Shown: positions 1 through 64,000 of the stretch, one piece after another | Position numbering within the stretch: the stretch's first letter is position 1 | Layout of the letters: each line of letters begins with the position of its first letter | Origin: a virus | Length of the DNA stretch: 64,000 nucleotides | Direction: 5' to 3' (one strand) | Virus record (IMG/VR): IMGVR_UViG_3300023245_000006 | Coordinates: 32,704-96,703 of that record | Position numbers and translations under genes: made by a program | The notes under the pieces: generated by a model | The model's database searches: none | What the model was told of the DNA's origin: nothing | Seen by the model: only the letters and a program-made list of their open reading frames with translations

Positions 1-202
1 CTGCTTCGATATTATCGATACACCAATCTTGTCGATAGTGTCCAAGGGGTCGAGGATACGGATTTTTATTATCGCAGGAGGTTTCTTTAATAACAAATCC
101 TTTTTGACCTTCAAGAATCAATACGACTGTTTTGTCTGCGAATTGTATACAATATGGTTTTTTTTCTCCAAGGATTTGTGAAGGTGTAAGTTTTGATTTC
201 AT
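1..202 (-). CDS. hypothetical protein, partial (runs off left edge)
   Basis: 67 codons are visible from the ATG at 202, starting MKSKLTPSQILGEKKPYCIQ; the rest lies outside the window. The start is fixed by a promoter whose -10 ends 6 nt upstream. No family recognised. The visible part is soluble, with no membrane segment. Confidence 0.75.
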   Translation of the reverse strand, partial: MKSKLTPSQILGEKKPYCIQFADKTVVLILEGQKGFVIKETSCDNKNPYPRPLGHYRQDWCIDNIEA

Positions 203-208
203 GGTTTT

Positions 209-237
209 AAGGTATTTTAGTTTTGATTAAATGTCAA
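209..237 (-). promoter_or_regulatory. early-type promoter
   Basis: TTGACA (232-237), 17 nt, TACCTT (209-214), then 6 nt to the ATG at 202. The -35 overlaps the stop codon of the upstream 52-aa gene. Confidence 0.65.
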
Positions 238-392
238 TCCTCATCTTCGAGTTCTTCACCTTCCGATGTCACAAGAGACCATCCAAGTTGTGTAAGTGCT
301 TCGGTTCGAGGTTCTTGTCCTTCTTCAACAGAGAATTCAATCTTATCTGCTTCATCGAAGGTGCTCAGTAGTTTGTAGTTTTTTTCTTCCAT
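234..392 (-). CDS. small acidic hypothetical protein, 52 aa
   Basis: Complete short frame starting MEEKNYKLLSTFDEADKIEF and ending in an acidic ELEDED tail. It lies 41 nt downstream of the next gene on the same strand and has no promoter of its own, so it is probably co-transcribed with it. No family recognised. Confidence 0.6.
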   Translation of the reverse strand: MEEKNYKLLSTFDEADKIEFSVEEGQEPRTEALTQLGWSLVTSEGEELEDED

Positions 393-433
393 ATTTTAGT
401 TTTATTTTTATTTGTTTTGTTTTAGATTTTTGT

Positions 434-664
434 TTACCATATATCCACGAAAGTTCCGTGTACATCAGTCTGAACATTGTTGATCATATTTTCTAGACTT
501 TCTAAGTATTCCATCGATTCTTGGTCAGGGCTTCTACCTGTTTCGCAAACTTCACTTTGTTCGTCAATATCCAATATATCAACTTTGATTTCGCCTTCGG
601 GAAAGTTACCAGATACTCCAGTAACGACCCCACCGTCAACTGTGATGATGATTCTTTTTGTCAT
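434..664 (-). CDS. small acidic hypothetical protein, 76 aa
   Basis: Starts MTKRIIITVDGGVVTGVSGN; rich in Asp and Glu towards the C terminus. A longer frame from a TTG at 700 exists, but the promoter at 672-700 places the start at the ATG at 664, since that TTG lies inside the -35 box. The first residues look like a beta hairpin. Function unknown. Confidence 0.7.
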   Translation of the reverse strand: MTKRIIITVDGGVVTGVSGNFPEGEIKVDILDIDEQSEVCETGRSPDQESMEYLESLENMINNVQTDVHGTFVDIW

Positions 665-671
665 ATTATTA

Positions 672-700
672 CGATTAGAGGATTTCTTGCATTTTGTCAA
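672..700 (-). promoter_or_regulatory. early-type promoter inside the 3' end of the upstream gene
   Basis: TTGACA (695-700), 17 nt, TAATCG (672-677), 7 nt, ATG at 664. It overlaps the last codons of the 224-aa gene, whose stop is at 675. Confidence 0.6.
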
Positions 701-1349
701 TGCTTTTCTTCTGTGTTCCGTGGGCCGGAAAATAGATAATGTAATCTTTTCGTTCCATTTTTTGGCACAGTCCGCATTTTTCGCAGGTCATTGCATCGCG
801 ATAGGTGGCCGGACAGGCAAGGAACTTTTCGCCCTTGTATTCAAAGCTGGTGCGAGATTCGCCACTAGGAACTACTGCACAAACCGGAACACCATGTTTT
901 GCAAGTTCAACGGCATGGTCCGGATCATTGGCCGAAAGATTGATAGAAAATCCACCGCTGATAGCAGTCTTGATTGTTGCAAGGTTATGGGGTGTAGGTT
1001 CATGGTGGGTGTAGGTAAATCCGCGTTTACCTTTGTTGGCACTGGTGAGCTTTTCAACAAAATCTTTATCGATTGCCCCGAAAAAGTTAGGAAGATCGCC
1101 TGCCTGATTGTGCCTCCATAGTTGACCCTTTGGAAAGGCACTAACACCTTTGAGGAAAGAAGCACCATCAATACCACGATCAGTATCCGTTACTTTGTTC
1201 CAGTGAATATTAAGAGGGCCGTTCTTTGCATAGCATCCTTTTTCATAGAAAGAACAAGTCGTAGGACAAGAATCTTTAGATGTAGTTGTAACCGGAATAG
1301 GTCCTGTTTTGGAATTGCTAGATTTTCGAGTAATGTGGTATTTTGTCAT
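675..1349 (-). CDS. cysteine-rich conserved phage protein, 224 aa
   Basis: The N-terminal third has a cysteine cluster (CPTTCSFYEKGCYAKNGP) and the C terminus a second one (TCEKCGLCQKM), suggesting a metal-binding fold. A His-rich motif (YTHHEPTPHN) lies between. I recall similar proteins of unknown function from phage genomes, but I cannot assign an activity. The start is supported by a promoter 7 nt upstream of the ATG. Confidence 0.75.
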   Translation of the reverse strand: MTKYHITRKSSNSKTGPIPVTTTSKDSCPTTCSFYEKGCYAKNGPLNIHWNKVTDTDRGIDGASFLKGVSAFPKGQLWRHNQAGDLPNFFGAIDKDFVEKLTSANKGKRGFTYTHHEPTPHNLATIKTAISGGFSINLSANDPDHAVELAKHGVPVCAVVPSGESRTSFEYKGEKFLACPATYRDAMTCEKCGLCQKMERKDYIIYFPAHGTQKKSIDKMQEIL

Positions 1350-1356
1350 GGATAGT

Positions 1357-1385
1357 AGAATAGTAAAAGTTTATGGTATAGTCAA
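1357..1385 (-). promoter_or_regulatory. early-type promoter
   Basis: TTGACT (1380-1385), 17 nt, TATTCT (1357-1362), 7 nt, ATG at 1349. Confidence 0.65.
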
Positions 1386-1474
1386 GGCATTTTAATAAAA
1401 AGATAGTCTGTCCCCTCTCCTAAATCTTCTACCATTAAAAGACTCTGGAGAAGGGACAAACAAATCTATTTAGG

Positions 1475-1723
1475 TTAGAACCTACAGTTTGAACCGTTTC
1501 CGGCAATTACCTCAATTGGGCGAGACTTCTCGTTGATAATGACCTTGTTGACAGTCTCGCCTTCTTCGGCAAAACGATCATCCCGAGCACTTGCCCGACT
1601 GGAATAAACGAGGGCGTTCTCCAAATTGGCCGTATAGACCGATTTTGTATTGCGATTTAGGAATCGTCCGGTTTTGATGTTTCGGATAACCCATGCTGTT
1701 GCTGTTTTTGTTTTTGTTTTCAT
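1475..1723 (-). CDS. probable separate internal gene, 82 aa
   Basis: In-frame ATG at 1723 (MKTKTKTATAWVIRNIKTGR), preceded by TTGACA-16-TACGAT and 8 nt, the architecture used at the other gene starts here. The sequence just upstream is A/T-rich and translates to a low-complexity KKLIRLKN linker, as expected of read-through intergenic DNA. The domain is basic, with a TGRFLNRNTKSVYT segment. Function unknown. Confidence 0.5.
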   Translation of the reverse strand: MKTKTKTATAWVIRNIKTGRFLNRNTKSVYTANLENALVYSSRASARDDRFAEEGETVNKVIINEKSRPIEVIAGNGSNCRF

Positions 1724-2248
1724 ATTTTTTAATCGTATCAGTTTTTTAATATTTGTCAATTGTTTTGTGCAAATAAAGATATTTTTACCAGCCGAGCTAA
1801 CGGTGAAGAGAGTTTCGAGAACTTTCTTAAATGCATTACTATCTTGCTCCTCGAAGTATCTTGGAGATTGTGGATAGTTGATGATCAAGAGTCCACCCCT
1901 TTTAATGCCCTTGTGTATCTCCATAAGGGCACGACCTTGCATTTTGGCATCAGACCATGTATTTGCAACATTAGAGGCATATACGACATCGTAGCTCGAA
2001 CGTGCTACCTTTGTTACCATTCCAGGTTTCCGGTTATTCCCAAAGTCGTAGGCATCAACCTTAAATCCTAGATCATTTAAACGGTGTGCATGAATTTGAT
2101 CGGGTCCGCACCCATAATCCAAAATATGAAGTTCTCTAGAAAGAACATCTTCTACGAATCGAGGGACGAGCGCATTCTTTCCGACGATGCCAGCAGACCG
2201 TGCAGATTTGTTGGCTTTGATTATTTCGAGTGGTAATACTTTCATCAT
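1475..2248 (-). CDS. class I SAM-dependent methyltransferase with apparent C-terminal read-through fusion, 257 aa
   Basis: SAM-binding motif I is visible (ILDYGCGPDQIHAHRL), followed by an acidic strand end (VDAYDF) and a motif IV-like segment (DVVYASNVANTW), so this is a Rossmann methyltransferase; the substrate is unknown. The methyltransferase part ends near residue 170. The frame then runs through what looks like an intergenic promoter and into an 82-residue domain with its own ATG at 1723. The start is a double ATG (2248/2245), 6 nt below a -10. The long frame may be a recent fusion by loss of a stop codon, or the downstream part may be made mostly as a separate protein. Confidence 0.75.
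   Translation of the reverse strand: MMKVLPLEIIKANKSARSAGIVGKNALVPRFVEDVLSRELHILDYGCGPDQIHAHRLNDLGFKVDAYDFGNNRKPGMVTKVARSSYDVVYASNVANTWSDAKMQGRALMEIHKGIKRGGLLIINYPQSPRYFEEQDSNAFKKVLETLFTVSSAGKNIFICTKQLTNIKKLIRLKNMKTKTKTATAWVIRNIKTGRFLNRNTKSVYTANLENALVYSSRASARDDRFAEEGETVNKVIINEKSRPIEVIAGNGSNCRF
1732..1759 (-). promoter_or_regulatory. early-type promoter inside the methyltransferase frame
   Basis: TTGACA (1754-1759), 16 nt, TACGAT (1732-1737), 8 nt, ATG at 1723. Confidence 0.5.
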
Positions 2249-2254
2249 TTTTTA

Positions 2255-2283
2255 AGGTTATGTAATTTTTGTTTAGATGTCAA
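2255..2283 (-). promoter_or_regulatory. early-type promoter
   Basis: TTGACA (2278-2283), 17 nt, TAACCT (2255-2260), 6 nt, ATG at 2248. Confidence 0.65.
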
Positions 2284-2503
2284 GGTTCGAAGTTTTGCAG
2301 ACGAGAATTAATGCTCTTTTTCTAGGTCCATATGCAGAAGAATGAGATAATCTATAATACCCAGTGTCTCCGATTGGTCCAGATCCCGAAGCATTAGATG
2401 ATTTACTTTCTAAAAGTTTTTTGATTTCATTTTTATCGGCGATATCGATCACCTGATATTTTCCTTTAGGGTAGAATTGTTCGAGCGAAAGTTCTTTGGA
2501 CAT
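2273..2503 (-). CDS. hypothetical protein, 76 aa
   Basis: Starts MSKELSLEQFYPKGKYQVID; a Ser/Gly-rich centre (SSNASGSGPIGDTGYYRLSH) may be a flexible loop. No family recognised. The start is supported by a promoter 7 nt upstream. Confidence 0.65.
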   Translation of the reverse strand: MSKELSLEQFYPKGKYQVIDIADKNEIKKLLESKSSNASGSGPIGDTGYYRLSHSSAYGPRKRALILVCKTSNLDI

Positions 2504-2510
2504 GGATCAA

Positions 2511-2538
2511 AGACTAGGGGTTTTTACACAAATGTCAA
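2511..2538 (-). promoter_or_regulatory. early-type promoter
   Basis: TTGACA (2533-2538), 16 nt, TAGTCT (2511-2516), 7 nt, ATG at 2503. Confidence 0.6.
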
Positions 2539-2626
2539 GGACCGATTCCCAAAGAATGATTTTTTACTTTGGGAGATATTTCCCTTATATTTAAAATCAA
2601 TCGGTTCTTCCCCGAAAAGGAAATTT

Positions 2627-2935
2627 TCATTTGATAATTTTGATCTTGTAGCCAAGTAGTTTTTCCAGTTCGGCTACTGTAATGTCTTTGGAGGTTTGTG
2701 TTTTGATTTTAAACTCAGACTCCGTGTATTCCTTACCATTGATGTACCATGATTTATATCCATTTGGATCTTCAATTGCAGGTCCGTCTTCACGATGGAG
2801 ATTACCATTGAGGTACCATGCACTATATCCATCGGAATCTTCAATGGCTGGTCCGTCTTCACGATGGAGATTGCCATTGAGGTACCATGATTTATGCCCA
2901 TCCTCCACTTCGACTGTGTATGTGATTTTATTCAT
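2627..2935 (-). CDS. HREDGPA-repeat protein, paralogue 1, 102 aa
   Basis: About three MORN-like repeats of roughly 22 residues (W-Y-L-N-G-x-L-H-R-E-D-G-P-A), between an MNKITYTVEVEDG head and a conserved tail (ITVAELEKLLGYKIKIIK). The ATG overlaps the stop of the upstream paralogue (ATGA), so it is the second gene of a two-gene unit. Such repeats form beta hairpins in MORN-type proteins; the role in phage is unknown. Confidence 0.8.
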   Translation of the reverse strand: MNKITYTVEVEDGHKSWYLNGNLHREDGPAIEDSDGYSAWYLNGNLHREDGPAIEDPNGYKSWYINGKEYTESEFKIKTQTSKDITVAELEKLLGYKIKIIK

Positions 2936-3309
2936 TTGATAATTTTGATCTTGTAACCAATTAGTTCTTCCAGTTCGACTACCGTAAGGTCTTTGGGTTT
3001 TTGTGTTTTGGCTTTAAACTCAGACTCCGTGTATTTCACACCATTGATGTACCATGCACTATATCCATTTGAATCTTCAATGGCTGGACCGTCTTCCCGG
3101 TGGAACTTATTATTGAGGTACCATGCACTATATCCATTTAGGCCCTCAAGTGCTGGTCCGTCTTCCCTGTGGAGTTCCCCGTTGAGGTACCATTGTTTAT
3201 TCCCATTTGGATCTTCAACGGCTGGACCGTCTTCACGATGGAGTTTGCCATTGAGGTACCATGCACTATATCCGTCCTCTACTTCTACTGTGTATGTGAT
3301 TTTATTCAT
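2932..3309 (-). CDS. HREDGPA-repeat protein, paralogue 2, 125 aa
   Basis: Four repeats of the same W-Y-L-N-G-x-x-H-R-E-D-G-P-A type with the shared head and tail. First gene of the unit with paralogue 1, with its own promoter and the ATG 7 nt after the -10. Confidence 0.82.
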   Translation of the reverse strand: MNKITYTVEVEDGYSAWYLNGKLHREDGPAVEDPNGNKQWYLNGELHREDGPALEGLNGYSAWYLNNKFHREDGPAIEDSNGYSAWYINGVKYTESEFKAKTQKPKDLTVVELEELIGYKIKIIK

Positions 3310-3316
3310 TTGATCT

Positions 3317-3345
3317 ATATTAGTTTAGAGTTTGTTACGTGTCAA
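3317..3345 (-). promoter_or_regulatory. early-type promoter
   Basis: TTGACA (3340-3345), 17 nt, TAATAT (3317-3322), 7 nt, ATG at 3309. Confidence 0.75.
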
Positions 3346-3353
3346 GGCTATTT

Positions 3354-3668
3354 TCATGTTTTGGAGATAATTTTGATCTTGTAGCCAAGTAGTTTTTCGA
3401 GTTCGGCTACTGTGATGTCTTTGGAGGTTTGTATTTTGATTTTAAACTCAGACTCCGTATATTTCACACCATTGAGGTACCATGATTTATTCTCATTTGA
3501 CCATTCAACGGCTGGTCCGTCTTCACGATGGAGTTCACCATTGAGGTACCATGATTTATGCCCATTTGAATCTTCAACGGCTGGACCGTCTTCCCGGTGG
3601 AGTTTACCATTGAGGTACCATTCTTTATAGCCATCCTCTACTTCGACTGTGTATGTGATTTTATTCAT
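3354..3668 (-). CDS. HREDGPA-repeat protein, paralogue 3, 104 aa
   Basis: Three repeats with the common head (MNKITYTVEVEDGYKEW) and tail (GYKIKIISKT). It has an independent promoter. Near-identical blocks shared with its neighbours point to duplication and recombination within the family. Confidence 0.82.
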   Translation of the reverse strand: MNKITYTVEVEDGYKEWYLNGKLHREDGPAVEDSNGHKSWYLNGELHREDGPAVEWSNENKSWYLNGVKYTESEFKIKIQTSKDITVAELEKLLGYKIKIISKT

Positions 3669-3674
3669 TTTTAT

Positions 3675-3703
3675 ATACTAGCTTAGGGTTTTATACGTGT
3701 CAA
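3675..3703 (-). promoter_or_regulatory. early-type promoter
   Basis: TTGACA (3698-3703), 17 nt, TAGTAT (3675-3680), 6 nt, ATG at 3668. Confidence 0.75.
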
Positions 3704-3711
3704 GGCCATTT

Positions 3712-4098
3712 TCATTTGATAATTTTGATCTTGTAGCCAAGTAGTTTTTCGAGTTCGGCTACTGTGATGTCTTTGGAGGTTTGTATTTTGATTTTAAACT
3801 CAGACTCCGTATATTTCACACCATTGATGAACCATTTTTTAGTCCCATTTGAGTATTCAATGGCTGGTCCGTCTTCCCTATGGAGTTCACCATTGATGTA
3901 CCATGCATTATATCCACTATCTCCATTTGAGTATTCAACGGCTGGTCCGTCTTCACGATGGAGATTACCATTGATGAACCATGCACTATATCCACTTAAA
4001 CCTTCAATGGCCGGACCATCTTCGCGATGGCGTTTACCATTGAGGTACCATGCACTATAGCCATCCTCTACTTCGACTGTGTATGTGATTTTATTCAT
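3712..4098 (-). CDS. HREDGPA-repeat protein, paralogue 4, 128 aa
   Basis: Four repeats, one with a small insertion (YSNGDSGYNAWYINGELH), then the conserved C-terminal ITVAELEKLLGYKIKIIK tail. It has its own promoter, almost identical to that of paralogue 3. Confidence 0.82.
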   Translation of the reverse strand: MNKITYTVEVEDGYSAWYLNGKRHREDGPAIEGLSGYSAWFINGNLHREDGPAVEYSNGDSGYNAWYINGELHREDGPAIEYSNGTKKWFINGVKYTESEFKIKIQTSKDITVAELEKLLGYKIKIIK

Positions 4099-4104
4099 TT
4101 TTAT

Positions 4105-4133
4105 ATACTAGCTTAGGGTTTTATATATGTCAA
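4105..4133 (-). promoter_or_regulatory. early-type promoter
   Basis: TTGACA (4128-4133), 17 nt, TAGTAT (4105-4110), 6 nt, ATG at 4098. Confidence 0.75.
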
Positions 4134-4141
4134 GGCAGTTT

Positions 4142-4594
4142 TCATGTTTTGGAGATAATTTTAATCTTGTAGCCAAGTAGTTTTTCCAGTTCGGCTACGG
4201 TAATGTTTTTGGTTTTTTGTGTTTTGATTTTAAACTCAGACTCCGTGTGTTTCTCACCATTGATGAACCATGATTTATCCCCATTTGAGTATTCAACGGC
4301 TGGTCCGTCCTCCCGATGGAGTTTGCCATTGAGGTACCATTCTTTATATCCATTTGGACTTTCAACGGCTGGACCGTCTTCCCTGTGGAGTTTACCATTG
4401 AGGAACCATTTTTTAGTCCCATTTGAGTATTCAATGGCTGGTCCGTCTTCACGATGGAGTTCACCATTGATGAACCATGCACTATATCCATCTGAATTTA
4501 GAACGGCTGGACCGTCTTCCCGATGGAACTTATCATTGAGGTACCATGCACTATAGCCATCCTCTACTTCGACTGTGTATGTGATTTTATTCAT
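4142..4594 (-). CDS. HREDGPA-repeat protein, paralogue 5, 150 aa
   Basis: Longest family member, with five repeats plus the shared head and tail. Copy number of the 22-residue module varies from three to five between the five genes. It has its own promoter. Confidence 0.82.
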   Translation of the reverse strand: MNKITYTVEVEDGYSAWYLNDKFHREDGPAVLNSDGYSAWFINGELHREDGPAIEYSNGTKKWFLNGKLHREDGPAVESPNGYKEWYLNGKLHREDGPAVEYSNGDKSWFINGEKHTESEFKIKTQKTKNITVAELEKLLGYKIKIISKT

Positions 4595-4600
4595 TTTTAT

Positions 4601-4629
4601 ATACTAGGTTAGAGTTTTATATACGTCAA
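4601..4629 (-). promoter_or_regulatory. early-type promoter
   Basis: TTGACG (4624-4629), 17 nt, TAGTAT (4601-4606), 6 nt, ATG at 4594. Confidence 0.7.
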
Positions 4630-4874
4630 ACACAATTTTCACAAATCTCAACCGTCGTTTCGGCACTCTGATAATATGTATTTTTCCAGCCAAAATTTGA
4701 CCTATATGCACTGGTGACATATTCTCCGGTGGTATATTTACGATAACCATAGGCAATGTGAGAAAGAACACGGTCCACGGTGCCGATGATTACGGTTGTT
4801 GCTCTTCCATATCCGTTCCTGCGGGCAATGATGTTTGCTCGGAGCTGTTGCTGTGGGATGATTTCTTGTTTCAT
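4626..4874 (-). CDS. hypothetical protein, 82 aa
   Basis: Starts MKQEIIPQQQLRANIIARRN and ends in a CENCV motif. Basic and tyrosine-rich; no family recognised. Promoter-supported start. Confidence 0.65.
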   Translation of the reverse strand: MKQEIIPQQQLRANIIARRNGYGRATTVIIGTVDRVLSHIAYGYRKYTTGEYVTSAYRSNFGWKNTYYQSAETTVEICENCV

Positions 4875-4880
4875 ACCTAC

Positions 4881-4909
4881 AAACTACGCACAATTTACAA
4901 CCATGTCAA
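4881..4909 (-). promoter_or_regulatory. early-type promoter
   Basis: TTGACA (4904-4909), 17 nt, TAGTTT (4881-4886), 6 nt, ATG at 4874. Confidence 0.7.
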
Positions 4910-5129
4910 ATAAAATTATTCTCTAGGGGAAAAGTAATGATCCAAAGTTGTAAATAGTTTATTTAAAATCATTTAGAAAAGTTCAGAAATTTCTCGTTTT
5001 TTAGAACCACTAAGTCTTTTCCCTTTGTGCAATAAATTTAGACTATCATGGATTTGAAATTTTGTCACCAACAATCTTTATGTATTTTTCAGAATTTTAA
5101 AAAAATTCAACCCTGTCTCCCCTTGTAAC

Positions 5130-5157
5130 ACAATAGCAAAACCTTGAAATTTGTCAA
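5130..5157 (-). promoter_or_regulatory. orphan early-type promoter
   Basis: TTGACA (5152-5157), 16 nt, TATTGT (5130-5135). No start codon or reading frame follows at the usual distance, so a non-coding transcript is possible. Confidence 0.45.
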
Positions 5158-5260
5158 GACTAAATTTTCAGAATTTTCAGAATTTTCAGAAAACTCGGCC
5201 CGTGCCAATTTTTCTGAATTTTCTGAAAGGGGTAGGTGTTCCCTGTGTGGTATAAATTTA

Positions 5261-5288
5261 TTCTTACATATTTTGAGAATTTTGTCAA
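5261..5288 (-). promoter_or_regulatory. weak orphan early-type promoter
   Basis: TTGACA (5283-5288), 16 nt, TAAGAA (5261-5266). A transcript from here would run through the long inverted repeat at 5165-5228. Confidence 0.3.
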
Positions 5289-5476
5289 TCTTTTAAATTT
5301 TCTGCAATTGTAAACCATTGATTTACAAGCATTTACGATGTTTCAGAAGATTTTTCTTTACATTTTCGAAATGGATTCGGTAATTTTTTTACATGATAAA
5401 TGAAGGAGGCGAAATTAAATAAACGTGTATGTAGTTGGTTTTCAGTAACTTACGAATAATCGGATAGCCGAAGTTC

Positions 5477-5577
5477 GTAAGTCATTGGTAATCATTGGTT
5501 TATGCAAGTGGTTGTAAGTCATTGGTAATCATTGGTTTATGCAAGTGGTTGTAAGTCATTGGTAATCATTGGTTTAC
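5477..5577. repeat. 37-bp tandem repeat, 2.7 copies
   Basis: Unit begins GTAAGTCATTGGTAATCATT and ends GCAAGTGGTT; copies at 5477-5513, 5514-5550 and a partial one at 5551-5577. Nearby single-copy relatives (AAGTCATAAGTGG, AAGTCATTGATA) suggest decayed extra units. An iteron-like arrangement. Confidence 0.85.
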
Positions 5578-6293
5578 AGAAAAGTCATAAGTGGTTGAAA
5601 ATCAGTAACTTATCTAAGTCATTGATATTCAAAGACTTAGATTATTACACAAAAATAGTAAATACTAAAAAATAGTAAATACTCTTTATTACACAAAAAC
5701 CGTAAAAACCTGTAAAACCTGTAAAACCTGTGAAAAAATCGTCCTACGGACAAAACATCCACAAATTTTTAAATGGTCGGTGCTATTTTGATACTATGAA
5801 CAAAAAAGAAAAAAACCTATATTATTTTTCATTTGTTCTCCTATTAATATAATCTGGTTCTTTTCTTTGGTAAACCTTAGTGTACAAAAACAGATCTATG
5901 TTCCCTTATACCTGTCACACTGTCTATATGAAAATAGTCTAGGGAAATTTTTTTTTTTAGATCGTCTGGTTCTGTTCTTGGTTTGAGAAAGATACTTTTT
6001 CACATATCCTTTTATAATGAATCACCATATATATATGGTCTTGTTTATATTATTAATGATCCTATATACATTTTCTTGATCTAATAGATATATCATATCA
6101 CCAGATCGTTTATTCTTTATTAATTCGAGTCTCATAATTTTTTGGTTCATATTGATATCAGTGTTGTATTCTTACACCATGTTCTATTTCTACACCATGT
6201 TCTATTATTACACCTAGTTCCTTTTCATTCTATTCTCATTATAGTATAGGGTCTTATCTATATCTACGATCTTAATTAACCAGATGTTCTATT

Positions 6294-6380
6294 TTAGTTC
6301 TTTTTTTTTTGCACACGATTCCAACAAAGGTTTCGGGTTTTGCCCTTTTCTTCTACCCACCGGACATTTTGGTTTTTCAT
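6294..6380 (-). CDS. possible very small basic protein, 28 aa
   Basis: Frame MKNQNVRWVEEKGKTRNLCW ending in VQKKKN, 29 nt downstream of the 64-aa gene on the same strand. The composition looks coding, but there is no independent support; a 10-A run lies near its end. Confidence 0.35.
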   Translation of the reverse strand: MKNQNVRWVEEKGKTRNLCWNRVQKKKN

Positions 6381-6409
6381 ATTTTAATTTGTTATAGATA
6401 AAAAACCTA

Positions 6410-6604
6410 TTATCCCCCAATTCTGTTCCATTTATGATCCGAGAATTTATCGGGATTTTCTGCTAATTGGGATGTATGGGTGGGTAGAGATTTTATCTCG
6501 TTATAACCCTTGACCATTAAAAATTCATTGATGTTTTCGTTGGTGGGTGGGATATCTTCTAGAATTTCATCCAATTTAGGATCTTTGATCAATTTTAGGT
6601 TCAT
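6410..6604 (-). CDS. hypothetical protein, 64 aa
   Basis: Start placed at the ATG at 6604 (MNLKLIKDPKLDEILEDIPP). An upstream in-frame ATG at 6631 lies between the -35 and -10 boxes and cannot be on the transcript. Acidic and helical; no family recognised. Confidence 0.6.
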   Translation of the reverse strand: MNLKLIKDPKLDEILEDIPPTNENINEFLMVKGYNEIKSLPTHTSQLAENPDKFSDHKWNRIGG

Positions 6605-6617
6605 AATATTTCCCACG

Positions 6618-6645
6618 ATCATACCACACACATTTACCTTGTCAA
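6618..6645 (-). promoter_or_regulatory. early-type promoter
   Basis: TTGACA (6640-6645), 16 nt, TATGAT (6618-6623), 13 nt to the ATG at 6604. Confidence 0.6.
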
Positions 6646-6720
6646 AATATATTTGTTTAATGGTTCCATTTGTCCATTATTACGAACATTTAGTAACAAT
6701 TCGAATATTTTTGGTCCCTT

Positions 6721-9366
6721 TTACCTGAAAAAGAAGTCCCTAAATCGCCCAAATGATTCATTTCGGGTCTTTGTAGCAACCTTTTCGATAGTTTCTTTTT
6801 GTGTATCGGTCAGTTGATCCATCAAAATTTTGGGTGGTACCATTGCCGGATCGTGAACATATGTCATGTGATATACTATACTATTAACAATTTCATTATC
6901 TTTCAAAATTGGTTTAAAATATGCATCTGGGATGTCTTTGATGTTATCATTGATCAGCCCTTTGAGGAACCTAATAGCAGTCGGGATCGTAGAAAGGGCA
7001 CTTTCTATCAATTCTTTTGGAACCTTTTCAATCATTTTTCCATGGTTCATGTCTTTATAGTTTTTGGGAGCATCTCGTTCTATAATTTTAAAGATCATTT
7101 TGGTTGCCGTTTCGGGATGGAGTGCAATTACCTTGATCCATTTATCAGGAATTTCTTCGCCTTTATCGATGAATTTTCTGTATACAAATTTAGCCTGTGT
7201 TGAAGATGACCCTCCTTTTATGATCCCATCTACAATATATTCAGGGATCTTGGCACCCATTCTTTTAGATAAAATATGCACCACAAAGTCGTCCAGAACC
7301 AAATCATCATCTAAAATTGGTTCTATCAAATATTTTGGATATGCATCGATTGGAATAAAATCGGCCATATTAGCACGTTTATAAACATCATAGGATGCTC
7401 GTGCTGATTTAGAAATAGTATCTAATAATTTCGGAGGAATATTATGCAGATCGACATCTCTGAGCATAAAGATCGCAACATCCCTAGACAGTGTATAACT
7501 CTTGGCTAGTGCTTCAATAACCTCATTCGGTAGTGTTAAATCATCGGCCTTTTTTAATAATTCTTGCGATATGTTAAGTACATTGTATTCTAGTGCTCCA
7601 CCTGCGGTTGCCAAAGCCGTGTCTCGAATCTTTTGAGGGATACGATAATAATCAACACTATTTCTAATGGCTCTTTGAATAAAGTTAGATGAGTTTGAAG
7701 TATCAGAAGAGATTCGATCAATTAAAGATTCATGAATTTTTTGATTGTTATTGATTAAAAATAGTGCTGTTTTAAATGCTGATACCTCATTTTCGATTAC
7801 GGCACCGATTAGTTCATCCGTAATTGGAATTTTTTTATCCATTAAAAATGTTATATAGTCGGCACTTGCATATGGACTTTGTAAAATTTGATTGTGAATA
7901 GCTTCAGGAACCTTTAGGTTATTTGATAGTAACTTTTCGGCAATATTAACCGAAAATGATGGGCTATAAAGAGCCACTCTCTGATATAGTCTTTCATCTA
8001 TTGGTTGTTTCTTATCAAGTAGTACACTTAGAATATCATAAATGGTTTCTGGTGATCCGGTGGTTAATATTCTTTTATAGACTTCTTCAGGAACATCCGA
8101 TAATGATCTTCCATTATCTATTAGTGTCACAACATACATTCCGGCCTTGGTAGAATTTGATAATAGTGTATCAATGAAATTTTGCGGAACTTCTTTTATC
8201 TGTCCTAAGATTTTCAATTCGTCTGGGGTGAAATCAAATTCATCATCGTCGTCCCATGCACCCAATTCTCGTTCTACGTTTTGTTTCTTCTTGTCCCAAT
8301 ATCTCTTCTTTGGTGCCGGATATTGATCTAAGGTTTCATAATCGAGATTAATGTCTTCGTCTTCTGAGTTTTCAACGGCTACTTCGAGAACAGGCTTAAC
8401 CAGATCTCTTTGCCTGATATTTTCCCAATCTTCTTTAGTTAGGTTATGAAACGAAGTATACATTAAGATGTCTTCCAAAGTTTTAAAATGTTCGACTCCA
8501 TTTTCCTCATAGAACTTTTCATAATATTCTTGTTCTTTTCCGGTGATCGGAACCGATTTAAAGATTCCTTGATCAAATGCACGTTTAAGATCTGGATACT
8601 TTTTGATGATCTGTTTGGGGGTGGAACTATAATCATGATTCTCTTTGACGTTGTTGTATTGATAACCACCATCTTCGACTGCATCGACCAAGATATATCT
8701 ATTTTCTTTCTTTAGCCATATAAAGTATGTGGTTAGTTTCTTCTCCCATCTATAAGAATGGTAGTAGTGACTAGCCGATGAACCGGAAATACAAAGATTA
8801 GTTCCTTTACCGTATTTCTTACAGCTAGAAACAGATTTTCTAGGATCATCGGAATTGTTAGATAAGAACACGGTAATGTTTTCATCATCATATACTTTAT
8901 TAGGATCTGCATCGGTTCCTAAGACGTGCAATTCTTGATTTGCACGTCCTTCTGACATTTTGGAATGAATCTGTTCGGTCCATTTAAGAAAATCTGGTGC
9001 CTTATGGATGGTTTTTTGGTTGAAAAGTGATGCTTGCTCGGTGTAATCCTTATATTCTTTACTTAATAAGTTGATATTGGCCCCTGCTACTAAGAAATTG
9101 GTAAGAGGAACAATGTCTGAAAGGTTTTTATCCTTTGGGTTGTATTTGGTAATGATCTCGGCTAATGATTCGACGGTTCCGTTCCATTTTGTCTTGGCAC
9201 TGTCAAAGGCATCTTTGTTCTCTGGGTTGTTCTTGGCCTTAAAAACTTGGTATCCGATTTCTTTTTTAACCAAAATGTTTAGTGCCTGCGCCTTACTAGA
9301 TTCTGCATCTTCTTCCAAAATTGATAGGTAGAGGCTTTCTAACAGAATTGTGTCGTTATCGCGCAT
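6721..9366 (-). CDS. large repeat-containing phage protein, 881 aa (probably late/virion-associated)
   Basis: An N-terminal alpha-helical part leads to a globular domain (about residues 140-330) with the motif NLCISGSSASHYYHSYRW and VDAVEDGGYQYN, a pattern I recall from large phage structural proteins. From about residue 380 to 860 come degenerate helical repeats of about 30-45 residues (VPEEVYKRILTTGSPETIYD type), resembling HEAT-like solenoids. The C terminus is RFRDFFFR. A TATAAGTA late box 7 nt before the ATG, instead of the TTGACA type of its neighbours, indicates late expression. Enzymatic function not recognised. Confidence 0.75.
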   Translation of the reverse strand: MRDNDTILLESLYLSILEEDAESSKAQALNILVKKEIGYQVFKAKNNPENKDAFDSAKTKWNGTVESLAEIITKYNPKDKNLSDIVPLTNFLVAGANINLLSKEYKDYTEQASLFNQKTIHKAPDFLKWTEQIHSKMSEGRANQELHVLGTDADPNKVYDDENITVFLSNNSDDPRKSVSSCKKYGKGTNLCISGSSASHYYHSYRWEKKLTTYFIWLKKENRYILVDAVEDGGYQYNNVKENHDYSSTPKQIIKKYPDLKRAFDQGIFKSVPITGKEQEYYEKFYEENGVEHFKTLEDILMYTSFHNLTKEDWENIRQRDLVKPVLEVAVENSEDEDINLDYETLDQYPAPKKRYWDKKKQNVERELGAWDDDDEFDFTPDELKILGQIKEVPQNFIDTLLSNSTKAGMYVVTLIDNGRSLSDVPEEVYKRILTTGSPETIYDILSVLLDKKQPIDERLYQRVALYSPSFSVNIAEKLLSNNLKVPEAIHNQILQSPYASADYITFLMDKKIPITDELIGAVIENEVSAFKTALFLINNNQKIHESLIDRISSDTSNSSNFIQRAIRNSVDYYRIPQKIRDTALATAGGALEYNVLNISQELLKKADDLTLPNEVIEALAKSYTLSRDVAIFMLRDVDLHNIPPKLLDTISKSARASYDVYKRANMADFIPIDAYPKYLIEPILDDDLVLDDFVVHILSKRMGAKIPEYIVDGIIKGGSSSTQAKFVYRKFIDKGEEIPDKWIKVIALHPETATKMIFKIIERDAPKNYKDMNHGKMIEKVPKELIESALSTIPTAIRFLKGLINDNIKDIPDAYFKPILKDNEIVNSIVYHMTYVHDPAMVPPKILMDQLTDTQKETIEKVATKTRNESFGRFRDFFFR

Positions 9367-9373
9367 ATGGAAT

Positions 9374-9381
9374 TACTTATA
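9374..9381 (-). promoter_or_regulatory. T4-late-like promoter box
   Basis: TATAAGTA, 7 nt before the ATG at 9366. Confidence 0.65.
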
Positions 9382-9441
9382 GCGGTTTAAATATATTCAG
9401 AGGATATGATCAAAGAAAATGGTCTTTTAGTGTCTAATTAG

Positions 9442-9449
9442 TATAAGTA
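9442..9449 (+). promoter_or_regulatory. T4-late-like promoter box
   Basis: TATAAGTA, 11 nt before the ATG at 9461; divergent from the box at 9374. Confidence 0.6.
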
Positions 9450-9460
9450 GTTGATATATT

Positions 9461-10186
9461 ATGGGCGTAAAAATTTCTGAATTACCACTAAACACAAATC
9501 CTACACTATCGAGTGCAGTCATTCCGATGGTTGATGGTGGGGTGACATATCGGGTTACTCTATATGATGTTGTTGTTCCGTCCCTTTCGGCTCTAGATCT
9601 TAAAGAACCTATACAAACACCAGCCACCCAACTCGAAGCCGAAGCCGGGACGGAAGCGGCCTTGCGGTCGTGGAGTCCTTTGCGCGTCGGGGAGGCAGTG
9701 GCAGCACTCTCACAGGGCCCGGCCATAATTATCCGGGCGGGATTTTCGGGGGAGTCCTCAACTCAACAGGCGCTTTCGCAAGGCAGCTGGGGTAAAATCA
9801 TATTTAATGCATCCGTGAGCGGAGGAAGCTATATAGATCTAGCTGGGGGAATAATCACCCCACCAGCGGGGTTTGGGCTGATCAGCACTTACTGCGCGAT
9901 TAAGCCCGTGACCACAAAGGAATTCATGATAGCGACGGGGGTGTGGGTTAATGGAAGCGAATCGCACACCGAATCTATTCGAGCGTCTGACTTAGTGGTT
10001 CCGGACCCTGCAAACTTCGATGGAACAATTCCGTCAAGCTCAGGGATCGCGGTAGAATCGACAGCTTACTTCACATCAGACGGCACAAAGACATTTGAAC
10101 TCCGAGCGTGGGTGGGAGTAGCGTCTCACATGATGTCGTATTTCAAATCAGGCACGCGAATGGTGCTCCTATGGTTCCCTTCTTAA
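9461..10186 (+). CDS. tail-fibre-like protein with foreign distal part, 241 aa
   Basis: The first 45 residues (MGVKISELPLNTNPTLSSAV, then VIPMVDGGVTYRVT) match the ISELP...PMVDGG head of many phage fibre/receptor proteins. From about nucleotide 9600 the DNA becomes clearly GC-rich and the rest is a glycine/serine-rich beta-type domain ending TRMVLLWFPS. This suggests modular exchange of the distal, host-contacting part. It is followed by a small fibre-associated gene and two lysis-like genes. Confidence 0.7.
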   Translation: MGVKISELPLNTNPTLSSAVIPMVDGGVTYRVTLYDVVVPSLSALDLKEPIQTPATQLEAEAGTEAALRSWSPLRVGEAVAALSQGPAIIIRAGFSGESSTQQALSQGSWGKIIFNASVSGGSYIDLAGGIITPPAGFGLISTYCAIKPVTTKEFMIATGVWVNGSESHTESIRASDLVVPDPANFDGTIPSSSGIAVESTAYFTSDGTKTFELRAWVGVASHMMSYFKSGTRMVLLWFPS

Positions 10187-10205
10187 CCAAAAACAAAACA
10201 AAATT

Positions 10206-10583
10206 ATGATAGGTAAAACACTTCTACATTTATTCCCGGACATTGACTTGATGGGAGACGTTACAATCGGGTCGGATCATGGCGTGGAGTCGATTATGGA
10301 ATGGCGATATTCGGAGCCACAACCGACGCAGGCGACGATTGAGGAGATATGGGAGGAGATTAAAGATATTGAGCCTACCCCTCCGATCCAAGTTCGACTC
10401 CGCGCAATCCTTGCACTCCAACCCGCTGCCGTTCGTGCGGCGTTCCTGCCCATCACCGCAGGAGTAAACTATGCCTTAGAGCAAGGGGACACCGAAGCCG
10501 CTCTGGCTGCCATCACCGCTACGGAGGTCCCGGCTAAACTGGAACCAGCCAAGGCGGCTTTGATTGCTGAGTTCGAAATTTAA
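10206..10583 (+). CDS. possible tail-fibre-associated protein, 125 aa
   Basis: The N-terminal half has a WRYSEPQPTQATIEEIWEEI segment like small proteins encoded after tail fibres (XkdW-like or fibre assembly factors). The C-terminal half is alanine-rich and helical (ALAAITATEVPAKLEPAKAA). GC-rich like its neighbours. It starts 19 nt after the fibre gene without a Shine-Dalgarno sequence. Confidence 0.55.
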   Translation: MIGKTLLHLFPDIDLMGDVTIGSDHGVESIMEWRYSEPQPTQATIEEIWEEIKDIEPTPPIQVRLRAILALQPAAVRAAFLPITAGVNYALEQGDTEAALAAITATEVPAKLEPAKAALIAEFEI

Positions 10584-10587
10584 TGTC

Positions 10588-10893
10588 ATGCCGCCTATCC
10601 CCGATCCCACCGACCTTCCTGGTCTCTTTGAAACCGCGAATTTTATGGCCCAACAGACCGACCGCTGGATGTTCGTCGCCATGCTGGTAATTTTCCTGAT
10701 TTGCGGCGCGTGGATGACTCGCTATTTTACTGCGCAAATCCACCAAGCGCGACTGGAATTTGCGGTGCTGAGTAAAGAATTCACGGAGCATCTCATCACC
10801 ACGAATCGGGAGCTTGCTATACTGCTGGCAGGAACAACTAAAGCACTTGCGGACAACACGCGGGCTCTCGAACACGTCAAAGAAAAATTATGA
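10588..10893 (+). CDS. membrane protein, one TM plus coiled coil, 109 aa (holin/spanin-like)
   Basis: Start set at the ATG at 10588 (MPPIPDPTDLPGLFETANFM). One transmembrane segment (WMFVAMLVIFLICGAW), then a long charged helix likely to form a coiled coil. Its position after fibre genes suggests a lysis accessory role, but it has no diagnostic motif. The last codons overlap the next start (ATGA). Confidence 0.6.
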   Translation: MPPIPDPTDLPGLFETANFMAQQTDRWMFVAMLVIFLICGAWMTRYFTAQIHQARLEFAVLSKEFTEHLITTNRELAILLAGTTKALADNTRALEHVKEKL

Positions 10894-11453
10894 AGAACAC
10901 ATTCCTCCGACTCTGGGCCTGGATTACTGGCTCATCCGTTGCATTATTTAATTTCCTCGCGCCGATCCTAGCATCGTCTGCGGCAACCCTCTTGGAGCAA
11001 CTCGCGCCGGAATCTCCACCGGATACACCATTTCCCAAGTCGATCTTTCCAGCTTTACTAACTACGCATAATCTAATGAAAAACCTGTGCATACTATTTG
11101 CATGTCTACTTTTTTTAGTATCATGTGTTACCAATCCTCCGGTTCCTGCTGCGCCTTGGGTTGGAGTTTATCGTAATGCATGTGTTCCAGAGGCTATCTC
11201 AATGGCCCAAGGATTGCGTGGGTCTGGTGTTCAGTCCAGAGTCTTGATGTTCTCCACTCCGACCTATTCACATGCTGCCACGGTCTATCTATATCCATCA
11301 GGACAAAATCAATTGTGGGTTTGGGATTCTTATTGGAAATCTACAACGGTTAGAGCCTTTTGGTACGAACCAAAACAAATTGCCCAAGTTTGGTTACAAA
11401 AGTGCGGAAGACGAGAACAGGTTTTAAAGGCTCACTTTCTTGAGACCGAATAA
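10890..11453 (+). CDS. chimeric frame: truncated hydrophobic phage protein fused to a lipoprotein, 187 aa
   Basis: Residues 1-60 (MKNTFLRLWAWITGSSVALF, then APILASSAATLLEQLAP) are GC-rich and look like the N terminus of a small hydrophobic phage protein. At about nucleotide 11060 the composition switches back to AT-rich and the frame runs into a lipoprotein with its own ATG at 11076. The join reads as a recombination scar that stayed in frame. The two parts may be expressed together or separately. Confidence 0.5.
   Translation: MKNTFLRLWAWITGSSVALFNFLAPILASSAATLLEQLAPESPPDTPFPKSIFPALLTTHNLMKNLCILFACLLFLVSCVTNPPVPAAPWVGVYRNACVPEAISMAQGLRGSGVQSRVLMFSTPTYSHAATVYLYPSGQNQLWVWDSYWKSTTVRAFWYEPKQIAQVWLQKCGRREQVLKAHFLETE
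11076..11453 (+). CDS. predicted lipoprotein, 125 aa
   Basis: ATG at 11076 gives MKNLCILFACLLFLVSC, a signal peptide with lipobox LVSC. The mature part is rich in aromatic residues and has a possible CVPEAISMAQ...HAATVYLY...WVWDSYW pattern reminiscent of small peptidase-like folds (speculative). It is probably the native gene onto which the GC-rich module was joined. Confidence 0.6.
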   Translation: MKNLCILFACLLFLVSCVTNPPVPAAPWVGVYRNACVPEAISMAQGLRGSGVQSRVLMFSTPTYSHAATVYLYPSGQNQLWVWDSYWKSTTVRAFWYEPKQIAQVWLQKCGRREQVLKAHFLETE

Positions 11454-11455
11454 TT

Positions 11456-11917
11456 CTAAGAAGTATATTTGACCCAATATACCGGGAAACCTACTTCTTT
11501 AAAAATGCCTTCTACCATAGGTCTAACAATGGAAAAATTTCCACCCGCCAAACAACACCCGATTTTCCAAGGAAACCCAAGGATGATATTAGAATCTCCA
11601 TCGATTCTTTTGGTGCATAGATGGTTTTTTAAATGCACCAGTGCTATCTCTAATTTGTCTTCCATAAGTCTTTTACCAGACCCGAACGAATATTGCCCGT
11701 ATAAGTTATATATGAATTTTCCAGAAGACTCGGCACAGGTGAATTGTCCTAATTTATTTATATCACCTTTCTTGGTATTCAGGTCTGCATCATATGCCTC
11801 TGGATATTGTTCTCTAATTTGTCGAGCAATTCCGGCTCCGAACGTATGAAAACAGTTTGCACAGTGAGCAATGTGATTACATTCGCTATTTAATAGATCA
11901 CCATCAATTATTTTCAT
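11456..11917 (-). CDS. macro-domain protein, 153 aa
   Basis: The macro-domain core is visible: MKIIDGDLLNSECNHIAHCA at the N terminus, then FHTFGAGIARQIREQYPEAY, then GFPWKIGCCLAGGNF. These match the ADP-ribose-binding loops (IxGDL; FGAGIAxQI; G-rich loop 2). Such proteins bind or hydrolyse ADP-ribose derivatives; in phage they can counter ADP-ribosylation or process ADP-ribose-1''-phosphate from tRNA repair. A TATAAT at 11928-11933 lies 10 nt upstream. A longer frame from 11959 is possible but would read through this box. Confidence 0.85.
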   Translation of the reverse strand: MKIIDGDLLNSECNHIAHCANCFHTFGAGIARQIREQYPEAYDADLNTKKGDINKLGQFTCAESSGKFIYNLYGQYSFGSGKRLMEDKLEIALVHLKNHLCTKRIDGDSNIILGFPWKIGCCLAGGNFSIVRPMVEGIFKEVGFPVYWVKYTS

Positions 11918-12026
11918 CGGTTTTTTTATTATACCAAGACTTAATGGTTTCCCATTCAAACTAACCTCTTAAATCGTCTCAAATGAAAGATTAGGACCAT
12001 GCCTCCGAGGGTCGAGATAAGAGATT

Positions 12027-12524
12027 TTAATCATTGTCTTCTTTTTCATCGTTTAGTTTATCTAGATAATCCTTTACAGGATCAACCTTAGAATTCTTAT
12101 TATTCCATGATTGGTAGAGGCAGTCAAGTCCTTTTTGTATAAGTTCATTAGCGGAACATGTATATTCTTCTGATGCTTTAACAAGTCCAATGAAAAGATT
12201 GACGACAGATGCTGCTAATCCAGAATTTAACATATGGATATTTTTTAGAGATTCAATGTCATATACACCATTTTCCACCGTTGAAAGTGCTTCTAGATTA
12301 TTATATTGAAACACTGCCTTTTGTTTTTTGGCATCATCATCTATGGTTGTTAGTAGTGGAAAAATATATATAGGGATATTTCGTTTGGTTATTTCTTCTA
12401 ACACTTCTTCAATATATGTCATCTCATTAATCTCTTCTTCGGTAAGGAACACCTGACGATATTTTCGATCCTCATCTATTTCAGATTGTTTACTATCATA
12501 ATCATCTTTTTTTTGTCTTTTCAT
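12027..12524 (-). CDS. hypothetical protein, 165 aa
   Basis: Highly charged N and C termini and a helical centre (LAASVVNLFIGLVKASEEYT). The ATG at 12524 follows the upstream stop (12526) almost directly and has the AATAATATG context common at operon-internal starts here. No family recognised. Confidence 0.65.
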   Translation of the reverse strand: MKRQKKDDYDSKQSEIDEDRKYRQVFLTEEEINEMTYIEEVLEEITKRNIPIYIFPLLTTIDDDAKKQKAVFQYNNLEALSTVENGVYDIESLKNIHMLNSGLAASVVNLFIGLVKASEEYTCSANELIQKGLDCLYQSWNNKNSKVDPVKDYLDKLNDEKEDND

Positions 12525-12525
12525 A

Positions 12526-13533
12526 TTATTTATTAAGTTTATACCAGTCAACAAATCGGGCTTCGACCTGTTCTTTGGTATGGGTTAAAATGTAATCGGA
12601 ATCCAATGGACCATTATGATCTTTAAATGCGCGGATGATGTTTCCTAGGTCCTTTCCTTCGGCTCCGGTTACTTCCATAACCAAACTACCAGAAAATTTA
12701 GATGCCATATCTTTTTTTACCAAATGATCTCCCAACATCTTTTTCCATTTATCTAATATGTCCACAGAAAAGTGTTTTGAAATTTCTTTGATGTAAACGG
12801 TCTTATCAGGATCACCGATAAAGGTATTTTTCATATCTTTAATATATTCTAACCAACGATTATAATCACCCCGTTTCGCATTCCTATTTTTATTGATACT
12901 GTTCAAATTTTCAAAGGCAAAGATATCCTTGCTAAAGAATCGAGAACCTGTAAGAAATTGGAAGATATCTCGTTCTTCATAGAAATTACCATAACCGACA
13001 TCAGATTCAAAGAATTCAACGACACTCTCCAAATTGGTGCTAATGGGGATACAACCCAATTGTTCACTATCGGATAGTTTAACAGGGTATGTAAGTCCAT
13101 CAATACCCCATTTCAAACCAGCCTGTTTGAGCATATACCCCATACAGTTACCGATAGGAGAATATGAACAAAAACTTAGGTATGCATGATAAGGTTTTGT
13201 ATCTTCAAAGACCGCAAGATCTATCTGATATTTTTCCAAAAAGTCAAATGAATATACGTTCGAATTTTTTCGGACGTATCGAGCCTTATAGGTTTCTTTG
13301 ATCTTACGACTCATGTTCTCAAAATTATTGGCATCTCGGTCCATGGTGACACAATCAACATCACCATGATCTTTCTTAAATTCATAAGAAGGGATGATCT
13401 TGACACCACGGAAACGATCTTTAGTTGCAAATGGAAGTCCTTGACGGAGTTGGTTGCACACGAATTCATATTCTTGTGCAGACATCCTCTGTCCTTCAAA
13501 TCCAAATTTTTCTTTTAGTGCCGTGTTTCCCAT
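12526..13533 (-). CDS. predicted nucleotidyltransferase-like phage protein, 335 aa
   Basis: Motif KKDHGDVDCVTMD (about residues 55-67) resembles the acidic DxD metal site of nucleotidyltransferases, followed by the helix of a pol-beta-like core and a mixed C-terminal domain (KWKKMLGDHLVKKDMASKFS). The activity (nucleotide transfer to RNA or to an antibiotic-like substrate) cannot be told. The start at 13533 (MGNTALKEKFGFEG) is preferred over the frame from 13605 because the upstream gene ends at 13538. Confidence 0.5.
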   Translation of the reverse strand: MGNTALKEKFGFEGQRMSAQEYEFVCNQLRQGLPFATKDRFRGVKIIPSYEFKKDHGDVDCVTMDRDANNFENMSRKIKETYKARYVRKNSNVYSFDFLEKYQIDLAVFEDTKPYHAYLSFCSYSPIGNCMGYMLKQAGLKWGIDGLTYPVKLSDSEQLGCIPISTNLESVVEFFESDVGYGNFYEERDIFQFLTGSRFFSKDIFAFENLNSINKNRNAKRGDYNRWLEYIKDMKNTFIGDPDKTVYIKEISKHFSVDILDKWKKMLGDHLVKKDMASKFSGSLVMEVTGAEGKDLGNIIRAFKDHNGPLDSDYILTHTKEQVEARFVDWYKLNK

Positions 13534-13537
13534 AATT

Positions 13538-14059
13538 TTATTCTGTTCCGTGTAGTTGTTCTGGTTCCATCTTATATCGTTTTTCTTGACCTGAATGTTT
13601 TTCACACAGAGCCTTCACCCAATTCGAACTTTTATCGAGTTTACCATAGTCTCCACATACCTCACAAGTTTGAGATGACAGGTATTCGATATGTGATTCT
13701 AATACTCTCCAAATTTCTCGATAGATTCCGGTTAGGTTGTGATCACCTTGATTGGTTAGAGTCCCGAATTTCTCTTTCATGATGCACGAAGTGATCCGTG
13801 CATCTGGTTGGATACCACTCTTAACAAGTAGATCAACCAAAGTGCAGGCTCGTTCGGCTAATTTATCAGCAAGTCCTAACCATCCGATCCCAAATTCCAT
13901 TGAATATCGAAGGTTGCAAGATTCTTCCTCTTTGATATGACCTAGTTTTATATATTGATCTGTGTAGCTACCATCCATCGGAACGATGAAAAATTGAGGC
14001 CATTTGTTTACGATAACCAGTTCTTCTGGTTTAAGATTTTTGATTGTAAATTCTTTCAT
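13538..14059 (-). CDS. hypothetical protein with C-terminal zinc-finger-like motif, 173 aa
   Basis: Cysteine/histidine motif CEVCGDYG...ALCEKHSG near residues 135-158 suggests one zinc site. The N-terminal part is unassigned. First gene of a unit with the nucleotidyltransferase-like gene; the promoter is 6 nt from the ATG. Confidence 0.65.
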   Translation of the reverse strand: MKEFTIKNLKPEELVIVNKWPQFFIVPMDGSYTDQYIKLGHIKEEESCNLRYSMEFGIGWLGLADKLAERACTLVDLLVKSGIQPDARITSCIMKEKFGTLTNQGDHNLTGIYREIWRVLESHIEYLSSQTCEVCGDYGKLDKSSNWVKALCEKHSGQEKRYKMEPEQLHGTE

Positions 14060-14065
14060 GGTTTT

Positions 14066-14094
14066 AATATATCAGAATTTTCAAATAAGGTCAA
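14066..14094 (-). promoter_or_regulatory. early-type promoter
   Basis: TTGACC (14089-14094), 17 nt, TATATT (14066-14071), 6 nt, ATG at 14059. Confidence 0.65.
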
Positions 14095-14100
14095 TCAATT

Positions 14101-14802
14101 TTATCGGTTGAATTTTCTTTCTAGTTCCATCCTTTTCAAACATTGCAGTGCCGTTTCATTAGGAAGTAGTTTATATCCACAACCAATGGTTCCACCTTTC
14201 CAACTTCCTGTTCCTTCGCCAACTTCTTGATCGAAATCTACCCGAATTGTGGTTGATCGATTTTTAATAAAAGGCAAACCTCTCCAGTGCCATGTCATTC
14301 TATCTAGATGATATGTGGCAATTACATTTTGTATTTGACCGTTCTTTAGCGTATAAGTGTATGGTTCTTGTTTAGAATGTCGTTCTTCGGCTTTTGTTAA
14401 AGCGTCATGATCTGTACCATTTTTTCTGGAGTCTTTAAATAGTGATTCAAAACTTATAGTATCTAGAACCTCTGTTGATTCCCAATCAAGAGACCATGGA
14501 AGACGAATAGTTTTCCTATATTCACCCCATCCGAAGACAATGGAACAATAATCATAAAATCCTAGATTATATTTTCTATATCGTTCATCATCAAAGAATT
14601 CAATTTCTCCGTGATTTAGATGGATATATAGATCCATAAAGGGCAGATGGAAACCCAACATCTTTCCTCCCGAAACATTGTCGGTGGATAATCCACAACC
14701 CAACCAAGAACCACGTAAATTGAATTTATGAAAATTCAGTTCTCCCCAAGTGTATCGAGTGTCGTATTTGTGGCCGATTAGTTTTTTAAGTTTTTGGATC
14801 AT
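14101..14802 (-). CDS. hypothetical phage protein, 233 aa
   Basis: Tryptophan- and tyrosine-rich protein with no recognised family (MIQKLKKLIGHKYDTRYTWG ... GEGTGSWKGGTIGCGYK). The start at 14802 is preferred: the longer frame from 14895 reads an alternative frame of an ATP-grasp relic. Ends with a helical NETALQCLKRMELERKFNR tail. Confidence 0.6.
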   Translation of the reverse strand: MIQKLKKLIGHKYDTRYTWGELNFHKFNLRGSWLGCGLSTDNVSGGKMLGFHLPFMDLYIHLNHGEIEFFDDERYRKYNLGFYDYCSIVFGWGEYRKTIRLPWSLDWESTEVLDTISFESLFKDSRKNGTDHDALTKAEERHSKQEPYTYTLKNGQIQNVIATYHLDRMTWHWRGLPFIKNRSTTIRVDFDQEVGEGTGSWKGGTIGCGYKLLPNETALQCLKRMELERKFNR

Positions 14803-15019
14803 TGTATGTTTGTAGGTTAAATTTTGAAAATAGTTCATAGTCTTCTTGGGCGATCTCACTGACTCGTCTAACAATGTTTTCCATCTTACACTCATATAGA
14901 CCAGCCGAAGAAAAGGAAGTGAGTTCCATTACCCAATAATTTTTATCAGAGTCTTCACAGATGTCAATACAAAAAACAGAATCAGGGTAGTAACCCAGAT
15001 CGAGAAATTGTCTTTGATA
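14786..15019 (-). pseudogene. C-terminal relic of an ATP-grasp-family protein, 77 codons
   Basis: Open frame without a usable start, reading YQRQFLDLGYYPDSVFCIDI ... WVMELTSFSSAGLYECKME. The metal-binding E-L-x-S-F-S-x-A-G-L-Y pattern is the C-terminal signature of phage ATP-grasp proteins. A TGA lies directly upstream and the N-terminal lid/substrate domains are missing, so this is a 5'-truncated gene. Its 3' end overlaps the next start. Confidence 0.65.
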
Positions 15020-15048
15020 TCATTTCTGGGAAGATCTCGGTTATCGAT

Positions 15049-15240
15049 TTAGCACCCATTTTTTAATAGTCTTTGGTGAAGATCTTCAACCTTTTCTTCT
15101 AATGTTTTGCTCTCCCATATTAATTGATCTTTGATTTTTTGGTCCATTGCCTTCAAACCAGAACAAAAATTACAATTTCCATTGGTATGATAATAAACCT
15201 TTTTACAGTATGGACAATATTTGTTGATTACGTGGGCCAT
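15049..15240 (-). CDS. small zinc-ribbon protein, 63 aa
   Basis: Four cysteines in two pairs (YCPYCKKVYYHTNGNCNFCS) form a probable zinc ribbon at the N terminus, followed by a charged helix. It begins 2 nt after the upstream stop. Role unknown. Confidence 0.7.
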   Translation of the reverse strand: MAHVINKYCPYCKKVYYHTNGNCNFCSGLKAMDQKIKDQLIWESKTLEEKVEDLHQRLLKNGC

Positions 15241-15241
15241 A

Positions 15242-15466
15242 TTATTTTTTAGTGTCTCGTAATTTTTTAAATCGTTTATCGATTATTTTGTTTTGTTCCT
15301 TTTCGGTAAATTCTCCATTACCTTGTCGGTGTGCATAACTCCACATATCGGCATTATGTACCAGATCTTTGATCTTTTCGTTTTTTCCGATAATACAATA
15401 TAAATTAATGTCATGTAGAAATCCCTCATACATTGCAATCTTTTCTTTTTGGGTTGGTCGTTTCAT
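15242..15466 (-). CDS. conserved small phage protein, 74 aa
   Basis: All-helical sequence with the motif NADMWSYAHRQGNGEFTEKE, a pattern I recall from small early proteins of several phages; function unknown. Operon-internal start with AATAATATG context. Confidence 0.65.
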   Translation of the reverse strand: MKRPTQKEKIAMYEGFLHDINLYCIIGKNEKIKDLVHNADMWSYAHRQGNGEFTEKEQNKIIDKRFKKLRDTKK

Positions 15467-15467
15467 A

Positions 15468-15611
15468 TTATTGAATTAGTGCCCAGACAACCCAAATACA
15501 AACGGTTATATTGAACGCAACATTCATAGATTCTGAATTATTTGGTGATAGTGATGCAATTGCACAGGATACCCACACTACATAGGTTAAAATTAAGAAA
15601 GGGTTATCCAT
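15468..15611 (-). CDS. small two-helix membrane protein, 47 aa (paralogue)
   Basis: MDNPFLILTYVVWVSCAIA then a short loop and a second hydrophobic helix ending VWALIQ. It resembles the 49-aa protein at 15859 (MNNPYLILACVIWLSCGFA), so the two are paralogues from a local duplication. It overlaps the upstream gene by 8 nt. Confidence 0.65.
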   Translation of the reverse strand: MDNPFLILTYVVWVSCAIASLSPNNSESMNVAFNITVCIWVVWALIQ

Positions 15612-15852
15612 TTGTTATATTATAAATTTCTCTTTCGGTTTGAAGCACGAAGGCAGAATCTATTCTGTGAGACATTCCATGAATAGGATCGATCCATTGG
15701 AACCAACAATGATCCGGAGAAATCATGTCGATATTTTTCCATCCAGTGGATTCTAGATACTTCCCAATAGATACGAATGCATCATCTTTATGATCAACTT
15801 TTTTAGAGGGTTTCGACTTTTTGAGCAAATTCTGTGTGAATGTGTTATACAT
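15604..15852 (-). CDS. hypothetical protein, 82 aa
   Basis: Starts MYNTFTQNLLKKSKPSKKVD; contains DHCWFQWIDPIHGMSHRIDS. Sits between two paralogous tiny membrane proteins. No family recognised. Confidence 0.65.
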   Translation of the reverse strand: MYNTFTQNLLKKSKPSKKVDHKDDAFVSIGKYLESTGWKNIDMISPDHCWFQWIDPIHGMSHRIDSAFVLQTEREIYNITNG

Positions 15853-15858
15853 ATTATT

Positions 15859-16008
15859 TTATAATTTTGTTGCAAACACCCAAACTACAAAAATGAAGAA
15901 GGTCATACTTGTTGCAAGTCCCATAGTATCTACGTTTTTGGTAAATGCTGTGGCGAATCCACAAGACAACCAGATCACACATGCTAGAATTAGATAAGGA
16001 TTATTCAT
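15859..16008 (-). CDS. small two-helix membrane protein, 49 aa (paralogue)
   Basis: MNNPYLILACVIWLSCGFAT, a polar loop and a second helix (MTFFIFVVWVFA). First gene of a run of small genes, led by one of the best promoters in the window. Possibly a membrane-acting early protein such as a superinfection-exclusion factor; this is a guess from size and position. Confidence 0.7.
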   Translation of the reverse strand: MNNPYLILACVIWLSCGFATAFTKNVDTMGLATSMTFFIFVVWVFATKL

Positions 16009-16015
16009 AAGGTGC

Positions 16016-16043
16016 ATTATATATAATAACGTAGATATGTCAA
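16016..16043 (-). promoter_or_regulatory. early-type promoter (perfect boxes)
   Basis: TTGACA (16038-16043), 16 nt, TATAAT (16016-16021), 7 nt, ATG at 16008. Confidence 0.85.
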
Positions 16044-16059
16044 GAATTATGAAAATTTA

Positions 16060-16512
16060 TTAAGAAAGTAATTTTATTAGATTTGTTGTATAATCCATAA
16101 ACCCATTTCGTTCCATAGAACCATCTGGAAAAATTATATATATTTTTTTATTTTTCTTTTTAGAGTATCGGATGGTTGCCCATGTTCCTGATCTAACTTG
16201 TTCGATTTTACTACTAGGACATGCTATCATGATATTCGATGCGTCCACAATATCATGATTCCTTGCAAGATATTCTTTAGATTCGAGAACAACTCCATCC
16301 TCACAAAACGATCTTTTAATCTCGTTGATCGGTGGATGGATAATAATCTTACCGGACGAGACTTCTTTATAAATATTATGAGCATCCGTATCTGCTCCGA
16401 TACAGTCTCCATGATGAAATTCAACAGAGACTATATCAGAAAAGATACTTAGAACAACGTGCTTTTGCTCGTTACTCATACCAACTTGATTACCAGTAAA
16501 TCCAAATTTCAT
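16060..16512 (-). CDS. SLOG/DprA-like Rossmann protein, 150 aa
   Basis: Starts MKFGFTGNQVGM, followed by HHGDCIGADTDAHNI, then HPP and ARNHDIVDASNIMIACP and a C-terminal RSGTWATIRYSKKKNKKIYI. This is the nucleotide-binding G-x-T/GxxGAD...RN..I...D layout of the SLOG superfamily (YspA/DprA-like). Such proteins sense or process nucleotide ligands. Overlaps the RNA ligase gene stop/start by 4 nt, so they are translationally coupled. Confidence 0.75.
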   Translation of the reverse strand: MKFGFTGNQVGMSNEQKHVVLSIFSDIVSVEFHHGDCIGADTDAHNIYKEVSSGKIIIHPPINEIKRSFCEDGVVLESKEYLARNHDIVDASNIMIACPSSKIEQVRSGTWATIRYSKKKNKKIYIIFPDGSMERNGFMDYTTNLIKLLS

Positions 16513-17600
16513 GATTTTTTAAGGACTTGCCAAAAAATCTTTATGATTTGATCATGTGTTAAATTTTTTCCATCCAATTTAGAGAAACAAAAAGACGCTC
16601 TATTTGTTGGACCATATGATTCTATAATCATCTGGGCTTGTTCTTTTCTCGTTTTTAAATTTTTTATAGTTCTTACGAAATCATTAATATGATCTAATAT
16701 TCGATTCACTTCTTTTGCACCATCAGATAGTCTCGAAATTTGACCACGGAGTTGTTCTGCAATCTCATGATCGAAGCTAGTTTCGATCAGGTTGTAAAAA
16801 CCTTGGTAATCAGGCATATCATTTTTGACATAGAATTGAATCAGGTTATTTTCAGAAGATAATTCGGACTTGATTCGATGTTTTACAAGGTAGGCATCAG
16901 CTTTGGTTTTTTTCAAAACTTGACCATTATTTCCATAAATAACTATACCCTCACCCTTTGTCCATTTTTCTACATCGTTCACCATATCTTCGATGGAGGG
17001 AAACAAATAACGAGATGGTCGTTTAACCCCAAAAGAAATAGCCACATCATCTAATTTGTCTTGTATAATATACGTATAGTGTGGGTGTTCTACGATTCCG
17101 GTCAACCACAATTCGGGTTCCAAACTTTCACGCTCCACTATTATATTTACTGGAGAATACCATTCACATATAATAGAATATCCTTCACTATCCAACAAAT
17201 CATTATCAAACAATCTAGGATATTTATCTTTGAGAATCGGTATTTCGTAACCGTTTTCCATCGTTGATTCGGCATCAACCGTTCCTCGGGTTCGCACGAT
17301 TAATTCTTTTTTAAATTTGGATATAATCAAAGCCGAACCATCCATCTTACGAATATATTCAATATCACCTTTAATATTTAAAGGTTCGAACTCTGGTTGC
17401 TCTGGTAAATTTGTAAATTTTCTATAAGATGCGCTCACGAGTTCGCCATCTTCGGTCCATATGGAACTTCTGAAATATTTGTTGGTTTCATCCCACTTGA
17501 CACCAATTTGTCGGGGGAATATAAGTTTACACGTTGTATTTGATATAATACAATCTCGTATATAAAACTCTTCTTCTGATGGAAACCTGTCAATTTTCAT
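16509..17600 (-). CDS. RNA ligase, T4 Rnl1-like, 363 aa
   Basis: Nucleotidyltransferase motifs in order: motif I YIRKMDGSALI with adenylated Lys85, motif IIIa-like SIICEWYSP, motif IV GEGIVIYG and motif V KKTKADAYLVKHR. A helical C-terminal domain follows, as in Rnl1-type ligases that repair cleaved tRNA anticodon loops. Start set at the ATG at 17600 (MKIDRFPSEEEF): the ATG at 17618 lies between -35 and -10. A kinase/phosphatase partner is not visible in this window. Confidence 0.85.
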   Translation of the reverse strand: MKIDRFPSEEEFYIRDCIISNTTCKLIFPRQIGVKWDETNKYFRSSIWTEDGELVSASYRKFTNLPEQPEFEPLNIKGDIEYIRKMDGSALIISKFKKELIVRTRGTVDAESTMENGYEIPILKDKYPRLFDNDLLDSEGYSIICEWYSPVNIIVERESLEPELWLTGIVEHPHYTYIIQDKLDDVAISFGVKRPSRYLFPSIEDMVNDVEKWTKGEGIVIYGNNGQVLKKTKADAYLVKHRIKSELSSENNLIQFYVKNDMPDYQGFYNLIETSFDHEIAEQLRGQISRLSDGAKEVNRILDHINDFVRTIKNLKTRKEQAQMIIESYGPTNRASFCFSKLDGKNLTHDQIIKIFWQVLKKS

Positions 17601-17607
17601 ACCGTCT

Positions 17608-17635
17608 ATATTATCCATTTTTATGGAATTGTCAA
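17608..17635 (-). promoter_or_regulatory. early-type promoter
   Basis: TTGACA (17630-17635), 16 nt, TAATAT (17608-17613), 7 nt, ATG at 17600. Confidence 0.75.
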
Positions 17636-17729
17636 TAAATATTTGAGATATTCGTGAATGTTCAGTATAATTATATATGGTTATGAAATTAATTATGAAA
17701 AATAAAATGTCTCTAGTTTCATAAAAAAG

Positions 17730-17757
17730 ATATTATCAAAATTTGTTATAGTGTCAA
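17730..17757 (-). promoter_or_regulatory. orphan early-type promoter with 9-codon frame
   Basis: TTGACA (17752-17757), 16 nt, TAATAT (17730-17735), 7 nt, ATG at 17722, but the frame stops after MKLETFYFS. Probably the promoter of a gene that has decayed. Confidence 0.55.
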
Positions 17758-17770
17758 GGACAATGTGATT

Positions 17771-18385
17771 TTAATGGTCTAAAACATCACACTTGTCACA
17801 ATCATCCATACGAGCAGAAATTTGATCACACGTATGAAGCAACCATGCAAGTTTCGTGTGTGGTGCAACAGGACTACCCCATTCTCTTCGACCATGATGG
17901 GCAAGAATGGCATGTAAGATATCATCATGATGTTCTTTATATAGATCGTATTTATCAACAGCTTTACTCCAAACCAACCCAGATCGGCTAATGTGGTGAA
18001 TTTCGCGTTTATGGTCGGTTCCTTCCCAACCACCACGATCAAATGGATTCATCATATCTAGGGTTTTGGGTATGCGAAATTTTCTACTATAATCCCACAT
18101 CTTACCAACATCATGAAATAATCCAGCCAAGATAATATGATCTGGTCTGATATTTAGATTGAGAACTTCCTTGGTTTTTAACATCAAAGTAATGACCTCA
18201 AATGTGTGCGTAGACAACCCATGATCACCATAATGGTGATGTTCTAGTTTAGCAGAACCACTCCAAATTCCGAAATTGGGAAGATCATTGAAGATGGCAC
18301 TAGAAATCATAAAGATATCACCAGAATTACACTGTTCGCGGATCAATTTTTTGATGTCAGGTGTTTTATCGGTGTATTTATTCAT
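17771..18385 (-). CDS. HD-domain phosphohydrolase, 204 aa
   Basis: Metal ligands of an HD domain are visible: HHHYGDHGLSTHT, LAGLFHDVGKMWDY, then HHISRS, AILAHHGRREWG and CDQISARMDD. The layout is like YhaM/3'-5' exoribonuclease-type HD hydrolases acting on RNA or nucleotides. Start taken at the ATG at 18385 (MNKYTDKTPDIKK); the longer frame from 18460 has a hydrophobic, poorly coding-like extension. Confidence 0.8.
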   Translation of the reverse strand: MNKYTDKTPDIKKLIREQCNSGDIFMISSAIFNDLPNFGIWSGSAKLEHHHYGDHGLSTHTFEVITLMLKTKEVLNLNIRPDHIILAGLFHDVGKMWDYSRKFRIPKTLDMMNPFDRGGWEGTDHKREIHHISRSGLVWSKAVDKYDLYKEHHDDILHAILAHHGRREWGSPVAPHTKLAWLLHTCDQISARMDDCDKCDVLDH

Positions 18386-18482
18386 TTGTAATATATGTGA
18401 TAAGATAGAGAGAAAAATTCTAAATGTTATGTTGACGAGGTTTTGCGAATTATAAAACAACTATTAATCCATTGCCATTATT

Positions 18483-18977
18483 TTAAAATGTAAATTTAAC
18501 TTCTCCTGTATATCCTTTTAGGGCATGGACTGCTGCCAACTGAAATCCCGTCTGAGGCCAAGGTTTGGGTGGTGTATCTACCATCAACACTTCAACCAAT
18601 CCAAAACCATTTTCTTGCATATCTCGAACCCTAGCTTTCATAAACCATGCATTTAGTAGAGCAAGAAAAACAATGTTGTTCGATACTTCCATAGACTTTT
18701 TCAAAAATTTCCTGAATTGTGACCATGGCGGGTTCGTAATGATCCAATCAACCTTATCATTAAATTCTAAGAAGTCAACACCTTTATCAATTTCACACCA
18801 AATGGCATCATTTATACCATTTCTGGAAAATGCCCTCATAAAAGAGCCTTCACCCTTACATGGTTCTAAAATGAGTCCAGAAGGTTGAAAATGATCTACG
18901 ATACGGAAAGCCAGATCATCTGGTGTCCATACTTTATCGTTTCCACCCTTCGGTGCTAATGGTCTGCCTTTTTTCAT
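18483..18977 (-). CDS. DNA methyltransferase (NPPW type), 164 aa
   Basis: Motif I LEPCKGEGSF and catalytic motif IV TNPPWS identify a small class I amino-methyltransferase, probably adenine-N6 on DNA. The C terminus carries DTPPKPWPQTGF. No target-recognition domain is obvious. It begins one codon after the ligase C-fragment ends, in the same operon. Confidence 0.8.
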   Translation of the reverse strand: MKKGRPLAPKGGNDKVWTPDDLAFRIVDHFQPSGLILEPCKGEGSFMRAFSRNGINDAIWCEIDKGVDFLEFNDKVDWIITNPPWSQFRKFLKKSMEVSNNIVFLALLNAWFMKARVRDMQENGFGLVEVLMVDTPPKPWPQTGFQLAAVHALKGYTGEVKFTF

Positions 18978-18978
18978 A

Positions 18979-19842
18979 TTACTTCAAACAATTGTTGTAG
19001 TCCACTCGGGAAAAGTTAGGAACTCCGAGTCCGGTTAGATTGTTATAGAGGAATGTCACCGTCTTACCGATCCATTGATCTTTATCGTCCAAGAATTTTT
19101 TAGCCTCTTCTTGGGTTCCTTTGAACGAAGCATCAAATTCTTTTCCGTTCCATTTAAGAGTAATGACCTTACCCATCCCTGCCCAATTTCCGGTCCCTTC
19201 TTTGATATCTAAGATTTCGGCTTCTGAATCATCTGTCTGCTTCATTTTGAGAAGATTTGCAGATCGTTTGTTTTCATAAGGTGCATTAAGTAACCTAATG
19301 ATTGATCCTTCTTCACCATCCTCAACCAATTTTCCAAAATGCTTATAGATGTCTTCAAGGTTGTTACACATGACATTCTGAACCAATTTGATATAAGGAG
19401 TCGTTTCGAGTTCGATACTGATCCGAGCATATCTCGACATGTAAATAGATTCTTTGGTAACATTTCCTATATTGTATCCATCGTAAACAAAGAACCGAAC
19501 CCGTTGTTCACTGTTCTTCAAATGTTCTGGTGTGATATGGACACTCCGACGAATCAATTTCATCGTTTCGTTCAATTTATCTTTGAGACCATCACCCATC
19601 AATTCACCATCTAAAACCGCATCGGGATATACCGCGAAGAATCCTTTCAAAGCATCTTCGATATGAGGCACTGTCATATACTTTTCACCCTTACGAGTGT
19701 ATAGACCTTCTTTGGTTGCAATGCCGCGACAATTATGTGCTAAAATGCCATTAGCATAAAAGTTATGATTTCCTACGATTTCTAAATCGTATCGATTTTG
19801 CGGTGGTATCTTTTTTATAGATTTAATTTTTACAGTTTTCAT
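18979..19842 (-). CDS. DNA ligase C-terminal part with C-intein, 287 aa
   Basis: Residues 1-37 are a C-intein (RYDLEIVGNHNFYANGILAH, then Asn37) and Cys38 is the first extein residue. From there follows an ATP-dependent DNA ligase: YTRKGEKY, VLDGELMGDG (motif III), EEGSIIRL (motif IV), LLKMKQ (motif V) and an OB fold. It lacks the catalytic lysine, which lies in the separate N-part. Trans-splicing would join KYNG to CRGI and restore the ligase. It overlaps the homing nuclease gene by 20 nt. Confidence 0.9.
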   Translation of the reverse strand: MKTVKIKSIKKIPPQNRYDLEIVGNHNFYANGILAHNCRGIATKEGLYTRKGEKYMTVPHIEDALKGFFAVYPDAVLDGELMGDGLKDKLNETMKLIRRSVHITPEHLKNSEQRVRFFVYDGYNIGNVTKESIYMSRYARISIELETTPYIKLVQNVMCNNLEDIYKHFGKLVEDGEEGSIIRLLNAPYENKRSANLLKMKQTDDSEAEILDIKEGTGNWAGMGKVITLKWNGKEFDASFKGTQEEAKKFLDDKDQWIGKTVTFLYNNLTGLGVPNFSRVDYNNCLK

Positions 19843-20716
19843 TTATAATTTTCTTTATTTTATCTGGATTTTTTCGAATGTCAAGCTCCCATAAAACAAT
19901 CACTTTATATCCAAAATCTTCTATGTGATGAATTCGTATTTTATCCTTTTTTCGAATCTCTCTCGCCGTTTTATTTCCACCCCAAATCGGAATTATATCC
20001 GTTGCTTTATATATTTTGGGATTTCCATGCCAGATATCACCATTTATCTCTATAACAATCTTTTTAGATTCTATCAATATGTCCGGTCTGGGACAAAACT
20101 CTCGATTCAATTTTTTATTAAATTTAAAGAATCTATGTTGTGGTTCATATTCGAATTCTATGTTCAATTCTTTTAACATATCCTCTACGATAATTTGTAA
20201 CTTGCTTCTATATCCGCTATGTTTTGGACGATTTGGAAGATAATTTGGGTTTGTGACTCCATATTTTGTCATCAGAGTCTCTTTACTTTTTTCTTTCGTC
20301 GATTCTAACTGAAACACGTTCGCAATATTATACCTATTCTTTACTGTTTTATTCCTTTTTTTATAAAATCTGGAATTTTTCGACATAGGATGTTCCATAC
20401 CATATCTCGTATCACATGTTTCTTTAAATTTGTTGCGAACTTTGGGATTATTGGCAGAATCTACCATGGTCGGTGTATCTATTCCATAAGTTTTACAACG
20501 ATATATGATCGCCGCCGCAGACATTTTTATACCCCTCGGTTGAAGAATATTCTGGGCGATGAAATTCATACTAAATTTATGGAAATTCACGACTTCGTCC
20601 AAAAATTCTTTCGAGATTATCCCTTTTAAATATTTTCTTCGAGTCCAGTCATTTGGATGTCGAGATATAATCTCCATATCTATTTTCATTTTTTTAAATT
20701 TTTCTAAATGGTTCAC
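19823..20716 (-). CDS. Vsr-like (EDxHD) free-standing homing endonuclease, 297 aa
   Basis: Sits exactly between the two halves of the split-intein ligase. The C-terminal nuclease core is visible (RSKLQIIVEDML ... FCPRPDILIESKKIVIEING, then DIWHGNP and GYKVIVLWELDI), the pattern of very-short-patch-repair-like nucleases known from fractured split-intein genes. The N-terminal half (RHPNDWTRRKYLKGIISKEF) is probably the DNA-binding part. Start GTG at 20716, 5 nt after a TGTAAGTA late box. Confidence 0.85.
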   Translation of the reverse strand: MNHLEKFKKMKIDMEIISRHPNDWTRRKYLKGIISKEFLDEVVNFHKFSMNFIAQNILQPRGIKMSAAAIIYRCKTYGIDTPTMVDSANNPKVRNKFKETCDTRYGMEHPMSKNSRFYKKRNKTVKNRYNIANVFQLESTKEKSKETLMTKYGVTNPNYLPNRPKHSGYRSKLQIIVEDMLKELNIEFEYEPQHRFFKFNKKLNREFCPRPDILIESKKIVIEINGDIWHGNPKIYKATDIIPIWGGNKTAREIRKKDKIRIHHIEDFGYKVIVLWELDIRKNPDKIKKIINENCKN

Positions 20717-20721
20717 ATATA

Positions 20722-20729
20722 TACTTACA
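20722..20729 (-). promoter_or_regulatory. T4-late-like promoter box of homing nuclease
   Basis: TGTAAGTA, 5 nt before the GTG at 20716. The same arrangement is found at the other two intact nuclease genes near the tRNAs. Confidence 0.6.
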
Positions 20730-20748
20730 CATAAAATACAATGGTTTG

Positions 20749-21423
20749 TTATTTTTTTAATGCCAATACATCGCTATCCTTTATTTGATCGACCCGTCTC
20801 CAACACTTTAATCTTGGTAGATATAGCCTATGATTACCCGTGACCTGTATTTTTTTACCATTCATCAATTCTATTTCGAACCAATCGGGATTTTGTTCCT
20901 TTTCATCGAAACAATCTTTAAACCCCATTTTAATCGGTTTAAATTCGGTTTTCCTACTTACCATATTATAAGTCAAAACTTCACAATCGATATTATTCTC
21001 AACGATATCACCGATATTAATATCTCCTAGATTTGTAGTAATTTTTGTATCATAGGCAAAACATCCATTATACTTCACCTGTGAGACGCATGGATAAGTA
21101 ATCTTTTTGATACGATCCTTGAAGTTCTTGGCAAGCATAGGCTCGACGAATGACATCTTACCAATATCATCGATATTTTCAAAATACCCACCCGATTTCT
21201 TTTTCTTTTTCCACATGGCTTCGGCTTCGAATAGTGCCTGTGCTTCGGGATCGCGTTGATTGGCTCGACCAGCATTGGTCATAACCGTATCGGTCCATGC
21301 TGCCTCGACGATCTTTCCATCTTTCTGACCATAACGGGTGGTGAAAGATCCACCATCAACAATAACCTCCCATTGTTGAATTGCACCAGTCGAAGTGAGT
21401 GAATATAGAATAGGTAATTTCAT
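20749..21423 (-). CDS. DNA ligase N-terminal part with N-intein, 224 aa
   Basis: Residues 1-120 are ligase: an N-terminal WGR-like domain (QQWEVIVDGGSFTTRYG) and FVEPMLAKNF up to the active-site motif VKYNG with Lys117. Residue 121 is Cys, the first residue of an N-intein (CFAYDTKITTNLGDINIGDI ... VTGNHRLYLP) that ends at residue 224. The intein interrupts motif I itself, so splicing in trans is needed for activity. The promoter overlaps the end of the HAD gene. Confidence 0.9.
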   Translation of the reverse strand: MKLPILYSLTSTGAIQQWEVIVDGGSFTTRYGQKDGKIVEAAWTDTVMTNAGRANQRDPEAQALFEAEAMWKKKKKSGGYFENIDDIGKMSFVEPMLAKNFKDRIKKITYPCVSQVKYNGCFAYDTKITTNLGDINIGDIVENNIDCEVLTYNMVSRKTEFKPIKMGFKDCFDEKEQNPDWFEIELMNGKKIQVTGNHRLYLPRLKCWRRVDQIKDSDVLALKK

Positions 21424-21429
21424 GATGTG

Positions 21430-21458
21430 ACTATATCCAATTTTTTAAGAAAGGTCGA
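21430..21458 (-). promoter_or_regulatory. early-type promoter (degenerate -35)
   Basis: TCGACC (21453-21458), 17 nt, TATAGT (21430-21435), 6 nt, ATG at 21423. It lies inside the last codons of the HAD gene. Confidence 0.5.
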
Positions 21459-21948
21459 CCCTTTTCTTCAAAAGTTCATCAACCAAATTTCGCAAGGCAT
21501 CATAAGCACATTTCAAACCAGCACGATCATCGAGAAGGATGTTGAAATAAATCTTACTACGACTCCAATCATGGCTCTTTACAGGATGCCAATCGATCAG
21601 ATCTTCGTTGATACCATCAATCACGATTCCGAGCTTATTACATTCCATATGGATAGCTATATGACGTTCTTTCGAAGATCCACTAAAGATCACGATTCTA
21701 AAACCTAGTGCATTACAATCTTTCATTAGTGCAACGAGTTTAGGAAATTTATATCCTTTTTTGTGATAGTCGAATAAAGTCGAGTCAAAATCACATGCAA
21801 TAATAAGTTTCTTATGTTTATTATATTCATCTTGAAGTCTATTGAAAACATGATGTGGTTCCATGAATGGATCATTCATAAAATTTTCAGGTTGATTCTC
21901 AATTTCCCATATACGCTGTTCTCTGTCTTCTGTTTGTGTTGATATCAT
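21445..21948 (-). CDS. HAD-superfamily hydrolase, 167 aa
   Basis: HAD motif I KLIIACDFDSTLFD, motif II IVIFSGSS and an acidic motif IV-like NILLDDRAGL. The layout resembles small phage HAD phosphatases. The start is uncertain: an in-frame ATG at 22008 would add 20 residues encoded by A/T-rich, intergenic-looking DNA; 21948 is preferred. Confidence 0.75.
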   Translation of the reverse strand: MISTQTEDREQRIWEIENQPENFMNDPFMEPHHVFNRLQDEYNKHKKLIIACDFDSTLFDYHKKGYKFPKLVALMKDCNALGFRIVIFSGSSKERHIAIHMECNKLGIVIDGINEDLIDWHPVKSHDWSRSKIYFNILLDDRAGLKCAYDALRNLVDELLKKRVDLS

Positions 21949-22043
21949 GATTGGTTTAATTTTAATAGTAAATTTTGTGTGTCGCTGACTTGAAACAATT
22001 CTTTTCATGATCGATATCAAAAACTTGTTATAATTTCTCTGGA

Positions 22044-23090
22044 TTATTTCTTTGCATCGTAAGGGCTTGATATAAACTTCACGCTCCAATTCTTACCCAA
22101 AACGTTAGACCTGATAGGCTCTACAGTTTTAAGGACAAGACCTTCACCATCGGTCTTACCGTTGTCGTATTTAACACTATCGGCAATAATTTGCAATTCT
22201 TCGAGGGAAGGCATGTCTTCGACTTTGAAACGGAATAATTCTTCTACAGGTTGCAAGTAATCGCTACGCATACAAAACTCCAACACATCATCCCAAGAAA
22301 ACCAATTTCCACCATCAAGATTTTTGATTCCAAAGATAAACATATGTTGTCCTTTAAGGTTCATTTTATTTCCTTGAATACCTTCACCACAGATTTCTGA
22401 TTGAATGGCCAAATTCCGACCATCCAATTTGAGAGTGTCTTCGATCTTGTATTTTTCGGCCATCTTCCAAAAGGTGTTGTTTTCATCCTTTTTAAGTTCA
22501 AGGTTACGAGAACAAACACGCAAATGATTTCCTTGGATAGTTCCGTACCAATTAAAAAACGTTCCCGAAGAACCATCACACTTAGTTGTGGCTACGAGTT
22601 CTTGTCCTTGGAACCTATCTTCTTTCAATTCCAAGATTGCATCTGGGTTACTTCGGTAGTTATCTTCATCCGTTTTCGAAACGATGAAAGTTGGGAAATC
22701 GCCAAGAGCGATTCCGGCTAATTGTGATGACATCGGTGTTTCATATTTTTCGATGTTTAGATATTCTGCAACATCCATTCCCTCTTCCAAAACCAATCCA
22801 TCATTGAGAACCTCAAATCCCAATACGGATGCTGGGAGAACTAGACCAGCGGAAAACTGCCCCCGCATTTTCATGGTTTTGAGACGAATTCTTTCATTTC
22901 CTTCATACGTTGAATCGATAAGTTTCTTATCGATTAGGGTATCGGGAAATACAAAAATAACAGTATCTCCAACTTTATGTAGACCTTTTCTAACCACGCA
23001 ATACCACCCCAATACAAGCGAACGTTCGATAAAATCCGAATTTGGGATGGGGGTTAATTCTAAAATTTTGGTGACTTGTGTTAATTTCAT
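22044..23090 (-). CDS. RNA ligase, DraRnl (Rnl5)-like, 348 aa
   Basis: An N-terminal OB-fold domain (residues about 1-130, GWYCVVRKGLHKVGDTVIFV) precedes the nucleotidyltransferase domain: motif I TTKCDGSSGT with Lys170, motif III HMFIFGI, motif IV DGEGLVLK and motif V WSVKFIS. The N-terminal OB fold is characteristic of the Deinococcus-type ligase, which seals RNA 3'-OH/5'-phosphate nicks. The second RNA ligase in 6 kb. Promoter-supported start. Confidence 0.87.
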   Translation of the reverse strand: MKLTQVTKILELTPIPNSDFIERSLVLGWYCVVRKGLHKVGDTVIFVFPDTLIDKKLIDSTYEGNERIRLKTMKMRGQFSAGLVLPASVLGFEVLNDGLVLEEGMDVAEYLNIEKYETPMSSQLAGIALGDFPTFIVSKTDEDNYRSNPDAILELKEDRFQGQELVATTKCDGSSGTFFNWYGTIQGNHLRVCSRNLELKKDENNTFWKMAEKYKIEDTLKLDGRNLAIQSEICGEGIQGNKMNLKGQHMFIFGIKNLDGGNWFSWDDVLEFCMRSDYLQPVEELFRFKVEDMPSLEELQIIADSVKYDNGKTDGEGLVLKTVEPIRSNVLGKNWSVKFISSPYDAKK

Positions 23091-23096
23091 GACCTG

Positions 23097-23124
23097 ACTA
23101 TATCTAAATTTATAAAAATGTCAA
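23097..23124 (-). promoter_or_regulatory. early-type promoter
   Basis: TTGACA (23119-23124), 16 nt, TATAGT (23097-23102), 6 nt, ATG at 23090. Confidence 0.75.
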
Positions 23125-23798
23125 ATACTAATCACCGAATAATCAGACAAAGTTTTAAAACCTTCATTTCGAAGGATTTCCGCCGATGCATCATTGTGGT
23201 GATATGTGTAAAAATTCTTATGATCTTTATATTCCAAAAGTTCTTGGTAATAACAATGCACACCATTATTAAATGTGGAAGCATCATGAAAAACCGTGGT
23301 TCCTTTACTTAATGATGTCGATAAAAAGGATAACGGTTTTCCAATATCACCAGAAAATGTTAAGATGTTGTCACCTTCAAATAAAAAAGCCCCGCTAGAA
23401 TTTACACCCTTGATATGTTCAGAATCTGTAGAAAATGTTATGATGTCAGGATCTCCCAAAGATCGGTATTCAACATTTCTTTGCATACCGCCCATATATA
23501 AAATATTTTCGACATCTTGCATAACGGTATTACTAGCCACAATTTGAATCGGTTTCTGGGGTTTGGTGCAAAACCATCTATAGTAAATTAATGATTCAAG
23601 ACTTCCAACATGGTCAGCATTAACATGGGTGATATAAATCAAATCGATCTTATCAACCCATCCAGTTTTAATCAATTTAGGAAAAACATCCCAACCACAA
23701 TCAACCAATATAGTCTTACCATTCGTTTCAACGATAAAAGAAGAATTCCCTTCATAAACATCAAAAGCACCACCGTAACCTAGTGTATGTATTTTCAT
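23121..23798 (-). CDS. MBL-fold metallo-hydrolase, 225 aa
   Basis: Beta-lactamase fold signature ILVDCGWD followed by YITHVNADHVGSLES. The usual HxHxDH motif appears as HxNxDH, so one metal-binding His is Asn. Later ligand candidates are FSGDIG, FHDAS and YHHN. Start at 23798 (MKIHTLGYGGAFDV) overlaps the upstream stop (ATGA). Substrate unknown. Confidence 0.8.
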   Translation of the reverse strand: MKIHTLGYGGAFDVYEGNSSFIVETNGKTILVDCGWDVFPKLIKTGWVDKIDLIYITHVNADHVGSLESLIYYRWFCTKPQKPIQIVASNTVMQDVENILYMGGMQRNVEYRSLGDPDIITFSTDSEHIKGVNSSGAFLFEGDNILTFSGDIGKPLSFLSTSLSKGTTVFHDASTFNNGVHCYYQELLEYKDHKNFYTYHHNDASAEILRNEGFKTLSDYSVISI

Positions 23799-24163
23799 AG
23801 AACTTCCTCTAAAATTCTCCAACTTTTAAATGTATTAAAATCTACAGACACTTCTATAGGTTTACCAATTAATTGATCAACCGTAGAACATTTGGCATCG
23901 TTTAAAATCTGACTGACTTCTTTACACATATTAGCCATGGATTTTGATCGATCATCCTCGTCCCATTTTGTATATTTGGTGACATCGATATTAGAATAGT
24001 CCCAACCACCGTCAACAAATGTTGATCCATCACCACCTTTGATACTGAAAGATATATTAAGTCCCATTTGAACATCTTGATATCCGCCCAGACCAAATTT
24101 AGCCGATGTTATTTTTCCAAGATTTTTCTCGAAATCGTCGTGTTGTTTTGATTTATATTCCAT
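23795..24163 (-). CDS. hypothetical protein, 122 aa
   Basis: Acidic protein with GLGGYQDVQMGLNISFSIKG and a C-terminal VSVDFNTFKSWRILEEVL; no family recognised. It directly follows the interrupted membrane-protein gene and before the insertion would have been transcribed with it. Confidence 0.65.
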   Translation of the reverse strand: MEYKSKQHDDFEKNLGKITSAKFGLGGYQDVQMGLNISFSIKGGDGSTFVDGGWDYSNIDVTKYTKWDEDDRSKSMANMCKEVSQILNDAKCSTVDQLIGKPIEVSVDFNTFKSWRILEEVL

Positions 24164-24253
24164 ATTATTTAAACCAAAGAAGAATTCCAGCCCAGAACAA
24201 AAATCCCATACTTATTAAGATAAGTGCGATCACATCACTCATAGTTCCAATTT

Positions 24254-25639
24254 TCATTGAGAAATCTGTGGTGCCCTGTTGGACAACAACGATTCCATTG
24301 GTTTTTGAGCCTGACGGACTATAAGCTCGTCAGTGGGAGGACTGGAACTGTTCCAATAGAACCCGGAACGGTTCCAGTGTTGCTCCCGAGCAGCCTTCGG
24401 CAATAAAGGAAGGTCAAGGCTAATGTTCACGGAGCCATTCATATCTGCATTCTGTGCGTTTCCGCACCCTTTGCAAACGAACTGTTCTCCGCGTCTATTA
24501 GCCTTCTGCACCCATCCGCAGCACGAACATCGCTGGCTGGTAAACATCGGATTTACCTCAGACACTTGGACGCCAAGTGATTGAGCCTTTTGTTTAACGG
24601 CGTTTAGTAGCTTTGTTGCGCTCCAGTGAGAAAGTGATTTTGAGGTTCGGCGACCTCGCTTTAGATGTTTGATGCGTTCCACGCGAACAGACGCGACTCC
24701 CGTGAAATTGAGCCGATTTACGGATTCGCCCACGAAGTTTCGGCAGTGTGATTCGGCGCGTTTAAAGCCGTCACTCCCGCGCTTGCATCGCGCCATCTTA
24801 TTGTTTATATCTTTGAGGGACCATCCGTGGTTTCCCGTTTTGATCTGTGAACCATCACTCACCGAAAAGATGGACGTTTGCCCGATGTCAATGCCTATTG
24901 CGGGAACAATTCCTATTGCGGGAACAACTCCTATTGAGGAAAGAGTCAATTCCGCAGGTTGCGGCTCTGGAATCTCAAAGGATAACGAGACCTCTGTTTT
25001 GGACATTCGAACGCTATTGAGGCGCGTTCCAGTCTCTTGTATGGAGTTAAAATGCTTGTGGTAATTTAGAGGAATTAGCAACTTCTCGCCGCGAATGCCC
25101 GTTGGGCCTCCTACAACCTTGGTGTCTTTTACGCCCGTGGTGTCCTTTGTGCCCTTGGCACCCCTCAAACTCTTGATCGTAAGCCACGCATCAAAACTCG
25201 TTGAAATAGAAGGGTTTAGATCGAAGAATCTGCTATCTAGTTGAGCCTCAACGTGATTCGTTGCTGGACAAGAGACCTTGTTTTTTTCAATGATTGCTCG
25301 CAGAACCCGTGCCTTCTTGTGTTGCCCTGCTTTTTCAAACTCCTTTACTTGCCATTCTCTGCGCTTATTCTTCGCAAGACTGCCATTGGCAATGCCACTA
25401 GATTGTTTCGCGGCACACTGAATTGCTCTCGCAGAAAGCCAAGTTTGAACGTTCGTAATCTCGCCGCTAGGCATCTGTTGTACTTGCTTCCCATCGTTCA
25501 GCTCGTGCCAAAACCGCCCCACGAATTCTGTCACGACGCGTGCATATTCGTCTAGGAATTCAGCAACCTTTTCGCTTTTATGAGCGTTAGCGAATTTAAG
25601 CGTTAGCCGAGACGAACGGATGTTGCGTTTTTTCTTCAT
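24254..25639 (-). CDS. tnpB: TnpB RNA-guided nuclease, 461 aa
   Basis: RuvC residues are intact: Asp251 (GIDIGQTS), Glu321 (VRVERIKHL) and Asp399 (NADMNGSVNI). The zinc finger CSCCGW...CKGCG (Cys371, 374, 389, 392) lies between the last two. Residues 446-461 are encoded by phage DNA beyond the element's right end. Short in-frame duplications (VVPAIGIVPAIGI; GTKDTTGVKDTK) are present. It should cut DNA guided by sequence next to the right end, with TTAC as the target-adjacent motif. Confidence 0.92.
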   Translation of the reverse strand: MKKKRNIRSSRLTLKFANAHKSEKVAEFLDEYARVVTEFVGRFWHELNDGKQVQQMPSGEITNVQTWLSARAIQCAAKQSSGIANGSLAKNKRREWQVKEFEKAGQHKKARVLRAIIEKNKVSCPATNHVEAQLDSRFFDLNPSISTSFDAWLTIKSLRGAKGTKDTTGVKDTKVVGGPTGIRGEKLLIPLNYHKHFNSIQETGTRLNSVRMSKTEVSLSFEIPEPQPAELTLSSIGVVPAIGIVPAIGIDIGQTSIFSVSDGSQIKTGNHGWSLKDINNKMARCKRGSDGFKRAESHCRNFVGESVNRLNFTGVASVRVERIKHLKRGRRTSKSLSHWSATKLLNAVKQKAQSLGVQVSEVNPMFTSQRCSCCGWVQKANRRGEQFVCKGCGNAQNADMNGSVNISLDLPLLPKAAREQHWNRSGFYWNSSSPPTDELIVRQAQKPMESLLSNRAPQISQ

Positions 25640-25722
25640 GGACTTCTAATAATTACACTTAAATCTCAGTTATTCCACATTTTTTCACGAAAAGTGAAGC
25701 TGCTGAACGATACCGAGAAGAA
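24305..25722 (-). mobile_element. IS200/IS605-type element encoding only TnpB, 1418 bp
   Basis: Left flank TTAC (25723-25726) and right end TCAA (24305-24308) match the cleavage tetranucleotides of the IS608 group. A hairpin TTCAC/GTGAA (about 25687-25701) lies near the left end and a CTGACG/CGTCAG hairpin just inside the right end. No tnpA is present, so it is non-autonomous (IS1341-like). GC content is clearly above the surroundings. The right-end region overlapping the tnpB 3' end should encode the omega RNA. Confidence 0.85.
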
Positions 25723-25763
25723 GTAAAAAAAAATGAACCAATATATAAGTTTCCATATATGTT

Positions 25764-25791
25764 ATATTACCAGTTTTTCGGAAATTGTCAA
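25764..25791 (-). promoter_or_regulatory. early-type promoter of the interrupted membrane-protein gene
   Basis: TTGACA (25786-25791), 16 nt, TAATAT (25764-25769), 7 nt, ATG at 25756. It now reads into the TnpB element. Confidence 0.75.
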
Positions 25792-25804
25792 TGACTATTT
25801 AAAA

Positions 25805-25963
25805 TTATCGCAACCCCATCAGGTGTATAAATTCCATCAATTTAAAATTCCGTATGGTGCGTAGGGCTTTATTATAATCTTCGATTGTAAGAGTTAGATA
25901 TCTATTACCGTATTGGTCGTACATACCATTTTCATCTGGCTTAATTTGTTCTAGTTCGTTCAT
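25805..25963 (-). CDS. small hypothetical protein, 52 aa
   Basis: Frame MNELEQIKPDENGMYDQYGN ending FIHLMGLR, 10 nt after the upstream gene with AATAATATG context. Polar; no family recognised. Confidence 0.6.
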   Translation of the reverse strand: MNELEQIKPDENGMYDQYGNRYLTLTIEDYNKALRTIRNFKLMEFIHLMGLR

Positions 25964-25973
25964 ATTATTATAT

Positions 25974-26408
25974 TTAGTCTTTCAAACTTCGTGATTTTTG
26001 TTTGCATTGGTTTATTCCTTTGGTTGATAAAATCGTGATATGAAAATATGCAAATCCATCGGTTTTTTTCAAGATCCCTAGATCCTTGGCAATAGTCTCG
26101 CACTCGGTCGAAAAAATATTTAACCAGAAGTTCAAGAATCCCTTTTCAAACCCACCATAATTACCCGAAACGTCATAGTCAAACCAAATCTCTTTACCGT
26201 TCAATTTTTTATATTTCGAACAGTTGGTTCCTTTATGGTGTTTCGGGTTACAGATGCCTATGTGTGCCCCGTAACGAGGCGTCTGGTTCTTGATAGTGTC
26301 CCAATGAGCCTTGTTGAAAAGGGCGCGATAGTATCGACAAAAATCAAGATCGGTTGTGATCTTGATAAAGTCTTTTCCCACTAAAAATTTTCCCTTTGCT
26401 CTTAACAT
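25974..26408 (-). CDS. hypothetical phage protein, 144 aa (possibly 2H-phosphoesterase-like)
   Basis: Two spaced histidine motifs, YGAHIGIC and YFHITILS, resemble the paired HxT/S of 2H (LigT-like) phosphoesterases, though the first reads HxG. Contains CRYYRALFNKAHWDTI. The assignment is tentative. Confidence 0.6.
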   Translation of the reverse strand: MLRAKGKFLVGKDFIKITTDLDFCRYYRALFNKAHWDTIKNQTPRYGAHIGICNPKHHKGTNCSKYKKLNGKEIWFDYDVSGNYGGFEKGFLNFWLNIFSTECETIAKDLGILKKTDGFAYFHITILSTKGINQCKQKSRSLKD

Positions 26409-26414
26409 TCCCGA

Positions 26415-26443
26415 AATATATATAAACCATGTAGGTTAGTCAA
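26415..26443 (-). promoter_or_regulatory. early-type promoter
   Basis: TTGACT (26438-26443), 17 nt, TATATT (26415-26420), 6 nt, ATG at 26408. Confidence 0.65.
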
Positions 26444-26451
26444 GAAAATCA

Positions 26452-27009
26452 TCATTTTGATTTATAATATTTAGAAAACTTTTTAATCGGGCATTTACAA
26501 AATACATTCAAACTACAGTCATCACAATCGCGATTTTTTAGAAAAATATCAGGACGGATGCAATTTGATTTGGTTTCTTTTTCACAGGCCTCTCGATTTT
26601 TTGATAGATCGATTATTACGGTCTTTTTATGGAGATCAATTACTGGTAAATTTTTCCGAATTTCATCGGCCCTTATATCCATCTCTTCGCGAGTCATAAT
26701 ATTTACAATTTTAGGTAAATAAACTTCGTTTTCCTTTTTCTCTTTTTTAACAATTTCTTTAATTCGATCCTTTTCGAATTTAACACACATTTTACAATTT
26801 GTGGTAGTCAGGATGGTTGAGATGTTAGAACCAATCAGAAGTTTCTTAACCTTTTGGGGCGACATACTAGCCCTCTGCATTTTACACTCACAACAATAAA
26901 TTTCTATGTATGGGAGTTTTCCATGGCTTTCATAAAATGAAAGCCATTTCTTCATATCCTCAAATTGTTTAGGTTTTGGTAGTTTGAGTTTTTTCTTGGT
27001 ATGTTTCAT
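26452..27009 (-). CDS. cysteine-rich basic protein, 185 aa
   Basis: Two cysteine clusters, YCCECKMQ...CKMC near the N terminus and CEKETKSNCIRP...CDDCSLNVFCKC near the C terminus, are separated by a very charged helix. Possible zinc-binding nucleic-acid protein. Start at 27009 (MKHTKKKLKLPKPK) chosen over 27033. TTGATA-17-TAATGT lies upstream as a weak promoter. Confidence 0.65.
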   Translation of the reverse strand: MKHTKKKLKLPKPKQFEDMKKWLSFYESHGKLPYIEIYCCECKMQRASMSPQKVKKLLIGSNISTILTTTNCKMCVKFEKDRIKEIVKKEKKENEVYLPKIVNIMTREEMDIRADEIRKNLPVIDLHKKTVIIDLSKNREACEKETKSNCIRPDIFLKNRDCDDCSLNVFCKCPIKKFSKYYKSK

Positions 27010-27033
27010 GACAGTATTTATCAACATTAACAC

Positions 27034-27182
27034 CAGATTCGAAAAATATCAAGTCCATTTATCAGATTTTTATAAATTCTCCCACCACCACAGAGGTTGA
27101 ATATTGGTGTAATGAAAACACCTCTACTGCTCTGGGTCCGAAAGAGCAAATTTCTGTTTTTCTCTGCGATCATTCATCAGAA
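27034..27182. other. intergenic region with stem-loops
   Basis: No gene seen. On the minus strand it contains GGTGT/ACACC around a 7-nt loop and GCTCT/AGAGC, which could be a terminator or leader of the flanking genes. It does not fold into a full tRNA. Confidence 0.4.
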
Positions 27183-27659
27183 TTATTTATAATTAAGTAG
27201 TTCCATTTTTAAAAAATTTTGAATATTTCTTCTACTATCTTCTGATATAATATTATATTCGATGTTATGGAAATCGAAAAAATCTTTGAATCCACTACAT
27301 TTAGAATATTCTTCGAGATAAAAAACTCTCTTAATTTGCATGGCTCCTATCGTTTGACAGCATTTTATACAAGGAGATATGGTTATATATAAATCTCGAC
27401 ATTCCCCTATTTTAATAAGGGAACATACATTAGATTCAGCATGAATGAATAACTCAGCCTTTTTATGTCTGTTTTTTTCTAGAAACATCCATTCAGGTAT
27501 TTTTTTATTAGGTGACAGCCCATTATAACCAGTAGCAATTATTCTATTGCTATAATCCATGGCACAAGCCCCAACTTTCGTATGCGGATCTTCGCTTCTT
27601 GCTTTTGATGTAAGTGCCAACAATCCACCATATTCTATAAATGATAATCTATTTTTCAT
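27183..27659 (-). CDS. dCMP deaminase-like cytidine deaminase, 158 aa
   Basis: Zinc site of the deoxycytidylate deaminase family: HAESNVCS (His and catalytic Glu) and TISPCIKCCQTI (PCxxC). The N-terminal KVGACAMDYSNRIIATGYNG is the substrate-side signature. It makes dUMP from dCMP, supplying thymidylate synthesis. Third gene after the DUF2828 gene, same strand. Confidence 0.9.
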   Translation of the reverse strand: MKNRLSFIEYGGLLALTSKARSEDPHTKVGACAMDYSNRIIATGYNGLSPNKKIPEWMFLEKNRHKKAELFIHAESNVCSLIKIGECRDLYITISPCIKCCQTIGAMQIKRVFYLEEYSKCSGFKDFFDFHNIEYNIISEDSRRNIQNFLKMELLNYK

Positions 27660-27687
27660 ATTAATATTTTCTCCATATCCAAATAGG

Positions 27688-27984
27688 TTATACGTGGCTG
27701 ACTGGTAGTGGCGCGTGATTTGGATCGGGCAACTTGGTCTGGTTGTCGGCGTCGTGACCTACTGTTTCTGGAGAAGGATACTTTAATCTACCAAAAATCG
27801 GCTGATGATACGGACTGTCATATCGACCGATTAAGCATCCTTGGTATGCTGAGTGCGAAGAAACAGAAAAATCCGAACAGAGCGATCCAGGGAACTCCCG
27901 TCCCTGCTGGACTTCTGTCATGGGAGATGCGTTATTTTTGGTTTCTTGGCTGCTGTTTTGCATATCTTGGTCTTTCGGTTTCAT
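27688..27984 (-). CDS. hypothetical protein, 98 aa, unusual composition
   Basis: Ser/Gln/Pro-rich and low in hydrophobic residues (MKPKDQDMQNSSQETKNNAS ... PNHAPLPVSHV). It lies between the DUF2828 and deaminase genes and has a GAGGT sequence 7 nt before its ATG, one of the few Shine-Dalgarno-like sites here. The base composition is less AT-rich than its neighbours, so it may be imported. No family recognised. Confidence 0.5.
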   Translation of the reverse strand: MKPKDQDMQNSSQETKNNASPMTEVQQGREFPGSLCSDFSVSSHSAYQGCLIGRYDSPYHQPIFGRLKYPSPETVGHDADNQTKLPDPNHAPLPVSHV

Positions 27985-28021
27985 CGGGATACCTCATCTT
28001 GGGCGTAAGAATCTAAATTAG

Positions 28022-29461
28022 TTAAATTGTTACTTGATTGTATCGTTCTGCATTTATGGTTTCCAACATGACATCCAGCGGAGAGATAGTGTTACCCGAA
28101 AGCAACGTCTTCAAGATAGATGGCGAACACCCGCTTACGAGACATGTTCCCTTATCATCCTTGGTGATCGGTGACTGACTGTTTCGGGCATTGACATTCC
28201 AGAACACCAAGTTTGGTTGCACATATCCTGCTGCTTCATACTTGAGACGGGTAGCCTCATAGTTTGTAACAGACTGTCCACGACAAGCCATATCGAATTC
28301 CATATCCGAAACAATGTAGAGGGTATCAGGCATATCTTCCTGCGGAACATCATTCCGCATTCCTGTAGTAAGAATCAGATCGAACGTTGCTTGCAAGTTA
28401 GTAGACATATCCCAATCCGCCCTTTCAAGGTTCTGAACCTTCTCTCGAATATTGTTTCCAACAACAGATTGAAGTGTTGGGGTTTCGGAGAACGTGAAGA
28501 ACTTGTTGGCAAAGGCACCCTTGTTCTTTTCGGCAAAATAAATTGCCAAAGAGATAGAGACTGCCATTGGTCTGCCAGTCATGCTACCGCTCACATCCGC
28601 AATAACGATTCCGTTGTGCTTGTTCTCTCCGATATAATCAGGTAGAGCATCCCAAAGGACATCCAAAGTATCACTCTTATCACATCGATTCAGAATCTTT
28701 TCAACAATTTCGTAAGGATACAATGTAGATGCATTGATCTTAGTTTCACCCTTCTTAACTGCCGCCAAAAAGTTTTCATAACGTTCCTTATCGTGCTTAC
28801 GGAAGGCATCTTTATAGGTCAAAGATGCCTTCGAAGGAACATGAGAATATTCGATCTGGTCCCACTTGTTTGCACAAAGAAGAGGCTCAACAACCTTTGT
28901 CTTCTCACGCATATGAGAAAGAGTTTGACGGTATTCCTTAGATGATAGTCCAAGGTGCTTACGCAAAATCGTAGCAAGTCGTCTAGTTGACTTAGAAGAA
29001 GTATTTTCCGAACAAGACCATTTGAAGATTAGAGAGTTCGTCTCGAACCCCTTGTTCCACTCATTACCCCAAAATTCTAGAGCCTTGTCCCAAGACTTGG
29101 TTCCTTCCAAGAAAAAAAGATCATCATATCGACCATAGAACACGATGTTTTCTAGATTATTTACGACAATAGTTGGATACTCATTGCCCAACCACTTGAT
29201 GATTGTTCGGAAAGTCTTACGCTCGCCCATTCCCCCTCGGGCGTCACGGAAATAAAACATGGTTTTTAGAGCCAGTTCTTGATCTTCGGCAAATGCCTTA
29301 GAAAACAAGGAAATAACATCTTCATCAGAACGAGAACGCATAGCACCACCTAGACCAAAGAAATCCAATAGATTACTCAAAGTAGACTTGTGAGTAAAGG
29401 CACCATTCTCGGTTAGAGTGAAATTTTGGTTCTTTTCGATAGAGTTGATTAGTGAGTTCAT
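28022..29461 (-). CDS. DUF2828-type, Ro60/TROVE-like vWA protein, 479 aa
   Basis: The N-terminal helical solenoid carries FYFRDARGGMGERKTFRTII and VFYGRYDDLFFL, typical of DUF2828/TROVE-like repeats. The C-terminal von Willebrand A domain has an intact MIDAS start (IVIADVSGSMTG), then a T residue strand and YIVSDMEF. Ro60-type proteins bind structured small RNAs such as Y RNA. The start follows a leader with 10-bp repeats and hairpins. Confidence 0.8.
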   Translation of the reverse strand: MNSLINSIEKNQNFTLTENGAFTHKSTLSNLLDFFGLGGAMRSRSDEDVISLFSKAFAEDQELALKTMFYFRDARGGMGERKTFRTIIKWLGNEYPTIVVNNLENIVFYGRYDDLFFLEGTKSWDKALEFWGNEWNKGFETNSLIFKWSCSENTSSKSTRRLATILRKHLGLSSKEYRQTLSHMREKTKVVEPLLCANKWDQIEYSHVPSKASLTYKDAFRKHDKERYENFLAAVKKGETKINASTLYPYEIVEKILNRCDKSDTLDVLWDALPDYIGENKHNGIVIADVSGSMTGRPMAVSISLAIYFAEKNKGAFANKFFTFSETPTLQSVVGNNIREKVQNLERADWDMSTNLQATFDLILTTGMRNDVPQEDMPDTLYIVSDMEFDMACRGQSVTNYEATRLKYEAAGYVQPNLVFWNVNARNSQSPITKDDKGTCLVSGCSPSILKTLLSGNTISPLDVMLETINAERYNQVTI

Positions 29462-29470
29462 ATTTTTATT

Positions 29471-29500
29471 TGGTCTTGATTGGTCTTGATTGGTCTTGAT
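29471..29500. repeat. 10-bp direct repeat, 3 copies
   Basis: TGGTCTTGAT at 29471-29480, 29481-29490 and 29491-29500, with a variant TGGTCAAGAT next. It lies 10-50 nt before the DUF2828 gene start, so it may be an operator. Confidence 0.8.
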
Positions 29501-29505
29501 TGGTC

Positions 29506-29553
29506 AAGATGCTGGTTTTTTCATTAAGATAAGTTGATTGCTGCAAGCACCTT
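29506..29553 (-). ncRNA. structured leader hairpin, copy A
   Basis: Stem AAGGTGC/GCATCTT closing a loop containing GCAGCAATCAA and an A-run. It begins just after a promoter (29563-29590), so it lies at the 5' end of that transcript. Confidence 0.5.
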
Positions 29554-29562
29554 TATATTGTT

Positions 29563-29590
29563 ATGTTATAGATTTTTATTAAATTGTCAA
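29563..29590 (-). promoter_or_regulatory. early-type promoter for copy A and the DUF2828 operon
   Basis: TTGACA (29585-29590), 16 nt, TAACAT (29563-29568). The expected transcript start lies just upstream of hairpin copy A. Confidence 0.55.
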
Positions 29591-29627
29591 GATGCGTTTT
29601 TTCCATTTTGATTGCTGTCTGCATCTT
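29589..29627 (-). ncRNA. structured hairpin, copy B
   Basis: Perfect 7-bp stem AAGATGC/GCATCTT with a loop holding CAGCAATCAA and an A-run, as in copies A and C (37400-37451). Preceded by a promoter at 29643-29670. Confidence 0.55.
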
Positions 29628-29642
29628 TATTGATTGATATTT

Positions 29643-29670
29643 ATCATACCAGTTTTTTTGATTAAGTCAA
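29643..29670 (-). promoter_or_regulatory. early-type promoter for hairpin copy B
   Basis: TTGACT (29665-29670), 16 nt, TATGAT (29643-29648). No start codon at the usual distance; the transcript would begin with copy B. Confidence 0.55.
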
Positions 29671-29671
29671 A

Positions 29672-30403
29672 TTATTTAATCTGTTTAAATTCATCGATAT
29701 CTAAGCACCGATAAACTCTATTATTATGAGAATCGAAAACGTAATGACTTTGATGATAGTGACCGAAATAATGAGACTGACATTCTGATAAATCAGACAT
29801 GTGCTGAACCAGTTCCATTTCGTGAATCAATTCACCTAATAGATCACCACCCTGCATGGCCTCTACACCGTGATAGTGCATAACCATAGAGTTTGTCTCG
29901 GCTTTAGATAATCCACAGTTTGTAGGGCCAATGTGCGTCATTAAGATATCAACCTTCTCGATTCGTTCAGGTTCAAAGACCACTTCTTCGTTTTCCCACC
30001 AAGATTTACCAATAATTCGTTCAGATCGGTCGATAGAGATACCACCACCGATTATCTGAATACGTTTGTCATTAATATCGTATATTGAATAATCCGGTGA
30101 AAAATAAACTCTTTCACCAAATTCTCGATTAGCCCAATGATTTTGATGGAAAAATATGGGATTACTATGGTTCCCTCGACAAATTATTAAATAAGAATTG
30201 ATTTTGGTCATATATTCATATAATTTACGTATTAGATGTCTTTCTTTAATGGGATGGTGGAACCCTTCACCCGCATCACCACAATGTAGAAAGACACAAT
30301 CTTGAAAGTCTTCTGGGATTTTTTTTTCGAAAAGATTAACCAGTTTTAATGAATGTGTATCTCCGATAAGAATAATCGATATATTTTTGAAAGTCGTTCT
30401 CAT
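29672..30403 (-). CDS. calcineurin-like metallophosphoesterase, 243 aa
   Basis: Metallophosphoesterase motifs in order: GDTHS, HCGDAGE, CRGNHSN, MTHIGPT and YFGHYHQSH. Dinuclear metal enzyme acting on phosphate esters or DNA ends; substrate unknown. A second, different member is at 46524. Confidence 0.85.
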   Translation of the reverse strand: MRTTFKNISIILIGDTHSLKLVNLFEKKIPEDFQDCVFLHCGDAGEGFHHPIKERHLIRKLYEYMTKINSYLIICRGNHSNPIFFHQNHWANREFGERVYFSPDYSIYDINDKRIQIIGGGISIDRSERIIGKSWWENEEVVFEPERIEKVDILMTHIGPTNCGLSKAETNSMVMHYHGVEAMQGGDLLGELIHEMELVQHMSDLSECQSHYFGHYHQSHYVFDSHNNRVYRCLDIDEFKQIK

Positions 30404-30411
30404 ATTATATA

Positions 30412-30439
30412 TCTATATCAGAATTGTAAACAATGTCGA
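30412..30439 (-). promoter_or_regulatory. early-type promoter (degenerate)
   Basis: TCGACA (30434-30439), 16 nt, TATAGA (30412-30417), 8 nt, ATG at 30403. Confidence 0.45.
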
Positions 30440-30555
30440 GAACTTTCTTTTTTAAAATAATTTTTCTCAGATTTTCTATCTAAAAACACCGTAGAATCTT
30501 TATATAACCAATCTAAAAATTTCTTGGATCTCAATTCTCCACACAATTTAAAACT
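30418..30555 (-). pseudogene. relic of a LAGLIDADG-like homing endonuclease C terminus
   Basis: A 45-codon frame without a start reads ELRSKKFLDWLYKDSTVFLD then RKSEKNYF, matching in style the F-L-x-W-L-Y-x-D-(A/S)-x-x-x-L-x-R-K end of LAGLIDADG nucleases. A stop directly precedes it, so the rest of the gene is gone. Confidence 0.45.
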
Positions 30556-31174
30556 TCAAAAACATGTTCCAATCCACACAAATTGCCGATTTGATCAAAA
30601 TATGTGCTGGAACTGGTTTCGGTTTATTAAGTTGGTATTTAGGAATAATACCAAACTCTTCGGGTGTTCTATCAGCCTTTTTTCTATTTAATTCTGGGGA
30701 CGAAATAGCCAAATTCTCCCAAGTGTTTTCACCACCACGACTTCTTGGGTGCATATGCTCTATGGTAGCACTTTTATAAGGAACCACGTCACCCGTCCAT
30801 ATACACTTTCCTCCATAATGGTTATAGATATTTCTCTTTGTTGCTCGGAACGTCTTGACGGGCATTTTATTATAATTAGAACCCACAATGATAACCGTAG
30901 GAAGTCTGACATCCAAAGAAACCGTTCGGATAGAATCTTCATCGAATTCTCTAGGTGATAAGGTAGCCCATTCTTTCCAAGACAAAGGAATAACCTCGGT
31001 TGGGGCAGAAAAATCAAAATTTCCTTGATCATCTTTCATATATTCGATCTTTAGTGCCTTTTTAGGGTATTTAGATGAGTTCATATCTTCAAGTGCATCC
31101 TTTACCGTTGTATGTCCTATTGGTTTCCAAGATTTGTTCAATACTAAGACATGTATGTTTAATGCTTTGCTCAT
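30548..31174 (-). CDS. HNH endonuclease, 208 aa
   Basis: HNH motif in the second half: CIWTGDVVPYKSATIEHMHP, then RSRGGENTWENLAISSPELN, then RKKAD. The N-terminal VLVLNKSWKPIGHTTVKDAL is the head seen in free-standing phage HNH proteins. May be a homing or restriction-type nuclease. Confidence 0.85.
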   Translation of the reverse strand: MSKALNIHVLVLNKSWKPIGHTTVKDALEDMNSSKYPKKALKIEYMKDDQGNFDFSAPTEVIPLSWKEWATLSPREFDEDSIRTVSLDVRLPTVIIVGSNYNKMPVKTFRATKRNIYNHYGGKCIWTGDVVPYKSATIEHMHPRSRGGENTWENLAISSPELNRKKADRTPEEFGIIPKYQLNKPKPVPAHILIKSAICVDWNMFLKF

Positions 31175-31183
31175 AATTAGCCA

Positions 31184-31211
31184 ATTATAATATCCTACGA
31201 AAAAATGTCAA
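31184..31211 (-). promoter_or_regulatory. early-type promoter
   Basis: TTGACA (31206-31211), 16 nt, TATAAT (31184-31189), 9 nt, ATG at 31174. Confidence 0.75.
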
Positions 31212-31213
31212 GA

Positions 31214-31221
31214 AATAAGTA
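31214..31221 (+). promoter_or_regulatory. T4-late-like promoter box
   Basis: AATAAGTA, 9 nt before the GTG at 31231, next to the divergent early promoter. Confidence 0.5.
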
Positions 31222-31230
31222 AGTATTTCC

Positions 31231-32142
31231 GTGCGAGAAAATTTAGAGGAATTATTAACGAAAGTAGAACTTCGTCAGAATGACTTGGAAAAATTATCTC
31301 AAAATTTAATAAAAGTAGAAAATCAATTATCACTGTTATTTTCGGCGTCTCCTGATATGATCGTATTTGTTAACCGAGATGGTGAAATTTTGAGATTGTC
31401 ACAATCAACCGGAAAAATTCTGGGATATACAAACGATGAAATGATAGGTAAAAAAGTATGGGAGTTCATTCATCCTGATGATGTTCAAAAGACCGAAATT
31501 GTATGGTCATCTATTTTAGAAGGAAATGACATACAATTTGATCGTCTAAATCATTTTATCAATCGATGGAAGAAGAAAAATGGTGAATATGCAAAGTTAG
31601 CATGGAGATTTTCGGTCCATGATTTTAACCATGATAACACCGTAGGAGTTGCTACGGATGTCACCGATTTTAATTTCGACAATTTTTTTAATACTTCTCT
31701 TATCCAAAAAGCCGTTGCTCTGACCAGAGACGGTATCATTATTACCGAAGCATCATCTCCTGAACATAATATCTTATATGTTAATGAATCTTTTTGTAGA
31801 ATTTCTGGTTATAGCTCAAAAGAATTAGTCGGTCAAAATAGATCAATTTTACAAGGTGGTGATGTAGATCAAGAAGCTCTTAACACAATGAATAAAGCAT
31901 TTGAAACCGGAGATGGTTGTGATGTTTTATTGAAAAATTTAACAAAAGAAAGTGTTGTATATTACAACCATCTAATACTTTCCCCCATATTAGAAGGTAA
32001 TCATGTTATTAACTACATCGGAATATCTAAAGATGTCACCGAAATGGTTGATAACAATATTTATATATGGGACCGAACCTCTCCAAGAGGATTTGGTAGA
32101 ACCCCATTTCGTAATCTAACTCGTTCAAATACCGCAGTCTAA
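31231..32142 (+). CDS. double-PAS protein with LOV-like second domain, 303 aa
   Basis: GTG start. A short coiled coil is followed by PAS 1 (about 35-140; ASPDMIVFVNRDGEILRL, GYTNDEMIGKKVWEFIHPDD) and PAS 2 (about 165-275; YVNESFCRISGYSSKELVGQ, then NRSILQGGDVD). PAS 2 aligns with the LOV flavin site GxNCRFLQG, but the photoactive Cys is Arg. No kinase or cyclase output domain. The C terminus is Arg/Pro-rich (DRTSPRGFGRTPFRNLTRS). Co-transcribed with a membrane-anchored coiled-coil protein. Confidence 0.82.
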   Translation: MRENLEELLTKVELRQNDLEKLSQNLIKVENQLSLLFSASPDMIVFVNRDGEILRLSQSTGKILGYTNDEMIGKKVWEFIHPDDVQKTEIVWSSILEGNDIQFDRLNHFINRWKKKNGEYAKLAWRFSVHDFNHDNTVGVATDVTDFNFDNFFNTSLIQKAVALTRDGIIITEASSPEHNILYVNESFCRISGYSSKELVGQNRSILQGGDVDQEALNTMNKAFETGDGCDVLLKNLTKESVVYYNHLILSPILEGNHVINYIGISKDVTEMVDNNIYIWDRTSPRGFGRTPFRNLTRSNTAV

Positions 32143-32148
32143 AATATA

Positions 32149-32547
32149 ATGGTTGACGATATTATCAAAACCCAAGAATATGTTGAACGTGGGTGGAGAG
32201 ACCATTCTATGATGGTTTTAACCAACGTTGCTGATCATACTAAACTCATCCGTGAAATGATGACTGATTCGTCCAATTCTCAACGAGAATTGGCAGTAAA
32301 TTTAGCACTAGATTCTGTATGGAAAGAAACGTTCACCAAGAATTTAAAATCAATAGAAGATGATATAAAAATCATTCAAGATGAATTAAGAAATAGGACT
32401 TCGCGAATAGATACCCTCGAAAATGATGATGTTGTTGAAAAGGTGTCTAATTTACGAGTTAAAGGAATATGGATCGCATTAGGAGGTGTATTAATAATTG
32501 TTGTTGATATTGCCTTCAAGTTATGGGATTCTCTTTTTAAAGGTTAA
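32149..32547 (+). CDS. coiled-coil protein with C-terminal TM anchor, 132 aa
   Basis: Long charged helix (SIEDDIKIIQDELRNRTSRI) followed by one transmembrane helix (GIWIALGGVLIIVVDIAF). It begins 6 nt after the PAS gene, so the two probably work together, perhaps at the membrane or virion. Its stop overlaps the convergent gene by 4 nt. Confidence 0.7.
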   Translation: MVDDIIKTQEYVERGWRDHSMMVLTNVADHTKLIREMMTDSSNSQRELAVNLALDSVWKETFTKNLKSIEDDIKIIQDELRNRTSRIDTLENDDVVEKVSNLRVKGIWIALGGVLIIVVDIAFKLWDSLFKG

Positions 32548-33230
32548 ATATCTTCGGAATAGTTTCGAATCTCTAGATCTTTAATCTTCAAAAGTTTGGC
32601 TTTTTTATCTAGTGACATATCCCACTCATCTCGATAGTTGCGATGAAGTTGTTTCCATCCATCGTTCTGTTCCATGAAATTATTTAGGCGAAACAATTCA
32701 GATTCATAATCATCTTCTCGGGTTTTTATTTCGGTGATATATGCTGCCTTATATTTCCATTCGAGCATGTGTGCAGAAACTTGTGGGAAATAATATTTAT
32801 AAATAACATTCTTACTACCATAAGAAATGGTCTTTCTTTTAACCTTAAACCATTTACGTTCAAAGGATGGGTTAAATCCGGATTTATCAAACTTTTCCTG
32901 AGTCAAGGGTCGTAGTAATTGTCCTTCGACATAATAAGACAGCGCATCTGGACCATAAGATATAATTTCACTAGATGTTCGATAACTCTTTCCGTCGTTC
33001 TTTTTACCCAAAACCCAATGATTACAGGCATCGACAACTTGTTGAACCTGTTCACCGATAGAAGAACGAAGAACATCTTTACGAACTTGGAAGAATCTCC
33101 AGTGCCCAACGAAAATCTTATTTTCGAGAGGTTTGTAAGGTGCTTTTCGAATAAGATCATACAATTCGCTGATCCGTTCATTCACACGATGGAATTGTTT
33201 GAATTTCGATTCTTTTTTATTGAGTAACAT
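32544..33230 (-). CDS. hypothetical phage protein, 228 aa
   Basis: Start at 33230 (MLLNKKESKFKQFHRVNERI). Contains HWRFFQVRKDVLRSSIGEQV and a Lys/Trp-rich centre; no known fold recognised. Basic, so possibly nucleic-acid-binding. Confidence 0.65.
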   Translation of the reverse strand: MLLNKKESKFKQFHRVNERISELYDLIRKAPYKPLENKIFVGHWRFFQVRKDVLRSSIGEQVQQVVDACNHWVLGKKNDGKSYRTSSEIISYGPDALSYYVEGQLLRPLTQEKFDKSGFNPSFERKWFKVKRKTISYGSKNVIYKYYFPQVSAHMLEWKYKAAYITEIKTREDDYESELFRLNNFMEQNDGWKQLHRNYRDEWDMSLDKKAKLLKIKDLEIRNYSEDI

Positions 33231-33329
33231 AATTTTATTAGATGTGCTATGGGTTTTCCTCTTAGTTATGCACGTATAATGGTATATATTTGGGGATCTG
33301 TCAAACAAATTTTAGAACATTTTGAAAAT

Positions 33330-33421
33330 TGGCGGATAGTGAGAGAATTGAACTCTCGCTGGCCTTTCGACCAGACCAGTTTTCCAAACTGGCGCAACAA
33401 ACCAACATTTGCCTACCCTCC
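33330..33421 (-). tRNA. tRNA-Ser(GGA)
   Basis: Anticodon loop TTGGAAA in a CCAGT/ACTGG stem, T arm GAGAG/CTCTC, long variable arm GCTGGCC-type, encoded CCA. One acceptor mismatch. Confidence 0.85.
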
Positions 33422-33426
33422 ATATG

Positions 33427-33515
33427 CGGAACGCCAGAGGATCGAACTCTGACCACCCTTTCGAGTGGATAAATTTAGCAAACTTACGCAGCAAGCCAAT
33501 ATCTGCCTACGTTCC
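33427..33515 (-). tRNA. tRNA-Ser(GCT)
   Basis: Anticodon loop TTGCTAA, T arm CAGAG/CTCTG, long variable arm, acceptor GGAACGT/GCGTTCC. The 3' end is followed by CAT, not CCA. Confidence 0.85.
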
Positions 33516-33521
33516 AAAATA

Positions 33522-33953
33522 TCAATAAACAAATTGTTCAAAAAGGTCAGCACTAGAATTCCTCCCAACATCTCCCACTGGCAAAACGAGAATCGGTTTA
33601 CATTTAGAATGAAGATTCAAATCAATACATACCTGAATCATATCATCATAATGAATTTCGATTCCTAATTCATTAATAATCTCACTTTTAGGATTGTGAT
33701 GGGTGCAATGGATATGATCAATCGGGACCATTAAGTCATGATCTCGGATAAAATGAATCATTTCTAATTTACCCACCAATTTACGAAATGATACGATATG
33801 GACGTTATCACCCTTGGCAATATGTTCCGACATCACCTTACTAATCTTCTCGTTGAGGTCGATTACATAGTTGTTACCAGCCCAAACCAATGAGTCCCCA
33901 GAGGTTCTGCGAGGGATAGCCAAACAATCATCAAAATCGAATGAAATTTTCAT
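33522..33953 (-). CDS. HAD-like phosphatase, 143 aa
   Basis: HAD motif I at the N terminus (MKISFDFDDCLAIP) and motif II-like HIVSFRK; then HYDDMIQV. Resembles small phage polynucleotide- or nucleotide-phosphatase-like HAD proteins. Operon with the next gene. Confidence 0.7.
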   Translation of the reverse strand: MKISFDFDDCLAIPRRTSGDSLVWAGNNYVIDLNEKISKVMSEHIAKGDNVHIVSFRKLVGKLEMIHFIRDHDLMVPIDHIHCTHHNPKSEIINELGIEIHYDDMIQVCIDLNLHSKCKPILVLPVGDVGRNSSADLFEQFVY

Positions 33954-33955
33954 AA

Positions 33956-34309
33956 TTATACAGAAGGACTAATTAAACTTCTTGCGTATTCCCCCGCGAC
34001 CTGACGGACTGCCAATTTAACTAAAAATATGGAAAGTTCTTCCTCTGATAATTTTTTAATCTCATTAATATATTTGCGCTCACGTTCATCGGTCGGAGGT
34101 TTGATAAAATGAGATTTTAGCAAATGAATATCTCCATGCCCAATTTGAAGAGTTAGATCGACAGGTTTTTGGTAATTGGTGCGTGTTTCTTCCGCCAGTT
34201 CCACGGCAAATGAATTATCAAATAAACGGTTCGCAGCTTTGCAGTGTTTTTTGAGAGCTTCGTCTGGATCGCCCAACCGAGAACCGGCTAATGTTTTTTC
34301 CTTTTTCAT
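33956..34309 (-). CDS. hypothetical protein, 117 aa
   Basis: Starts MKKEKTLAGSRLGDPDEALK; a helical protein with LSIFLVKLAVRQVAGEYARS near the end. Operon-internal ATAATATG start. No family recognised. Confidence 0.65.
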   Translation of the reverse strand: MKKEKTLAGSRLGDPDEALKKHCKAANRLFDNSFAVELAEETRTNYQKPVDLTLQIGHGDIHLLKSHFIKPPTDERERKYINEIKKLSEEELSIFLVKLAVRQVAGEYARSLISPSV

Positions 34310-34339
34310 ATTATTTATTGTTTGTATGCCTCGACATTA

Positions 34340-34825
34340 TCAATCTTTTATAGATTTGTCAAGTATCCATTCTGGAGTTTCTCGCTTTTTCCAATTAAAA
34401 AGATGCTTCTTACCAACTCGATAATAATTTCGATAATCTTCAATGTGATTTTTAGTTTCTGGGATCAAATCCTTGAAGGTGCCGAAGCACCTTGGCACAG
34501 CGGTCATTTCAACATTTTCAATTTGTGGATCGTTTTGCCGATACCAATCAAGGACGCCTTCACCTTTATGGATCTTTCCGTACCGATATGTATATTCCTC
34601 ACATAGAGCCTGACAGTGCTCTATAGACCATTTAAAGTTAGATTTGGATGCCCGACACCACTTTGTCATTGGATGATTGGTGTGAGTCCATTTATAAGGT
34701 GCCGTGCCTTTGGGATATGCAGATGACAAACATTGATTTATTTCGGTAATAATTTTAACTACATGGCGATCTACATAATATTTTGCAGCTTCTTTAGGAT
34801 CAGAGGATAGATGAAATATGTTCAT
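34340..34825 (-). CDS. conserved phage protein, 161 aa
   Basis: N terminus MNIFHLSSDPKEAAKYYVDR then HVVKIITE, and LCEEYTYRYGKIHKGEGVLD, a pattern I recall from a widespread uncharacterised family in large phages. Conserved His/Trp residues suggest an enzyme, but no activity can be named. TTGACA at 34859-34864 upstream has an 18-nt spacer to TAAAGT. Confidence 0.65.
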   Translation of the reverse strand: MNIFHLSSDPKEAAKYYVDRHVVKIITEINQCLSSAYPKGTAPYKWTHTNHPMTKWCRASKSNFKWSIEHCQALCEEYTYRYGKIHKGEGVLDWYRQNDPQIENVEMTAVPRCFGTFKDLIPETKNHIEDYRNYYRVGKKHLFNWKKRETPEWILDKSIKD

Positions 34826-34928
34826 TGGTAACTTTTACTTTACCACACATGTTATATATATGTCAACTATCTATTTGAGAACCATCAATTGTCGCATTTT
34901 TTTCACTACATAATGCCTTTATCTAGGG

Positions 34929-35019
34929 TGGGCGTGGTGGGGATCGAACCCACGATGTTTAACCACTTGGGTCATCGATTTTAAGTCGATGGTGTTTCAG
35001 CCAGCTTCACCACACGCCC
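34929..35019 (-). tRNA. tRNA-Leu(TAA)
   Basis: Acceptor GGGCGTG/CACGCCC, anticodon loop CTTAAAA in ATCGA/TCGAT, long variable arm, T arm GTGGG/CCCAC. The 3' end reads ACCC. Confidence 0.87.
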
Positions 35020-35024
35020 ATATT

Positions 35025-35396
35025 CTAAAATTTTCTTTCTTTCAGGTCATATTCAGAAGCAATGGCCCAACCATCTTGAACAAATAATCGAATCCAAAGA
35101 TAATAACTAACGTCGGATGTTAGGGTTGATAATCCGACATCCCAATAATCATGATTTTTGGGATATTCTTGAGGAAGGAAAGACATGTCCTTATAAATAA
35201 AACTATACAATGTGTGATCATAATTCAACCCCATTTGTAAAATTTCTTCTACGGTTTTATCCGTCTTTTGTCGTGCCACAGATTTTGAACAATCTAATTG
35301 ATCTACCTTAGTATCATAAGACGCCATTAGACAGTCTCTTAGGACCATTTCGGTTTGAGATTCTGGTAAAATGATTTGTATAGGTCTATGATTCAT
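35025..35396 (-). CDS. hypothetical protein, 123 aa
   Basis: Starts MNHRPIQIILPESQTEMVLR; C-terminal YLWIRLFVQDGWAIASEYDL. Follows the next gene in one unit. No family recognised. Confidence 0.65.
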   Translation of the reverse strand: MNHRPIQIILPESQTEMVLRDCLMASYDTKVDQLDCSKSVARQKTDKTVEEILQMGLNYDHTLYSFIYKDMSFLPQEYPKNHDYWDVGLSTLTSDVSYYLWIRLFVQDGWAIASEYDLKERKF

Positions 35397-35400
35397 AATA

Positions 35401-35781
35401 TTAACTCAGACATGGGACGAACTCTACCCAATTTTCAATAAATTCTTGAAATGCCGCTTCATCTCTTTCTACCTTTTCTCTCCAATCTTGAAAGTGGGTT
35501 TTAGTAATTTTATGTCTATAATTATAACCGTGGCACTCGCATCGAGGCACGAATTCGTCCAAACCCGAAAAATCTAATCGAAGTGCGCTCTTGGCCGCAC
35601 CGATACTCGGCCAGATGGTTTTCTTTGATTTGGTGGTGATAAATTGTTGATTAGATAGTAATCTCACCCGAACCGGAGTGCTCCGTTTTTTAAGAATTTT
35701 TTCTTTTCGTTTCATAAACTCCAAGGACCACCATTCGAGAACTTCTACATCTTCTATCGGTATATTCAGTTTTATGTTCAT
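35401..35781 (-). CDS. hypothetical protein, 126 aa
   Basis: Starts MNIKLNIPIEDVEVLEWWSL; a basic centre and a CECHGYNYRHK motif that may hold a metal. The C terminus is acidic and aromatic. Promoter-supported start with a purine-rich GGGGAG just before the ATG. Confidence 0.65.
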   Translation of the reverse strand: MNIKLNIPIEDVEVLEWWSLEFMKRKEKILKKRSTPVRVRLLSNQQFITTKSKKTIWPSIGAAKSALRLDFSGLDEFVPRCECHGYNYRHKITKTHFQDWREKVERDEAAFQEFIENWVEFVPCLS

Positions 35782-35787
35782 CTCCCC

Positions 35788-35815
35788 AATATAAACATGT
35801 TTAGAGGATTGTCAA
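35788..35815 (-). promoter_or_regulatory. early-type promoter
   Basis: TTGACA (35810-35815), 16 nt, TATATT (35788-35793), 6 nt, ATG at 35781. Confidence 0.75.
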
Positions 35816-35823
35816 CAAATAAA

Positions 35824-35902
35824 TGGTGCAATAGGAGAATTTCGAAATCTCATGTGTCCTTTAACCTTTCTACGGCTCCGCAAGCCGAGGGTTTACTATT
35901 GC
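35824..35902 (-). ncRNA. tRNA-like RNA, type X copy 1
   Basis: Perfect acceptor GCAATAG/CTATTGC, T-like arm and encoded CCA, but the centre folds as AACC/GGTT around a CTC/GAG hairpin rather than as D and anticodon arms. Closely similar to 41434-41512, sharing the AAGGACxCAT segment. Confidence 0.55.
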
Positions 35903-35946
35903 ATATTTAAACCATATGAAACTACTTATTATTTAAAAAAGTTTTA

Positions 35947-36096
35947 CCAGCTACGGGGAATATCAGCAAAGCAGGTGAGTGAGAATTTCATCTGGACTCT
36001 TTATTGATCCCGAGTGCCCAATCGTCCTTGGTCTCCTTTCTCAAAGGGAGATTTCATGATCAGGTGCGTATAGCGTGTGTACTGCTATACGGCTGG
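35947..36096 (-). ncRNA. candidate structured RNA a
   Basis: CCAGC/GCTGG closes about 150 nt with internal hairpins GTATAGC/GCTATAC (36068-36090) and TCTCC/GGGAGA. No reading frame. Function unknown. Confidence 0.4.
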
Positions 36097-36102
36097 CAAA
36101 AT

Positions 36103-36176
36103 TGGCGATCCGTGCGAGAATCAAACTCGCGATAAAACACTGAGAATGTTTTGTGTTATCATTACACTAATGGATC
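36103..36176 (-). tRNA. tRNA-Glu(CTC)
   Basis: Anticodon loop TTCTCAG in AAACA/TGTTT, T arm GCGAG/CTCGC, encoded CCA. Confidence 0.8.
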
Positions 36177-36193
36177 GAAATTAAAAATGCACC

Positions 36194-36291
36194 CTCTCAA
36201 ACGTCTAGTCTTTTTTAATCACGGTCTCGATAACCGCTTTTTATTTAACCCATCTAGGCCATACCCCAATGTTTGTCTCGTTTTGTGAGAG
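36194..36291 (-). ncRNA. candidate structured RNA b
   Basis: CTCTC/GAGAG with an adjacent AAACG/CGTTT pairing closes about 98 nt between two tRNA positions. No reading frame. Confidence 0.35.
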
Positions 36292-36301
36292 AAATTGTAT
36301 G

Positions 36302-36367
36302 CTGCGAACCTTGGACTCGAACCAAGACTATACCTGATTCGGGGTGACTACCATTCCCTAGTTCGAA
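36302..36367 (-). pseudogene. degenerate tRNA, 66 nt
   Basis: Good T arm (CTTGG/CCAAG) and mostly paired acceptor, but the D and anticodon region is about 7 nt too short and no anticodon loop can be drawn. Confidence 0.45.
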
Positions 36368-36411
36368 TTAAAAAATTTTTCTTGTTATGTGCATATTACG
36401 CCAAAAGAGAA

Positions 36412-36519
36412 TCAGACCTTACCATTTACGGGGTATCCTTTTACTTCCACGGTTAGACGAAATCCAACATGAACGTCAATATCTAACTTTGACACGCTCA
36501 TGTTATCACAGACACCCAT
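36412..36519 (-). CDS. possible small protein, 35 aa, maybe a broken longer gene
   Basis: Frame MGVCDNMSVSKLDIDVHVGF then RLTVEVKGYPVNGKV. The same frame continues upstream to an ATG at 36582 but is cut by one TAG (MTITFKE-stop-SETRVSDINGPYF). Either a nonsense-mutated gene or chance. Confidence 0.35.
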   Translation of the reverse strand: MGVCDNMSVSKLDIDVHVGFRLTVEVKGYPVNGKV

Positions 36520-36639
36520 AAAATATGGACCGTTGATATCGGAGACTCGCGTTTCGCTCTACTCTTTAAAGGTAATTGTCATAGACAATCAGAATTTATC
36601 ATTCGTTGCTGCTTCTAAGCCAACCTCTAACAAGAAAAA

Positions 36640-36727
36640 TGGCGGATCATAATCGCATCGAACGATTAGCCTTTTAGAGCTACTACTATTTTCAAAATAG
36701 TTTGAGGAGCCTACCTCAGTATGATCC
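36640..36727 (-). tRNA. tRNA-Ser(TGA)
   Basis: Perfect acceptor GGATCAT/ATGATCC, anticodon loop TTTGAAA in ACTAT/ATAGT, long variable arm, T arm AATCG/CGATT, encoded CCA. Confidence 0.88.
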
Positions 36728-36773
36728 ATATAATTTTTTCGGGCGGTTAAAGCCCCATTTAAATTATATGAAA

Positions 36774-36948
36774 GAGAGAACCAAGGTGTCTTTCGCGTAA
36801 CACTCCACGACTAGTTCTTGCTGTATCAAAGCCCTGTTTTCACACATGGCTTGGTTAGGATCATCCTTCGATCAATTCAATGATCTACTGTGGTATGACC
36901 CAGACCCCGATATACTATATGCAGGGTATTTAGTTTTTTGGTTCTCTC
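36774..36948 (-). ncRNA. candidate structured RNA c
   Basis: An 11-bp perfect long-range stem (GAGAGAACCAA/TTGGTTCTCTC) closes about 175 nt with hairpins GATCA/TGATC, AGCC/GGCT and GTGT/ACAC (loop with GCGAAAG). No reading frame. Confidence 0.5.
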
Positions 36949-36965
36949 AATCAAATTCAAAATTA

Positions 36966-37038
36966 ATTCTTCGATAGGGTTAGAACCTACATCTCTTGTA
37001 TACTATCACAAGGCTCTGGGGCATTGAGCTACGAAGAA
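36966..37038 (-). tRNA. tRNA-like gene with 8-nt anticodon loop
   Basis: Perfect acceptor TTCTTCG/CGAAGAA, D stem GCTC/GAGC, T arm GTAGG/CCTAT. The anticodon stem CTTGT/ACAAG encloses eight bases (GATAGTAT), so the anticodon cannot be assigned. No CCA. Confidence 0.55.
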
Positions 37039-37069
37039 ATTTAATAAAAATGGTCCCCATCACGGTGAT

Positions 37070-37202
37070 TCTCCGCGCCAAAGTCCCCACGGACTTCGTT
37101 CTATTATGTTAAACTATCAAGGGATTTAAAATTAATTGAGCATCTACAGACCGTTCTGTATATCCATCCCCAAGGGACAAATTGGAGCCACAGGCGCGGA
37201 GA
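37070..37202 (-). ncRNA. candidate structured RNA d
   Basis: A 10-bp perfect stem TCTCCGCGCC/GGCGCGGAGA closes about 133 nt with hairpins AGTCC/GGACT and ACAGA/TCTGT. No reading frame. Confidence 0.5.
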
Positions 37203-37303
37203 CCTCTCGGCAATCTCCAACTCTTAGACATTTCTGAACAAGTGTGTTGGCCATCATTCTCACTTAACACTCAAATTTAATGGTAGGTGTTCCCTACCTG
37301 ATG

Positions 37304-37392
37304 CACTGCAACTAGGATTCGAACCTAGATACCTCTTTCGAGGAATACGCGAAGTTAACAGCTTCGTCCCTTACCAGTTAGGGTATCGCAGT
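37304..37392 (-). tRNA. tRNA with Asn anticodon (GTT) and long variable arm
   Basis: Acceptor ACTGCGA/TTGCAGT, D stem CCCT/AGGG, anticodon loop CTGTTAA in CGAAG/CTTCG, T arm CTAGG/CCTAG. The variable region is about 21 nt and forms a CCTC/GAGG arm, a class II feature not expected for Asn. Confidence 0.8.
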
Positions 37393-37399
37393 AAAAACT

Positions 37400-37451
37400 A
37401 GATGCAGTTTTTTGTGTTTAATATACAATTTTTTGATTGCTGTATGCACCT
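37400..37451 (-). ncRNA. structured hairpin, copy C
   Basis: Ends AGATGC and GCACCT can pair; the loop holds an A-run and CAGCAATCAA, as in copies A and B at 29506-29627. It lies between a tRNA and the divergent homing nuclease gene. Confidence 0.45.
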
Positions 37452-37500
37452 AAATTCTGAAAATAAACTTGCACTTTAGGTGGATTTCTACCCCGTTTAG

Positions 37501-37508
37501 TGTAAGTA
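37501..37508 (+). promoter_or_regulatory. T4-late-like promoter box of homing nuclease
   Basis: TGTAAGTA, 5 nt before the ATG at 37514. Confidence 0.6.
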
Positions 37509-37513
37509 GTTAT

Positions 37514-38380
37514 ATGAATATTATATCCGATATAGCAAAATTAAAAAGTCATGATCTCGTTGAGTTAAAATGTGAAAGATGCGAAAAACAATTCTTTTCC
37601 AAAAAACGAATTGTATTGGATAAAAGGAGAATTTTGAAATCTAAAAATCATATGCTTTTCTGTTCTCGGGGATGTTTAGAAATACACTCTGGTAATCGAA
37701 TTTTATGCAAATGTGCCCAATGTGATAAAGATGTATGTAAACCATTAAAAGATTTTAAGAAATCCTCTAATCATTTTTGCACATCTTCGTGTGCTGCGAA
37801 ATTTAATATTCCACGAAGGGAATCTATATGGACCCCTGAATTGAGGAATAAAATGTCGGCTTATGCGAAAAAGAATTACACACAACCTATACATATTAAA
37901 ACAGGAACTTATAAAACATGTCTGATATGTGATAAAGAATTTTACTGCTCACCGTCAAGCAGTCAAAGAAAATTTTGTAGTTTACCGTGTTCATATAAAA
38001 ATCCTAATCTCGGTGGATATAGAGAAAATTCCACCCGACTACATCGTTGTTTTTATAATGGTATCAAAATGGATTCGGGTTCCGAAGCGCAATTTGCCGA
38101 ACTTTTGGATGATAATAATATCAAATGGTCTAAAAACACAACTACATTCTTTCATTACATTTACCGAGGGAAAAATAAGAAATATTATCCAGATTTTTAT
38201 CTCGAAGATTTGAAGTTGTGGGTGGAAATTAAAGGAAAATTTTATATCGAGGATTGGTTGCCTAATAAAATCCAATCTGTGAAAGATGATAATCAGAAAA
38301 TCATTCTTATTGATTCGGATCATTTGAAACATAAAGAAGAAATTTTGAGAAGAATATCAACAGAATCTTCGCGTATTTAA
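37514..38380 (+). CDS. zinc-finger homing endonuclease with PD-(D/E)xK/Vsr-like core, 288 aa
   Basis: Several Cys4-type fingers (LKCERCEKQFF, FCSRGCLE, CAQCDKDVCK, CLICDKEFYC) precede a nuclease core: SGSEAQFAELLDDNNIKWSK, then KKYYPDFYLEDLKLWVEIKG and KIILIDSDHLK. Start at 37514 (MNIISDIAKLKSHD), 5 nt after the late box, not the longer frame from 37469. Opposite in strand to the surrounding tRNAs. Confidence 0.82.
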   Translation: MNIISDIAKLKSHDLVELKCERCEKQFFSKKRIVLDKRRILKSKNHMLFCSRGCLEIHSGNRILCKCAQCDKDVCKPLKDFKKSSNHFCTSSCAAKFNIPRRESIWTPELRNKMSAYAKKNYTQPIHIKTGTYKTCLICDKEFYCSPSSSQRKFCSLPCSYKNPNLGGYRENSTRLHRCFYNGIKMDSGSEAQFAELLDDNNIKWSKNTTTFFHYIYRGKNKKYYPDFYLEDLKLWVEIKGKFYIEDWLPNKIQSVKDDNQKIILIDSDHLKHKEEILRRISTESSRI

Positions 38381-38383
38381 AGG

Positions 38384-38457
38384 CGGAACCAAAGGGACTC
38401 GAACCCTCAAATCATCTCCGTGACAGGGAGGCGCATTTTCCAGCTTGCTATGATTCC
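38384..38457 (-). tRNA. tRNA-Asp(GTC), copy 1
   Basis: Acceptor GGAATCA/TGGTTCC, anticodon loop CTGTCAC, standard T loop. The 3' end is CCT, not CCA. Confidence 0.82.
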
Positions 38458-38542
38458 AGAAATTGGAGATCAAGTTGGGACTTTTACCCCTATCTTCACA
38501 CACTCCCGTCTCAACAAGTGCATCAGTTTTCTTTTACGTAAA

Positions 38543-38619
38543 TGGCGGAACCGATGGGACTCGAACCCACACGTAGCTTCCTTGACAGGGAAGTGAATTT
38601 TCCAGCTTTCTACGATTCC
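38543..38619 (-). tRNA. tRNA-Asp(GTC), copy 2
   Basis: Acceptor GGAATCG/CGGTTCC, anticodon loop CTGTCAA in CTTCC/GGAAG, encoded CCA. Near-duplicate of copy 1; the spacers share TTTTCTTTTACGTAAA. Confidence 0.85.
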
Positions 38620-38716
38620 ATAAATTGTCCCTATATACGGACTTTTACCGTTCGATAATGTTTCACATCTTGTTGCCCTATAAGGAAAGGCCATCGAATT
38701 TTCTTTTACGTAAAAA

Positions 38717-38791
38717 TGGTGGGCGTAGCAGGACTTGAACCTACACTTGGAGAGGACTTTGCCTGATATACATTTCATCTCCCATACGCTA
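38717..38791 (-). pseudogene. degenerate tRNA
   Basis: Normal length, good T arm and CCA, but only five of seven acceptor pairs and no regular anticodon stem-loop. Confidence 0.45.
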
Positions 38792-38794
38792 AAT

Positions 38795-38869
38795 TGGTGA
38801 TCTGCCTCCGAATCGAACGGAGTCATGGAAGGATGTAAACCTTCGGCCTTCCCACTTGGCGAGCAGACC
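38795..38869 (-). tRNA. tRNA-Val(TAC)
   Basis: Anticodon loop TTTACAT in GAAGG/CCTTC, D stem GCC/GGC, T arm CTCCG/CGGAG, encoded CCA. Confidence 0.87.
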
Positions 38870-38875
38870 ATAAAA

Positions 38876-39103
38876 TTATTTGTTTTTTTGTGACCATTCG
38901 TAAATATACCGAATACCATCATAGATAAAATAAAAACCAAAAAAGATGATCGGGATAAGAATGATAGCGGCCAATAATTGCCACCCAAAGGTGTAAAAAG
39001 CTACCGCAACAATAAACAACAACATAAACAAAAACAGACACCAAAATATAAGGTCGATCATTTCAAATATAAAACTCACCAAGTTTGCAATAATTTTCTT
39101 CAT
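38876..39103 (-). CDS. small membrane protein, 75 aa
   Basis: Two hydrophobic stretches (LIFWCLFLFMLLFIVAVAFY and LLAAIILIPIIFFGFYFIY) and a charged C terminus. A protein gene embedded in the tRNA array with its own strong promoter; role unknown. Confidence 0.75.
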   Translation of the reverse strand: MKKIIANLVSFIFEMIDLIFWCLFLFMLLFIVAVAFYTFGWQLLAAIILIPIIFFGFYFIYDGIRYIYEWSQKNK

Positions 39104-39109
39104 AGGGTG

Positions 39110-39137
39110 AAGATATCAAAATTTCAGATATTGTCAA
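39110..39137 (-). promoter_or_regulatory. early-type promoter
   Basis: TTGACA (39132-39137), 16 nt, TATCTT (39110-39115), 6 nt, ATG at 39103. Confidence 0.7.
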
Positions 39138-39145
39138 TTAAAAAG

Positions 39146-39221
39146 TGGAGTCATCTCTCGGTATCGAACCGAGCAACAAACCTTTTGCAGAGGTTGGGGT
39201 TCACCTGCTCCCTCAGAGGAC
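39146..39221 (-). tRNA. tRNA-Cys(GCA)
   Basis: Anticodon loop CTGCAAA in AACCT/AGGTT, T arm CTCGG/CCGAG, U discriminator as expected for Cys, encoded CCA. Confidence 0.87.
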
Positions 39222-39231
39222 TAAAATTCTT

Positions 39232-39365
39232 TAAACATGGTGGGATTTGGACCCACTCCTGCATTTGGAGGATTCATCTCTAAGAATAATGGATTTCGCA
39301 TCACTAGTAGATGTTCCAGAGTTCTTTCGATAATGCTGCGTCATTTACATTTCCGCCTCATGTTT
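39232..39365 (-). ncRNA. tRNA-Leu-like RNA with about 46-nt internal insertion
   Basis: Perfect acceptor AAACATG/CATGTTT, T arm GTGGG/CCCAC, class II variable arm TCCT/AGGA and a Leu-like D arm. An extra hairpin (GCATT/GATGC) sits between the D arm and a poor anticodon arm (TAG). Intron-like insertion or degenerate tRNA. Confidence 0.45.
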
Positions 39366-39370
39366 AAAAT

Positions 39371-39445
39371 TGGAGCGGGTGGGGAGGGACGATCTCCCAT
39401 CTGGGCATAGGCAATGCCCCATAATAGCCGTTATACGACACCCGC
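39371..39445 (-). tRNA. tRNA-Gly(GCC)
   Basis: Perfect acceptor GCGGGTG/CACCCGC, anticodon loop TTGCCTA in GGGCA/TGCCC, encoded CCA. Unusual T loop. Confidence 0.8.
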
Positions 39446-39450
39446 TTAAA

Positions 39451-39524
39451 TGGTGGAGCATATGATAATCGAAATCATAGACAAGAATTTTGCAAGAATT
39501 CTCCGCTGACCACAGCTATGCCCC
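39451..39524 (-). tRNA. tRNA-Ala(TGC)
   Basis: Acceptor GGGGCAT/ATGCTCC, anticodon loop CTTGCAA in GAATT/AATTC, D stem GCTG/CAGC, encoded CCA. Confidence 0.87.
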
Positions 39525-39560
39525 ATAAAATTTTTCCATGCTCTAATTCGAGCGGAATAA

Positions 39561-39638
39561 TGGCCGCTAAGATCTGATTCGAACAGATTCCCTCATTTTT
39601 TCAGAATGTCGTGCGAGTTCCAACTACACCACTTAGCG
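39561..39638 (-). tRNA. tRNA-Phe(GAA)
   Basis: Perfect acceptor CGCTAAG/CTTAGCG, anticodon loop CTGAAAA, T arm ATCTG/CAGAT, encoded CCA. Confidence 0.85.
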
Positions 39639-39651
39639 TTTTTAAATTATC

Positions 39652-39723
39652 GACTGAACCAGTTTTCTTTGAATCGCCACCACCTTCCGGCAAATCCCTT
39701 AGATGGGGAGGACTCTATCAGTC
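39652..39723 (-). ncRNA. candidate structured RNA e
   Basis: GACTGA/TCAGTC closes 72 nt with a GCC/GGC hairpin; tRNA-sized but no T arm or anticodon seen. Confidence 0.3.
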
Positions 39724-39728
39724 AAAAT

Positions 39729-39808
39729 TGGTATCCCGCGAGGATTAGCAGCCCTCATTATTTTTCCTTGGAAGGGAAACGCCATTAAGCTATTTAGGCG
39801 AGCGAGAC
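39729..39808 (-). tRNA. tRNA-Gly(TCC)
   Basis: Anticodon loop CTTCCAA in TTTCC/GGAAA, D stem CGCC/GGCG, acceptor GTCTCGC/GCGGGAT with two G-U pairs, encoded CCA. Confidence 0.78.
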
Positions 39809-39832
39809 ATATAAATGGTTAAGAGACAACTC

Positions 39833-39959
39833 TGTGATCAAATTTCTCAAAAGACTCCCCGAATTACGCATACATTTAGAGGCGCGGGGAGTATGATAAA
39901 TTGAACTGTTTAAGGTTTATCCTCTTTCGCAAACAGGGTTGCGTCATTTGATTATCACA
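39833..39959 (-). ncRNA. candidate structured RNA f
   Basis: Long-range stem TGTGAT/ATCACA with an adjoining AAAT/ATTT pairing closes about 127 nt; internal hairpin ACTCCCCG/CGGGGAGT (39854-39892) and CTGTTT/AAACAG. No reading frame. Confidence 0.45.
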
Positions 39960-40025
39960 AATAATAACGATTCGGTGAGGTAGACATTTATGAAGTCCGT
40001 CTTGTTTCCAATTCCCATCCAGACT

Positions 40026-40110
40026 TGGTGCGAACGGAGGGACTTGAACCCACACTCCTTGCGGAACCAGATCCTAAATCTGGCGCGTCTGCCGATTTCG
40101 CCACGCTCGC
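40026..40110 (-). tRNA. tRNA-Leu(TAG)
   Basis: Acceptor GCGAGCG/CGTTCGC, anticodon loop TTTAGGA in CCAGA/TCTGG, long variable arm, encoded CCA. Confidence 0.87.
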
Positions 40111-40132
40111 ATAAATACAACATTTCAAAGCA

Positions 40133-40198
40133 AGTTGCCAGCTTTCACCATAGCTTCCACCATAGAGTTTGCAATCTATTTAGCGTTTTATCGCAACT
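40133..40198 (-). pseudogene. degenerate tRNA-like sequence, 66 nt
   Basis: Acceptor AGTTGC/GCAACT pairs and an ATAGA/TCTAT stem carries an 8-nt loop with GCA, but no normal T loop is present. Confidence 0.35.
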
Positions 40199-40328
40199 GC
40201 ATAACTCAGAAAAGGTGCGGGGTTGTTGCACTTAGTCAACTATCATATACCGCGCAGAAAGTTTACGAAACAAAAAGGATTTCACGAACGTTCTTTACAG
40301 GTGGAATCGAACTAATCCCAAAGTCATA

Positions 40329-40408
40329 TGGTCGGAAATCGGGCCATCGAATCCCGCTGAATATCGTGATCCCAAATCACGCGACCACGCCAAGCAGTCC
40401 CATTTCCG
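40329..40408 (-). tRNA. tRNA-Pro(TGG)
   Basis: Perfect acceptor CGGAAAT/ATTTCCG, anticodon loop TTTGGGA in CGTGA/TCACG, encoded CCA. Confidence 0.85.
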
Positions 40409-40418
40409 TTAAAATGTA

Positions 40419-40493
40419 TGGTAGGAGATACGGCGTCTGAATCCGTTATCTGGACTTATGAAATCCGAAGTTTACCGCATAACTTAATCTCCC
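40419..40493 (-). tRNA. tRNA-Met(CAT), copy 1
   Basis: Acceptor GGGAGAT/ATCTCCT, anticodon loop TTCATAA, D stem AAGTT/AACTT, encoded CCA. Could be elongator Met or an Ile(AUA)-reading CAT tRNA. Confidence 0.82.
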
Positions 40494-40580
40494 ATTTTTA
40501 AATTGGCACTAGTCTTTCCTAGATGTCAACAGAATCGTTTTGTAGCTATTCTGAAATTAAAATTTAAATAGTAGCAAAAA

Positions 40581-40665
40581 TGGTAGCGGGGGCGGCGTTC
40601 GAATCCGATGAAAGGGCTTATTCAGTAATCACATCATGATTACTGAATGAGACCCCCGAGTTACC
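40581..40665 (-). ncRNA. tRNA-like RNA with long acceptor helix and 12-bp hairpin
   Basis: Ends pair as GGTA/TACC plus CGGGGG/CCCCCG; a perfect 12-bp hairpin (40620-40648) replaces the D/anticodon region. CCA encoded. It overlaps the 3' end of the 74-aa gene, so the hairpin could instead be its terminator. Confidence 0.35.
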
Positions 40666-40853
40666 ACCTTCTCTACCCTGCGATTAAAATGTTTCAAATA
40701 TTTTCTATAAAATTTGTTAAATTCTGGATTATCAGACACATTTAAGATCAACGCTTTGTAGCCTCTTTTCTCGCAAAAATATCGCAAGGCGGTGTTTTTT
40801 TCTTCGAAAAACCTCGTGTAGTTATTTAACGTTTCACCATGCTTCCATATCAT
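40629..40853 (-). CDS. small basic hypothetical protein, 74 aa
   Basis: Starts MIWKHGETLNNYTRFFEEKN; contains ALILNVSDNPEFNKFYRKYL and a basic C terminus. It resembles a fragment of a larger enzyme. A TAGAAGTA box lies 3 nt before the ATG. The final codons form one arm of a 12-bp hairpin. Confidence 0.5.
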   Translation of the reverse strand: MIWKHGETLNNYTRFFEEKNTALRYFCEKRGYKALILNVSDNPEFNKFYRKYLKHFNRRVEKVVTRGSHSVIMM

Positions 40854-40879
40854 TTTTACTTCTACGACTACTCAACAAA

Positions 40880-40956
40880 TGGTAGCGAGTCCTAGGAATC
40901 GAACCTAGCTCTCAAGCTTATGAAACTTGAATGGTCAACCAGACCACCTGACCGCA
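40880..40956 (-). tRNA. tRNA-Met(CAT), copy 2
   Basis: Anticodon loop TTCATAA in CAAGC/ACTTG, T arm CTAGG/CCTAG, D stem GGTC/GACC. Acceptor paired with one bulge. Confidence 0.75.
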
Positions 40957-40962
40957 ATAAAT

Positions 40963-41104
40963 TGGTGCATCCAGTGGGATTCGAACCTTCTGTGTTTATT
41001 GTCGTAACACTTCCTCATGAGGTCGTGAAACTATATTAGACTTTTTAATTGTGCGTTCCTTGGGGTCTTTCACAGATCATGATCTGATCGAACCTTGCAG
41101 CACC
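40963..41104 (-). ncRNA. candidate structured RNA g with tRNA-like 3' end
   Basis: 3' part reads like a tRNA T arm (TTCGAAT loop), acceptor strand and CCA; the 5' end pairs only as GGTGC/GCACC. Internal palindromes CCTCATGAGG and AGATCATGATCT. About 140 nt, no reading frame. Confidence 0.35.
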
Positions 41105-41119
41105 GTCTCGTTAAAAATG

Positions 41120-41159
41120 TTTTGGTGGGCGAAGAGTTGTGTTCGCCTACGCACCAAAA
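41120..41159 (-). ncRNA. strong isolated stem-loop
   Basis: TTTGGTG/CACCAAA outer stem and GGCGAA/TTCGCC inner stem with an 8-nt loop; could be a terminator or processing signal between tRNAs. Confidence 0.55.
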
Positions 41160-41165
41160 AATGTT

Positions 41166-41243
41166 TGGTCCTCCGTGCTGGCGTCGATCCAGCTACCTCG
41201 CTCTTATAAAGAGCTTGCTCTGCCAATCGTGAGCTAACGGAGG
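41166..41243 (-). tRNA. tRNA-Ile(TAT)
   Basis: Perfect acceptor ACGGAGG/CCTCCGT (plus-strand reading), anticodon loop TTTATAA, D stem GCTC/GAGC, T arm GCTGG/CCAGC, encoded CCA. Confidence 0.85.
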
Positions 41244-41256
41244 TTAGAAAATTATG

Positions 41257-41327
41257 TCTCTATAGCTGGAATCGAACCAACGAAGAGCCTTTATCAAAGG
41301 CTTATTATACCATTTAATTATACAGAG
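41257..41327 (-). tRNA. tRNA-Ile(GAT)
   Basis: Acceptor CTCTGTA/TATAGAG, anticodon loop TTGATAA in AGCCT/AGGCT, T arm GTTGG/CCAGC. The 3' end is followed by CAT. Confidence 0.83.
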
Positions 41328-41365
41328 GTTGAAAATACATCCGATCAGTTTCGCGAGACTCTACA

Positions 41366-41429
41366 TGGTAGTAATCATTGGTCGCATGAACCTTCAAACG
41401 TGCAGGCTTTATCGTTTAGATAAATTATT
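41366..41429 (-). pseudogene. degenerate tRNA
   Basis: Acceptor AATAATT/GATTACT and encoded CCA, but the centre is about 14 nt too short and the T arm is poor. Confidence 0.4.
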
Positions 41430-41433
41430 CAAA

Positions 41434-41512
41434 TGGTGCGTCGGGGGAATTTCGAAATCCCATGCGTCCTTTACCGTTTCAATCGGTTCGAAGCCGAAGC
41501 GGATACCAACGC
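41434..41512 (-). ncRNA. tRNA-like RNA, type X copy 2
   Basis: Acceptor GCGTTGG/CCGACGC, T-like arm, CCA; the centre folds as CCG/CGG around a TTCG/CGAA hairpin. Related to 35824-35902. If read as a tRNA the loop would be ATTGAAA (TGA, Ser). Confidence 0.5.
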
Positions 41513-41516
41513 GAAA

Positions 41517-41601
41517 TGGTGGGTGATCAGGAAATCGAATCCTGCGATCATTACGAGCGGGGTTTACAATCCCGACTGCCTCCTTAACAGTTTAATCACC
41601 C
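41517..41601 (-). tRNA. tRNA-Tyr(GTA)
   Basis: Perfect acceptor GGGTGAT/ATCACCC, anticodon loop TTGTAAA, long variable arm as in bacterial Tyr, encoded CCA. Confidence 0.87.
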
Positions 41602-41615
41602 AAAAATCTAAAATG

Positions 41616-41686
41616 CTCCCCGTCGTGGAATCGAACCACGCCTGTCTGGGCCAAAACCAGATGTGCAACCGATACACCTACAGGGA
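41616..41686 (-). tRNA. tRNA-Gln(TTG)
   Basis: Acceptor TCCCTGT/ACGGGGA, anticodon loop TTTTGGC in TCTGG/CCAGA, T arm CGTGG/CCACG. The 3' end is followed by CAT. Confidence 0.85.
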
Positions 41687-41705
41687 ATAATACTAAAATT
41701 TTCTA

Positions 41706-41969
41706 AGCGATAGAGTTAGATATCTACATCCAAAAATTAGACTTGGCTTTTGAGATCAATGGTATATTTCATTACTCTCCCATCTACGGGGAATCTAAAT
41801 TGTTAAATATTCAAAGAAATGATACGCGAAAATCAAAAAATGTTTCGAGGATGGTATAGAATTGTGTGTTATAAACACTACCGAACAGATGAAATTCACT
41901 GAATTGTCGTCATTAAAATATTTCCAAATTATCCAAGATAAGATTAATGAAAAATGGTGTGGTATATGA
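41706..41969 (+). pseudogene. frameshifted C-terminal relic of a homing endonuclease
   Basis: Frame 1 reads ELDIYIQKLDLAFEINGIFH then YSPIYGESKLLNIQRNDTRK; after a shift near 41830 it continues IKKCFEDGIELCVINTTEQM. This is the E-I-N-G-x-x-H-Y...E-x-K-L..I..ND-R-K...GIELCIIDT pattern of a common phage endonuclease family. The N terminus is missing. Confidence 0.7.
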
Positions 41970-42030
41970 TATTCGAAATCATCCTGTCTCTTTCACAAAG
42001 AGAAGTGCGAAACCACTACACTAATACCAC
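41955..42030 (-). tRNA. tRNA-His(GTG)
   Basis: Perfect acceptor GTGGTAT/ATACCAC, anticodon loop TTGTGAA in TCTCT/AGAGA, T arm ATGAT/ATCAT, encoded CCA. Confidence 0.87.
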
Positions 42031-42046
42031 CATAAAAACATTCAAC

Positions 42047-42081
42047 CCGTATGCACACATACGGATAGTTTCTAGAAACTA
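42047..42081. other. two tandem stem-loops
   Basis: CCGTATG/CATACGG (4-nt loop) at 42047-42064 followed by TAGTTTC/GAAACTA at 42066-42081, between tRNA-His and the next tRNA. Possible processing or termination signal. Confidence 0.5.
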
Positions 42082-42114
42082 ATAACTACACATTGTTAAG
42101 GCAAAGTATCGAAA

Positions 42115-42201
42115 TGGCATGGCTGACGGGAATCGAACCCGCTTCCCATAAGGGACACTGCTTGAAAGGCAGGTCAGACTCTCCGACTTCTGCGCAACCA
42201 C
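42115..42201 (-). tRNA. tRNA with Glu anticodon (TTC) and long variable arm
   Basis: Acceptor GTGGTTG/CAGCCAT, D stem CAGA/TCTG, anticodon loop CTTTCAA, normal T loop, CCA. The variable region folds as TCCC/GGGA (about 13 nt), a class II feature not expected for Glu. Confidence 0.78.
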
Positions 42202-42218
42202 ATATAAAGTTTTTGAAA

Positions 42219-42314
42219 TGGCATGGATATAAGAAATCGAATCTTATCGTAGTCATTTCTTCCGATTTGACACAAAGGATTTGGAGTCCTTCCGGCTACC
42301 TTAGCCTTATCCAT
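42219..42314 (-). tRNA. tRNA with Trp anticodon (CCA) and 28-nt variable arm
   Basis: Perfect acceptor ATGGATA/TATCCAT, anticodon loop CTCCAAA in AAGGA/TCCTT, T arm TAAGA/TCTTA, encoded CCA. The extra arm has a GTCA/TGAC stem. Canonical Trp tRNAs have a short variable loop. Confidence 0.8.
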
Positions 42315-42340
42315 ATATAAATGTAAACGATCATTATCAA

Positions 42341-42419
42341 TGGTGGCGCAGACAGGAGTCGAACCTGTTATCCCAAAGCTTATGAGACTTGGATTATTAT
42401 TCCGTTTCACTCCCGCGAC
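42341..42419 (-). tRNA. tRNA-Met(CAT), copy 3
   Basis: Anticodon loop CTCATAA, T arm ACAGG/CCTGT, acceptor GTCGCGG/CTGCGCC with one mismatch, encoded CCA. Confidence 0.78.
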
Positions 42420-42427
42420 AAATTGTA

Positions 42428-42448
42428 TGGAGCCAAGACGGGGAATCG
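42428..42448 (-). pseudogene. 3' remnant of a tRNA cut by the HNH gene
   Basis: CCA, discriminator, acceptor strand and T stem up to the T loop (ending at the conserved CGATT) are present; then the HNH cassette begins and the rest of the tRNA is absent. Confidence 0.4.
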
Positions 42449-42449
42449 G

Positions 42450-42457
42450 GGTAAGTA
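42450..42457 (+). promoter_or_regulatory. T4-late-like promoter box of HNH gene
   Basis: GGTAAGTA, 5 nt before the ATG at 42463. Confidence 0.55.
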
Positions 42458-42462
42458 TTAGT

Positions 42463-43170
42463 ATGAAGATGCTCGTACCAAATATTTCAGATGTTGTTCG
42501 CGGCTCAAAAGTTCCATGCGAATGCTTAAATTGTAAGAAACCTTTTTTCGTTAGTATATCACTAGCACGAAGGGGATTGAAAGGGACAAAAAGGGTCGAT
42601 TTTTGTTCCGTAGAGTGTTCACGACGAGCGAAGACTCTCACCAAGTCTATTATTTGTAAAAATTGCGGAGAAAGTCGGATTATCCAAAATAGCCAAATTG
42701 GTGATAATAATTTCTGTTCAAGGTCTTGTTCGGCAACTTTCAACAACCATTTAAGAAAAATTACTAACACTAAAACAAAAAATTGTGAGAATTGCAAAGA
42801 CTCATTTTCTTTCATCGAGAGGGAAAATCCAAGAAAATTTTGTTCGCAGATTTGCACAAGAAAATATAAACAACAAGAGTTGATTAGTAATTGGAAAGAT
42901 GGGTCCATCAATGGGTGGACGGGAAAGACTATCCGAATTAAAGTATTCGTAAGAAGATATCTTTTTGATAAATATGAAAACAAATGTTGTAAATGTGGTT
43001 GGAGTCAAATTAACCCAACTAGCAAATCTATTCCTTTGGAGGTCAACCATATTGACGGTGATGCTTTGAATTGTTCTGAGGATAACCTTGAACTAATTTG
43101 TCCAAATTGTCATAGTTTGACTCCAAACTTTAGGAGACTTAACAAGAGTGGCAAACGCAATCGATCATGA
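42463..43170 (+). CDS. zinc-finger HNH homing endonuclease, 235 aa
   Basis: Repeated Cys4-type fingers (CECLNCKKPFFV, FCSVECSRR, CKNCGESR, NFCSRSC, CENCKDSF, FCSQIC) precede an HNH core: CCKCGWSQINP, LEVNHIDGDALNCSEDNLEL then ICPNCHSLTPNF. Start 42463 (MKMLVPNISDVVRG) is set by the late box 5 nt upstream. The finger architecture resembles the nuclease at 37514 though the catalytic domains differ. Inserted among tRNAs on the opposite strand. Confidence 0.87.
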   Translation: MKMLVPNISDVVRGSKVPCECLNCKKPFFVSISLARRGLKGTKRVDFCSVECSRRAKTLTKSIICKNCGESRIIQNSQIGDNNFCSRSCSATFNNHLRKITNTKTKNCENCKDSFSFIERENPRKFCSQICTRKYKQQELISNWKDGSINGWTGKTIRIKVFVRRYLFDKYENKCCKCGWSQINPTSKSIPLEVNHIDGDALNCSEDNLELICPNCHSLTPNFRRLNKSGKRNRS

Positions 43171-43243
43171 GCTTCCTGTCGGTGTCGAACCGACTTCCCC
43201 TCATTACAAGTGAGGAATTCTAGCCAGCGTGAACTAAGGAAGC
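43170..43243 (-). tRNA. tRNA-Thr(TGT)
   Basis: Perfect acceptor GCTTCCT/AGGAAGC, anticodon loop CTTGTAA in CCTCA/TGAGG, T arm GTCGG/CCGAC. The 3' end is followed by CAT. Confidence 0.87.
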
Positions 43244-43250
43244 GTAAAAA

Positions 43251-43272
43251 GTCGGCTTCTGGTTTACCAGAT
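43251..43272. repeat. 22-bp direct repeat, copy 1 (hairpin element)
   Basis: Begins GTCGGCTTCTGG; contains TCTGGT/ACCAGA and pairs with a downstream AGCCG, giving CGGCT/AGCCG around the inner hairpin. Second copy at 43486-43507. Confidence 0.7.
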
Positions 43273-43534
43273 TACGCGAGCCGTTCGCAAGTTTCAAATT
43301 TACAAGTCCTAGCAACATTTTGATCGCGATTTTTGTTGTTGCTTCAACGGATTGTCAGACCTATTTCTGACCTATCAGATTCTCCGTCAGAGTCGATGTT
43401 TATTCCAGCCACCTACATACTAATCGACGAACTCTGTAGGTAAAAAAACAGGTGCAATCGGCCACTATGCGACCACGGCAAAAATGTCGGCTTCTGGTTT
43501 ACCAGATCATCGGGCCGAAACGATATTTAACATT
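43273..43534 (-). ncRNA. candidate structured non-coding stretch h
   Basis: About 260 nt with no gene between tRNA-Thr and tRNA-Arg, holding ACCTACA/TGTAGGT and other stems and bounded by copies of a hairpin element. Function unknown. Confidence 0.3.
43486..43507. repeat. 22-bp direct repeat, copy 2 (hairpin element)
   Basis: Identical to 43251-43272; here TCGGC pairs with downstream GCCGA around the same inner TCTGGT/ACCAGA hairpin. Confidence 0.7.
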
Positions 43535-43607
43535 TGGTATCCCTAGAAGGAGTCGAACCTTCCCTAGTTGCTTAGAAGGCATCTGTCCAGAATCCGCTGG
43601 CAGGGAT
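43535..43607 (-). tRNA. tRNA-Arg(TCT)
   Basis: Acceptor ATCCCTG/TAGGGAT, anticodon loop CTTCTAA, T arm GAAGG/CCTTC, encoded CCA. First tRNA of the array on the minus strand. Confidence 0.85.
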
Positions 43608-43614
43608 ATTTTAA

Positions 43615-44184
43615 TTATAGAATTTTTCTACTCCATCCACCATGACCTAAGAAAGAATTTTGTGGTTTATTGATCTTAAACCCCAACTTCTTTGATTTAA
43701 ACTTCTTACGGGCTGTTTTGATTAGGTCTCTTATGTCCAAGTAAGTTCTAAATGTTACCATAACCCCACGAAGAGATTCGAAGGAATGCACATTCTTCTT
43801 AAAGAGACTCGACATCTTTTTCTTCGAATTTATCGGTAAACCATTCATTTTTGAGATGAATAAATCATCTATCTCGAATTTAGTCTTCATCATTGAAATA
43901 AGTGAACGTATCTTTTTCACGCTACGGCACTTAGTTAAGAGATGCCAGCTATGAATCTTATTATGACAAGGGCGACAGATTCCGATTAAATCGGTCTCCA
44001 AATTCTCGAACGGAATACGGTCATATGTTATGTGGTGAACATCATGTGAAACGGTCACATCACAAATTCGACATACTTCATCCCTTTCCAATACAATAAG
44101 CCTCTTCTTCTTCCAATCGGGAGATACTAGATATTCGTTTCTATACTCATCCCTAGTATAGTGAATTGGATATGGATTTTTCAT
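43615..44184 (-). CDS. HNH endonuclease, 189 aa
   Basis: HNH core CRICDVTVSHDVHHITYDRI, then NLETDLIGICRPCHNKIH, with CxxC pairs binding zinc. The C terminus is basic (KKFKSKKLGFKINKPQ). Start at 44184 (MKNPYPIHYTRDEY) or at the in-frame ATG at 44199. Borders the tRNA array. Confidence 0.82.
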   Translation of the reverse strand: MKNPYPIHYTRDEYRNEYLVSPDWKKKRLIVLERDEVCRICDVTVSHDVHHITYDRIPFENLETDLIGICRPCHNKIHSWHLLTKCRSVKKIRSLISMMKTKFEIDDLFISKMNGLPINSKKKMSSLFKKNVHSFESLRGVMVTFRTYLDIRDLIKTARKKFKSKKLGFKINKPQNSFLGHGGWSRKIL

Positions 44185-44601
44185 AAAATGTGCAGACATT
44201 TACATAGTCTGCTAATATAATAACCATCTTAATGTTCATCAGTTTTTCAAGACATTTAGAACGATGGTTATTCTATAGTAGAAGTTGATGCTTCTACCCA
44301 TAGATTATTACCACACAAGATCTTTTAGATCTCCTGTCAATTGGGGGCTATTCCTATTGGAACGAATCGGAAACCATTTTTCAATATGCTTTCGAGGCAC
44401 AAGGTCCGATTTTCTTTATTATTGTTTTTTCGCCGTTCTTACCGCCACTAGAAGTGAACTAGGCTAACTAAGTCTTCTCAAAATGTTCTAAAAATTGTTT
44501 TTGTTGTTTTTCTTTCAACCCCTTTACTGTCTCATATTTTTAAGAGATTGTCAAATTTTTTTTACTTTTTCTTTTTGTTTTCAGTTTTTGGTTCCTAAAA
44601 C

Positions 44602-44627
44602 AAAAAAGGGAACCTTTTGGGTTCCCC
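44602..44627 (-). terminator. rho-independent terminator
   Basis: GGGAACC/GGTTCCC stem with a 5-nt loop followed by TTTTTT on the minus strand. It ends transcripts from the small late genes at 44664 and 44799. Confidence 0.85.
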
Positions 44628-44663
44628 GATTATTCGTCTACTATTAGATTATAATCAGGGATG

Positions 44664-44753
44664 TTACATAAAGAGCCATTCAGCGACACAATAACCTAAA
44701 CGACCTATAATCGGTTGCGGTTTATGCATTGTTGTGTTTGATCTTAACTTCAT
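44664..44753 (-). CDS. possible tiny protein, 29 aa
   Basis: Frame MKLRSNTTMHKPQPIIGRLG then YCVAEWLFM. GAGAAGG lies upstream as a possible ribosome site, a TATAAGTA late box 20 nt before the ATG and a terminator directly downstream, so a separate short transcript is likely. Confidence 0.5.
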   Translation of the reverse strand: MKLRSNTTMHKPQPIIGRLGYCVAEWLFM

Positions 44754-44773
44754 CTTATATGTCCTTCTCTATT

Positions 44774-44781
44774 TACTTATA
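44774..44781 (-). promoter_or_regulatory. T4-late-like promoter box
   Basis: TATAAGTA, 20 nt before the ATG at 44753. Confidence 0.5.
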
Positions 44782-44798
44782 CTTGAGTGTATCATTTT

Positions 44799-45122
44799 TC
44801 AACTCTTTTTAATCAACATCTGAACAATATCTGGATGATCTACCAAAAATTGAGCCACTTCATCTTTAGCTGCTTCAACATAATGAATATGACTTTTCAA
44901 AATATCCGGTCGGTTTTGATACATCGTTTGAAATTTCATTGCCGTGGTCATTGCCGACACAACAGCAATTACCGAAATAAACTCTTGAAGATTATTAGAA
45001 ACAATATCAAAAATGTTAGACCCCTGTTCCAATCCGGTTTTAAGGATCTTACCAACATTAGAAACGAGTCCCTCGTTAAAAACGGAGGACTCGTAAATTG
45101 TTCCTAGATCATCTGTGTTCAT
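44799..45122 (-). CDS. hypothetical protein, 107 aa
   Basis: Mostly helical, with a hydrophobic stretch (LQEFISVIAVVSAMTTAMKF) that may be a membrane or assembly helix. GATAAGTA late box 7 nt before the ATG, so probably late. No family recognised. Confidence 0.65.
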   Translation of the reverse strand: MNTDDLGTIYESSVFNEGLVSNVGKILKTGLEQGSNIFDIVSNNLQEFISVIAVVSAMTTAMKFQTMYQNRPDILKSHIHYVEAAKDEVAQFLVDHPDIVQMLIKKS

Positions 45123-45129
45123 TAACGAT

Positions 45130-45137
45130 TACTTATC
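45130..45137 (-). promoter_or_regulatory. T4-late-like promoter box
   Basis: GATAAGTA, 7 nt before the ATG at 45122. Confidence 0.5.
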
Positions 45138-45208
45138 ATTGTGTCGTATCGTCGTCAATAATTTCTTTATCATCATCCTAGATTACCTTATTCTAGGATG
45201 GTTTGGTT

Positions 45209-45640
45209 TTAGTGATTATCGTTATTAATAATTAGTTCGCTAGTAGGTGAAAACAAAAATCTTTCTAGATCGGATTTGCTCTGAAATGCTTCGAGAGCGG
45301 TTCCCACCGATTGGTGGTCGATGTAGGTATAGTTTTTATTAGATTCGCAACCAACGGTGAAGTCGAATACTACATCACCACAATGATATGCATCTTTAAG
45401 AATCTCGACTAACCAATTTTTAAGATTTTCGTTTCCGGTTTCCATTGCATCAACAGCAACGTAACAAATTTTGCTATAAATATCGGTAAAACTTTTATAT
45501 CCCCAACCATATTCACCACTTTCGATTACAAAAGGTTCTCCATTATAATCTATCTTTGGCATTTCGATATTCGTCCCAATTGTGAGAGAATGGCTCGATG
45601 AACTATTTGTTTCGAATGTGCTGGTTCTAATTGTTTTCAT
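45209..45640 (-). CDS. conserved phage protein of the TFETNSSSSHS type, 143 aa
   Basis: N-terminal MKTIRTSTFETNSSSSHSLT is a strongly conserved head of a phage protein family of unknown function. Acidic C terminus. Promoter-supported start. A CCTAG/CTAGG hairpin follows the stop. Confidence 0.75.
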   Translation of the reverse strand: MKTIRTSTFETNSSSSHSLTIGTNIEMPKIDYNGEPFVIESGEYGWGYKSFTDIYSKICYVAVDAMETGNENLKNWLVEILKDAYHCGDVVFDFTVGCESNKNYTYIDHQSVGTALEAFQSKSDLERFLFSPTSELIINNDNH

Positions 45641-45646
45641 TTTGAT

Positions 45647-45675
45647 AAATTATCAGATTTTATAGGTTATGTCAA
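45647..45675 (-). promoter_or_regulatory. early-type promoter
   Basis: TTGACA (45670-45675), 17 nt, TAATTT (45647-45652), 6 nt, ATG at 45640. Confidence 0.7.
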
Positions 45676-45753
45676 CTTATTTTATTGGTGTTGATATTTG
45701 TGTGGAAGTGTGAACATGTTTGAAGTTTTTCAGATCTTTTGATAAATGTCAAT

Positions 45754-46002
45754 TTATTTTTTATATCGTTTGAACAAATGATTAAAAAAATTATCACCCG
45801 AAAGATCATCATAATCCTTTTTAGATGATTGGGGTGATGGGTCTTCAATTGCAGATTCAACACCAGCTTTATAGGCATAGTCGAATGTTCGTTAGAAGAA
45901 CTGTCTCAAACCCTTTTGGGTAAAGGTAATTTGGGCATCTGGTTGAATGAACTTCGGGTTTTTCTCCAGATAAATTACCCATAAGGTTTCGCGGTTTTTC
46001 AT
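45754..46002 (-). pseudogene. small phage protein gene with internal TAA
   Basis: Frame MKNRETLWVIYLEKNPKFIQ ... TQKGLRQFF, then TAA (45892-45894), then RTFDYAYKAGVESAIEDPSP to a second stop at 45754. The part after the stop has the composition and sense of the same protein, so a single nonsense mutation or recoding is likely. The start at 46002 fits the promoter. Confidence 0.6.
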
Positions 46003-46008
46003 GTTTGA

Positions 46009-46036
46009 ATTATTCATAATTTTAAAAATATGTCAA
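46009..46036 (-). promoter_or_regulatory. early-type promoter
   Basis: TTGACA (46031-46036), 16 nt, AATAAT (46009-46014), 6 nt, ATG at 46002. Confidence 0.6.
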
Positions 46037-46038
46037 GG

Positions 46039-46239
46039 TTATTGATAATATTTTTCATCTAATATCATAGATTTCTTAGAAGCATAATCTCCCAGACCGT
46101 TAAAATATCCAGAAAGTCTTTCGTTTTCTGCTGGATGGATATTCCCATAAATTTCACCATCTCGATACATTGATTCAATTTCGGAATATGGTATCAATGC
46201 ATATCCAAAAAAGTTTAATAATTTATTTATAGTTTTCAT
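46039..46239 (-). CDS. hypothetical protein, 66 aa
   Basis: Starts MKTINKLLNFFGYALIPYSE. It begins immediately after the lipoprotein gene stop (46241). No family recognised. Confidence 0.6.
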   Translation of the reverse strand: MKTINKLLNFFGYALIPYSEIESMYRDGEIYGNIHPAENERLSGYFNGLGDYASKKSMILDEKYYQ

Positions 46240-46240
46240 T

Positions 46241-46513
46241 TTAAAATTCCATTCCAACATTAACCGTTCCGTTCATTTTCATCATACGTTGATAGATATC
46301 ATAACCTGTTTCGACCGATCCTCCCACAAACACCGAATTTTTTTTAGATTTAAATTCATATATTTGTAGGCGATATTCGGTTCCCATCCTAGTATAAAGA
46401 GTCTTCGATGATTTCTGTTGGTAATCAGTATCACCATAAAATCGAGATGTCGATTTAGGAGTCGAACATCCCATAACGATAAATGCACATAAAATCGAGA
46501 TAATAAATTTCAT
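46241..46513 (-). CDS. predicted lipoprotein, 90 aa
   Basis: Signal peptide MKFIISILCAFIVMGC with a lipobox ending at Cys16; the mature part is polar (STPKSTSRFYGDTDYQQKSS). Phage lipoproteins often block superinfection or act in lysis; which applies is unknown. Co-transcribed with the phosphoesterase upstream. Confidence 0.72.
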   Translation of the reverse strand: MKFIISILCAFIVMGCSTPKSTSRFYGDTDYQQKSSKTLYTRMGTEYRLQIYEFKSKKNSVFVGGSVETGYDIYQRMMKMNGTVNVGMEF

Positions 46514-46523
46514 TTATTAATAA

Positions 46524-47195
46524 TCAATGATGATCTATTTTTTTATCCATTTTTTTGTCCATTATTACTTTGATATCATCAAATGACACAGGACCGCCAA
46601 AATTTTCGATACCTACATCTAACCGAGAAGAGTTGAGATATTCTGGTTGACTTTCGACATCGACACCGTGGCTGTGTCCACTGAGATGCCACACAGAACC
46701 TTTGTGAGAATCTATCCATATGCGATGAGCAAAATGCGAACAAAATATATATTGGGAGTTTTTTTCGGTTTTAATTTTAGCCAGAAGATTATTACCATAA
46801 AACGTTATCTTGTCTTGATAGGTAATGGGATACATTTCGGTAGTAAGATCACATTCACCAATTTTTTCTTTCAGGGAGATTCGATATATTTCTTTGACAT
46901 AACTATTATGATTTCCCCATAAAAAATGGATGTGTCCGTTCAGAGAAAATAGAATTTCCTGTCCTCTTTTAAAGGCATCATTTCCGGCCCCAACCAAAAA
47001 ATCCCCCAAATGTATCACGTTATCTTGTGGTGATACGATATCATTCCATCGATTTTTTATCGCAATATCGTGCTCAGATATGTTGGAGAATCCTCGTTTT
47101 CCTAAAATAAAATCTCGATCATGGCAAAAATGGGTGTCAGACACAAAGAATGTTTTTACGTCTTTGTTGTGGTTAAATGTAAATTTATTAAACAT
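46524..47195 (-). CDS. metallophosphoesterase, 223 aa
   Basis: Motifs FFVSDTHFCHDRDFI, VIHLGDFLVG, LWGNHNSY, FCSHFAHRIW and HLSGHSHG define a calcineurin-like phosphoesterase; C-terminal Lys-rich tail. The start at 47195 (MFNKFTFNHNKD) rather than 47207 is set by the promoter, whose -10 contains the upstream ATG. Confidence 0.85.
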   Translation of the reverse strand: MFNKFTFNHNKDVKTFFVSDTHFCHDRDFILGKRGFSNISEHDIAIKNRWNDIVSPQDNVIHLGDFLVGAGNDAFKRGQEILFSLNGHIHFLWGNHNSYVKEIYRISLKEKIGECDLTTEMYPITYQDKITFYGNNLLAKIKTEKNSQYIFCSHFAHRIWIDSHKGSVWHLSGHSHGVDVESQPEYLNSSRLDVGIENFGGPVSFDDIKVIMDKKMDKKIDHH

Positions 47196-47196
47196 A

Positions 47197-47343
47197 TCAC
47201 CGATCATATTTCGTTTTTATTGATTTGTCAACCTTCTTTTTACTTGGCCATGAAATTTCATCATGATTCTTACCATATTTGGTTTGGTTGACTTTTCTAG
47301 GATAATCACCCTTTCCAGCGGAATGTTTTCTATTATCAGACAT
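47197..47343 (-). CDS. small conserved phage protein (SAGKGDxPR type), 48 aa
   Basis: MSDNRKHSAGKGDYPRKVNQ then TKYGKNHDEISWPS. The SAGKGD-x-PR-x-V-N motif is shared by many small phage proteins of unknown function. The promoter of the next gene lies within its last codons. Confidence 0.75.
   Translation of the reverse strand: MSDNRKHSAGKGDYPRKVNQTKYGKNHDEISWPSKKKVDKSIKTKYDR
47203..47231 (-). promoter_or_regulatory. early-type promoter
   Basis: TTGACA (47226-47231), 17 nt, TATGAT (47203-47208), 7 nt, ATG at 47195. Confidence 0.75.
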
Positions 47344-47350
47344 ATTCTAT

Positions 47351-47378
47351 AATTTATCATATTTTTCTTGATATTCAA
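47351..47378 (-). promoter_or_regulatory. early-type promoter
   Basis: TTGAAT (47373-47378), 16 nt, TAAATT (47351-47356), 7 nt, ATG at 47343. Confidence 0.5.
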
Positions 47379-47388
47379 CAAAAATCAT

Positions 47389-47396
47389 ATTAAATA
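47389..47396 (+). promoter_or_regulatory. T4-late-like promoter box
   Basis: ATTAAATA, 6 nt before the ATG at 47403. Confidence 0.4.
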
Positions 47397-47402
47397 TAAT
47401 AT

Positions 47403-47711
47403 ATGCAAATAGAAATTGTCTACAATGTCACAAATTTCACAGATCCTCTAAACCTAGAAAATTTGACCGTTCTCAGAAACCAAGCCGTAACAATTTTTGG
47501 TAAAGGTGGTTTGAATATTGCTGATGTTGTCGATTGTCGATTCGAAGAGCGTATCTACGAAGATCGATCCGACTGGGTGTTTGTTCTCGAACTAGATTTC
47601 AACAATATAAGGTTTTTGGAAAAGATTGAACTTCAATCTATTGCAGAATTTCGTACGGTTTCGGAAATTACCGAAACTCTGAAGAACGAATGGGATTCTA
47701 GATACCAGTAA
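47403..47711 (+). CDS. hypothetical protein, 102 aa
   Basis: MQIEIVYNVTNFTDPLNLEN; mixed alpha/beta, with VFVLELDFNNIRFLEKIELQ. It starts the plus-strand late block and overlaps the convergent gene by 14 nt. No family recognised. Confidence 0.65.
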   Translation: MQIEIVYNVTNFTDPLNLENLTVLRNQAVTIFGKGGLNIADVVDCRFEERIYEDRSDWVFVLELDFNNIRFLEKIELQSIAEFRTVSEITETLKNEWDSRYQ

Positions 47712-47958
47712 TAACACCCAAAACTTTCAGGTTTCTCTTTTCGAAACCAAGTCTATCGGCCAATTCTTTATATATGATCATTGCTTCTTCAATTTCTTGG
47801 TCTATATCCTCATCTACTTCCATTAAATCGGAGTCTTGATTTACAGAAGATTTTTCGCGCAATAATTCCAAATTGGTATTTGATTCAGAAATTCGTTCTT
47901 TGATCCATTTAAAAGAGTTGAGAGCCATTTCTTTCTGTTCTTCGATATTTTTCTTCAT
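47698..47958 (-). CDS. acidic coiled-coil hypothetical protein, 86 aa
   Basis: Start at 47958 (MKKNIEEQKEMALNSFKWIK) fits the promoter; a GTG two codons upstream is the alternative. Helical and acidic. No family recognised. Confidence 0.6.
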   Translation of the reverse strand: MKKNIEEQKEMALNSFKWIKERISESNTNLELLREKSSVNQDSDLMEVDEDIDQEIEEAMIIYKELADRLGFEKRNLKVLGVITGI

Positions 47959-47964
47959 TTCCAC

Positions 47965-47992
47965 AAAATAGCAGATTTTTCGTAGTAATCAA
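47965..47992 (-). promoter_or_regulatory. early-type promoter
   Basis: TTGATT (47987-47992), 16 nt, TATTTT (47965-47970), 6 nt, ATG at 47958. Confidence 0.5.
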
Positions 47993-47999
47993 GTAAATA
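47992..47999 (+). promoter_or_regulatory. T4-late-like promoter box
   Basis: AGTAAATA, 5 nt before the ATG at 48005. Confidence 0.45.
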
Positions 48000-48004
48000 T
48001 TTCT

Positions 48005-48694
48005 ATGCAGTCTCTCAACGATAAACTTTGGAATGGTATAAAGTTACAACCAGAAATTAAAGAAAAGCTATTATTTATAGCTAGACGGATTGTATCAGAC
48101 CTAAAAATCAATGTCAAGGTAAAACATGTTTTATTTACTGGATCATTGGCATCTTTTGTTTGGAGATCGAGTAGCGATATTGATTTACACATCATCGTAG
48201 ATCCTGTTGGTTCTTATGAAGATGTTGCCACGGAATATTTGAACATGTATTCTAAACTTTTCAACAGCCATCATTCCATTTTCATTCGTGGGTATCTATT
48301 GGAACTTAATATTAAGATGGAAGAAAAACTTTTGGATAATAAAGGTGTATATGACATTTTAACCGATACATGGATTCAAGAACCTTCAATGCCTAGTAAT
48401 ATCGTATCGGGTAGTGATAAGATCAAAGATATCGTATTAGATTATCAGGACCGAATTGATGAATTAATTTCTCTAAATTTATCACTAGACGAAGGAACCA
48501 TACTTCGAAGAGAAATTAAAGAAATGAGAACTCGGGGGTTGGCAGACTCTGGAGAATATTCCATAGGGAATTTAGTATTTAAAGAATTGCGGCATAGTGG
48601 GTATCTCGGTAAATTATATGATACTTTGAGAAATAAAGAAGATGAATTTCTTTCATTTGAAAATTTCGGTGCATTTTTTAATAGAATATTATAA
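48005..48694 (+). CDS. pol-beta-superfamily nucleotidyltransferase, 229 aa
   Basis: Motif LFTGSLASFVWRSSSDIDLH then IIVDP is the G-S...D-I-D-L core of minimal nucleotidyltransferases; a third acidic residue may be in ELNIKME. Helical C-terminal half. Placed at the head of virion genes, as often seen for such enzymes in large phages. Its stop overlaps the next start. Confidence 0.75.
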   Translation: MQSLNDKLWNGIKLQPEIKEKLLFIARRIVSDLKINVKVKHVLFTGSLASFVWRSSSDIDLHIIVDPVGSYEDVATEYLNMYSKLFNSHHSIFIRGYLLELNIKMEEKLLDNKGVYDILTDTWIQEPSMPSNIVSGSDKIKDIVLDYQDRIDELISLNLSLDEGTILRREIKEMRTRGLADSGEYSIGNLVFKELRHSGYLGKLYDTLRNKEDEFLSFENFGAFFNRIL

Positions 48695-49950
48695 TGGATT
48701 ATCTCAAGCAATTTTCTAAAGGAAATAGATCATTCTCTGGGAATTTTCCTATATTATCGAAAATATCAGATTGTTCCGTTGGTTATGTTGATATAGTCCA
48801 ACCGATCCCCCGAGAATCGTTTTCGTGTGCATTAGTAGGACTTCTCGAATCACCGGGAGAATCTACGTCTTTTTATGATGGTTATACAATAGAGGTAAGA
48901 TATTCTAACAACTCTGGGCCTTGTCAAGGTGGACATTCATGTAACGCTGCTAGATTTAGATTATTAGGAAATGGTGTTTTAATAGGTGTGGCAGACCTTA
49001 ATAATGATCCTGGTGGCGGTGATAGAGACACATCATTAACCATTAATAGTGAATTAGCTAGACAAATTAGAGAATCTTCACCTAATAACAATATTTTACA
49101 ATTATCTTTAGTATGTGATATACGACCTGATGAAAATGGGGGTTGGGGTCTAGGAAAGTGTCACGAAAACGTTACATGGATTAGAGTTTATTCTGAAAAT
49201 GACCCATTCAATTATTTATATGACGGATGTCCTATTGGTAATTTTTTAGAACTTTATCCACAAAGTGATACACAATCATATATTAAGATATATTATGAGT
49301 CTTTAGATGGAAAAATTATAGAATGTTATAGACCACCAATCGCGGGTTGCACAAACCCATATAGAGAAAATTATAACCCCAACGCAGAGATCCTTGATGA
49401 TTCATGCGGAGATTCAATTTTACATATTATAGATTTAAATTATGATATTAGCGATATAATAAAATCTGATAATGGATTCTCCTACCATAACAATTCAAGT
49501 ATTTCATCGAATATCAAACAAATTATTTATAGTGGTAACGGTACTTTCAGAAGTTCTAATTCAAGTACTTCATCGAATATCAAACAAATTATTTATAGTG
49601 GTAACGGTACTTTCAGAAGTTCTAATTCAAGTACTTCATCGAATATCAAACAAATTATTTATAGTGGTAACGGTACTTTCAGAAGTTCTAATTCACAAAC
49701 CGAGAATAGTTTAGGGTCAATATTTCAAAGTTCAGACGGTATAATAATATCCAATAATTCTTCACCTTCCATGAATTTGAAGAATATTACACAAAGTTCA
49801 GACGGTATAATAATATCCAATAATTCTTCACCTTCCATGAATTTGAAGAATATTACACAAAGTTTATACGGTATAATAATATCCAATAATTCTTCACCTT
49901 CCATGAATTTGGAGAATATTACACAAAGTTTATACGGAACGATTCGTTAA
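48694..49950 (+). CDS. virion protein with 22-residue tandem repeats, 418 aa
   Basis: The N-terminal 260 residues include SGPCQGGHSCNAARF and AGCTNPYRENYNPNAEILDD then SCG, a Cys-bounded motif found in many phage structural proteins. The C terminus has six 22-residue repeats: three SSNIKQIIYSGNGTFRSS-type and three SSDGIIISNNSSPSMNLKN-type, each coded by near-identical 66-bp units. A beta-solenoid or fibre shaft is likely. Confidence 0.7.
   Translation: MDYLKQFSKGNRSFSGNFPILSKISDCSVGYVDIVQPIPRESFSCALVGLLESPGESTSFYDGYTIEVRYSNNSGPCQGGHSCNAARFRLLGNGVLIGVADLNNDPGGGDRDTSLTINSELARQIRESSPNNNILQLSLVCDIRPDENGGWGLGKCHENVTWIRVYSENDPFNYLYDGCPIGNFLELYPQSDTQSYIKIYYESLDGKIIECYRPPIAGCTNPYRENYNPNAEILDDSCGDSILHIIDLNYDISDIIKSDNGFSYHNNSSISSNIKQIIYSGNGTFRSSNSSTSSNIKQIIYSGNGTFRSSNSSTSSNIKQIIYSGNGTFRSSNSQTENSLGSIFQSSDGIIISNNSSPSMNLKNITQSSDGIIISNNSSPSMNLKNITQSLYGIIISNNSSPSMNLENITQSLYGTIR
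49485..49945 (+). repeat. two families of 66-bp in-frame tandem repeats
   Basis: Three near-identical units up to about 49695 and three of a different sequence from about 49722 to 49936; both have the same 66-bp period. Confidence 0.85.
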
Positions 49951-49974
49951 TAATTGGTAAATGATCAAAACATT

Positions 49975-49982
49975 TATAAGTA
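49975..49982 (+). promoter_or_regulatory. T4-late-like promoter box
   Basis: TATAAGTA, 6 nt before the ATG at 49989. Confidence 0.7.
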
Positions 49983-49988
49983 ATTAAC

Positions 49989-50798
49989 ATGATTATATAC
50001 CCAAACACACAGTCGAATTTATTGAGCGGTAATTTCGATTTCTCATCAATGTTGATAAAGGGTGTTTTAACTCAAGATTACCAATATAATGTAAATGTTC
50101 TTTCAGATATTACGAATATTCATTCAATGAGTTTTACTCTTTCTAGTGTTGCGATAACTATTGATATTGGTGTGGCATCATCCTCTAAATCAATATCTTT
50201 AACATCTTCCGATTGTTTTTTCCCCGATGTTACTGGTGGTATTTCTGGATCAACCACATATTTCTATTTATATAAAGATACTGGTAATCCATCAACAAGT
50301 CCGATATTATTCTCACATAGTATCGGAAACTTTACAGGATACGGTGAAGTTTTTTACGCCTTTAATAATAAAAAAATATTTTATTTACGGGATACTGATG
50401 ATTATTATGGAACGAATAGATTCTTATATAGAACAGCTAGTGATAAGATGTTGAGAGGGTTACTCGGAAATTTACAAACAGTGTCCCTTAAAGTTGGTTT
50501 TCTTAAAAACACTCACACACCAAACATCGAGAAAGAATTTCTTTCGGATGTTTCATCTGATGTTGTCACACAAGGACCAATTATCAATAAATATATCAAC
50601 TTAAATGTTTTAAAAACTGATACAGTAGTTTTCGGAGATTCTTTGATCACCGAAACTATTGGTGGGATTGTTGTATATATTGATAGTGGATCTCCAAGCA
50701 CATCACCGCTTTTATGTTTTTATAAATTTTCGGATCTTTATATTCTTAATAAAAAACCAACGGTGGGTTTTTACCAAAATATAATACTTTCTTTGTAA
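49989..50798 (+). CDS. virion-type protein, 269 aa
   Basis: Beta-rich, with two similar segments (YLYKDTGNPSTSPILFSHSI and VYIDSGSPSTSPLLCFYKFS) suggesting an internal duplication. No named family. It lies in the structural block with its own late box. Confidence 0.6.
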   Translation: MIIYPNTQSNLLSGNFDFSSMLIKGVLTQDYQYNVNVLSDITNIHSMSFTLSSVAITIDIGVASSSKSISLTSSDCFFPDVTGGISGSTTYFYLYKDTGNPSTSPILFSHSIGNFTGYGEVFYAFNNKKIFYLRDTDDYYGTNRFLYRTASDKMLRGLLGNLQTVSLKVGFLKNTHTPNIEKEFLSDVSSDVVTQGPIINKYINLNVLKTDTVVFGDSLITETIGGIVVYIDSGSPSTSPLLCFYKFSDLYILNKKPTVGFYQNIILSL

Positions 50799-50812
50799 GA
50801 AGGTTTCTTAGT

Positions 50813-50820
50813 TATAAGTA
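50813..50820 (+). promoter_or_regulatory. T4-late-like promoter box
   Basis: TATAAGTA, 12 nt before the ATG at 50833. Confidence 0.6.
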
Positions 50821-50832
50821 TTATCATAGAAG

Positions 50833-53800
50833 ATGATAGATTTAAATACCAACAACCCATATACCTATAAAGAATGGGTTTATCGTCAAAATATCGACAT
50901 TTCGGATACAGATCATCCAAAATATGTAGAATATTTAAAATCGTGGTATGCAAACAAGAAATTAATATATCCAGAAACCAAGAAAACTATCAAAGATGAA
51001 TATGTTCAACTTTTAAAAGATCTTTCGTTTCTATTCAGCGAATCTGAAGAAAATAGATTTCTTCGCGATGTGGATTTTGAAAACAAAGACGAGGTTATCT
51101 ATGCTATACCATTCTTTGCCAAAAAATTAAAAGAAATTTCAAAGGTTCTGATCAACAAAAGAGAATCTACCAAGAATGCAAAATTGAAATATAACATGGT
51201 CGGTTCTAACAAGGGGTTAGAGACATTGTTATATGATTACGTTCTCAGAAGTTTTACTAAAAAAGATGGGAACATTACCCAAATTCCGGCATCTGAATTA
51301 TTGAATATTCTTCCACAATTATCAGCGGTTAAAAATGACTTTTATATCGAGGTTGAGGAATTACATGACCCGACTCTTTATCAAGATTCTGACCCAACTA
51401 TTGATATTGGTGTATATCAAAAAATATCCGAGGTCCTTGGGGAAATCCCTCTAGAAACTTTAACGGTTGATGAACTATCTAAAGTATTAGCATCTAGATT
51501 GATTCCTAGACTAGCAAATTCAAATCTTTCTAAATTGATTGGTAAATATATCGAATCAGATATTAAAAATTCTACAAACGTTTCTCAATTACTTGTCGAG
51601 ACATCAAAAAGATATTTAGGTGAGCCTATATACGGATTGACTGCTGTTAGATTGTCAGAAACTAATAATTTTGATATGGGTTTAGATATTGACCTGACCG
51701 TTGGTAATAACTGGTTTCTATGGCCTAGTGGTAACATAATTACAAACGATTATACATTTTCTAATGTATATGCTCCTATTAAAATTAACGATTCTTTATT
51801 TTTCGCATCTAGCGCAAAGGCCGGAACAACTTATGAAGAATCTGATTTAATTTTTACCGAAAAGAATGGTAGCGTTGAGGGTGCTTGGTTGTTGAGCGAT
51901 CAATTGGACGATGTTTCTGATGTAATGTCTATTACCATAATGGGTGGAGAATCGAAAGAATTTAGATTCCCGTTCGCAGGGTTTAAATTGAAAACCAAAG
52001 GATCGTCATGGGATGGGTTTTCCATCAACGATTCATTTCTACCAGATTTTTATGATTTGGATAATAGTCAACGCGAACAAATTTTAACAACATATTTTAC
52101 AGAAACCATTCCGCAGTCGGCTTCTACTGATATTACTCTTAATAGAACAAGTTTGGTTGATATGGGAGCATTTGCCGGAAATTTATACACTAACAGTGAT
52201 ACGATAGTAAAAAAGTCATCGGCCTCGCAAACAAGTCCAGTGTACTCCGAAGATTTATTAGGTCCAATCGAATCGGCATTTTTATATAAACCATTAAAAA
52301 CCGATTTACCAATATCGGTAGGAATTTCGTATGTTTATTGGCCTTATATGGTGTATGTACCCGATGAAGAGTTTCCGATAACCATAAAGGATGATGTTTG
52401 TGCTCCCATTAATCTCAATGAGGTCGATTCTCGGTCTTCTATAGGGGCTGTGGCTGGTTTATCTTTCAATGACTCAGATGTCATCTATAAACTGAATAGT
52501 AGGACTTTAGAGCCAATGGAGGCAGCATTTTTACAAACATCTTTAACCGATGAATTGGATCTGACTATTGACAATATTGCAGTCTATGAAAATGAGGCAG
52601 TAAGATGTTCCAAATATATATCAGGCCCGATCCAAGGAGCACTATCTTTAAAAATTAATCCACTTGAGAAGGTTTCTTTTATTTGGACCGATGTTGATAC
52701 CTATGCAGATGATGTCTTTAAATTCTATAAACATTCTGATGATTGTCCTTATGGTAAGATTTCTAATGATTATTACACCGACCAAAGTTTTATCAATTTA
52801 AAAAAATCATTAGCCAAGAACAACTACAAAAACTGTTCTTGTAAGTCGGTTTATTTTTCTCCTATCGGTCACGAAGGAGAATCTATATTTGAATACAACG
52901 GAATGGCTGATATTCTGTTTCACGATCCTGATGGTGTTGGTGAAGATTTTGCCCTCAATAGTTGGAAAGATACCCGAAACTTAACCGTAAAAAATAGTCC
53001 ACAATTCTCATTCTATAAAATAACTTCAGGGGATTCTAAGGTTGGTTGGGGTGATGGGTTTTGGAAAACCGGTAATGGTCAACGAATGGTCCTTAAAACC
53101 GGGAAGCGTTATACGTACTATAGATCATCACAACGACGAGATAATACAACTGATGATCCGGCACCATATTTTGTGGTTAAGTACCCCTACAAAAAAATTG
53201 TTGGGTTATGTTATCCGGGTAAAAGCGATATAGTCATTCTTTGGGATATTTCCAAAACACAAGAAAATGTTTTTGGCAATGCTAAGGATGTTGTAAAGTT
53301 ATTGGCCAAAAAATTAATAGCATATTCCGTAGGGTCAACCACCAAAGTATCGATTATTGCATTCGATAATGATACAATTGTTGTTGGATATTTAAGTAAA
53401 GATTCCGATGTGTTGAATTTCTATATAAATCAAGTTTCCATCAAATCTATTTATCCGGATTACGCCACAAACATTAAAGGTGCCCTAGAAATGGCTTACT
53501 ATATCTTAACCACCCCCATACCCACAGGATCTGATGAATATGCAGATTTCTCAAAATTATGTAAGTCCTTAGCATCAACCATTATAAATAGTGGTTCATC
53601 TGCAAAATCTTTCAACGTGCCTAGACCGGACGCATCTAAAAAAATATTAATAATCAGTGATGGTTCAGATTCGTACGAACCTTCTGGTGTAATCGAATAT
53701 GCAAATTTCGTAAAATCTATGGGTGTGGAAATCCATTCCGTAGACTTTGGTGAATTGGCTAATTTAAATAATCTTATGGAAGAAATTTCCACAGATTCTA

Positions 53801-55356
53801 TTCAAACATATTTTAACCTACAACGATATATGATATATGGCGATGGAGATATAAACTCTTTCGTTGAACACATATCAAGAAAAATTAATGGATGTAGACC
53901 TATATCACCAAGATGGATGAAGGCGGTTCGCGATGCAAATGGCAACTGGTCCGGAAATGGTGAAGTTAGTGATTTGATAATAAGAGCGGGTGATTTCTTA
54001 TCATATGTCCATCAAGACGTTGTTACATATAGAGGATTCGATAGTTATTCAGATTTCACAAACATTGCTATAAATTTCACAACTAATTTTAAATTGGATG
54101 GGTGGGATTACACAACCAATACATTCTCATTAACATCCATAGGTCTGAATTTTGGGGCTAAACCTTTCTGGGGTGAAGCATATTCCGATAAAACCATTGA
54201 AAATCGATTCAATAAAGAAACTAATATATTTGGTGGACATATTAGATATTTTGAAGAATATACCCCAATAACTCAACCAAATGTATCTCCGATGATTTTG
54301 GAGAACGATTCTCTAATAACATATAATCGAAAAGATTTATATAAATTTTCATGGGATCAACCTTTAGATTTTGTTATCACAACTAAGGTAAATCGATGGA
54401 AAAAATTAGAATTCATAACCAATACTTCCAATTTATCAGAAATTTTAAAGAATGGAACCATAGATCGGGTTTCAATACCAACTTTTGAGGACAGTGATTT
54501 GGTTCTAGAAGGATACTCACAATTTAAACCTGCTAAATATAATTACTACGCTCGAAAACCTTTTAAATATTCTCAACCCCTATATTATAGTAATCGAGAT
54601 GTTAATAGTTTTGTTACATTCTTAACGGGTTATTATATCGACCCAACCAACCCATATAATAATTTAACAAACGTCCATTTTCCAACAATCGCGATTGAAG
54701 AATTTCCAAAAAATTGTATCACCGAAAAATCTGTAGGTCATTATCTATTACCAGAAAATTTGGGAACATCTCATTATCTTGGTAGAGGGTACACTTATAA
54801 AATAACCAGTTCACAACTAACCATTGTTGATGGATTATCCGCCGAAAGATTATATTATGATTTGAACAAATATGGAAACCGTAATCGAGGATTAACCAAA
54901 AACGATCAGGTCACCATTTCGGAATTGGATGAATTAGATAATCGATGGATATCTGAGTCATATTTCAACAACAATAGGGCCGGAATCATTAAAAACCCAC
55001 AAAGGATTCAAAAATTGCTTCCTTACCAGACTGATTACGAAAACAAAGGTAAAAATTACTTCGGCCTTTCTAGACAAGGAGACGATTTACAATTATGGCA
55101 TCCAGCCGATCCTGCAAAATGGAACGATCCTTCTTATAATCTAACTCTTAGAAATGAACTAACAGTCGAAGTTCTACTAGAGAAAATTAAAACATTCTTG
55201 GTAAATAGAGGTGTTTTGGTTCAGTGGAAAAGTGATATATACGGAAACGAATTTGGTGTGTATAAAGGTGATAATATTGATGATACCAACTTCATAAAAA
55301 CCGAAGAAATGTTAAACTTATTAACAGAACTGTTAGAATACATGACAATAGAATAA
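50833..55356 (+). CDS. giant virion protein with internal vWA-like domain, 1507 aa
   Basis: The N terminus is alpha-helical. From about residue 275 to 600 are three related beta modules (NNWFLWPSGN..., SASTDITLNRTSLVD..., GISYVYWPYMVYVP... each ending in a SAFLxx/AAFLQ-type strand). About residues 795-1030 form a von Willebrand A fold (IVILWDISKT, VSIIAFDND, YATNIKGALEMAY, KILIISDGSD), with the MIDAS DxSxS changed to DISKT. The C-terminal third is tyrosine/asparagine-rich. Probably a tail or surface adhesin; starts the main late operon. Confidence 0.72.
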   Translation: MIDLNTNNPYTYKEWVYRQNIDISDTDHPKYVEYLKSWYANKKLIYPETKKTIKDEYVQLLKDLSFLFSESEENRFLRDVDFENKDEVIYAIPFFAKKLKEISKVLINKRESTKNAKLKYNMVGSNKGLETLLYDYVLRSFTKKDGNITQIPASELLNILPQLSAVKNDFYIEVEELHDPTLYQDSDPTIDIGVYQKISEVLGEIPLETLTVDELSKVLASRLIPRLANSNLSKLIGKYIESDIKNSTNVSQLLVETSKRYLGEPIYGLTAVRLSETNNFDMGLDIDLTVGNNWFLWPSGNIITNDYTFSNVYAPIKINDSLFFASSAKAGTTYEESDLIFTEKNGSVEGAWLLSDQLDDVSDVMSITIMGGESKEFRFPFAGFKLKTKGSSWDGFSINDSFLPDFYDLDNSQREQILTTYFTETIPQSASTDITLNRTSLVDMGAFAGNLYTNSDTIVKKSSASQTSPVYSEDLLGPIESAFLYKPLKTDLPISVGISYVYWPYMVYVPDEEFPITIKDDVCAPINLNEVDSRSSIGAVAGLSFNDSDVIYKLNSRTLEPMEAAFLQTSLTDELDLTIDNIAVYENEAVRCSKYISGPIQGALSLKINPLEKVSFIWTDVDTYADDVFKFYKHSDDCPYGKISNDYYTDQSFINLKKSLAKNNYKNCSCKSVYFSPIGHEGESIFEYNGMADILFHDPDGVGEDFALNSWKDTRNLTVKNSPQFSFYKITSGDSKVGWGDGFWKTGNGQRMVLKTGKRYTYYRSSQRRDNTTDDPAPYFVVKYPYKKIVGLCYPGKSDIVILWDISKTQENVFGNAKDVVKLLAKKLIAYSVGSTTKVSIIAFDNDTIVVGYLSKDSDVLNFYINQVSIKSIYPDYATNIKGALEMAYYILTTPIPTGSDEYADFSKLCKSLASTIINSGSSAKSFNVPRPDASKKILIISDGSDSYEPSGVIEYANFVKSMGVEIHSVDFGELANLNNLMEEISTDSIQTYFNLQRYMIYGDGDINSFVEHISRKINGCRPISPRWMKAVRDANGNWSGNGEVSDLIIRAGDFLSYVHQDVVTYRGFDSYSDFTNIAINFTTNFKLDGWDYTTNTFSLTSIGLNFGAKPFWGEAYSDKTIENRFNKETNIFGGHIRYFEEYTPITQPNVSPMILENDSLITYNRKDLYKFSWDQPLDFVITTKVNRWKKLEFITNTSNLSEILKNGTIDRVSIPTFEDSDLVLEGYSQFKPAKYNYYARKPFKYSQPLYYSNRDVNSFVTFLTGYYIDPTNPYNNLTNVHFPTIAIEEFPKNCITEKSVGHYLLPENLGTSHYLGRGYTYKITSSQLTIVDGLSAERLYYDLNKYGNRNRGLTKNDQVTISELDELDNRWISESYFNNNRAGIIKNPQRIQKLLPYQTDYENKGKNYFGLSRQGDDLQLWHPADPAKWNDPSYNLTLRNELTVEVLLEKIKTFLVNRGVLVQWKSDIYGNEFGVYKGDNIDDTNFIKTEEMLNLLTELLEYMTIE

Positions 55357-55357
55357 T

Positions 55358-56032
55358 ATGACAATATACGAAAAACAAAACAATATAGGAGAATCTTGGT
55401 ATAGATCTTCGGATGGTAAAATATTATCATGTAACATAGCCCTATCAAGTTTTGGGATAAAATACCGAAATATTGATTATGATTTGTATTCCAATATAAC
55501 CGACAACCACATCAAGGATTTAGATGTTATTCAAGATGTTTTATTGGTAAAAACAATCAGTGCATTTTTTATCGATAAATTCTACATCAACGATGATAAT
55601 ATTCCTGTTCCTATTTTAAATTATAACAATTCTCATACAATACCGAAGAATTGTAGTTTGGATTATTGGTTCGACGAACCGACCCAAAAAATATACACTT
55701 TTTTTGGAGGAATGTCTGCACTCGATAATAAATTCAATTTTGAGATTTATGAATTTGATATTTTGAACAACCTATATGACAAAAAACGTCATTTAGCATT
55801 CGATATCGTATCAGAGCCTATTACTACCGTGGATGGCCTAAAGGTCTGCTATAATCAAGATACTACTAATTTTAATATAAGTTTGGTATTTAGCACATCG
55901 AGCCTGAGTGATGTAAATTTGTTATCGTGGAATGTGAAAACCAAAAATACGATGATACTTGATAGTTTAAACTTGGTTTTGCCTAACCAACCATTAATCA
56001 CATCTCGAATCACCAATGTTTTATATATTTAA
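55358..56032 (+). CDS. virion-type protein, 224 aa
   Basis: One nt after the giant protein, so translated with it. Beta-rich (GESWYRSSDGKILSCNIALS ... TIPKNCSLDYWFDEPTQKIY). No family recognised; structural by context. Confidence 0.6.
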   Translation: MTIYEKQNNIGESWYRSSDGKILSCNIALSSFGIKYRNIDYDLYSNITDNHIKDLDVIQDVLLVKTISAFFIDKFYINDDNIPVPILNYNNSHTIPKNCSLDYWFDEPTQKIYTFFGGMSALDNKFNFEIYEFDILNNLYDKKRHLAFDIVSEPITTVDGLKVCYNQDTTNFNISLVFSTSSLSDVNLLSWNVKTKNTMILDSLNLVLPNQPLITSRITNVLYI

Positions 56033-56046
56033 AATCACATTGGCCC

Positions 56047-56054
56047 TATAAATA
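56047..56054 (+). promoter_or_regulatory. T4-late promoter box (exact TATAAATA)
   Basis: TATAAATA, 5 nt before the GTG at 56060. Confidence 0.7.
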
Positions 56055-56059
56055 GTTAA

Positions 56060-59000
56060 GTGATCGTTTCATCATATAATTCATTTTCGTCGGTAAACCT
56101 AGAATTTTTCAAATTTTCACCTGTATCTCAGGAGTCCAATTTGGAATGTACTAGTGTTTGTTTAGATAATGGTTTAAAATTGTCTATATATAACGTTCTG
56201 TCAGGTGCCAAAGATTTCTCATTCAATAATAAAAGTGGATTGTTGTTAAGTAGTCTCCGATCCAATTCAGAGATTTTTGAATCATCTGATGTCATATCAA
56301 AGTTAAATTTTTCAAATATGGATTCGCCCATAACAACATCTAATAATTTTGTTATTTCCACATCATCGAATAATCTACACTTCACCAACAAAACTGTAGC
56401 GGATATCCCAGATACATTAACATTTTTAAAGGTTTCTGATTATTTACATATAAAAAATAACAGGAACTTTTATCTAACACATAACCCAACAGATGATACA
56501 TTATCATTTATCCCAAAAATAATATCAGATTCAAATTTACAAAAATTTGATTATAATTTAAATGATAATTTACTATATCTTTATCCATATGGTTACAATC
56601 GGTCTAAAATCGTAGTTTCTACAAATCCTCTATCAGTTAGTTCTTATAACTACAATACATTCTCATCAAACTCGTCATTATACATTTTAAAAATGTATGC
56701 ATTTACAGATGCTTTAAACAACTATGGATTGTTAGAAACCTCGGTTGTCACGTATGAAAACAACCCTATCACATCAACCGAATCTCTGAAACGAATAGAC
56801 GACCTAGAATATAAACAAAATTATCTGGTTATTTTTCCCTACGAATATAAAACTGATAATGGATACCCTTTATATATCAACGGTCTTAAAAACTACCAAA
56901 CGCCCGAATATGCCTATAGTAAAGGGTCTGAGACATATCTAAACAACTCATCCACCCGAAGAGATTACGATAAGATTTTTACTGGTAGTAATCAATATGG
57001 CGGAAATGATAATGTTTTTTTGGGCTACCGAGGAAAGACTGCCGAACAAATTTTCGACCCAAATAAAAATACAAAATTTTTCTATCCATTCAATGCACCG
57101 AGAATATATATCGGGGATTCTGGGTTAATCGAAGATGGTGCCAAAAGCGGTGAAATACCATTTGATTCTGATAAAGTTTTTGTTAATAATATAGACTATT
57201 CCGAATTCTTGGCAACATCATCAACCATCAAGAAATTTGATGGAACATGGGCATGTTCTTGGTTGAGTGGCAATCATTTAGGCGATTCTATTTGGATGGA
57301 TAGGTTTTATAATTCTGCGTATTACACATTAGATCAAGCTATATCGGCTGGAAATGTTGTCTACAATCCAAAACATAGAAATATATCCACTAATATGTGG
57401 GATGATATATCTACCATGTATTTCGAACCGGGAATTCGATATTCATATATGAGAATTGGTCAGTACGATGTGGATGACTATATAAAAAGTTTTGATTTTG
57501 ACCCATCGATGGAACTTGGTGGAAAAATATTACATATTAAAAAATGGAATTCTGATCCTCTTCTCGATGAGACTCCGTATAAACACGATGGGTTAGTATT
57601 CTACAATAATTTTGATAACTTCAAAGGGGATTATTGGGTTATGGATGGTGAAAACCATGCAGTATTTTCGTCTGATAATATTCTATTAAACGATACCGAA
57701 TTCACAACGAGTCTTTGGGTTAATGTAGATGATTGGTCTGATATACAAGGTGAACAAATTTTCGGAAATTATTACAACGGTGGATATGGATTTGTTAATA
57801 GTTCTGCATACCCATCACCACTGTTCACCATAGTTGAAAACACCGCAGGAAAAATATCTACATATAATTACCGAATGTTAGAAATTGATGAGGTGATGTT
57901 TGAACCTCTTGATGATCAAGAAAATAGAATTATACAAAAATTGCCTAATTTCGATTATTGGGTTTTTGATTGTATTAATTTGATAGGTAGACGATATGAC
58001 ATTGAAGGAAAACTTTTGGATGTTATACCAACCTCTGACATATCACCCACATTGAGTACCATCACACAAGTAAAAATAGATTCCGCCCAGAGTTTGTATT
58101 TATATGATAAAGACAATCATAATATATTGGTTCTGGATAGTGATGGAAATTACACAAATACAAGATCTATAACCGGAAATTCTTTCCAGATTGATTTGAA
58201 TGATAATTTAATTGATTGTTATGGATCATTTGCTGATATAGATAGTTCTAATAATCTATGGGAAATTGTTGGTGGAAATCTATATAAGAATAAACAGATA
58301 TATGGTAATGTAGGACTTGTTCAAGAAATATTATTTGATGCTCTAGACAATCTATGGATTTTACATGGGCAAGATACGGTTTCAAAATTAAATACTTCTA
58401 TTGATGCATTCACCTTTAGTTTAAGAATAGGGACTCGATCATCTTTACCAGAAGATCCGTGCGTATTGGCAAGTATTCCTGATAAATTCAGAACGATAGA
58501 CTTCTTGAAAGTTCCTAATGGAAAAATTTCCGAAGATTTGGCGGTCATTGTTGATAATTTTGATAATGAAATTTACATAATCAATCAAAATGGTGATATG
58601 TTATCTAAAATGAATTTGCGAGATGGAAAAGATTCTGGCGATTTTAAATACTATGCCGAAGGAGATTTTACCGGATACCAATATCTCAGAAAATATGGCT
58701 ACTCCGATAAATCATTGGCATGGAAATTCAAAATTTCCAAGTTGGATGGAACCGATAATAGAAATATAACATTGAAGCACACAGCGAAAAATTTATACAA
58801 AGGTTGGCACATGTTTACCTTTGCATTCGATACTCTTAAAGGTGAAGCAAGTTATTACATAGATAGTATATTGGTGGACTCTGTAAAATTTGATAAATAT
58901 ATATATAAATTAGCTTTTTCTTATAGATCTCCGCTTCTGTTGGGTGCCAATACGGTTAAAAATAAAATATTGAATGATGTGATCAGAATTAACAATTCAT

Positions 59001-59332
59001 ATAAATTTATAGGTAAGGTTTCGGATCTACGTATATATTCTAAGGCACTTACATCTAACCAGATTAGAGCATTATACTTCACATTTCCATATTCGGTAAA
59101 ACCTATCCCATTACATTGGAACATGCCAACGGGTGAGAGGAATTTCATCGAATGTGTTGATAAGTGGTACAAGATGCAACTTACTGGTTTGAAAAGTAGA
59201 CACTTCAACATAAATATTCATAATATGGAAGTTGACAACTCTTTAAAATTAATTATCGAGGAATCGTTAAAAAATGTTGTTAAGAAAATCATCCCATCTT
59301 ATAGTGGGTTGAATAAAATAGAATGGGTATAA
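56060..59332 (+). CDS. large virion adhesin with LamG and propeller-like domains, 1090 aa
   Basis: GTG start, 5 nt after TATAAATA. About residues 510-590 begin a LamG/concanavalin fold (GLVFYNNFDNFKGDYWVMDG, TEFTTSLWVNVDDWS). About 605-865 is a beta-propeller-like insertion (LYLYDKDNHNILVLDSDGN, DNEIYIINQNGD). The LamG half resumes at about 875-1010 (GWHMFTFAFDTLKGEASYYI, IGKVSDLRIYSKALTSNQIR). Such domains bind glycans, so a receptor-binding role is likely. Confidence 0.75.
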   Translation: MIVSSYNSFSSVNLEFFKFSPVSQESNLECTSVCLDNGLKLSIYNVLSGAKDFSFNNKSGLLLSSLRSNSEIFESSDVISKLNFSNMDSPITTSNNFVISTSSNNLHFTNKTVADIPDTLTFLKVSDYLHIKNNRNFYLTHNPTDDTLSFIPKIISDSNLQKFDYNLNDNLLYLYPYGYNRSKIVVSTNPLSVSSYNYNTFSSNSSLYILKMYAFTDALNNYGLLETSVVTYENNPITSTESLKRIDDLEYKQNYLVIFPYEYKTDNGYPLYINGLKNYQTPEYAYSKGSETYLNNSSTRRDYDKIFTGSNQYGGNDNVFLGYRGKTAEQIFDPNKNTKFFYPFNAPRIYIGDSGLIEDGAKSGEIPFDSDKVFVNNIDYSEFLATSSTIKKFDGTWACSWLSGNHLGDSIWMDRFYNSAYYTLDQAISAGNVVYNPKHRNISTNMWDDISTMYFEPGIRYSYMRIGQYDVDDYIKSFDFDPSMELGGKILHIKKWNSDPLLDETPYKHDGLVFYNNFDNFKGDYWVMDGENHAVFSSDNILLNDTEFTTSLWVNVDDWSDIQGEQIFGNYYNGGYGFVNSSAYPSPLFTIVENTAGKISTYNYRMLEIDEVMFEPLDDQENRIIQKLPNFDYWVFDCINLIGRRYDIEGKLLDVIPTSDISPTLSTITQVKIDSAQSLYLYDKDNHNILVLDSDGNYTNTRSITGNSFQIDLNDNLIDCYGSFADIDSSNNLWEIVGGNLYKNKQIYGNVGLVQEILFDALDNLWILHGQDTVSKLNTSIDAFTFSLRIGTRSSLPEDPCVLASIPDKFRTIDFLKVPNGKISEDLAVIVDNFDNEIYIINQNGDMLSKMNLRDGKDSGDFKYYAEGDFTGYQYLRKYGYSDKSLAWKFKISKLDGTDNRNITLKHTAKNLYKGWHMFTFAFDTLKGEASYYIDSILVDSVKFDKYIYKLAFSYRSPLLLGANTVKNKILNDVIRINNSYKFIGKVSDLRIYSKALTSNQIRALYFTFPYSVKPIPLHWNMPTGERNFIECVDKWYKMQLTGLKSRHFNINIHNMEVDNSLKLIIEESLKNVVKKIIPSYSGLNKIEWV

Positions 59333-59333
59333 C

Positions 59334-60122
59334 ATGTCAAAATTAACCGATTTTAATATATCCGCAAACGATGCATGTTCAAATGTTTATCTAATAGATG
59401 AAAATTTATGTCTGGGTGATTCGTATCAAATAATGAATGCGAATTTCTCTGGATTGTCTTCTAGTTTACTAAATTTAGAAACATATGCCAACGATTTTTA
59501 TAACATATATACCACGTTTACGGTAAATAGCGCAAATATTTTAAAAGCCTTCGATAATATCCACACTTTAAGTGCTAGTTGGAATAGTGCGTATTCCACG
59601 GTAGAGTCTACAAGTTCTTATTGGCAAACTCCCTTAGAAATTATATATCCGAAATTAATTGTTATGGATGATTGGTATTCTTATACAAACAACTACGAAA
59701 CGGTTGTTATCAAAAATTGGTTAGATTATGTTTTCCCACCCACGGATTTCTACATGAATCAAAAACTAGTTGTTTGTATTAACCTATTCAAAAATGTGAA
59801 TTTCGACTTTAAATTCCAGAGAAGTTATTATGAAAGCTGTTATATCTACAGTTCTCGTGGTATAAGCTGTGGTAGATGCAATATAGGTCAGGTGAAATGT
59901 AATCACCCGGATGCTGATGGTAACAAAGATATACCAAGTTGCAACCTATGTAACAATTGCGATGTGAGAGGTGAGAGTAAATCAGGATCGGTAACATGTA
60001 GATCGTTAGGGGGACAGACGACCTTGAATCTGAATTATAGTAGATATATGTCCGATGGGTTTATACCTAGAAACATAAAAGTAGAATATATAAATATTAA
60101 CAATGTCTGGACATTAATATGA
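59334..60122 (+). CDS. virion protein, Cys-rich-insert paralogue 1, 262 aa
   Basis: Helical N-terminal half and a PxE-I-I-Y-P motif after WQT shared with the next two genes. Residues about 180-225 form a cysteine-rich insert (CGRCNIGQVKCNH, CNLCNNCDVRG, VTCRS). Ends in a beta sandwich-like RNIKVEYININNVWTLI. ATGA-type coupling to the next gene. Confidence 0.65.
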   Translation: MSKLTDFNISANDACSNVYLIDENLCLGDSYQIMNANFSGLSSSLLNLETYANDFYNIYTTFTVNSANILKAFDNIHTLSASWNSAYSTVESTSSYWQTPLEIIYPKLIVMDDWYSYTNNYETVVIKNWLDYVFPPTDFYMNQKLVVCINLFKNVNFDFKFQRSYYESCYIYSSRGISCGRCNIGQVKCNHPDADGNKDIPSCNLCNNCDVRGESKSGSVTCRSLGGQTTLNLNYSRYMSDGFIPRNIKVEYININNVWTLI

Positions 60123-60889
60123 ATTTAACATTATCACCTATTATAAACACCGAAGATATTGGTAATACTCTATCATCTATAAATCTATCATTTAAGGGGT
60201 TGGATGCTTTCACATATGGTCTGCACGTAAGTGCCTATAATTTATTTGAACCTTTGATGGAATTCTATGTAACCCATAAAGATAGATTCAAATCATTAAT
60301 AACAACCACGCAGACTTATAGTGCTAATTGGGAAACTATGAGAACATTGGTATCCACCAATAGCGCAAAGTGGATCAAACCTATAGTTTTTATCCACCCA
60401 ACGGTTTATAGGTATCCGATAGCATTGAGCACTTTAAATATAATTGTTAGTTCTTTCAATGATCTATATCCTATTTTACCAGATCCAACCATTGCTCCTA
60501 ACCATATAGAAAATCAAAGAGCTATAATATACTACTACACAAATACAATCAAAGATGTGGTTAATGATAGTTTCGTACAAAACTCTAACGAAGTTGCCGG
60601 ATGCTATTCACAAGACAGTGCTACGGGGTGCGTAAGGTGTCAAAACCGTGTAGGTAGGGGTTCGACATCGTGCAGAGGACAACAACAGTCATGCGGTGGT
60701 TGTGCTGGTGGGGCATGTCAATCATGTGCAACAGTGTCATGTAGATATCCAGAAACGAATACAAATTCAACAAATCGATATATACAGGCAACGATCAATA
60801 GTCGTTTTCAAGATGTATATGAACGAGAATTAAAAGGTATGATGTATACTGTTAAAGATTGTTCTTGGACGTTCGAAAGGAATTTATAA
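60119..60889 (+). CDS. virion protein, Cys-rich-insert paralogue 2, 256 aa
   Basis: Same layout: AKWIKPIVFIHPTVY, then a Cys/Gly-rich insert (GCVRCQNRVGRGSTSCRGQQ, CGGCAGGACQSCATVSC) before a C-terminal beta domain. Ten cysteines in about 45 residues suggest metal or disulfide clustering. Confidence 0.65.
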   Translation: MNLTLSPIINTEDIGNTLSSINLSFKGLDAFTYGLHVSAYNLFEPLMEFYVTHKDRFKSLITTTQTYSANWETMRTLVSTNSAKWIKPIVFIHPTVYRYPIALSTLNIIVSSFNDLYPILPDPTIAPNHIENQRAIIYYYTNTIKDVVNDSFVQNSNEVAGCYSQDSATGCVRCQNRVGRGSTSCRGQQQSCGGCAGGACQSCATVSCRYPETNTNSTNRYIQATINSRFQDVYERELKGMMYTVKDCSWTFERNL

Positions 60890-60890
60890 A

Positions 60891-61508
60891 ATGAATTATA
60901 CCTATGAAATATTAGATTACGAATGTGTCGGTGACTCGTTAGGAAAATATAACTACAATTTTATCAATCTAGATGATAAACTTTGTGGCGTATCATCTAT
61001 ATTCTTTTTAGATAATCCTAACATATATAAAGAATTTAACGATTTTTTAAATATATCAGAATCTTTGATTAATATAGGAAATGTTTACAATGATGTATCT
61101 GGTTATAAGGAAGCATTTACAGCAGTCACTCTTTTGAGTTCTTATTGGAATACTCCTGAAATAACGGTCCAATATCCTATAAATTTTGTTTCGGATTCTA
61201 ATGTATCTCTAAAAAATTATTATTTAGATACTATTGCCGATCAAAATCTTTCTTTGATCGCCCAGACGTATATAAATGCAAATTTTCCGGTTTCTGAATA
61301 TCTACCTAAGTCTATAGTCAATATATCGTTTCTGTTATATAGTAGCAGTGGGGAATTTATTTCTACTGTAGATGGCCCTTATCAGGATTATCCACGATCA
61401 CAGTATTGGATCGTGGATTTTACAAAAAATGATGTATATATTGTAAAAAGTAAAAATTTCAAATTTGAGATGGTTTCTGATGTTTGGGTAAATACAGAAA
61501 TATTATGA
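60891..61508 (+). CDS. virion protein, paralogue 3 without Cys insert, 205 aa
   Basis: YWNTPEITVQYPINFVSDSN matches the core of the two preceding genes, but the loop that carries the cysteines is short (LLYSSSGEFISTVDG). Shows the insert is an optional module. Confidence 0.62.
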   Translation: MNYTYEILDYECVGDSLGKYNYNFINLDDKLCGVSSIFFLDNPNIYKEFNDFLNISESLINIGNVYNDVSGYKEAFTAVTLLSSYWNTPEITVQYPINFVSDSNVSLKNYYLDTIADQNLSLIAQTYINANFPVSEYLPKSIVNISFLLYSSSGEFISTVDGPYQDYPRSQYWIVDFTKNDVYIVKSKNFKFEMVSDVWVNTEIL

Positions 61509-61933
61509 TAGCAATTTTCAACGATGGTGATGTTTTTTTAGGGTATTGTGAGGTTGTTCCTCCACACATCAAAAAAATAAAAGATTTGGGGAATGAATTC
61601 GATCCCATGACATCATTTTGGGATGGTGACTTCCTTTCTGGTTGTGTAAGACCTCTCAAAGCCAAGAAATTGAATGCTTTTCATATCGAGGAAGAATTTG
61701 TTGATAAAATGAAGGCTCTATATTCTAATGAGATCAGCCATATTCTGTGCATCAAACAAATTCATAAAATATCTGAAAAATTAGAATGTTTTGATGATAA
61801 TTTCAAAAATATGTGTGATGATATCATGCCTCTTATTGATTATTACGACAACTTGGTTAAGTCTTTAAAGGAAGAAAATAATATAGAAACGAAAGAAGAA
61901 ATTTATGAGAAACATAAAGCTGTATTTAAGTAA
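61505..61933 (+). CDS. hypothetical late protein, 142 aa
   Basis: Start at 61505 (MIAIFNDGDVFLGYCEVVPP), overlapping the upstream stop (ATGA). Helical C-terminal half. No family recognised. Confidence 0.62.
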   Translation: MIAIFNDGDVFLGYCEVVPPHIKKIKDLGNEFDPMTSFWDGDFLSGCVRPLKAKKLNAFHIEEEFVDKMKALYSNEISHILCIKQIHKISEKLECFDDNFKNMCDDIMPLIDYYDNLVKSLKEENNIETKEEIYEKHKAVFK

Positions 61934-62312
61934 GACAAAAGGTTTTAACCCTGTGTTAAAATTTCGATATGGTTATGGTCTGGGTGACTTCATAGCTGCT
62001 ACATTACATTCAAAATTTATCGGGCCTATAACATATCTCATAACAGGTAACCTAGAACCGTGTCAAACATGTAGCAATCGAAGAATGGCCTTGAATATTC
62101 TAATCCCTATCCCCTTCTGGAGAATTTTCTTTAAAACACATGACGATCTAGAAACATCATTGAATGCTGATTATAAGAAACATGGGATCATCCTACATAA
62201 AGAGGGTGAAGAACCCAAATCAGATAATGAGCCAATCGTAGAGCCACCAATGAAGGTAGAGACCATCACGACCATGGAAGAACTTATAAAAAAGCCTTAT
62301 TACAATTTATGA
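61905..62312 (+). CDS. late protein with CxxC motif, 135 aa
   Basis: GYGLGDFIAATLHSKFIGPI and NLEPCQTCSNRRMALNILIP suggest a small metal-site or amphipathic domain; the acidic/proline C terminus looks disordered. It overlaps the upstream gene by 29 nt. Confidence 0.6.
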   Translation: MRNIKLYLSKTKGFNPVLKFRYGYGLGDFIAATLHSKFIGPITYLITGNLEPCQTCSNRRMALNILIPIPFWRIFFKTHDDLETSLNADYKKHGIILHKEGEEPKSDNEPIVEPPMKVETITTMEELIKKPYYNL

Positions 62313-62884
62313 ATGATATAGAAATAGTAGTGGTAAAATTACCCGAAGATGAAAATTGTCTACAGACCGTATACAATTTTTGTGAACACCTGAATAGTAT
62401 TTTATCAGGTATACGGTTGTGTCATGTATTCACCAACAACTACAGCACCCACACAATTTACGGTGCTCTTTACGGTGCTCTATCAAACGACTTTGACTCT
62501 TTAATGGAAGAAGTGGTCGGACTATACAAATCCGATAAAAGCTTGGTTTTTCCTGAAAATTCCATTGTGGTACCTGTGGTAGATTGTGAATCGGATTGTT
62601 ATGATTCCTTTAAGCTTATTGTTAATGAATTGTATTCAATTCTAACACTAAACGACTTTACCGACTTTGTTGATAATGCCCCTAAGAATGGTATCAATAA
62701 CAAACTGGAAGAGATATTCTCGGAGATCAATAAGGCCGACTATCTCCTGTCGATGGCTACATCTAAACCCTCAGACGAGCCTAAAATTCTAGAAGAACCG
62801 GAAGTAAGTAATTTGGACTCTGAGACTCAAACATATATAGCAGGCGGTCAGTTACCCCAAACATTCGAGATCCCACAAGTTTAA
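62309..62884 (+). CDS. hypothetical late protein, 191 aa
   Basis: ATGA overlap with the previous gene. Acidic alpha/beta protein (VVKLPEDENCLQTVYNFCEH ... VVPVVDCESDCYDSFKLIVN). The last 35 codons are antisense to the convergent gene. Confidence 0.6.
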   Translation: MNDIEIVVVKLPEDENCLQTVYNFCEHLNSILSGIRLCHVFTNNYSTHTIYGALYGALSNDFDSLMEEVVGLYKSDKSLVFPENSIVVPVVDCESDCYDSFKLIVNELYSILTLNDFTDFVDNAPKNGINNKLEEIFSEINKADYLLSMATSKPSDEPKILEEPEVSNLDSETQTYIAGGQLPQTFEIPQV

Positions 62885-63302
62885 AGTTTGTAGAATCCCC
62901 TAATATGGTTTCTAGACTTGGTAGTGTTAGACTAATTGTGAAGTTTACTTCCTCTGGGGTTGATATTCCTATTTCGTAGAACTGTATCTTGATATTGTAA
63001 ATTTTTTGAGCCGTATCATCAAAGAAGTATGAGGTTGTTAGTAACTTGTTTCTAGGATCACCCGATTCATCTAAGATGAAAGTTCCTGTTGGTTGATCTA
63101 GTAGGGGTATAAGTTCCTCGGTTGACTGTAGATCATTACCAAAATCACATTCGATTTTCCATATTTTATTTAATGGTGTGAACCCAGATGTACATAGTGT
63201 CAGAGACAATGGGGAATACGAAGATATCGTAGAACCATCTGTTGAGTTATCTACCTGTATGGTCTGAGAATTAATCATTACATTTTTGTTAAAATTAGCC
63301 AT
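62781..63302 (-). CDS. hypothetical protein, 173 aa
   Basis: Beta-rich (IQVDNSTDGSTISSYSPLSL ... NFTISLTLPSLETILGD), like phage surface or Ig-type domains. GGAGG directly before the ATG. Its 3' 104 nt overlap the end of the convergent late gene, which is unusually long. Confidence 0.6.
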   Translation of the reverse strand: MANFNKNVMINSQTIQVDNSTDGSTISSYSPLSLTLCTSGFTPLNKIWKIECDFGNDLQSTEELIPLLDQPTGTFILDESGDPRNKLLTTSYFFDDTAQKIYNIKIQFYEIGISTPEEVNFTISLTLPSLETILGDSTNFKLVGSRMFGVTDRLLYMFESQSPNYLLPVLLEF

Positions 63303-63423
63303 CCTCCAAAACGGTCAGGGAAATGGCCCCAGTCGCTGGCTCGAATCTCGCAAATCGCAATTCAGGGGATGCGGATGCGGTGGCGATTGCGGCCAGAAGA
63401 CAGAGTGTGATGAGGTGTTTCAT
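63295..63423 (-). CDS. small exported protein, 42 aa
   Basis: MKHLITLCLLAAIATASASP is a signal peptide with an AxA-like site; the mature part is short (ELRFARFEPATGAISLTVLE). GC-rich. It overlaps the next start by 8 nt. Confidence 0.55.
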   Translation of the reverse strand: MKHLITLCLLAAIATASASPELRFARFEPATGAISLTVLEDG

Positions 63424-63426
63424 AAT

Positions 63427-64000
63427 TTAGCGGCGAAATTCGATTTGGCCGTAAATGGAGTGGTTCTGCGCGTAATTGTCAGTCAACGATCCCCCTGATT
63501 TGTTGCCGACAATGATCCCGATGAATCCATACGATCCGACATTCGCCGCATTTGTTTGCCAGGCCTCTGGGATCGTCACCCAATCGCTCGTGAAGGCAAA
63601 TGTGTTAGTAAATCCGCTATGAGTCGCGGCAAGGTCAACGAGAGTCCCGGTCAGCCCGCCAACGGTGTCGGGATAAGCGGTATTCCCGACACGGGTGCCG
63701 TGCAGCGTCTCTATCGTGTTCGTTGAGTTGATGCCCTGCGAACTAAATTTCACGTAAATTGGGAATGTGTCCGAAGTTGGGTTGGATGTGAATCCCATTG
63801 AAACCCGCACTCGAAATTTTGTCATCTCAGCGGGAATAGACGCGGGCATACTGCTAGAAAAAGCATTATATCCACCCGGTACAAGCGACCACGATGCATC
63901 GTCGGCTTTTGCTGCGGCCGAGTTTAGATTAATGCACCATTGGAAATAACTCCCGCGAGCGTCGAGAAGCTGCCGCGTCATAACGCTTGATCCACTCGCC
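63427..64000 (-). CDS. tail-fibre-like protein, partial (runs off right edge)
   Basis: GC-rich, Ser/Thr/Gly-rich beta protein (SSMPASIPAEMTKFRVRVSM ... NHSIYGQIEFRR). The frame stays open upstream of the ATG at 63981 to the window edge (ASGSSV before MTRQLLDARGS), so the N terminus is outside. Composition and style match the GC-rich fibre part at 9600-10186. Confidence 0.65.
   Translation of the reverse strand, partial: ASGSSVMTRQLLDARGSYFQWCINLNSAAAKADDASWSLVPGGYNAFSSSMPASIPAEMTKFRVRVSMGFTSNPTSDTFPIYVKFSSQGINSTNTIETLHGTRVGNTAYPDTVGGLTGTLVDLAATHSGFTNTFAFTSDWVTIPEAWQTNAANVGSYGFIGIIVGNKSGGSLTDNYAQNHSIYGQIEFRR

Follow-up and report, generated by a model that had tools for sequence, protein, structure and literature searches.

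The segment 39854..39891 (minus strand) of the viral record IMGVR_UViG_3300023245_000006, analysed here in a window of 64 kb (the whole stretch of 64,000 nucleotides), is an abiF RNA motif lying within a tRNA array; we consider this RNA identity well supported. The bacterial abiF hairpin is an RNA antitoxin: it binds the HEPN ribonuclease AbiF, an anti-phage enzyme, and silences it. We believe that the phage RNA is probably an orphan antitoxin mimic, made together with the tRNAs and disarming the AbiF of the host. This identity is absent from the options proposed in the first-pass annotation of the same DNA. The locus as a whole is best explained as a T5-type phage tRNA array, in which many tRNAs are very divergent and stable non-tRNA RNAs of 100-175 nt are interleaved.

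The motif matches Rfam family RF03085 over its full length (1-37). It was first sighted in an all-family Rfam scan at E=0.48; the single-family search of the 96.7-kb record gave 25.6 bits and E=0.001. The Rfam gathering score is 37 bits, which is higher; however, of the two RCd22 motifs of phiC2 that have been studied by experiment, one scores 37.6 and the other 19.5 bits against the same model, so that 25.6 bits is within the functional range. The motif consists of P1 (CTCCCC/GGGGAG), P2 (CGC/GCG), the conserved GCCTCT loop side and AATTCGG; alignments confirm that the conserved GCCUCU and AANUCGG nucleotides are present, and P1 is paired with a probability of at least 0.99 in the predicted fold. 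It lies inside a predicted RNA unit, 39833..39959 (minus strand), closed by TGTGA/TCACA and CAAAT/ATTTG. The next tRNA downstream, 45 nt away, is tRNA-Gly(UCC) at 39729..39808 (minus strand), which was overlooked by ARAGORN and read from the sequence (7-bp acceptor, D, anticodon and T arms, CCA, T-loop CTGCTAA).

The motif recurs in or beside the tRNA arrays of other phages. The homolog in phage G014 shares 85% identity over 46 nt (E=3e-8), scores 34.7 bits with RF03085 and shows compensatory changes in P1; it is an independent homolog, since the locus was retrieved for its endonuclease and not for the motif. Within the unit, conservation between the two phages extends over the motif and the adjoining 5' linker, 39892..39905 (minus strand), which reads TTCAATTTATCATA in the window and TCCAATTTATCAAA in the G014 alignment. 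A pattern derived from the motif found 26 IMG/VR contigs, 24 of them with 5-6 of 6 P1 pairs. The pattern fixed the inner P1 pairs and P2 and left three P1 pairs free, and therefore only three pairs test covariation: 99.4% of cells are paired, 3 pairs are changed on both sides, 13 cells carry two-sided changes, and the covariation score was matched by none of 500 shuffles. The GCCTCT and AA.TCGG loop and internal-loop nucleotides, not the stem alone, are kept across phages. In five phages the motif stands directly 5' of a tRNA (G014 at 9 nt, G029 at 10 nt, G041 at 9 nt, G044 at 8 nt and S-CREM1 at 4 nt). A blastn search of GenBank phages gave no match to the abiF RNA, although cyanophage S-CREM1 has one, annotated as an abiF sRNA at OP535465 10531-10567 and, in the accessible text of the paper, presented as an Rfam match only (PMC9964418); blastn is thus insensitive to motifs of 37 nt.

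In bacterial genomes the same pattern found 11 well-paired loci keeping the motif. The adjacent downstream gene is Abi_2 in 7 of the 9 copies tested; the two others precede genes for RhuM and patatin. An Abi_2 gene was found in none of 24 phage records (the record of the window and 23 others, possibly incomplete) by a search validated on phiC2 and three bacteria, and no abiF (Abi_2) gene follows the abiF RNA of the window. By binding AbiF directly, RCd22 neutralises it in trans, and its stem is needed for this; the Prevotellaceae AbiF complex contains two separate ncRNA copies (PMC12373285). Considering that the antitoxin hairpin is present while the AbiF gene is absent from the phage record, the action of the RNA is most likely in trans.

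We propose that the non-tRNA RNAs would share their minus-strand transcripts with the tRNAs and that tRNA processing would release them, with RNase P cutting at the 5' end of the next tRNA. The abiF-bearing RNA 39833-39959 would then bind host AbiF in trans, and the enzyme would be kept or made inactive during infection, to the benefit of the phage. The RNA may in this way serve as a decoy against AbiF defence. A precedent for a phage RNA antitoxin mimic is the pseudo-ToxI of PhiTE (PMC3475682).

All 22 ARAGORN tRNAs of the array are on the minus strand. A second IMG/VR contig holds the whole array at 100% identity; apart from this contig and the record of the window, the array was not found among GenBank phages by megablast, which gave no close relatives either, or in IMG/VR through searches with DUF2828, neighbouring genes, rIIA and a 1507-aa structural protein. 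Three phages related by structural genes (G006, G008 and G013) have ordinary, dispersed tRNAs, mostly of 50-78 bits. The combination of a dense tRNA array, non-tRNA structured units and homing endonucleases makes the locus T5-type in kind, not by homology. An HNH-type homing endonuclease gene at 42340..43170 (plus strand) abuts tRNA-Thr(TGT), and its homologs abut tRNA-Thr in other phage arrays too. Short repeats ATTCCCCGTAGNTGG at 35947, 36422 and 41780 are no more than chance permits in 11 kb.

A number of tRNAs escaped ARAGORN (an Arg-like pair, Gly-UCC, Pro-UGG, Trp-CCA and others), and in several tRNAs of the array the acceptor or T stem is broken. The Arg-like tRNAs, 35824..35902, which has no normal D arm, and 41434..41512 (both on the minus strand), are paralogs with 80% identity over 55 nt; a DNA pattern built from the pair matches only the window's own contigs. 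The first-pass annotation suggested that six stretches in the tRNA gaps could be very divergent or intron-bearing tRNAs and that some have tRNA-like 3' ends. Divergence does apply to some members of the array, and also to the 3' end of 40963..41104 (minus strand), the only stretch with a T-arm (GAAGG-TTCGAAT-CCCAC) and ACCA, its acceptor and T stem being broken; no RF00005 cloverleaf was found in any of the six at E<=5, the other five have no RF00005 match at this threshold and no tRNA-like 3' end, and there is no evidence of introns. The stretch 40963..41104 is just upstream of an initiator-type tRNA; together with this tRNA-Met it matches the tRNA-Pro/fMet and Asn/fMet pairs of T5-like phages. 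It is probably a decayed or divergent tRNA and not a closed ncRNA.

The sequence of the six stretches agrees with the earlier description, and the gaps do hold folding stretches, except that 40963-41104 folds no better than chance (z -0.6; z-scores here are computed against shuffled sequence, on the minus strand unless stated). Better folding than in shuffled sequence is observed for two candidate structured RNAs: 36774..36948 (minus strand; 175 nt, multibranched, 11-bp perfect closing stem, z -4.2) and 37070..37202 (minus strand; 133 nt, 10-bp perfect closing stem, z -3.0, and -4.9 on the plus strand). No relative was found for either, and the former has no homology to T5 RNA2H. Moderate values were obtained for 36194..36291 (minus strand; a weak candidate of 98 nt, z -2.3, no relative found), 39833-39959 (z -1.7) and 35947..36096 (minus strand; a candidate of 150 nt starting 6 nt after tRNA-Glu, with a 5' hairpin CGTATAGC...GCTATACG; z -1.65, and -3.6 on the plus strand). 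The stretches 39230-39368, 40581-40670 and 43244-43534 (the last with z -3.8) are absent from the earlier list.

Compared with dinucleotide shuffles, closing stems taken by themselves show only a slight enrichment. In 35800-43600, perfect Watson-Crick stems of at least 10 bp closing 90-190 nt number 5 vs 1.1 +/- 1.0 in shuffles, and those of at least 11 bp 3 vs 0.35. Among the five, one falls within a homing-endonuclease gene, another is a palindromic spacer repeat and a third forms the acceptor stem of a tRNA-like unit, and the counts in other 7.8-kb blocks of the window range from 0 to 4; a long closing stem alone is therefore weak evidence. The structure of the whole array is not clearly above that of coding sequence. 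The annotated T5 stable RNAs themselves have folding z-scores of only -0.95 to -2.8, so that z-scores neither prove nor exclude such RNAs.

Two further units deserve mention. The tRNA-like RNA 39230..39368 (minus strand; 139 nt) has a T-arm (GTGGG-TCCAAAT-CCCAC) and a 10-bp perfect acceptor stem, a body of about 100 nt replaces the D and anticodon arms, and conservation is confined to the T-arm. The segment 36553..36627 (minus strand) is conserved in phage G029 as well, within its tRNA array (L089:11302-11373), and contains GAGGTTGGCTTAGAAGCAGC, which is identical in 19 of 20 positions to E. coli 23S rRNA 1055-1074 (GTPase-centre helix 43); considering that this block has no match to Rfam LSU-rRNA, the 23S-like reading is one of local sequence identity only.

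It is tempting to regard all the stretches as T5-like stable RNAs without assigned function and the abiF-like hairpin as a generic module (e.g., for processing or stability) unrelated to AbiF. T5 has seven such RNAs with the same sizes, architecture and location and with comparable folding z-scores, and the structural features agree even without homology. We nevertheless find this rather unlikely, considering that the loop nucleotides are kept across phages beyond the stem and that the same pattern finds Abi_2 leaders in bacteria. A functionless mixture, mainly of degraded tRNA genes and spacer DNA, is likewise an unlikely account of the non-tRNA stretches: z-scores of about -3 to -4 for two of them and the conservation of two segments in the arrays of unrelated phages argue against decay, which the broken stems of several tRNAs, 40963-41104 as one such case and array-wide structure not above the coding background would otherwise favour.

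The hairpin could also belong to a phage-borne AbiF system (superinfection defence or a TA module), with the toxin gene outside the contig or of another protein family. phiC2 does carry an intact AbiF with its RNA, the contig of the window is incomplete, and two bacterial copies precede RhuM and patatin; but known systems all have the RNA directly upstream of the gene, whereas tRNAs follow here, and Abi_2 is found in none of the 24 records, which makes this explanation improbable. A further proposal pairs the stretches, as Y-RNA-like molecules, with the Ro-like RNA-binding protein (phrog_850; DUF2828 and DUF7788) encoded 6 kb from the array at 28022..29461 (minus strand). We consider this very improbable: no YrlA or Y RNA (RF02553, RF00019) was found in the array or near the gene, a weak negative since Rfam detects none next to the Ro-like gene of phage LeBron either, and 682 GenBank phages of many kinds encode Ro-like proteins.

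We know of no function assigned to stable RNAs between phage tRNAs since T5 and T4. The antitoxin-mimic reading makes the function of one such RNA concretely and cheaply testable, and it suggests a link, made by phages, between counter-defence RNAs and the processing of tRNAs. More tentatively, phage tRNA arrays could be general platforms for RNA counter-defence, where interspersed mimics of host RNAs are processed out with the tRNAs, the T5 stable RNAs being of the same functional class. The mimics would then include the abiF antitoxin, in this phage and at least five unrelated ones, and perhaps a mimic of the 23S GTPase centre. AbiF is related to the ancestor of Cas13, and natural RNA inhibitors of AbiF would therefore be widely interesting.

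Among known systems, T5 (AY543070) has seven annotated stable RNAs, 73-172 nt long, interspersed among its tRNAs (RNA1, RNA2, RNA2H, RNA3, RNAI, RNAIII and RNAIV), annotated in BF23 and DT57C as well; the set proposed by the first-pass annotation as a new phage RNA class fits such tRNA slots, but the class is accordingly not new. In both phages the RNAs stand between the tRNAs of a large array that has HNH homing-endonuclease genes, and they share a closing stem, a multibranched interior and, in some cases, tRNA-like ends; RNA2H is 172 nt long with a 10-bp closing stem, compared with 175 nt and 11 bp for 36774..36948. The sets differ in having no sequence or covariance-model homology: models of RNA2H, RNAIV and RNAI gave only fragments in the window (best E 0.05-0.18; cmsearch, filters off), RNA1, RNA2, RNA3 and RNAIII gave only T-arm or short chance matches (nhmmer --max), and none of the T5 stable RNAs matches the abiF RNA. 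GOLLD and ROOL are large structured ncRNAs occurring near phage tRNAs; they are several times larger than the RNAs of the window, which has no Rfam match to them.

S-CREM1, a lytic phage, has its annotated abiF RNA in a tRNA array, as the window does, the copy being directly upstream of tRNA-Gly; its P1 differs (CCCCCT/CTGGGG), and the accessible text of PMC9964418 offers neither a tRNA-array nor a counter-defence interpretation. With the bacterial abiF RNA and RCd22, the RNA of the window shares the 37-nt hairpin and the conserved loop nucleotides, and its score falls between the two of RCd22; unlike them, it has no toxin gene, has a single motif (RCd22 has two) and is upstream of tRNAs instead of abiF. 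The pseudo-ToxI of PhiTE concerns an unrelated RNA and toxin (Type III ToxIN) and a repeat expansion selected in the laboratory; it is nonetheless, as we propose for the RNA of the window, a phage-encoded RNA-antitoxin mimic that suppresses a defensive toxin (PMC3475682).

The folded stretch 39833-39959 of the tRNA array contains, at 39854-39891(-), a match to abiF RNA (Rfam RF03085), the RNA antitoxin motif of AbiF (Abi_2) HEPN RNases, which remained sub-threshold in the all-family Rfam scan. Arrays of other phages were selected by a common HNH endonuclease (window 42340-43170) and their gap sequences were compared. The abiF block recurs in one of these phages, G014 (L060:5288-5333; 85% over 46 nt, E=3e-8), between tRNA-Trp and tRNA-Met, and this copy scores 34.7 bits with RF03085. 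Stem P1 is CTCCCC/GGGGAG in the window versus CCTCCC/GGGAGG in G014, i.e., two pairs are compensatory.

A pattern derived from the motif, GCGCCTCTN{4,10}GCGNAANTCGGG, with the three outer P1 pairs left out, matches 26 IMG/VR contigs; P1 is closed by 5-6 of its 6 pairs in 24 of them, though the outer three were free to vary. Stem P2 and the inner P1 pairs are uninformative on covariation, since the pattern fixes them. An alignment of 19 copies has 99.4% of cells paired and three pairs changed on both sides, and no shuffle attains its covariation score.

The pattern also occurs in 88 stretches of bacterial genomes; 11 of the 80 examined keep the complete P1 and motif. At nine of these 11 loci an ORF of 304-341 aa begins 6-48 nt downstream, and seven of the nine ORFs are Abi_2. 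At the other two of the nine, abiF-type motifs directly precede a RhuM-family gene (L159:4350-5372) and a patatin-like phospholipase gene (L107:4705-5661) rather than Abi_2. RCd22, an RNA from C. difficile that has been characterised experimentally and is carried by phage phiC2 too, binds and neutralises AbiF in trans, and its stem is required (PMC12373285); in phiC2 it contains two abiF motifs (37.6 and 19.5 bits). Abi_2 was found in none of the 24 phage records carrying the phage-type motif; run on phiC2 and on three genomes of bacteria, the same search recovers it.

Four other phages (G014, G029, G041, G044) have a tRNA whose 5' end lies 8-10 nt beyond the motif, and the abiF RNA annotated in cyanophage S-CREM1 (PMC9964418) ends 4 nt ahead of tRNA-Gly; in the window the next tRNA follows at 45 nt. 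We presume that the motif is transcribed together with the tRNAs and that RNase P makes its 3' end. The window abiF RNA is most likely an orphan antitoxin, which would occupy any AbiF of the host and block its RNase activity. Alternatively, once the host is shut off, the orphan antitoxin might substitute for a host antitoxin that is labile. Blocking of host AbiF by the phage RNA would resemble the action of pseudo-ToxI on ToxN (PMC3475682).

The IMG/VR phage record is 96.7 kb long, and the window covers 64 kb of it. The window encodes a Ro-like protein (phrog_850, DUF2828), rIIA/rIIB and two RNA ligases, along with many homing endonucleases. Its tRNA array extends over approximately 33.3-43.6 kb, and the array RNAs are to be read on the minus strand because all tRNAs lie there. 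ARAGORN reports 22 tRNAs; at least nine more are recognised by T-arm and acceptor, including Arg-UCU (43607-43535), Trp-CCA (42314-42219), Pro-UGG (40408-40329), Gly-UCC (39808-39729) and two Arg-like paralogs (from 41512 and from 35902), all on the minus strand. The window tRNAs are unusually divergent: those above the Rfam cut-off score 36-57 bits, against mostly 50-78 bits in relatives. In the tRNAs or tRNA-like units at 35824-35902, 41434-41512, 40419-40493, 40329-40408 and 40581-40670, the T-loop-closing pair is mismatched (A-G or T-T) or a normal D arm is lacking. A 27-nt direct repeat (96%; 43246-43272 and 43481-43507) with the hairpin TCTGGTAAACCAGA flanks a folded 290-nt gap (z -3.8 against shuffled sequence). 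Among tRNA-array phage contigs, ARAGORN also predicts tmRNA genes at L040:11196-11653, L060:6604-7036 and L089:5489-5882, with the tags ADEEMLLAA, ...YALAA and ...SLAAA.

Segment 36553-36627(-) is shared with the array of the unrelated phage G029 (L089:11302-11373(-); 73% over 75 nt, E=2e-6, or 7e-5 in a larger search). It matches 19/20 nt of 23S rRNA 1055-1074 in helix 43 (the L11/thiostrepton loop), its G029 counterpart matches 23/24 nt of this helix, and in both TTTAAAGA comes next, as in 23S. The segment could be a GTPase-centre mimic or the relic of a homing-endonuclease target; the latter is considered because the segment in G029 and the end of an HNH gene overlap. The window HNH gene (42340-43170(+)) abuts tRNA-Thr(TGT) at 43169-43243(-) on the opposite strand. 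The same arrangement recurs in arrays of several unrelated phages (L059, L060, L061), which suggests tRNA-Thr as the homing site of this family. The DNA ligase gene at 18979-21423 is split in two, and a homing-endonuclease ORF (19823-20716) lies between the parts. A ribonucleotide reductase of 1354 aa in another locus (L017:3585-7649) matches phage terminase families over an internal segment, probably due to a common intein.

The first-pass annotation proposed at least six structured stretches with long closing stems and, in some, tRNA-like 3' ends. Folding on the minus strand is clearly above shuffles for 36774-36948 (z -4.2) and 37070-37202 (z -3.0) and moderate for 35947-36096, 36194-36291 and 39833-39959, but 40963-41104 (z -0.6) does not stand out. 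Perfect stems of at least 10 bp are enriched about five-fold over shuffles, although several are coding sequence or repeats. A tRNA-like 3' end is borne out at 40963-41104: the stretch closes with a T-arm plus ACCA, and an initiator-type tRNA lies immediately downstream. The two together match Pro-fMet and Asn-fMet tRNA pairs found in T5-like phages. A divergent or decayed tRNA is the best reading of 40963-41104.

The array of phage T5 includes seven annotated stable RNAs (RNA1, 144 nt; RNA2, 125; RNA2H, 172; RNA3, 73; RNAI, 107; RNAIII, 106; RNAIV, 103), labelled “stable RNA with unknown functions” or tRNA-like and kept in hundreds of T5-like phages. Covariance models with filters off gave no window homolog of RNA2H, RNAIV or RNAI, and profile searches gave none of RNA1, RNA2, RNA3 or RNAIII. 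The window stretches and the T5 RNAs are of the same kind, with homology not demonstrable. Most T5 stable RNAs fold on the plan of the window stretches, a closing stem enclosing a branched interior, and their z values (-0.95 to -2.8) overlap those of the window stretches.
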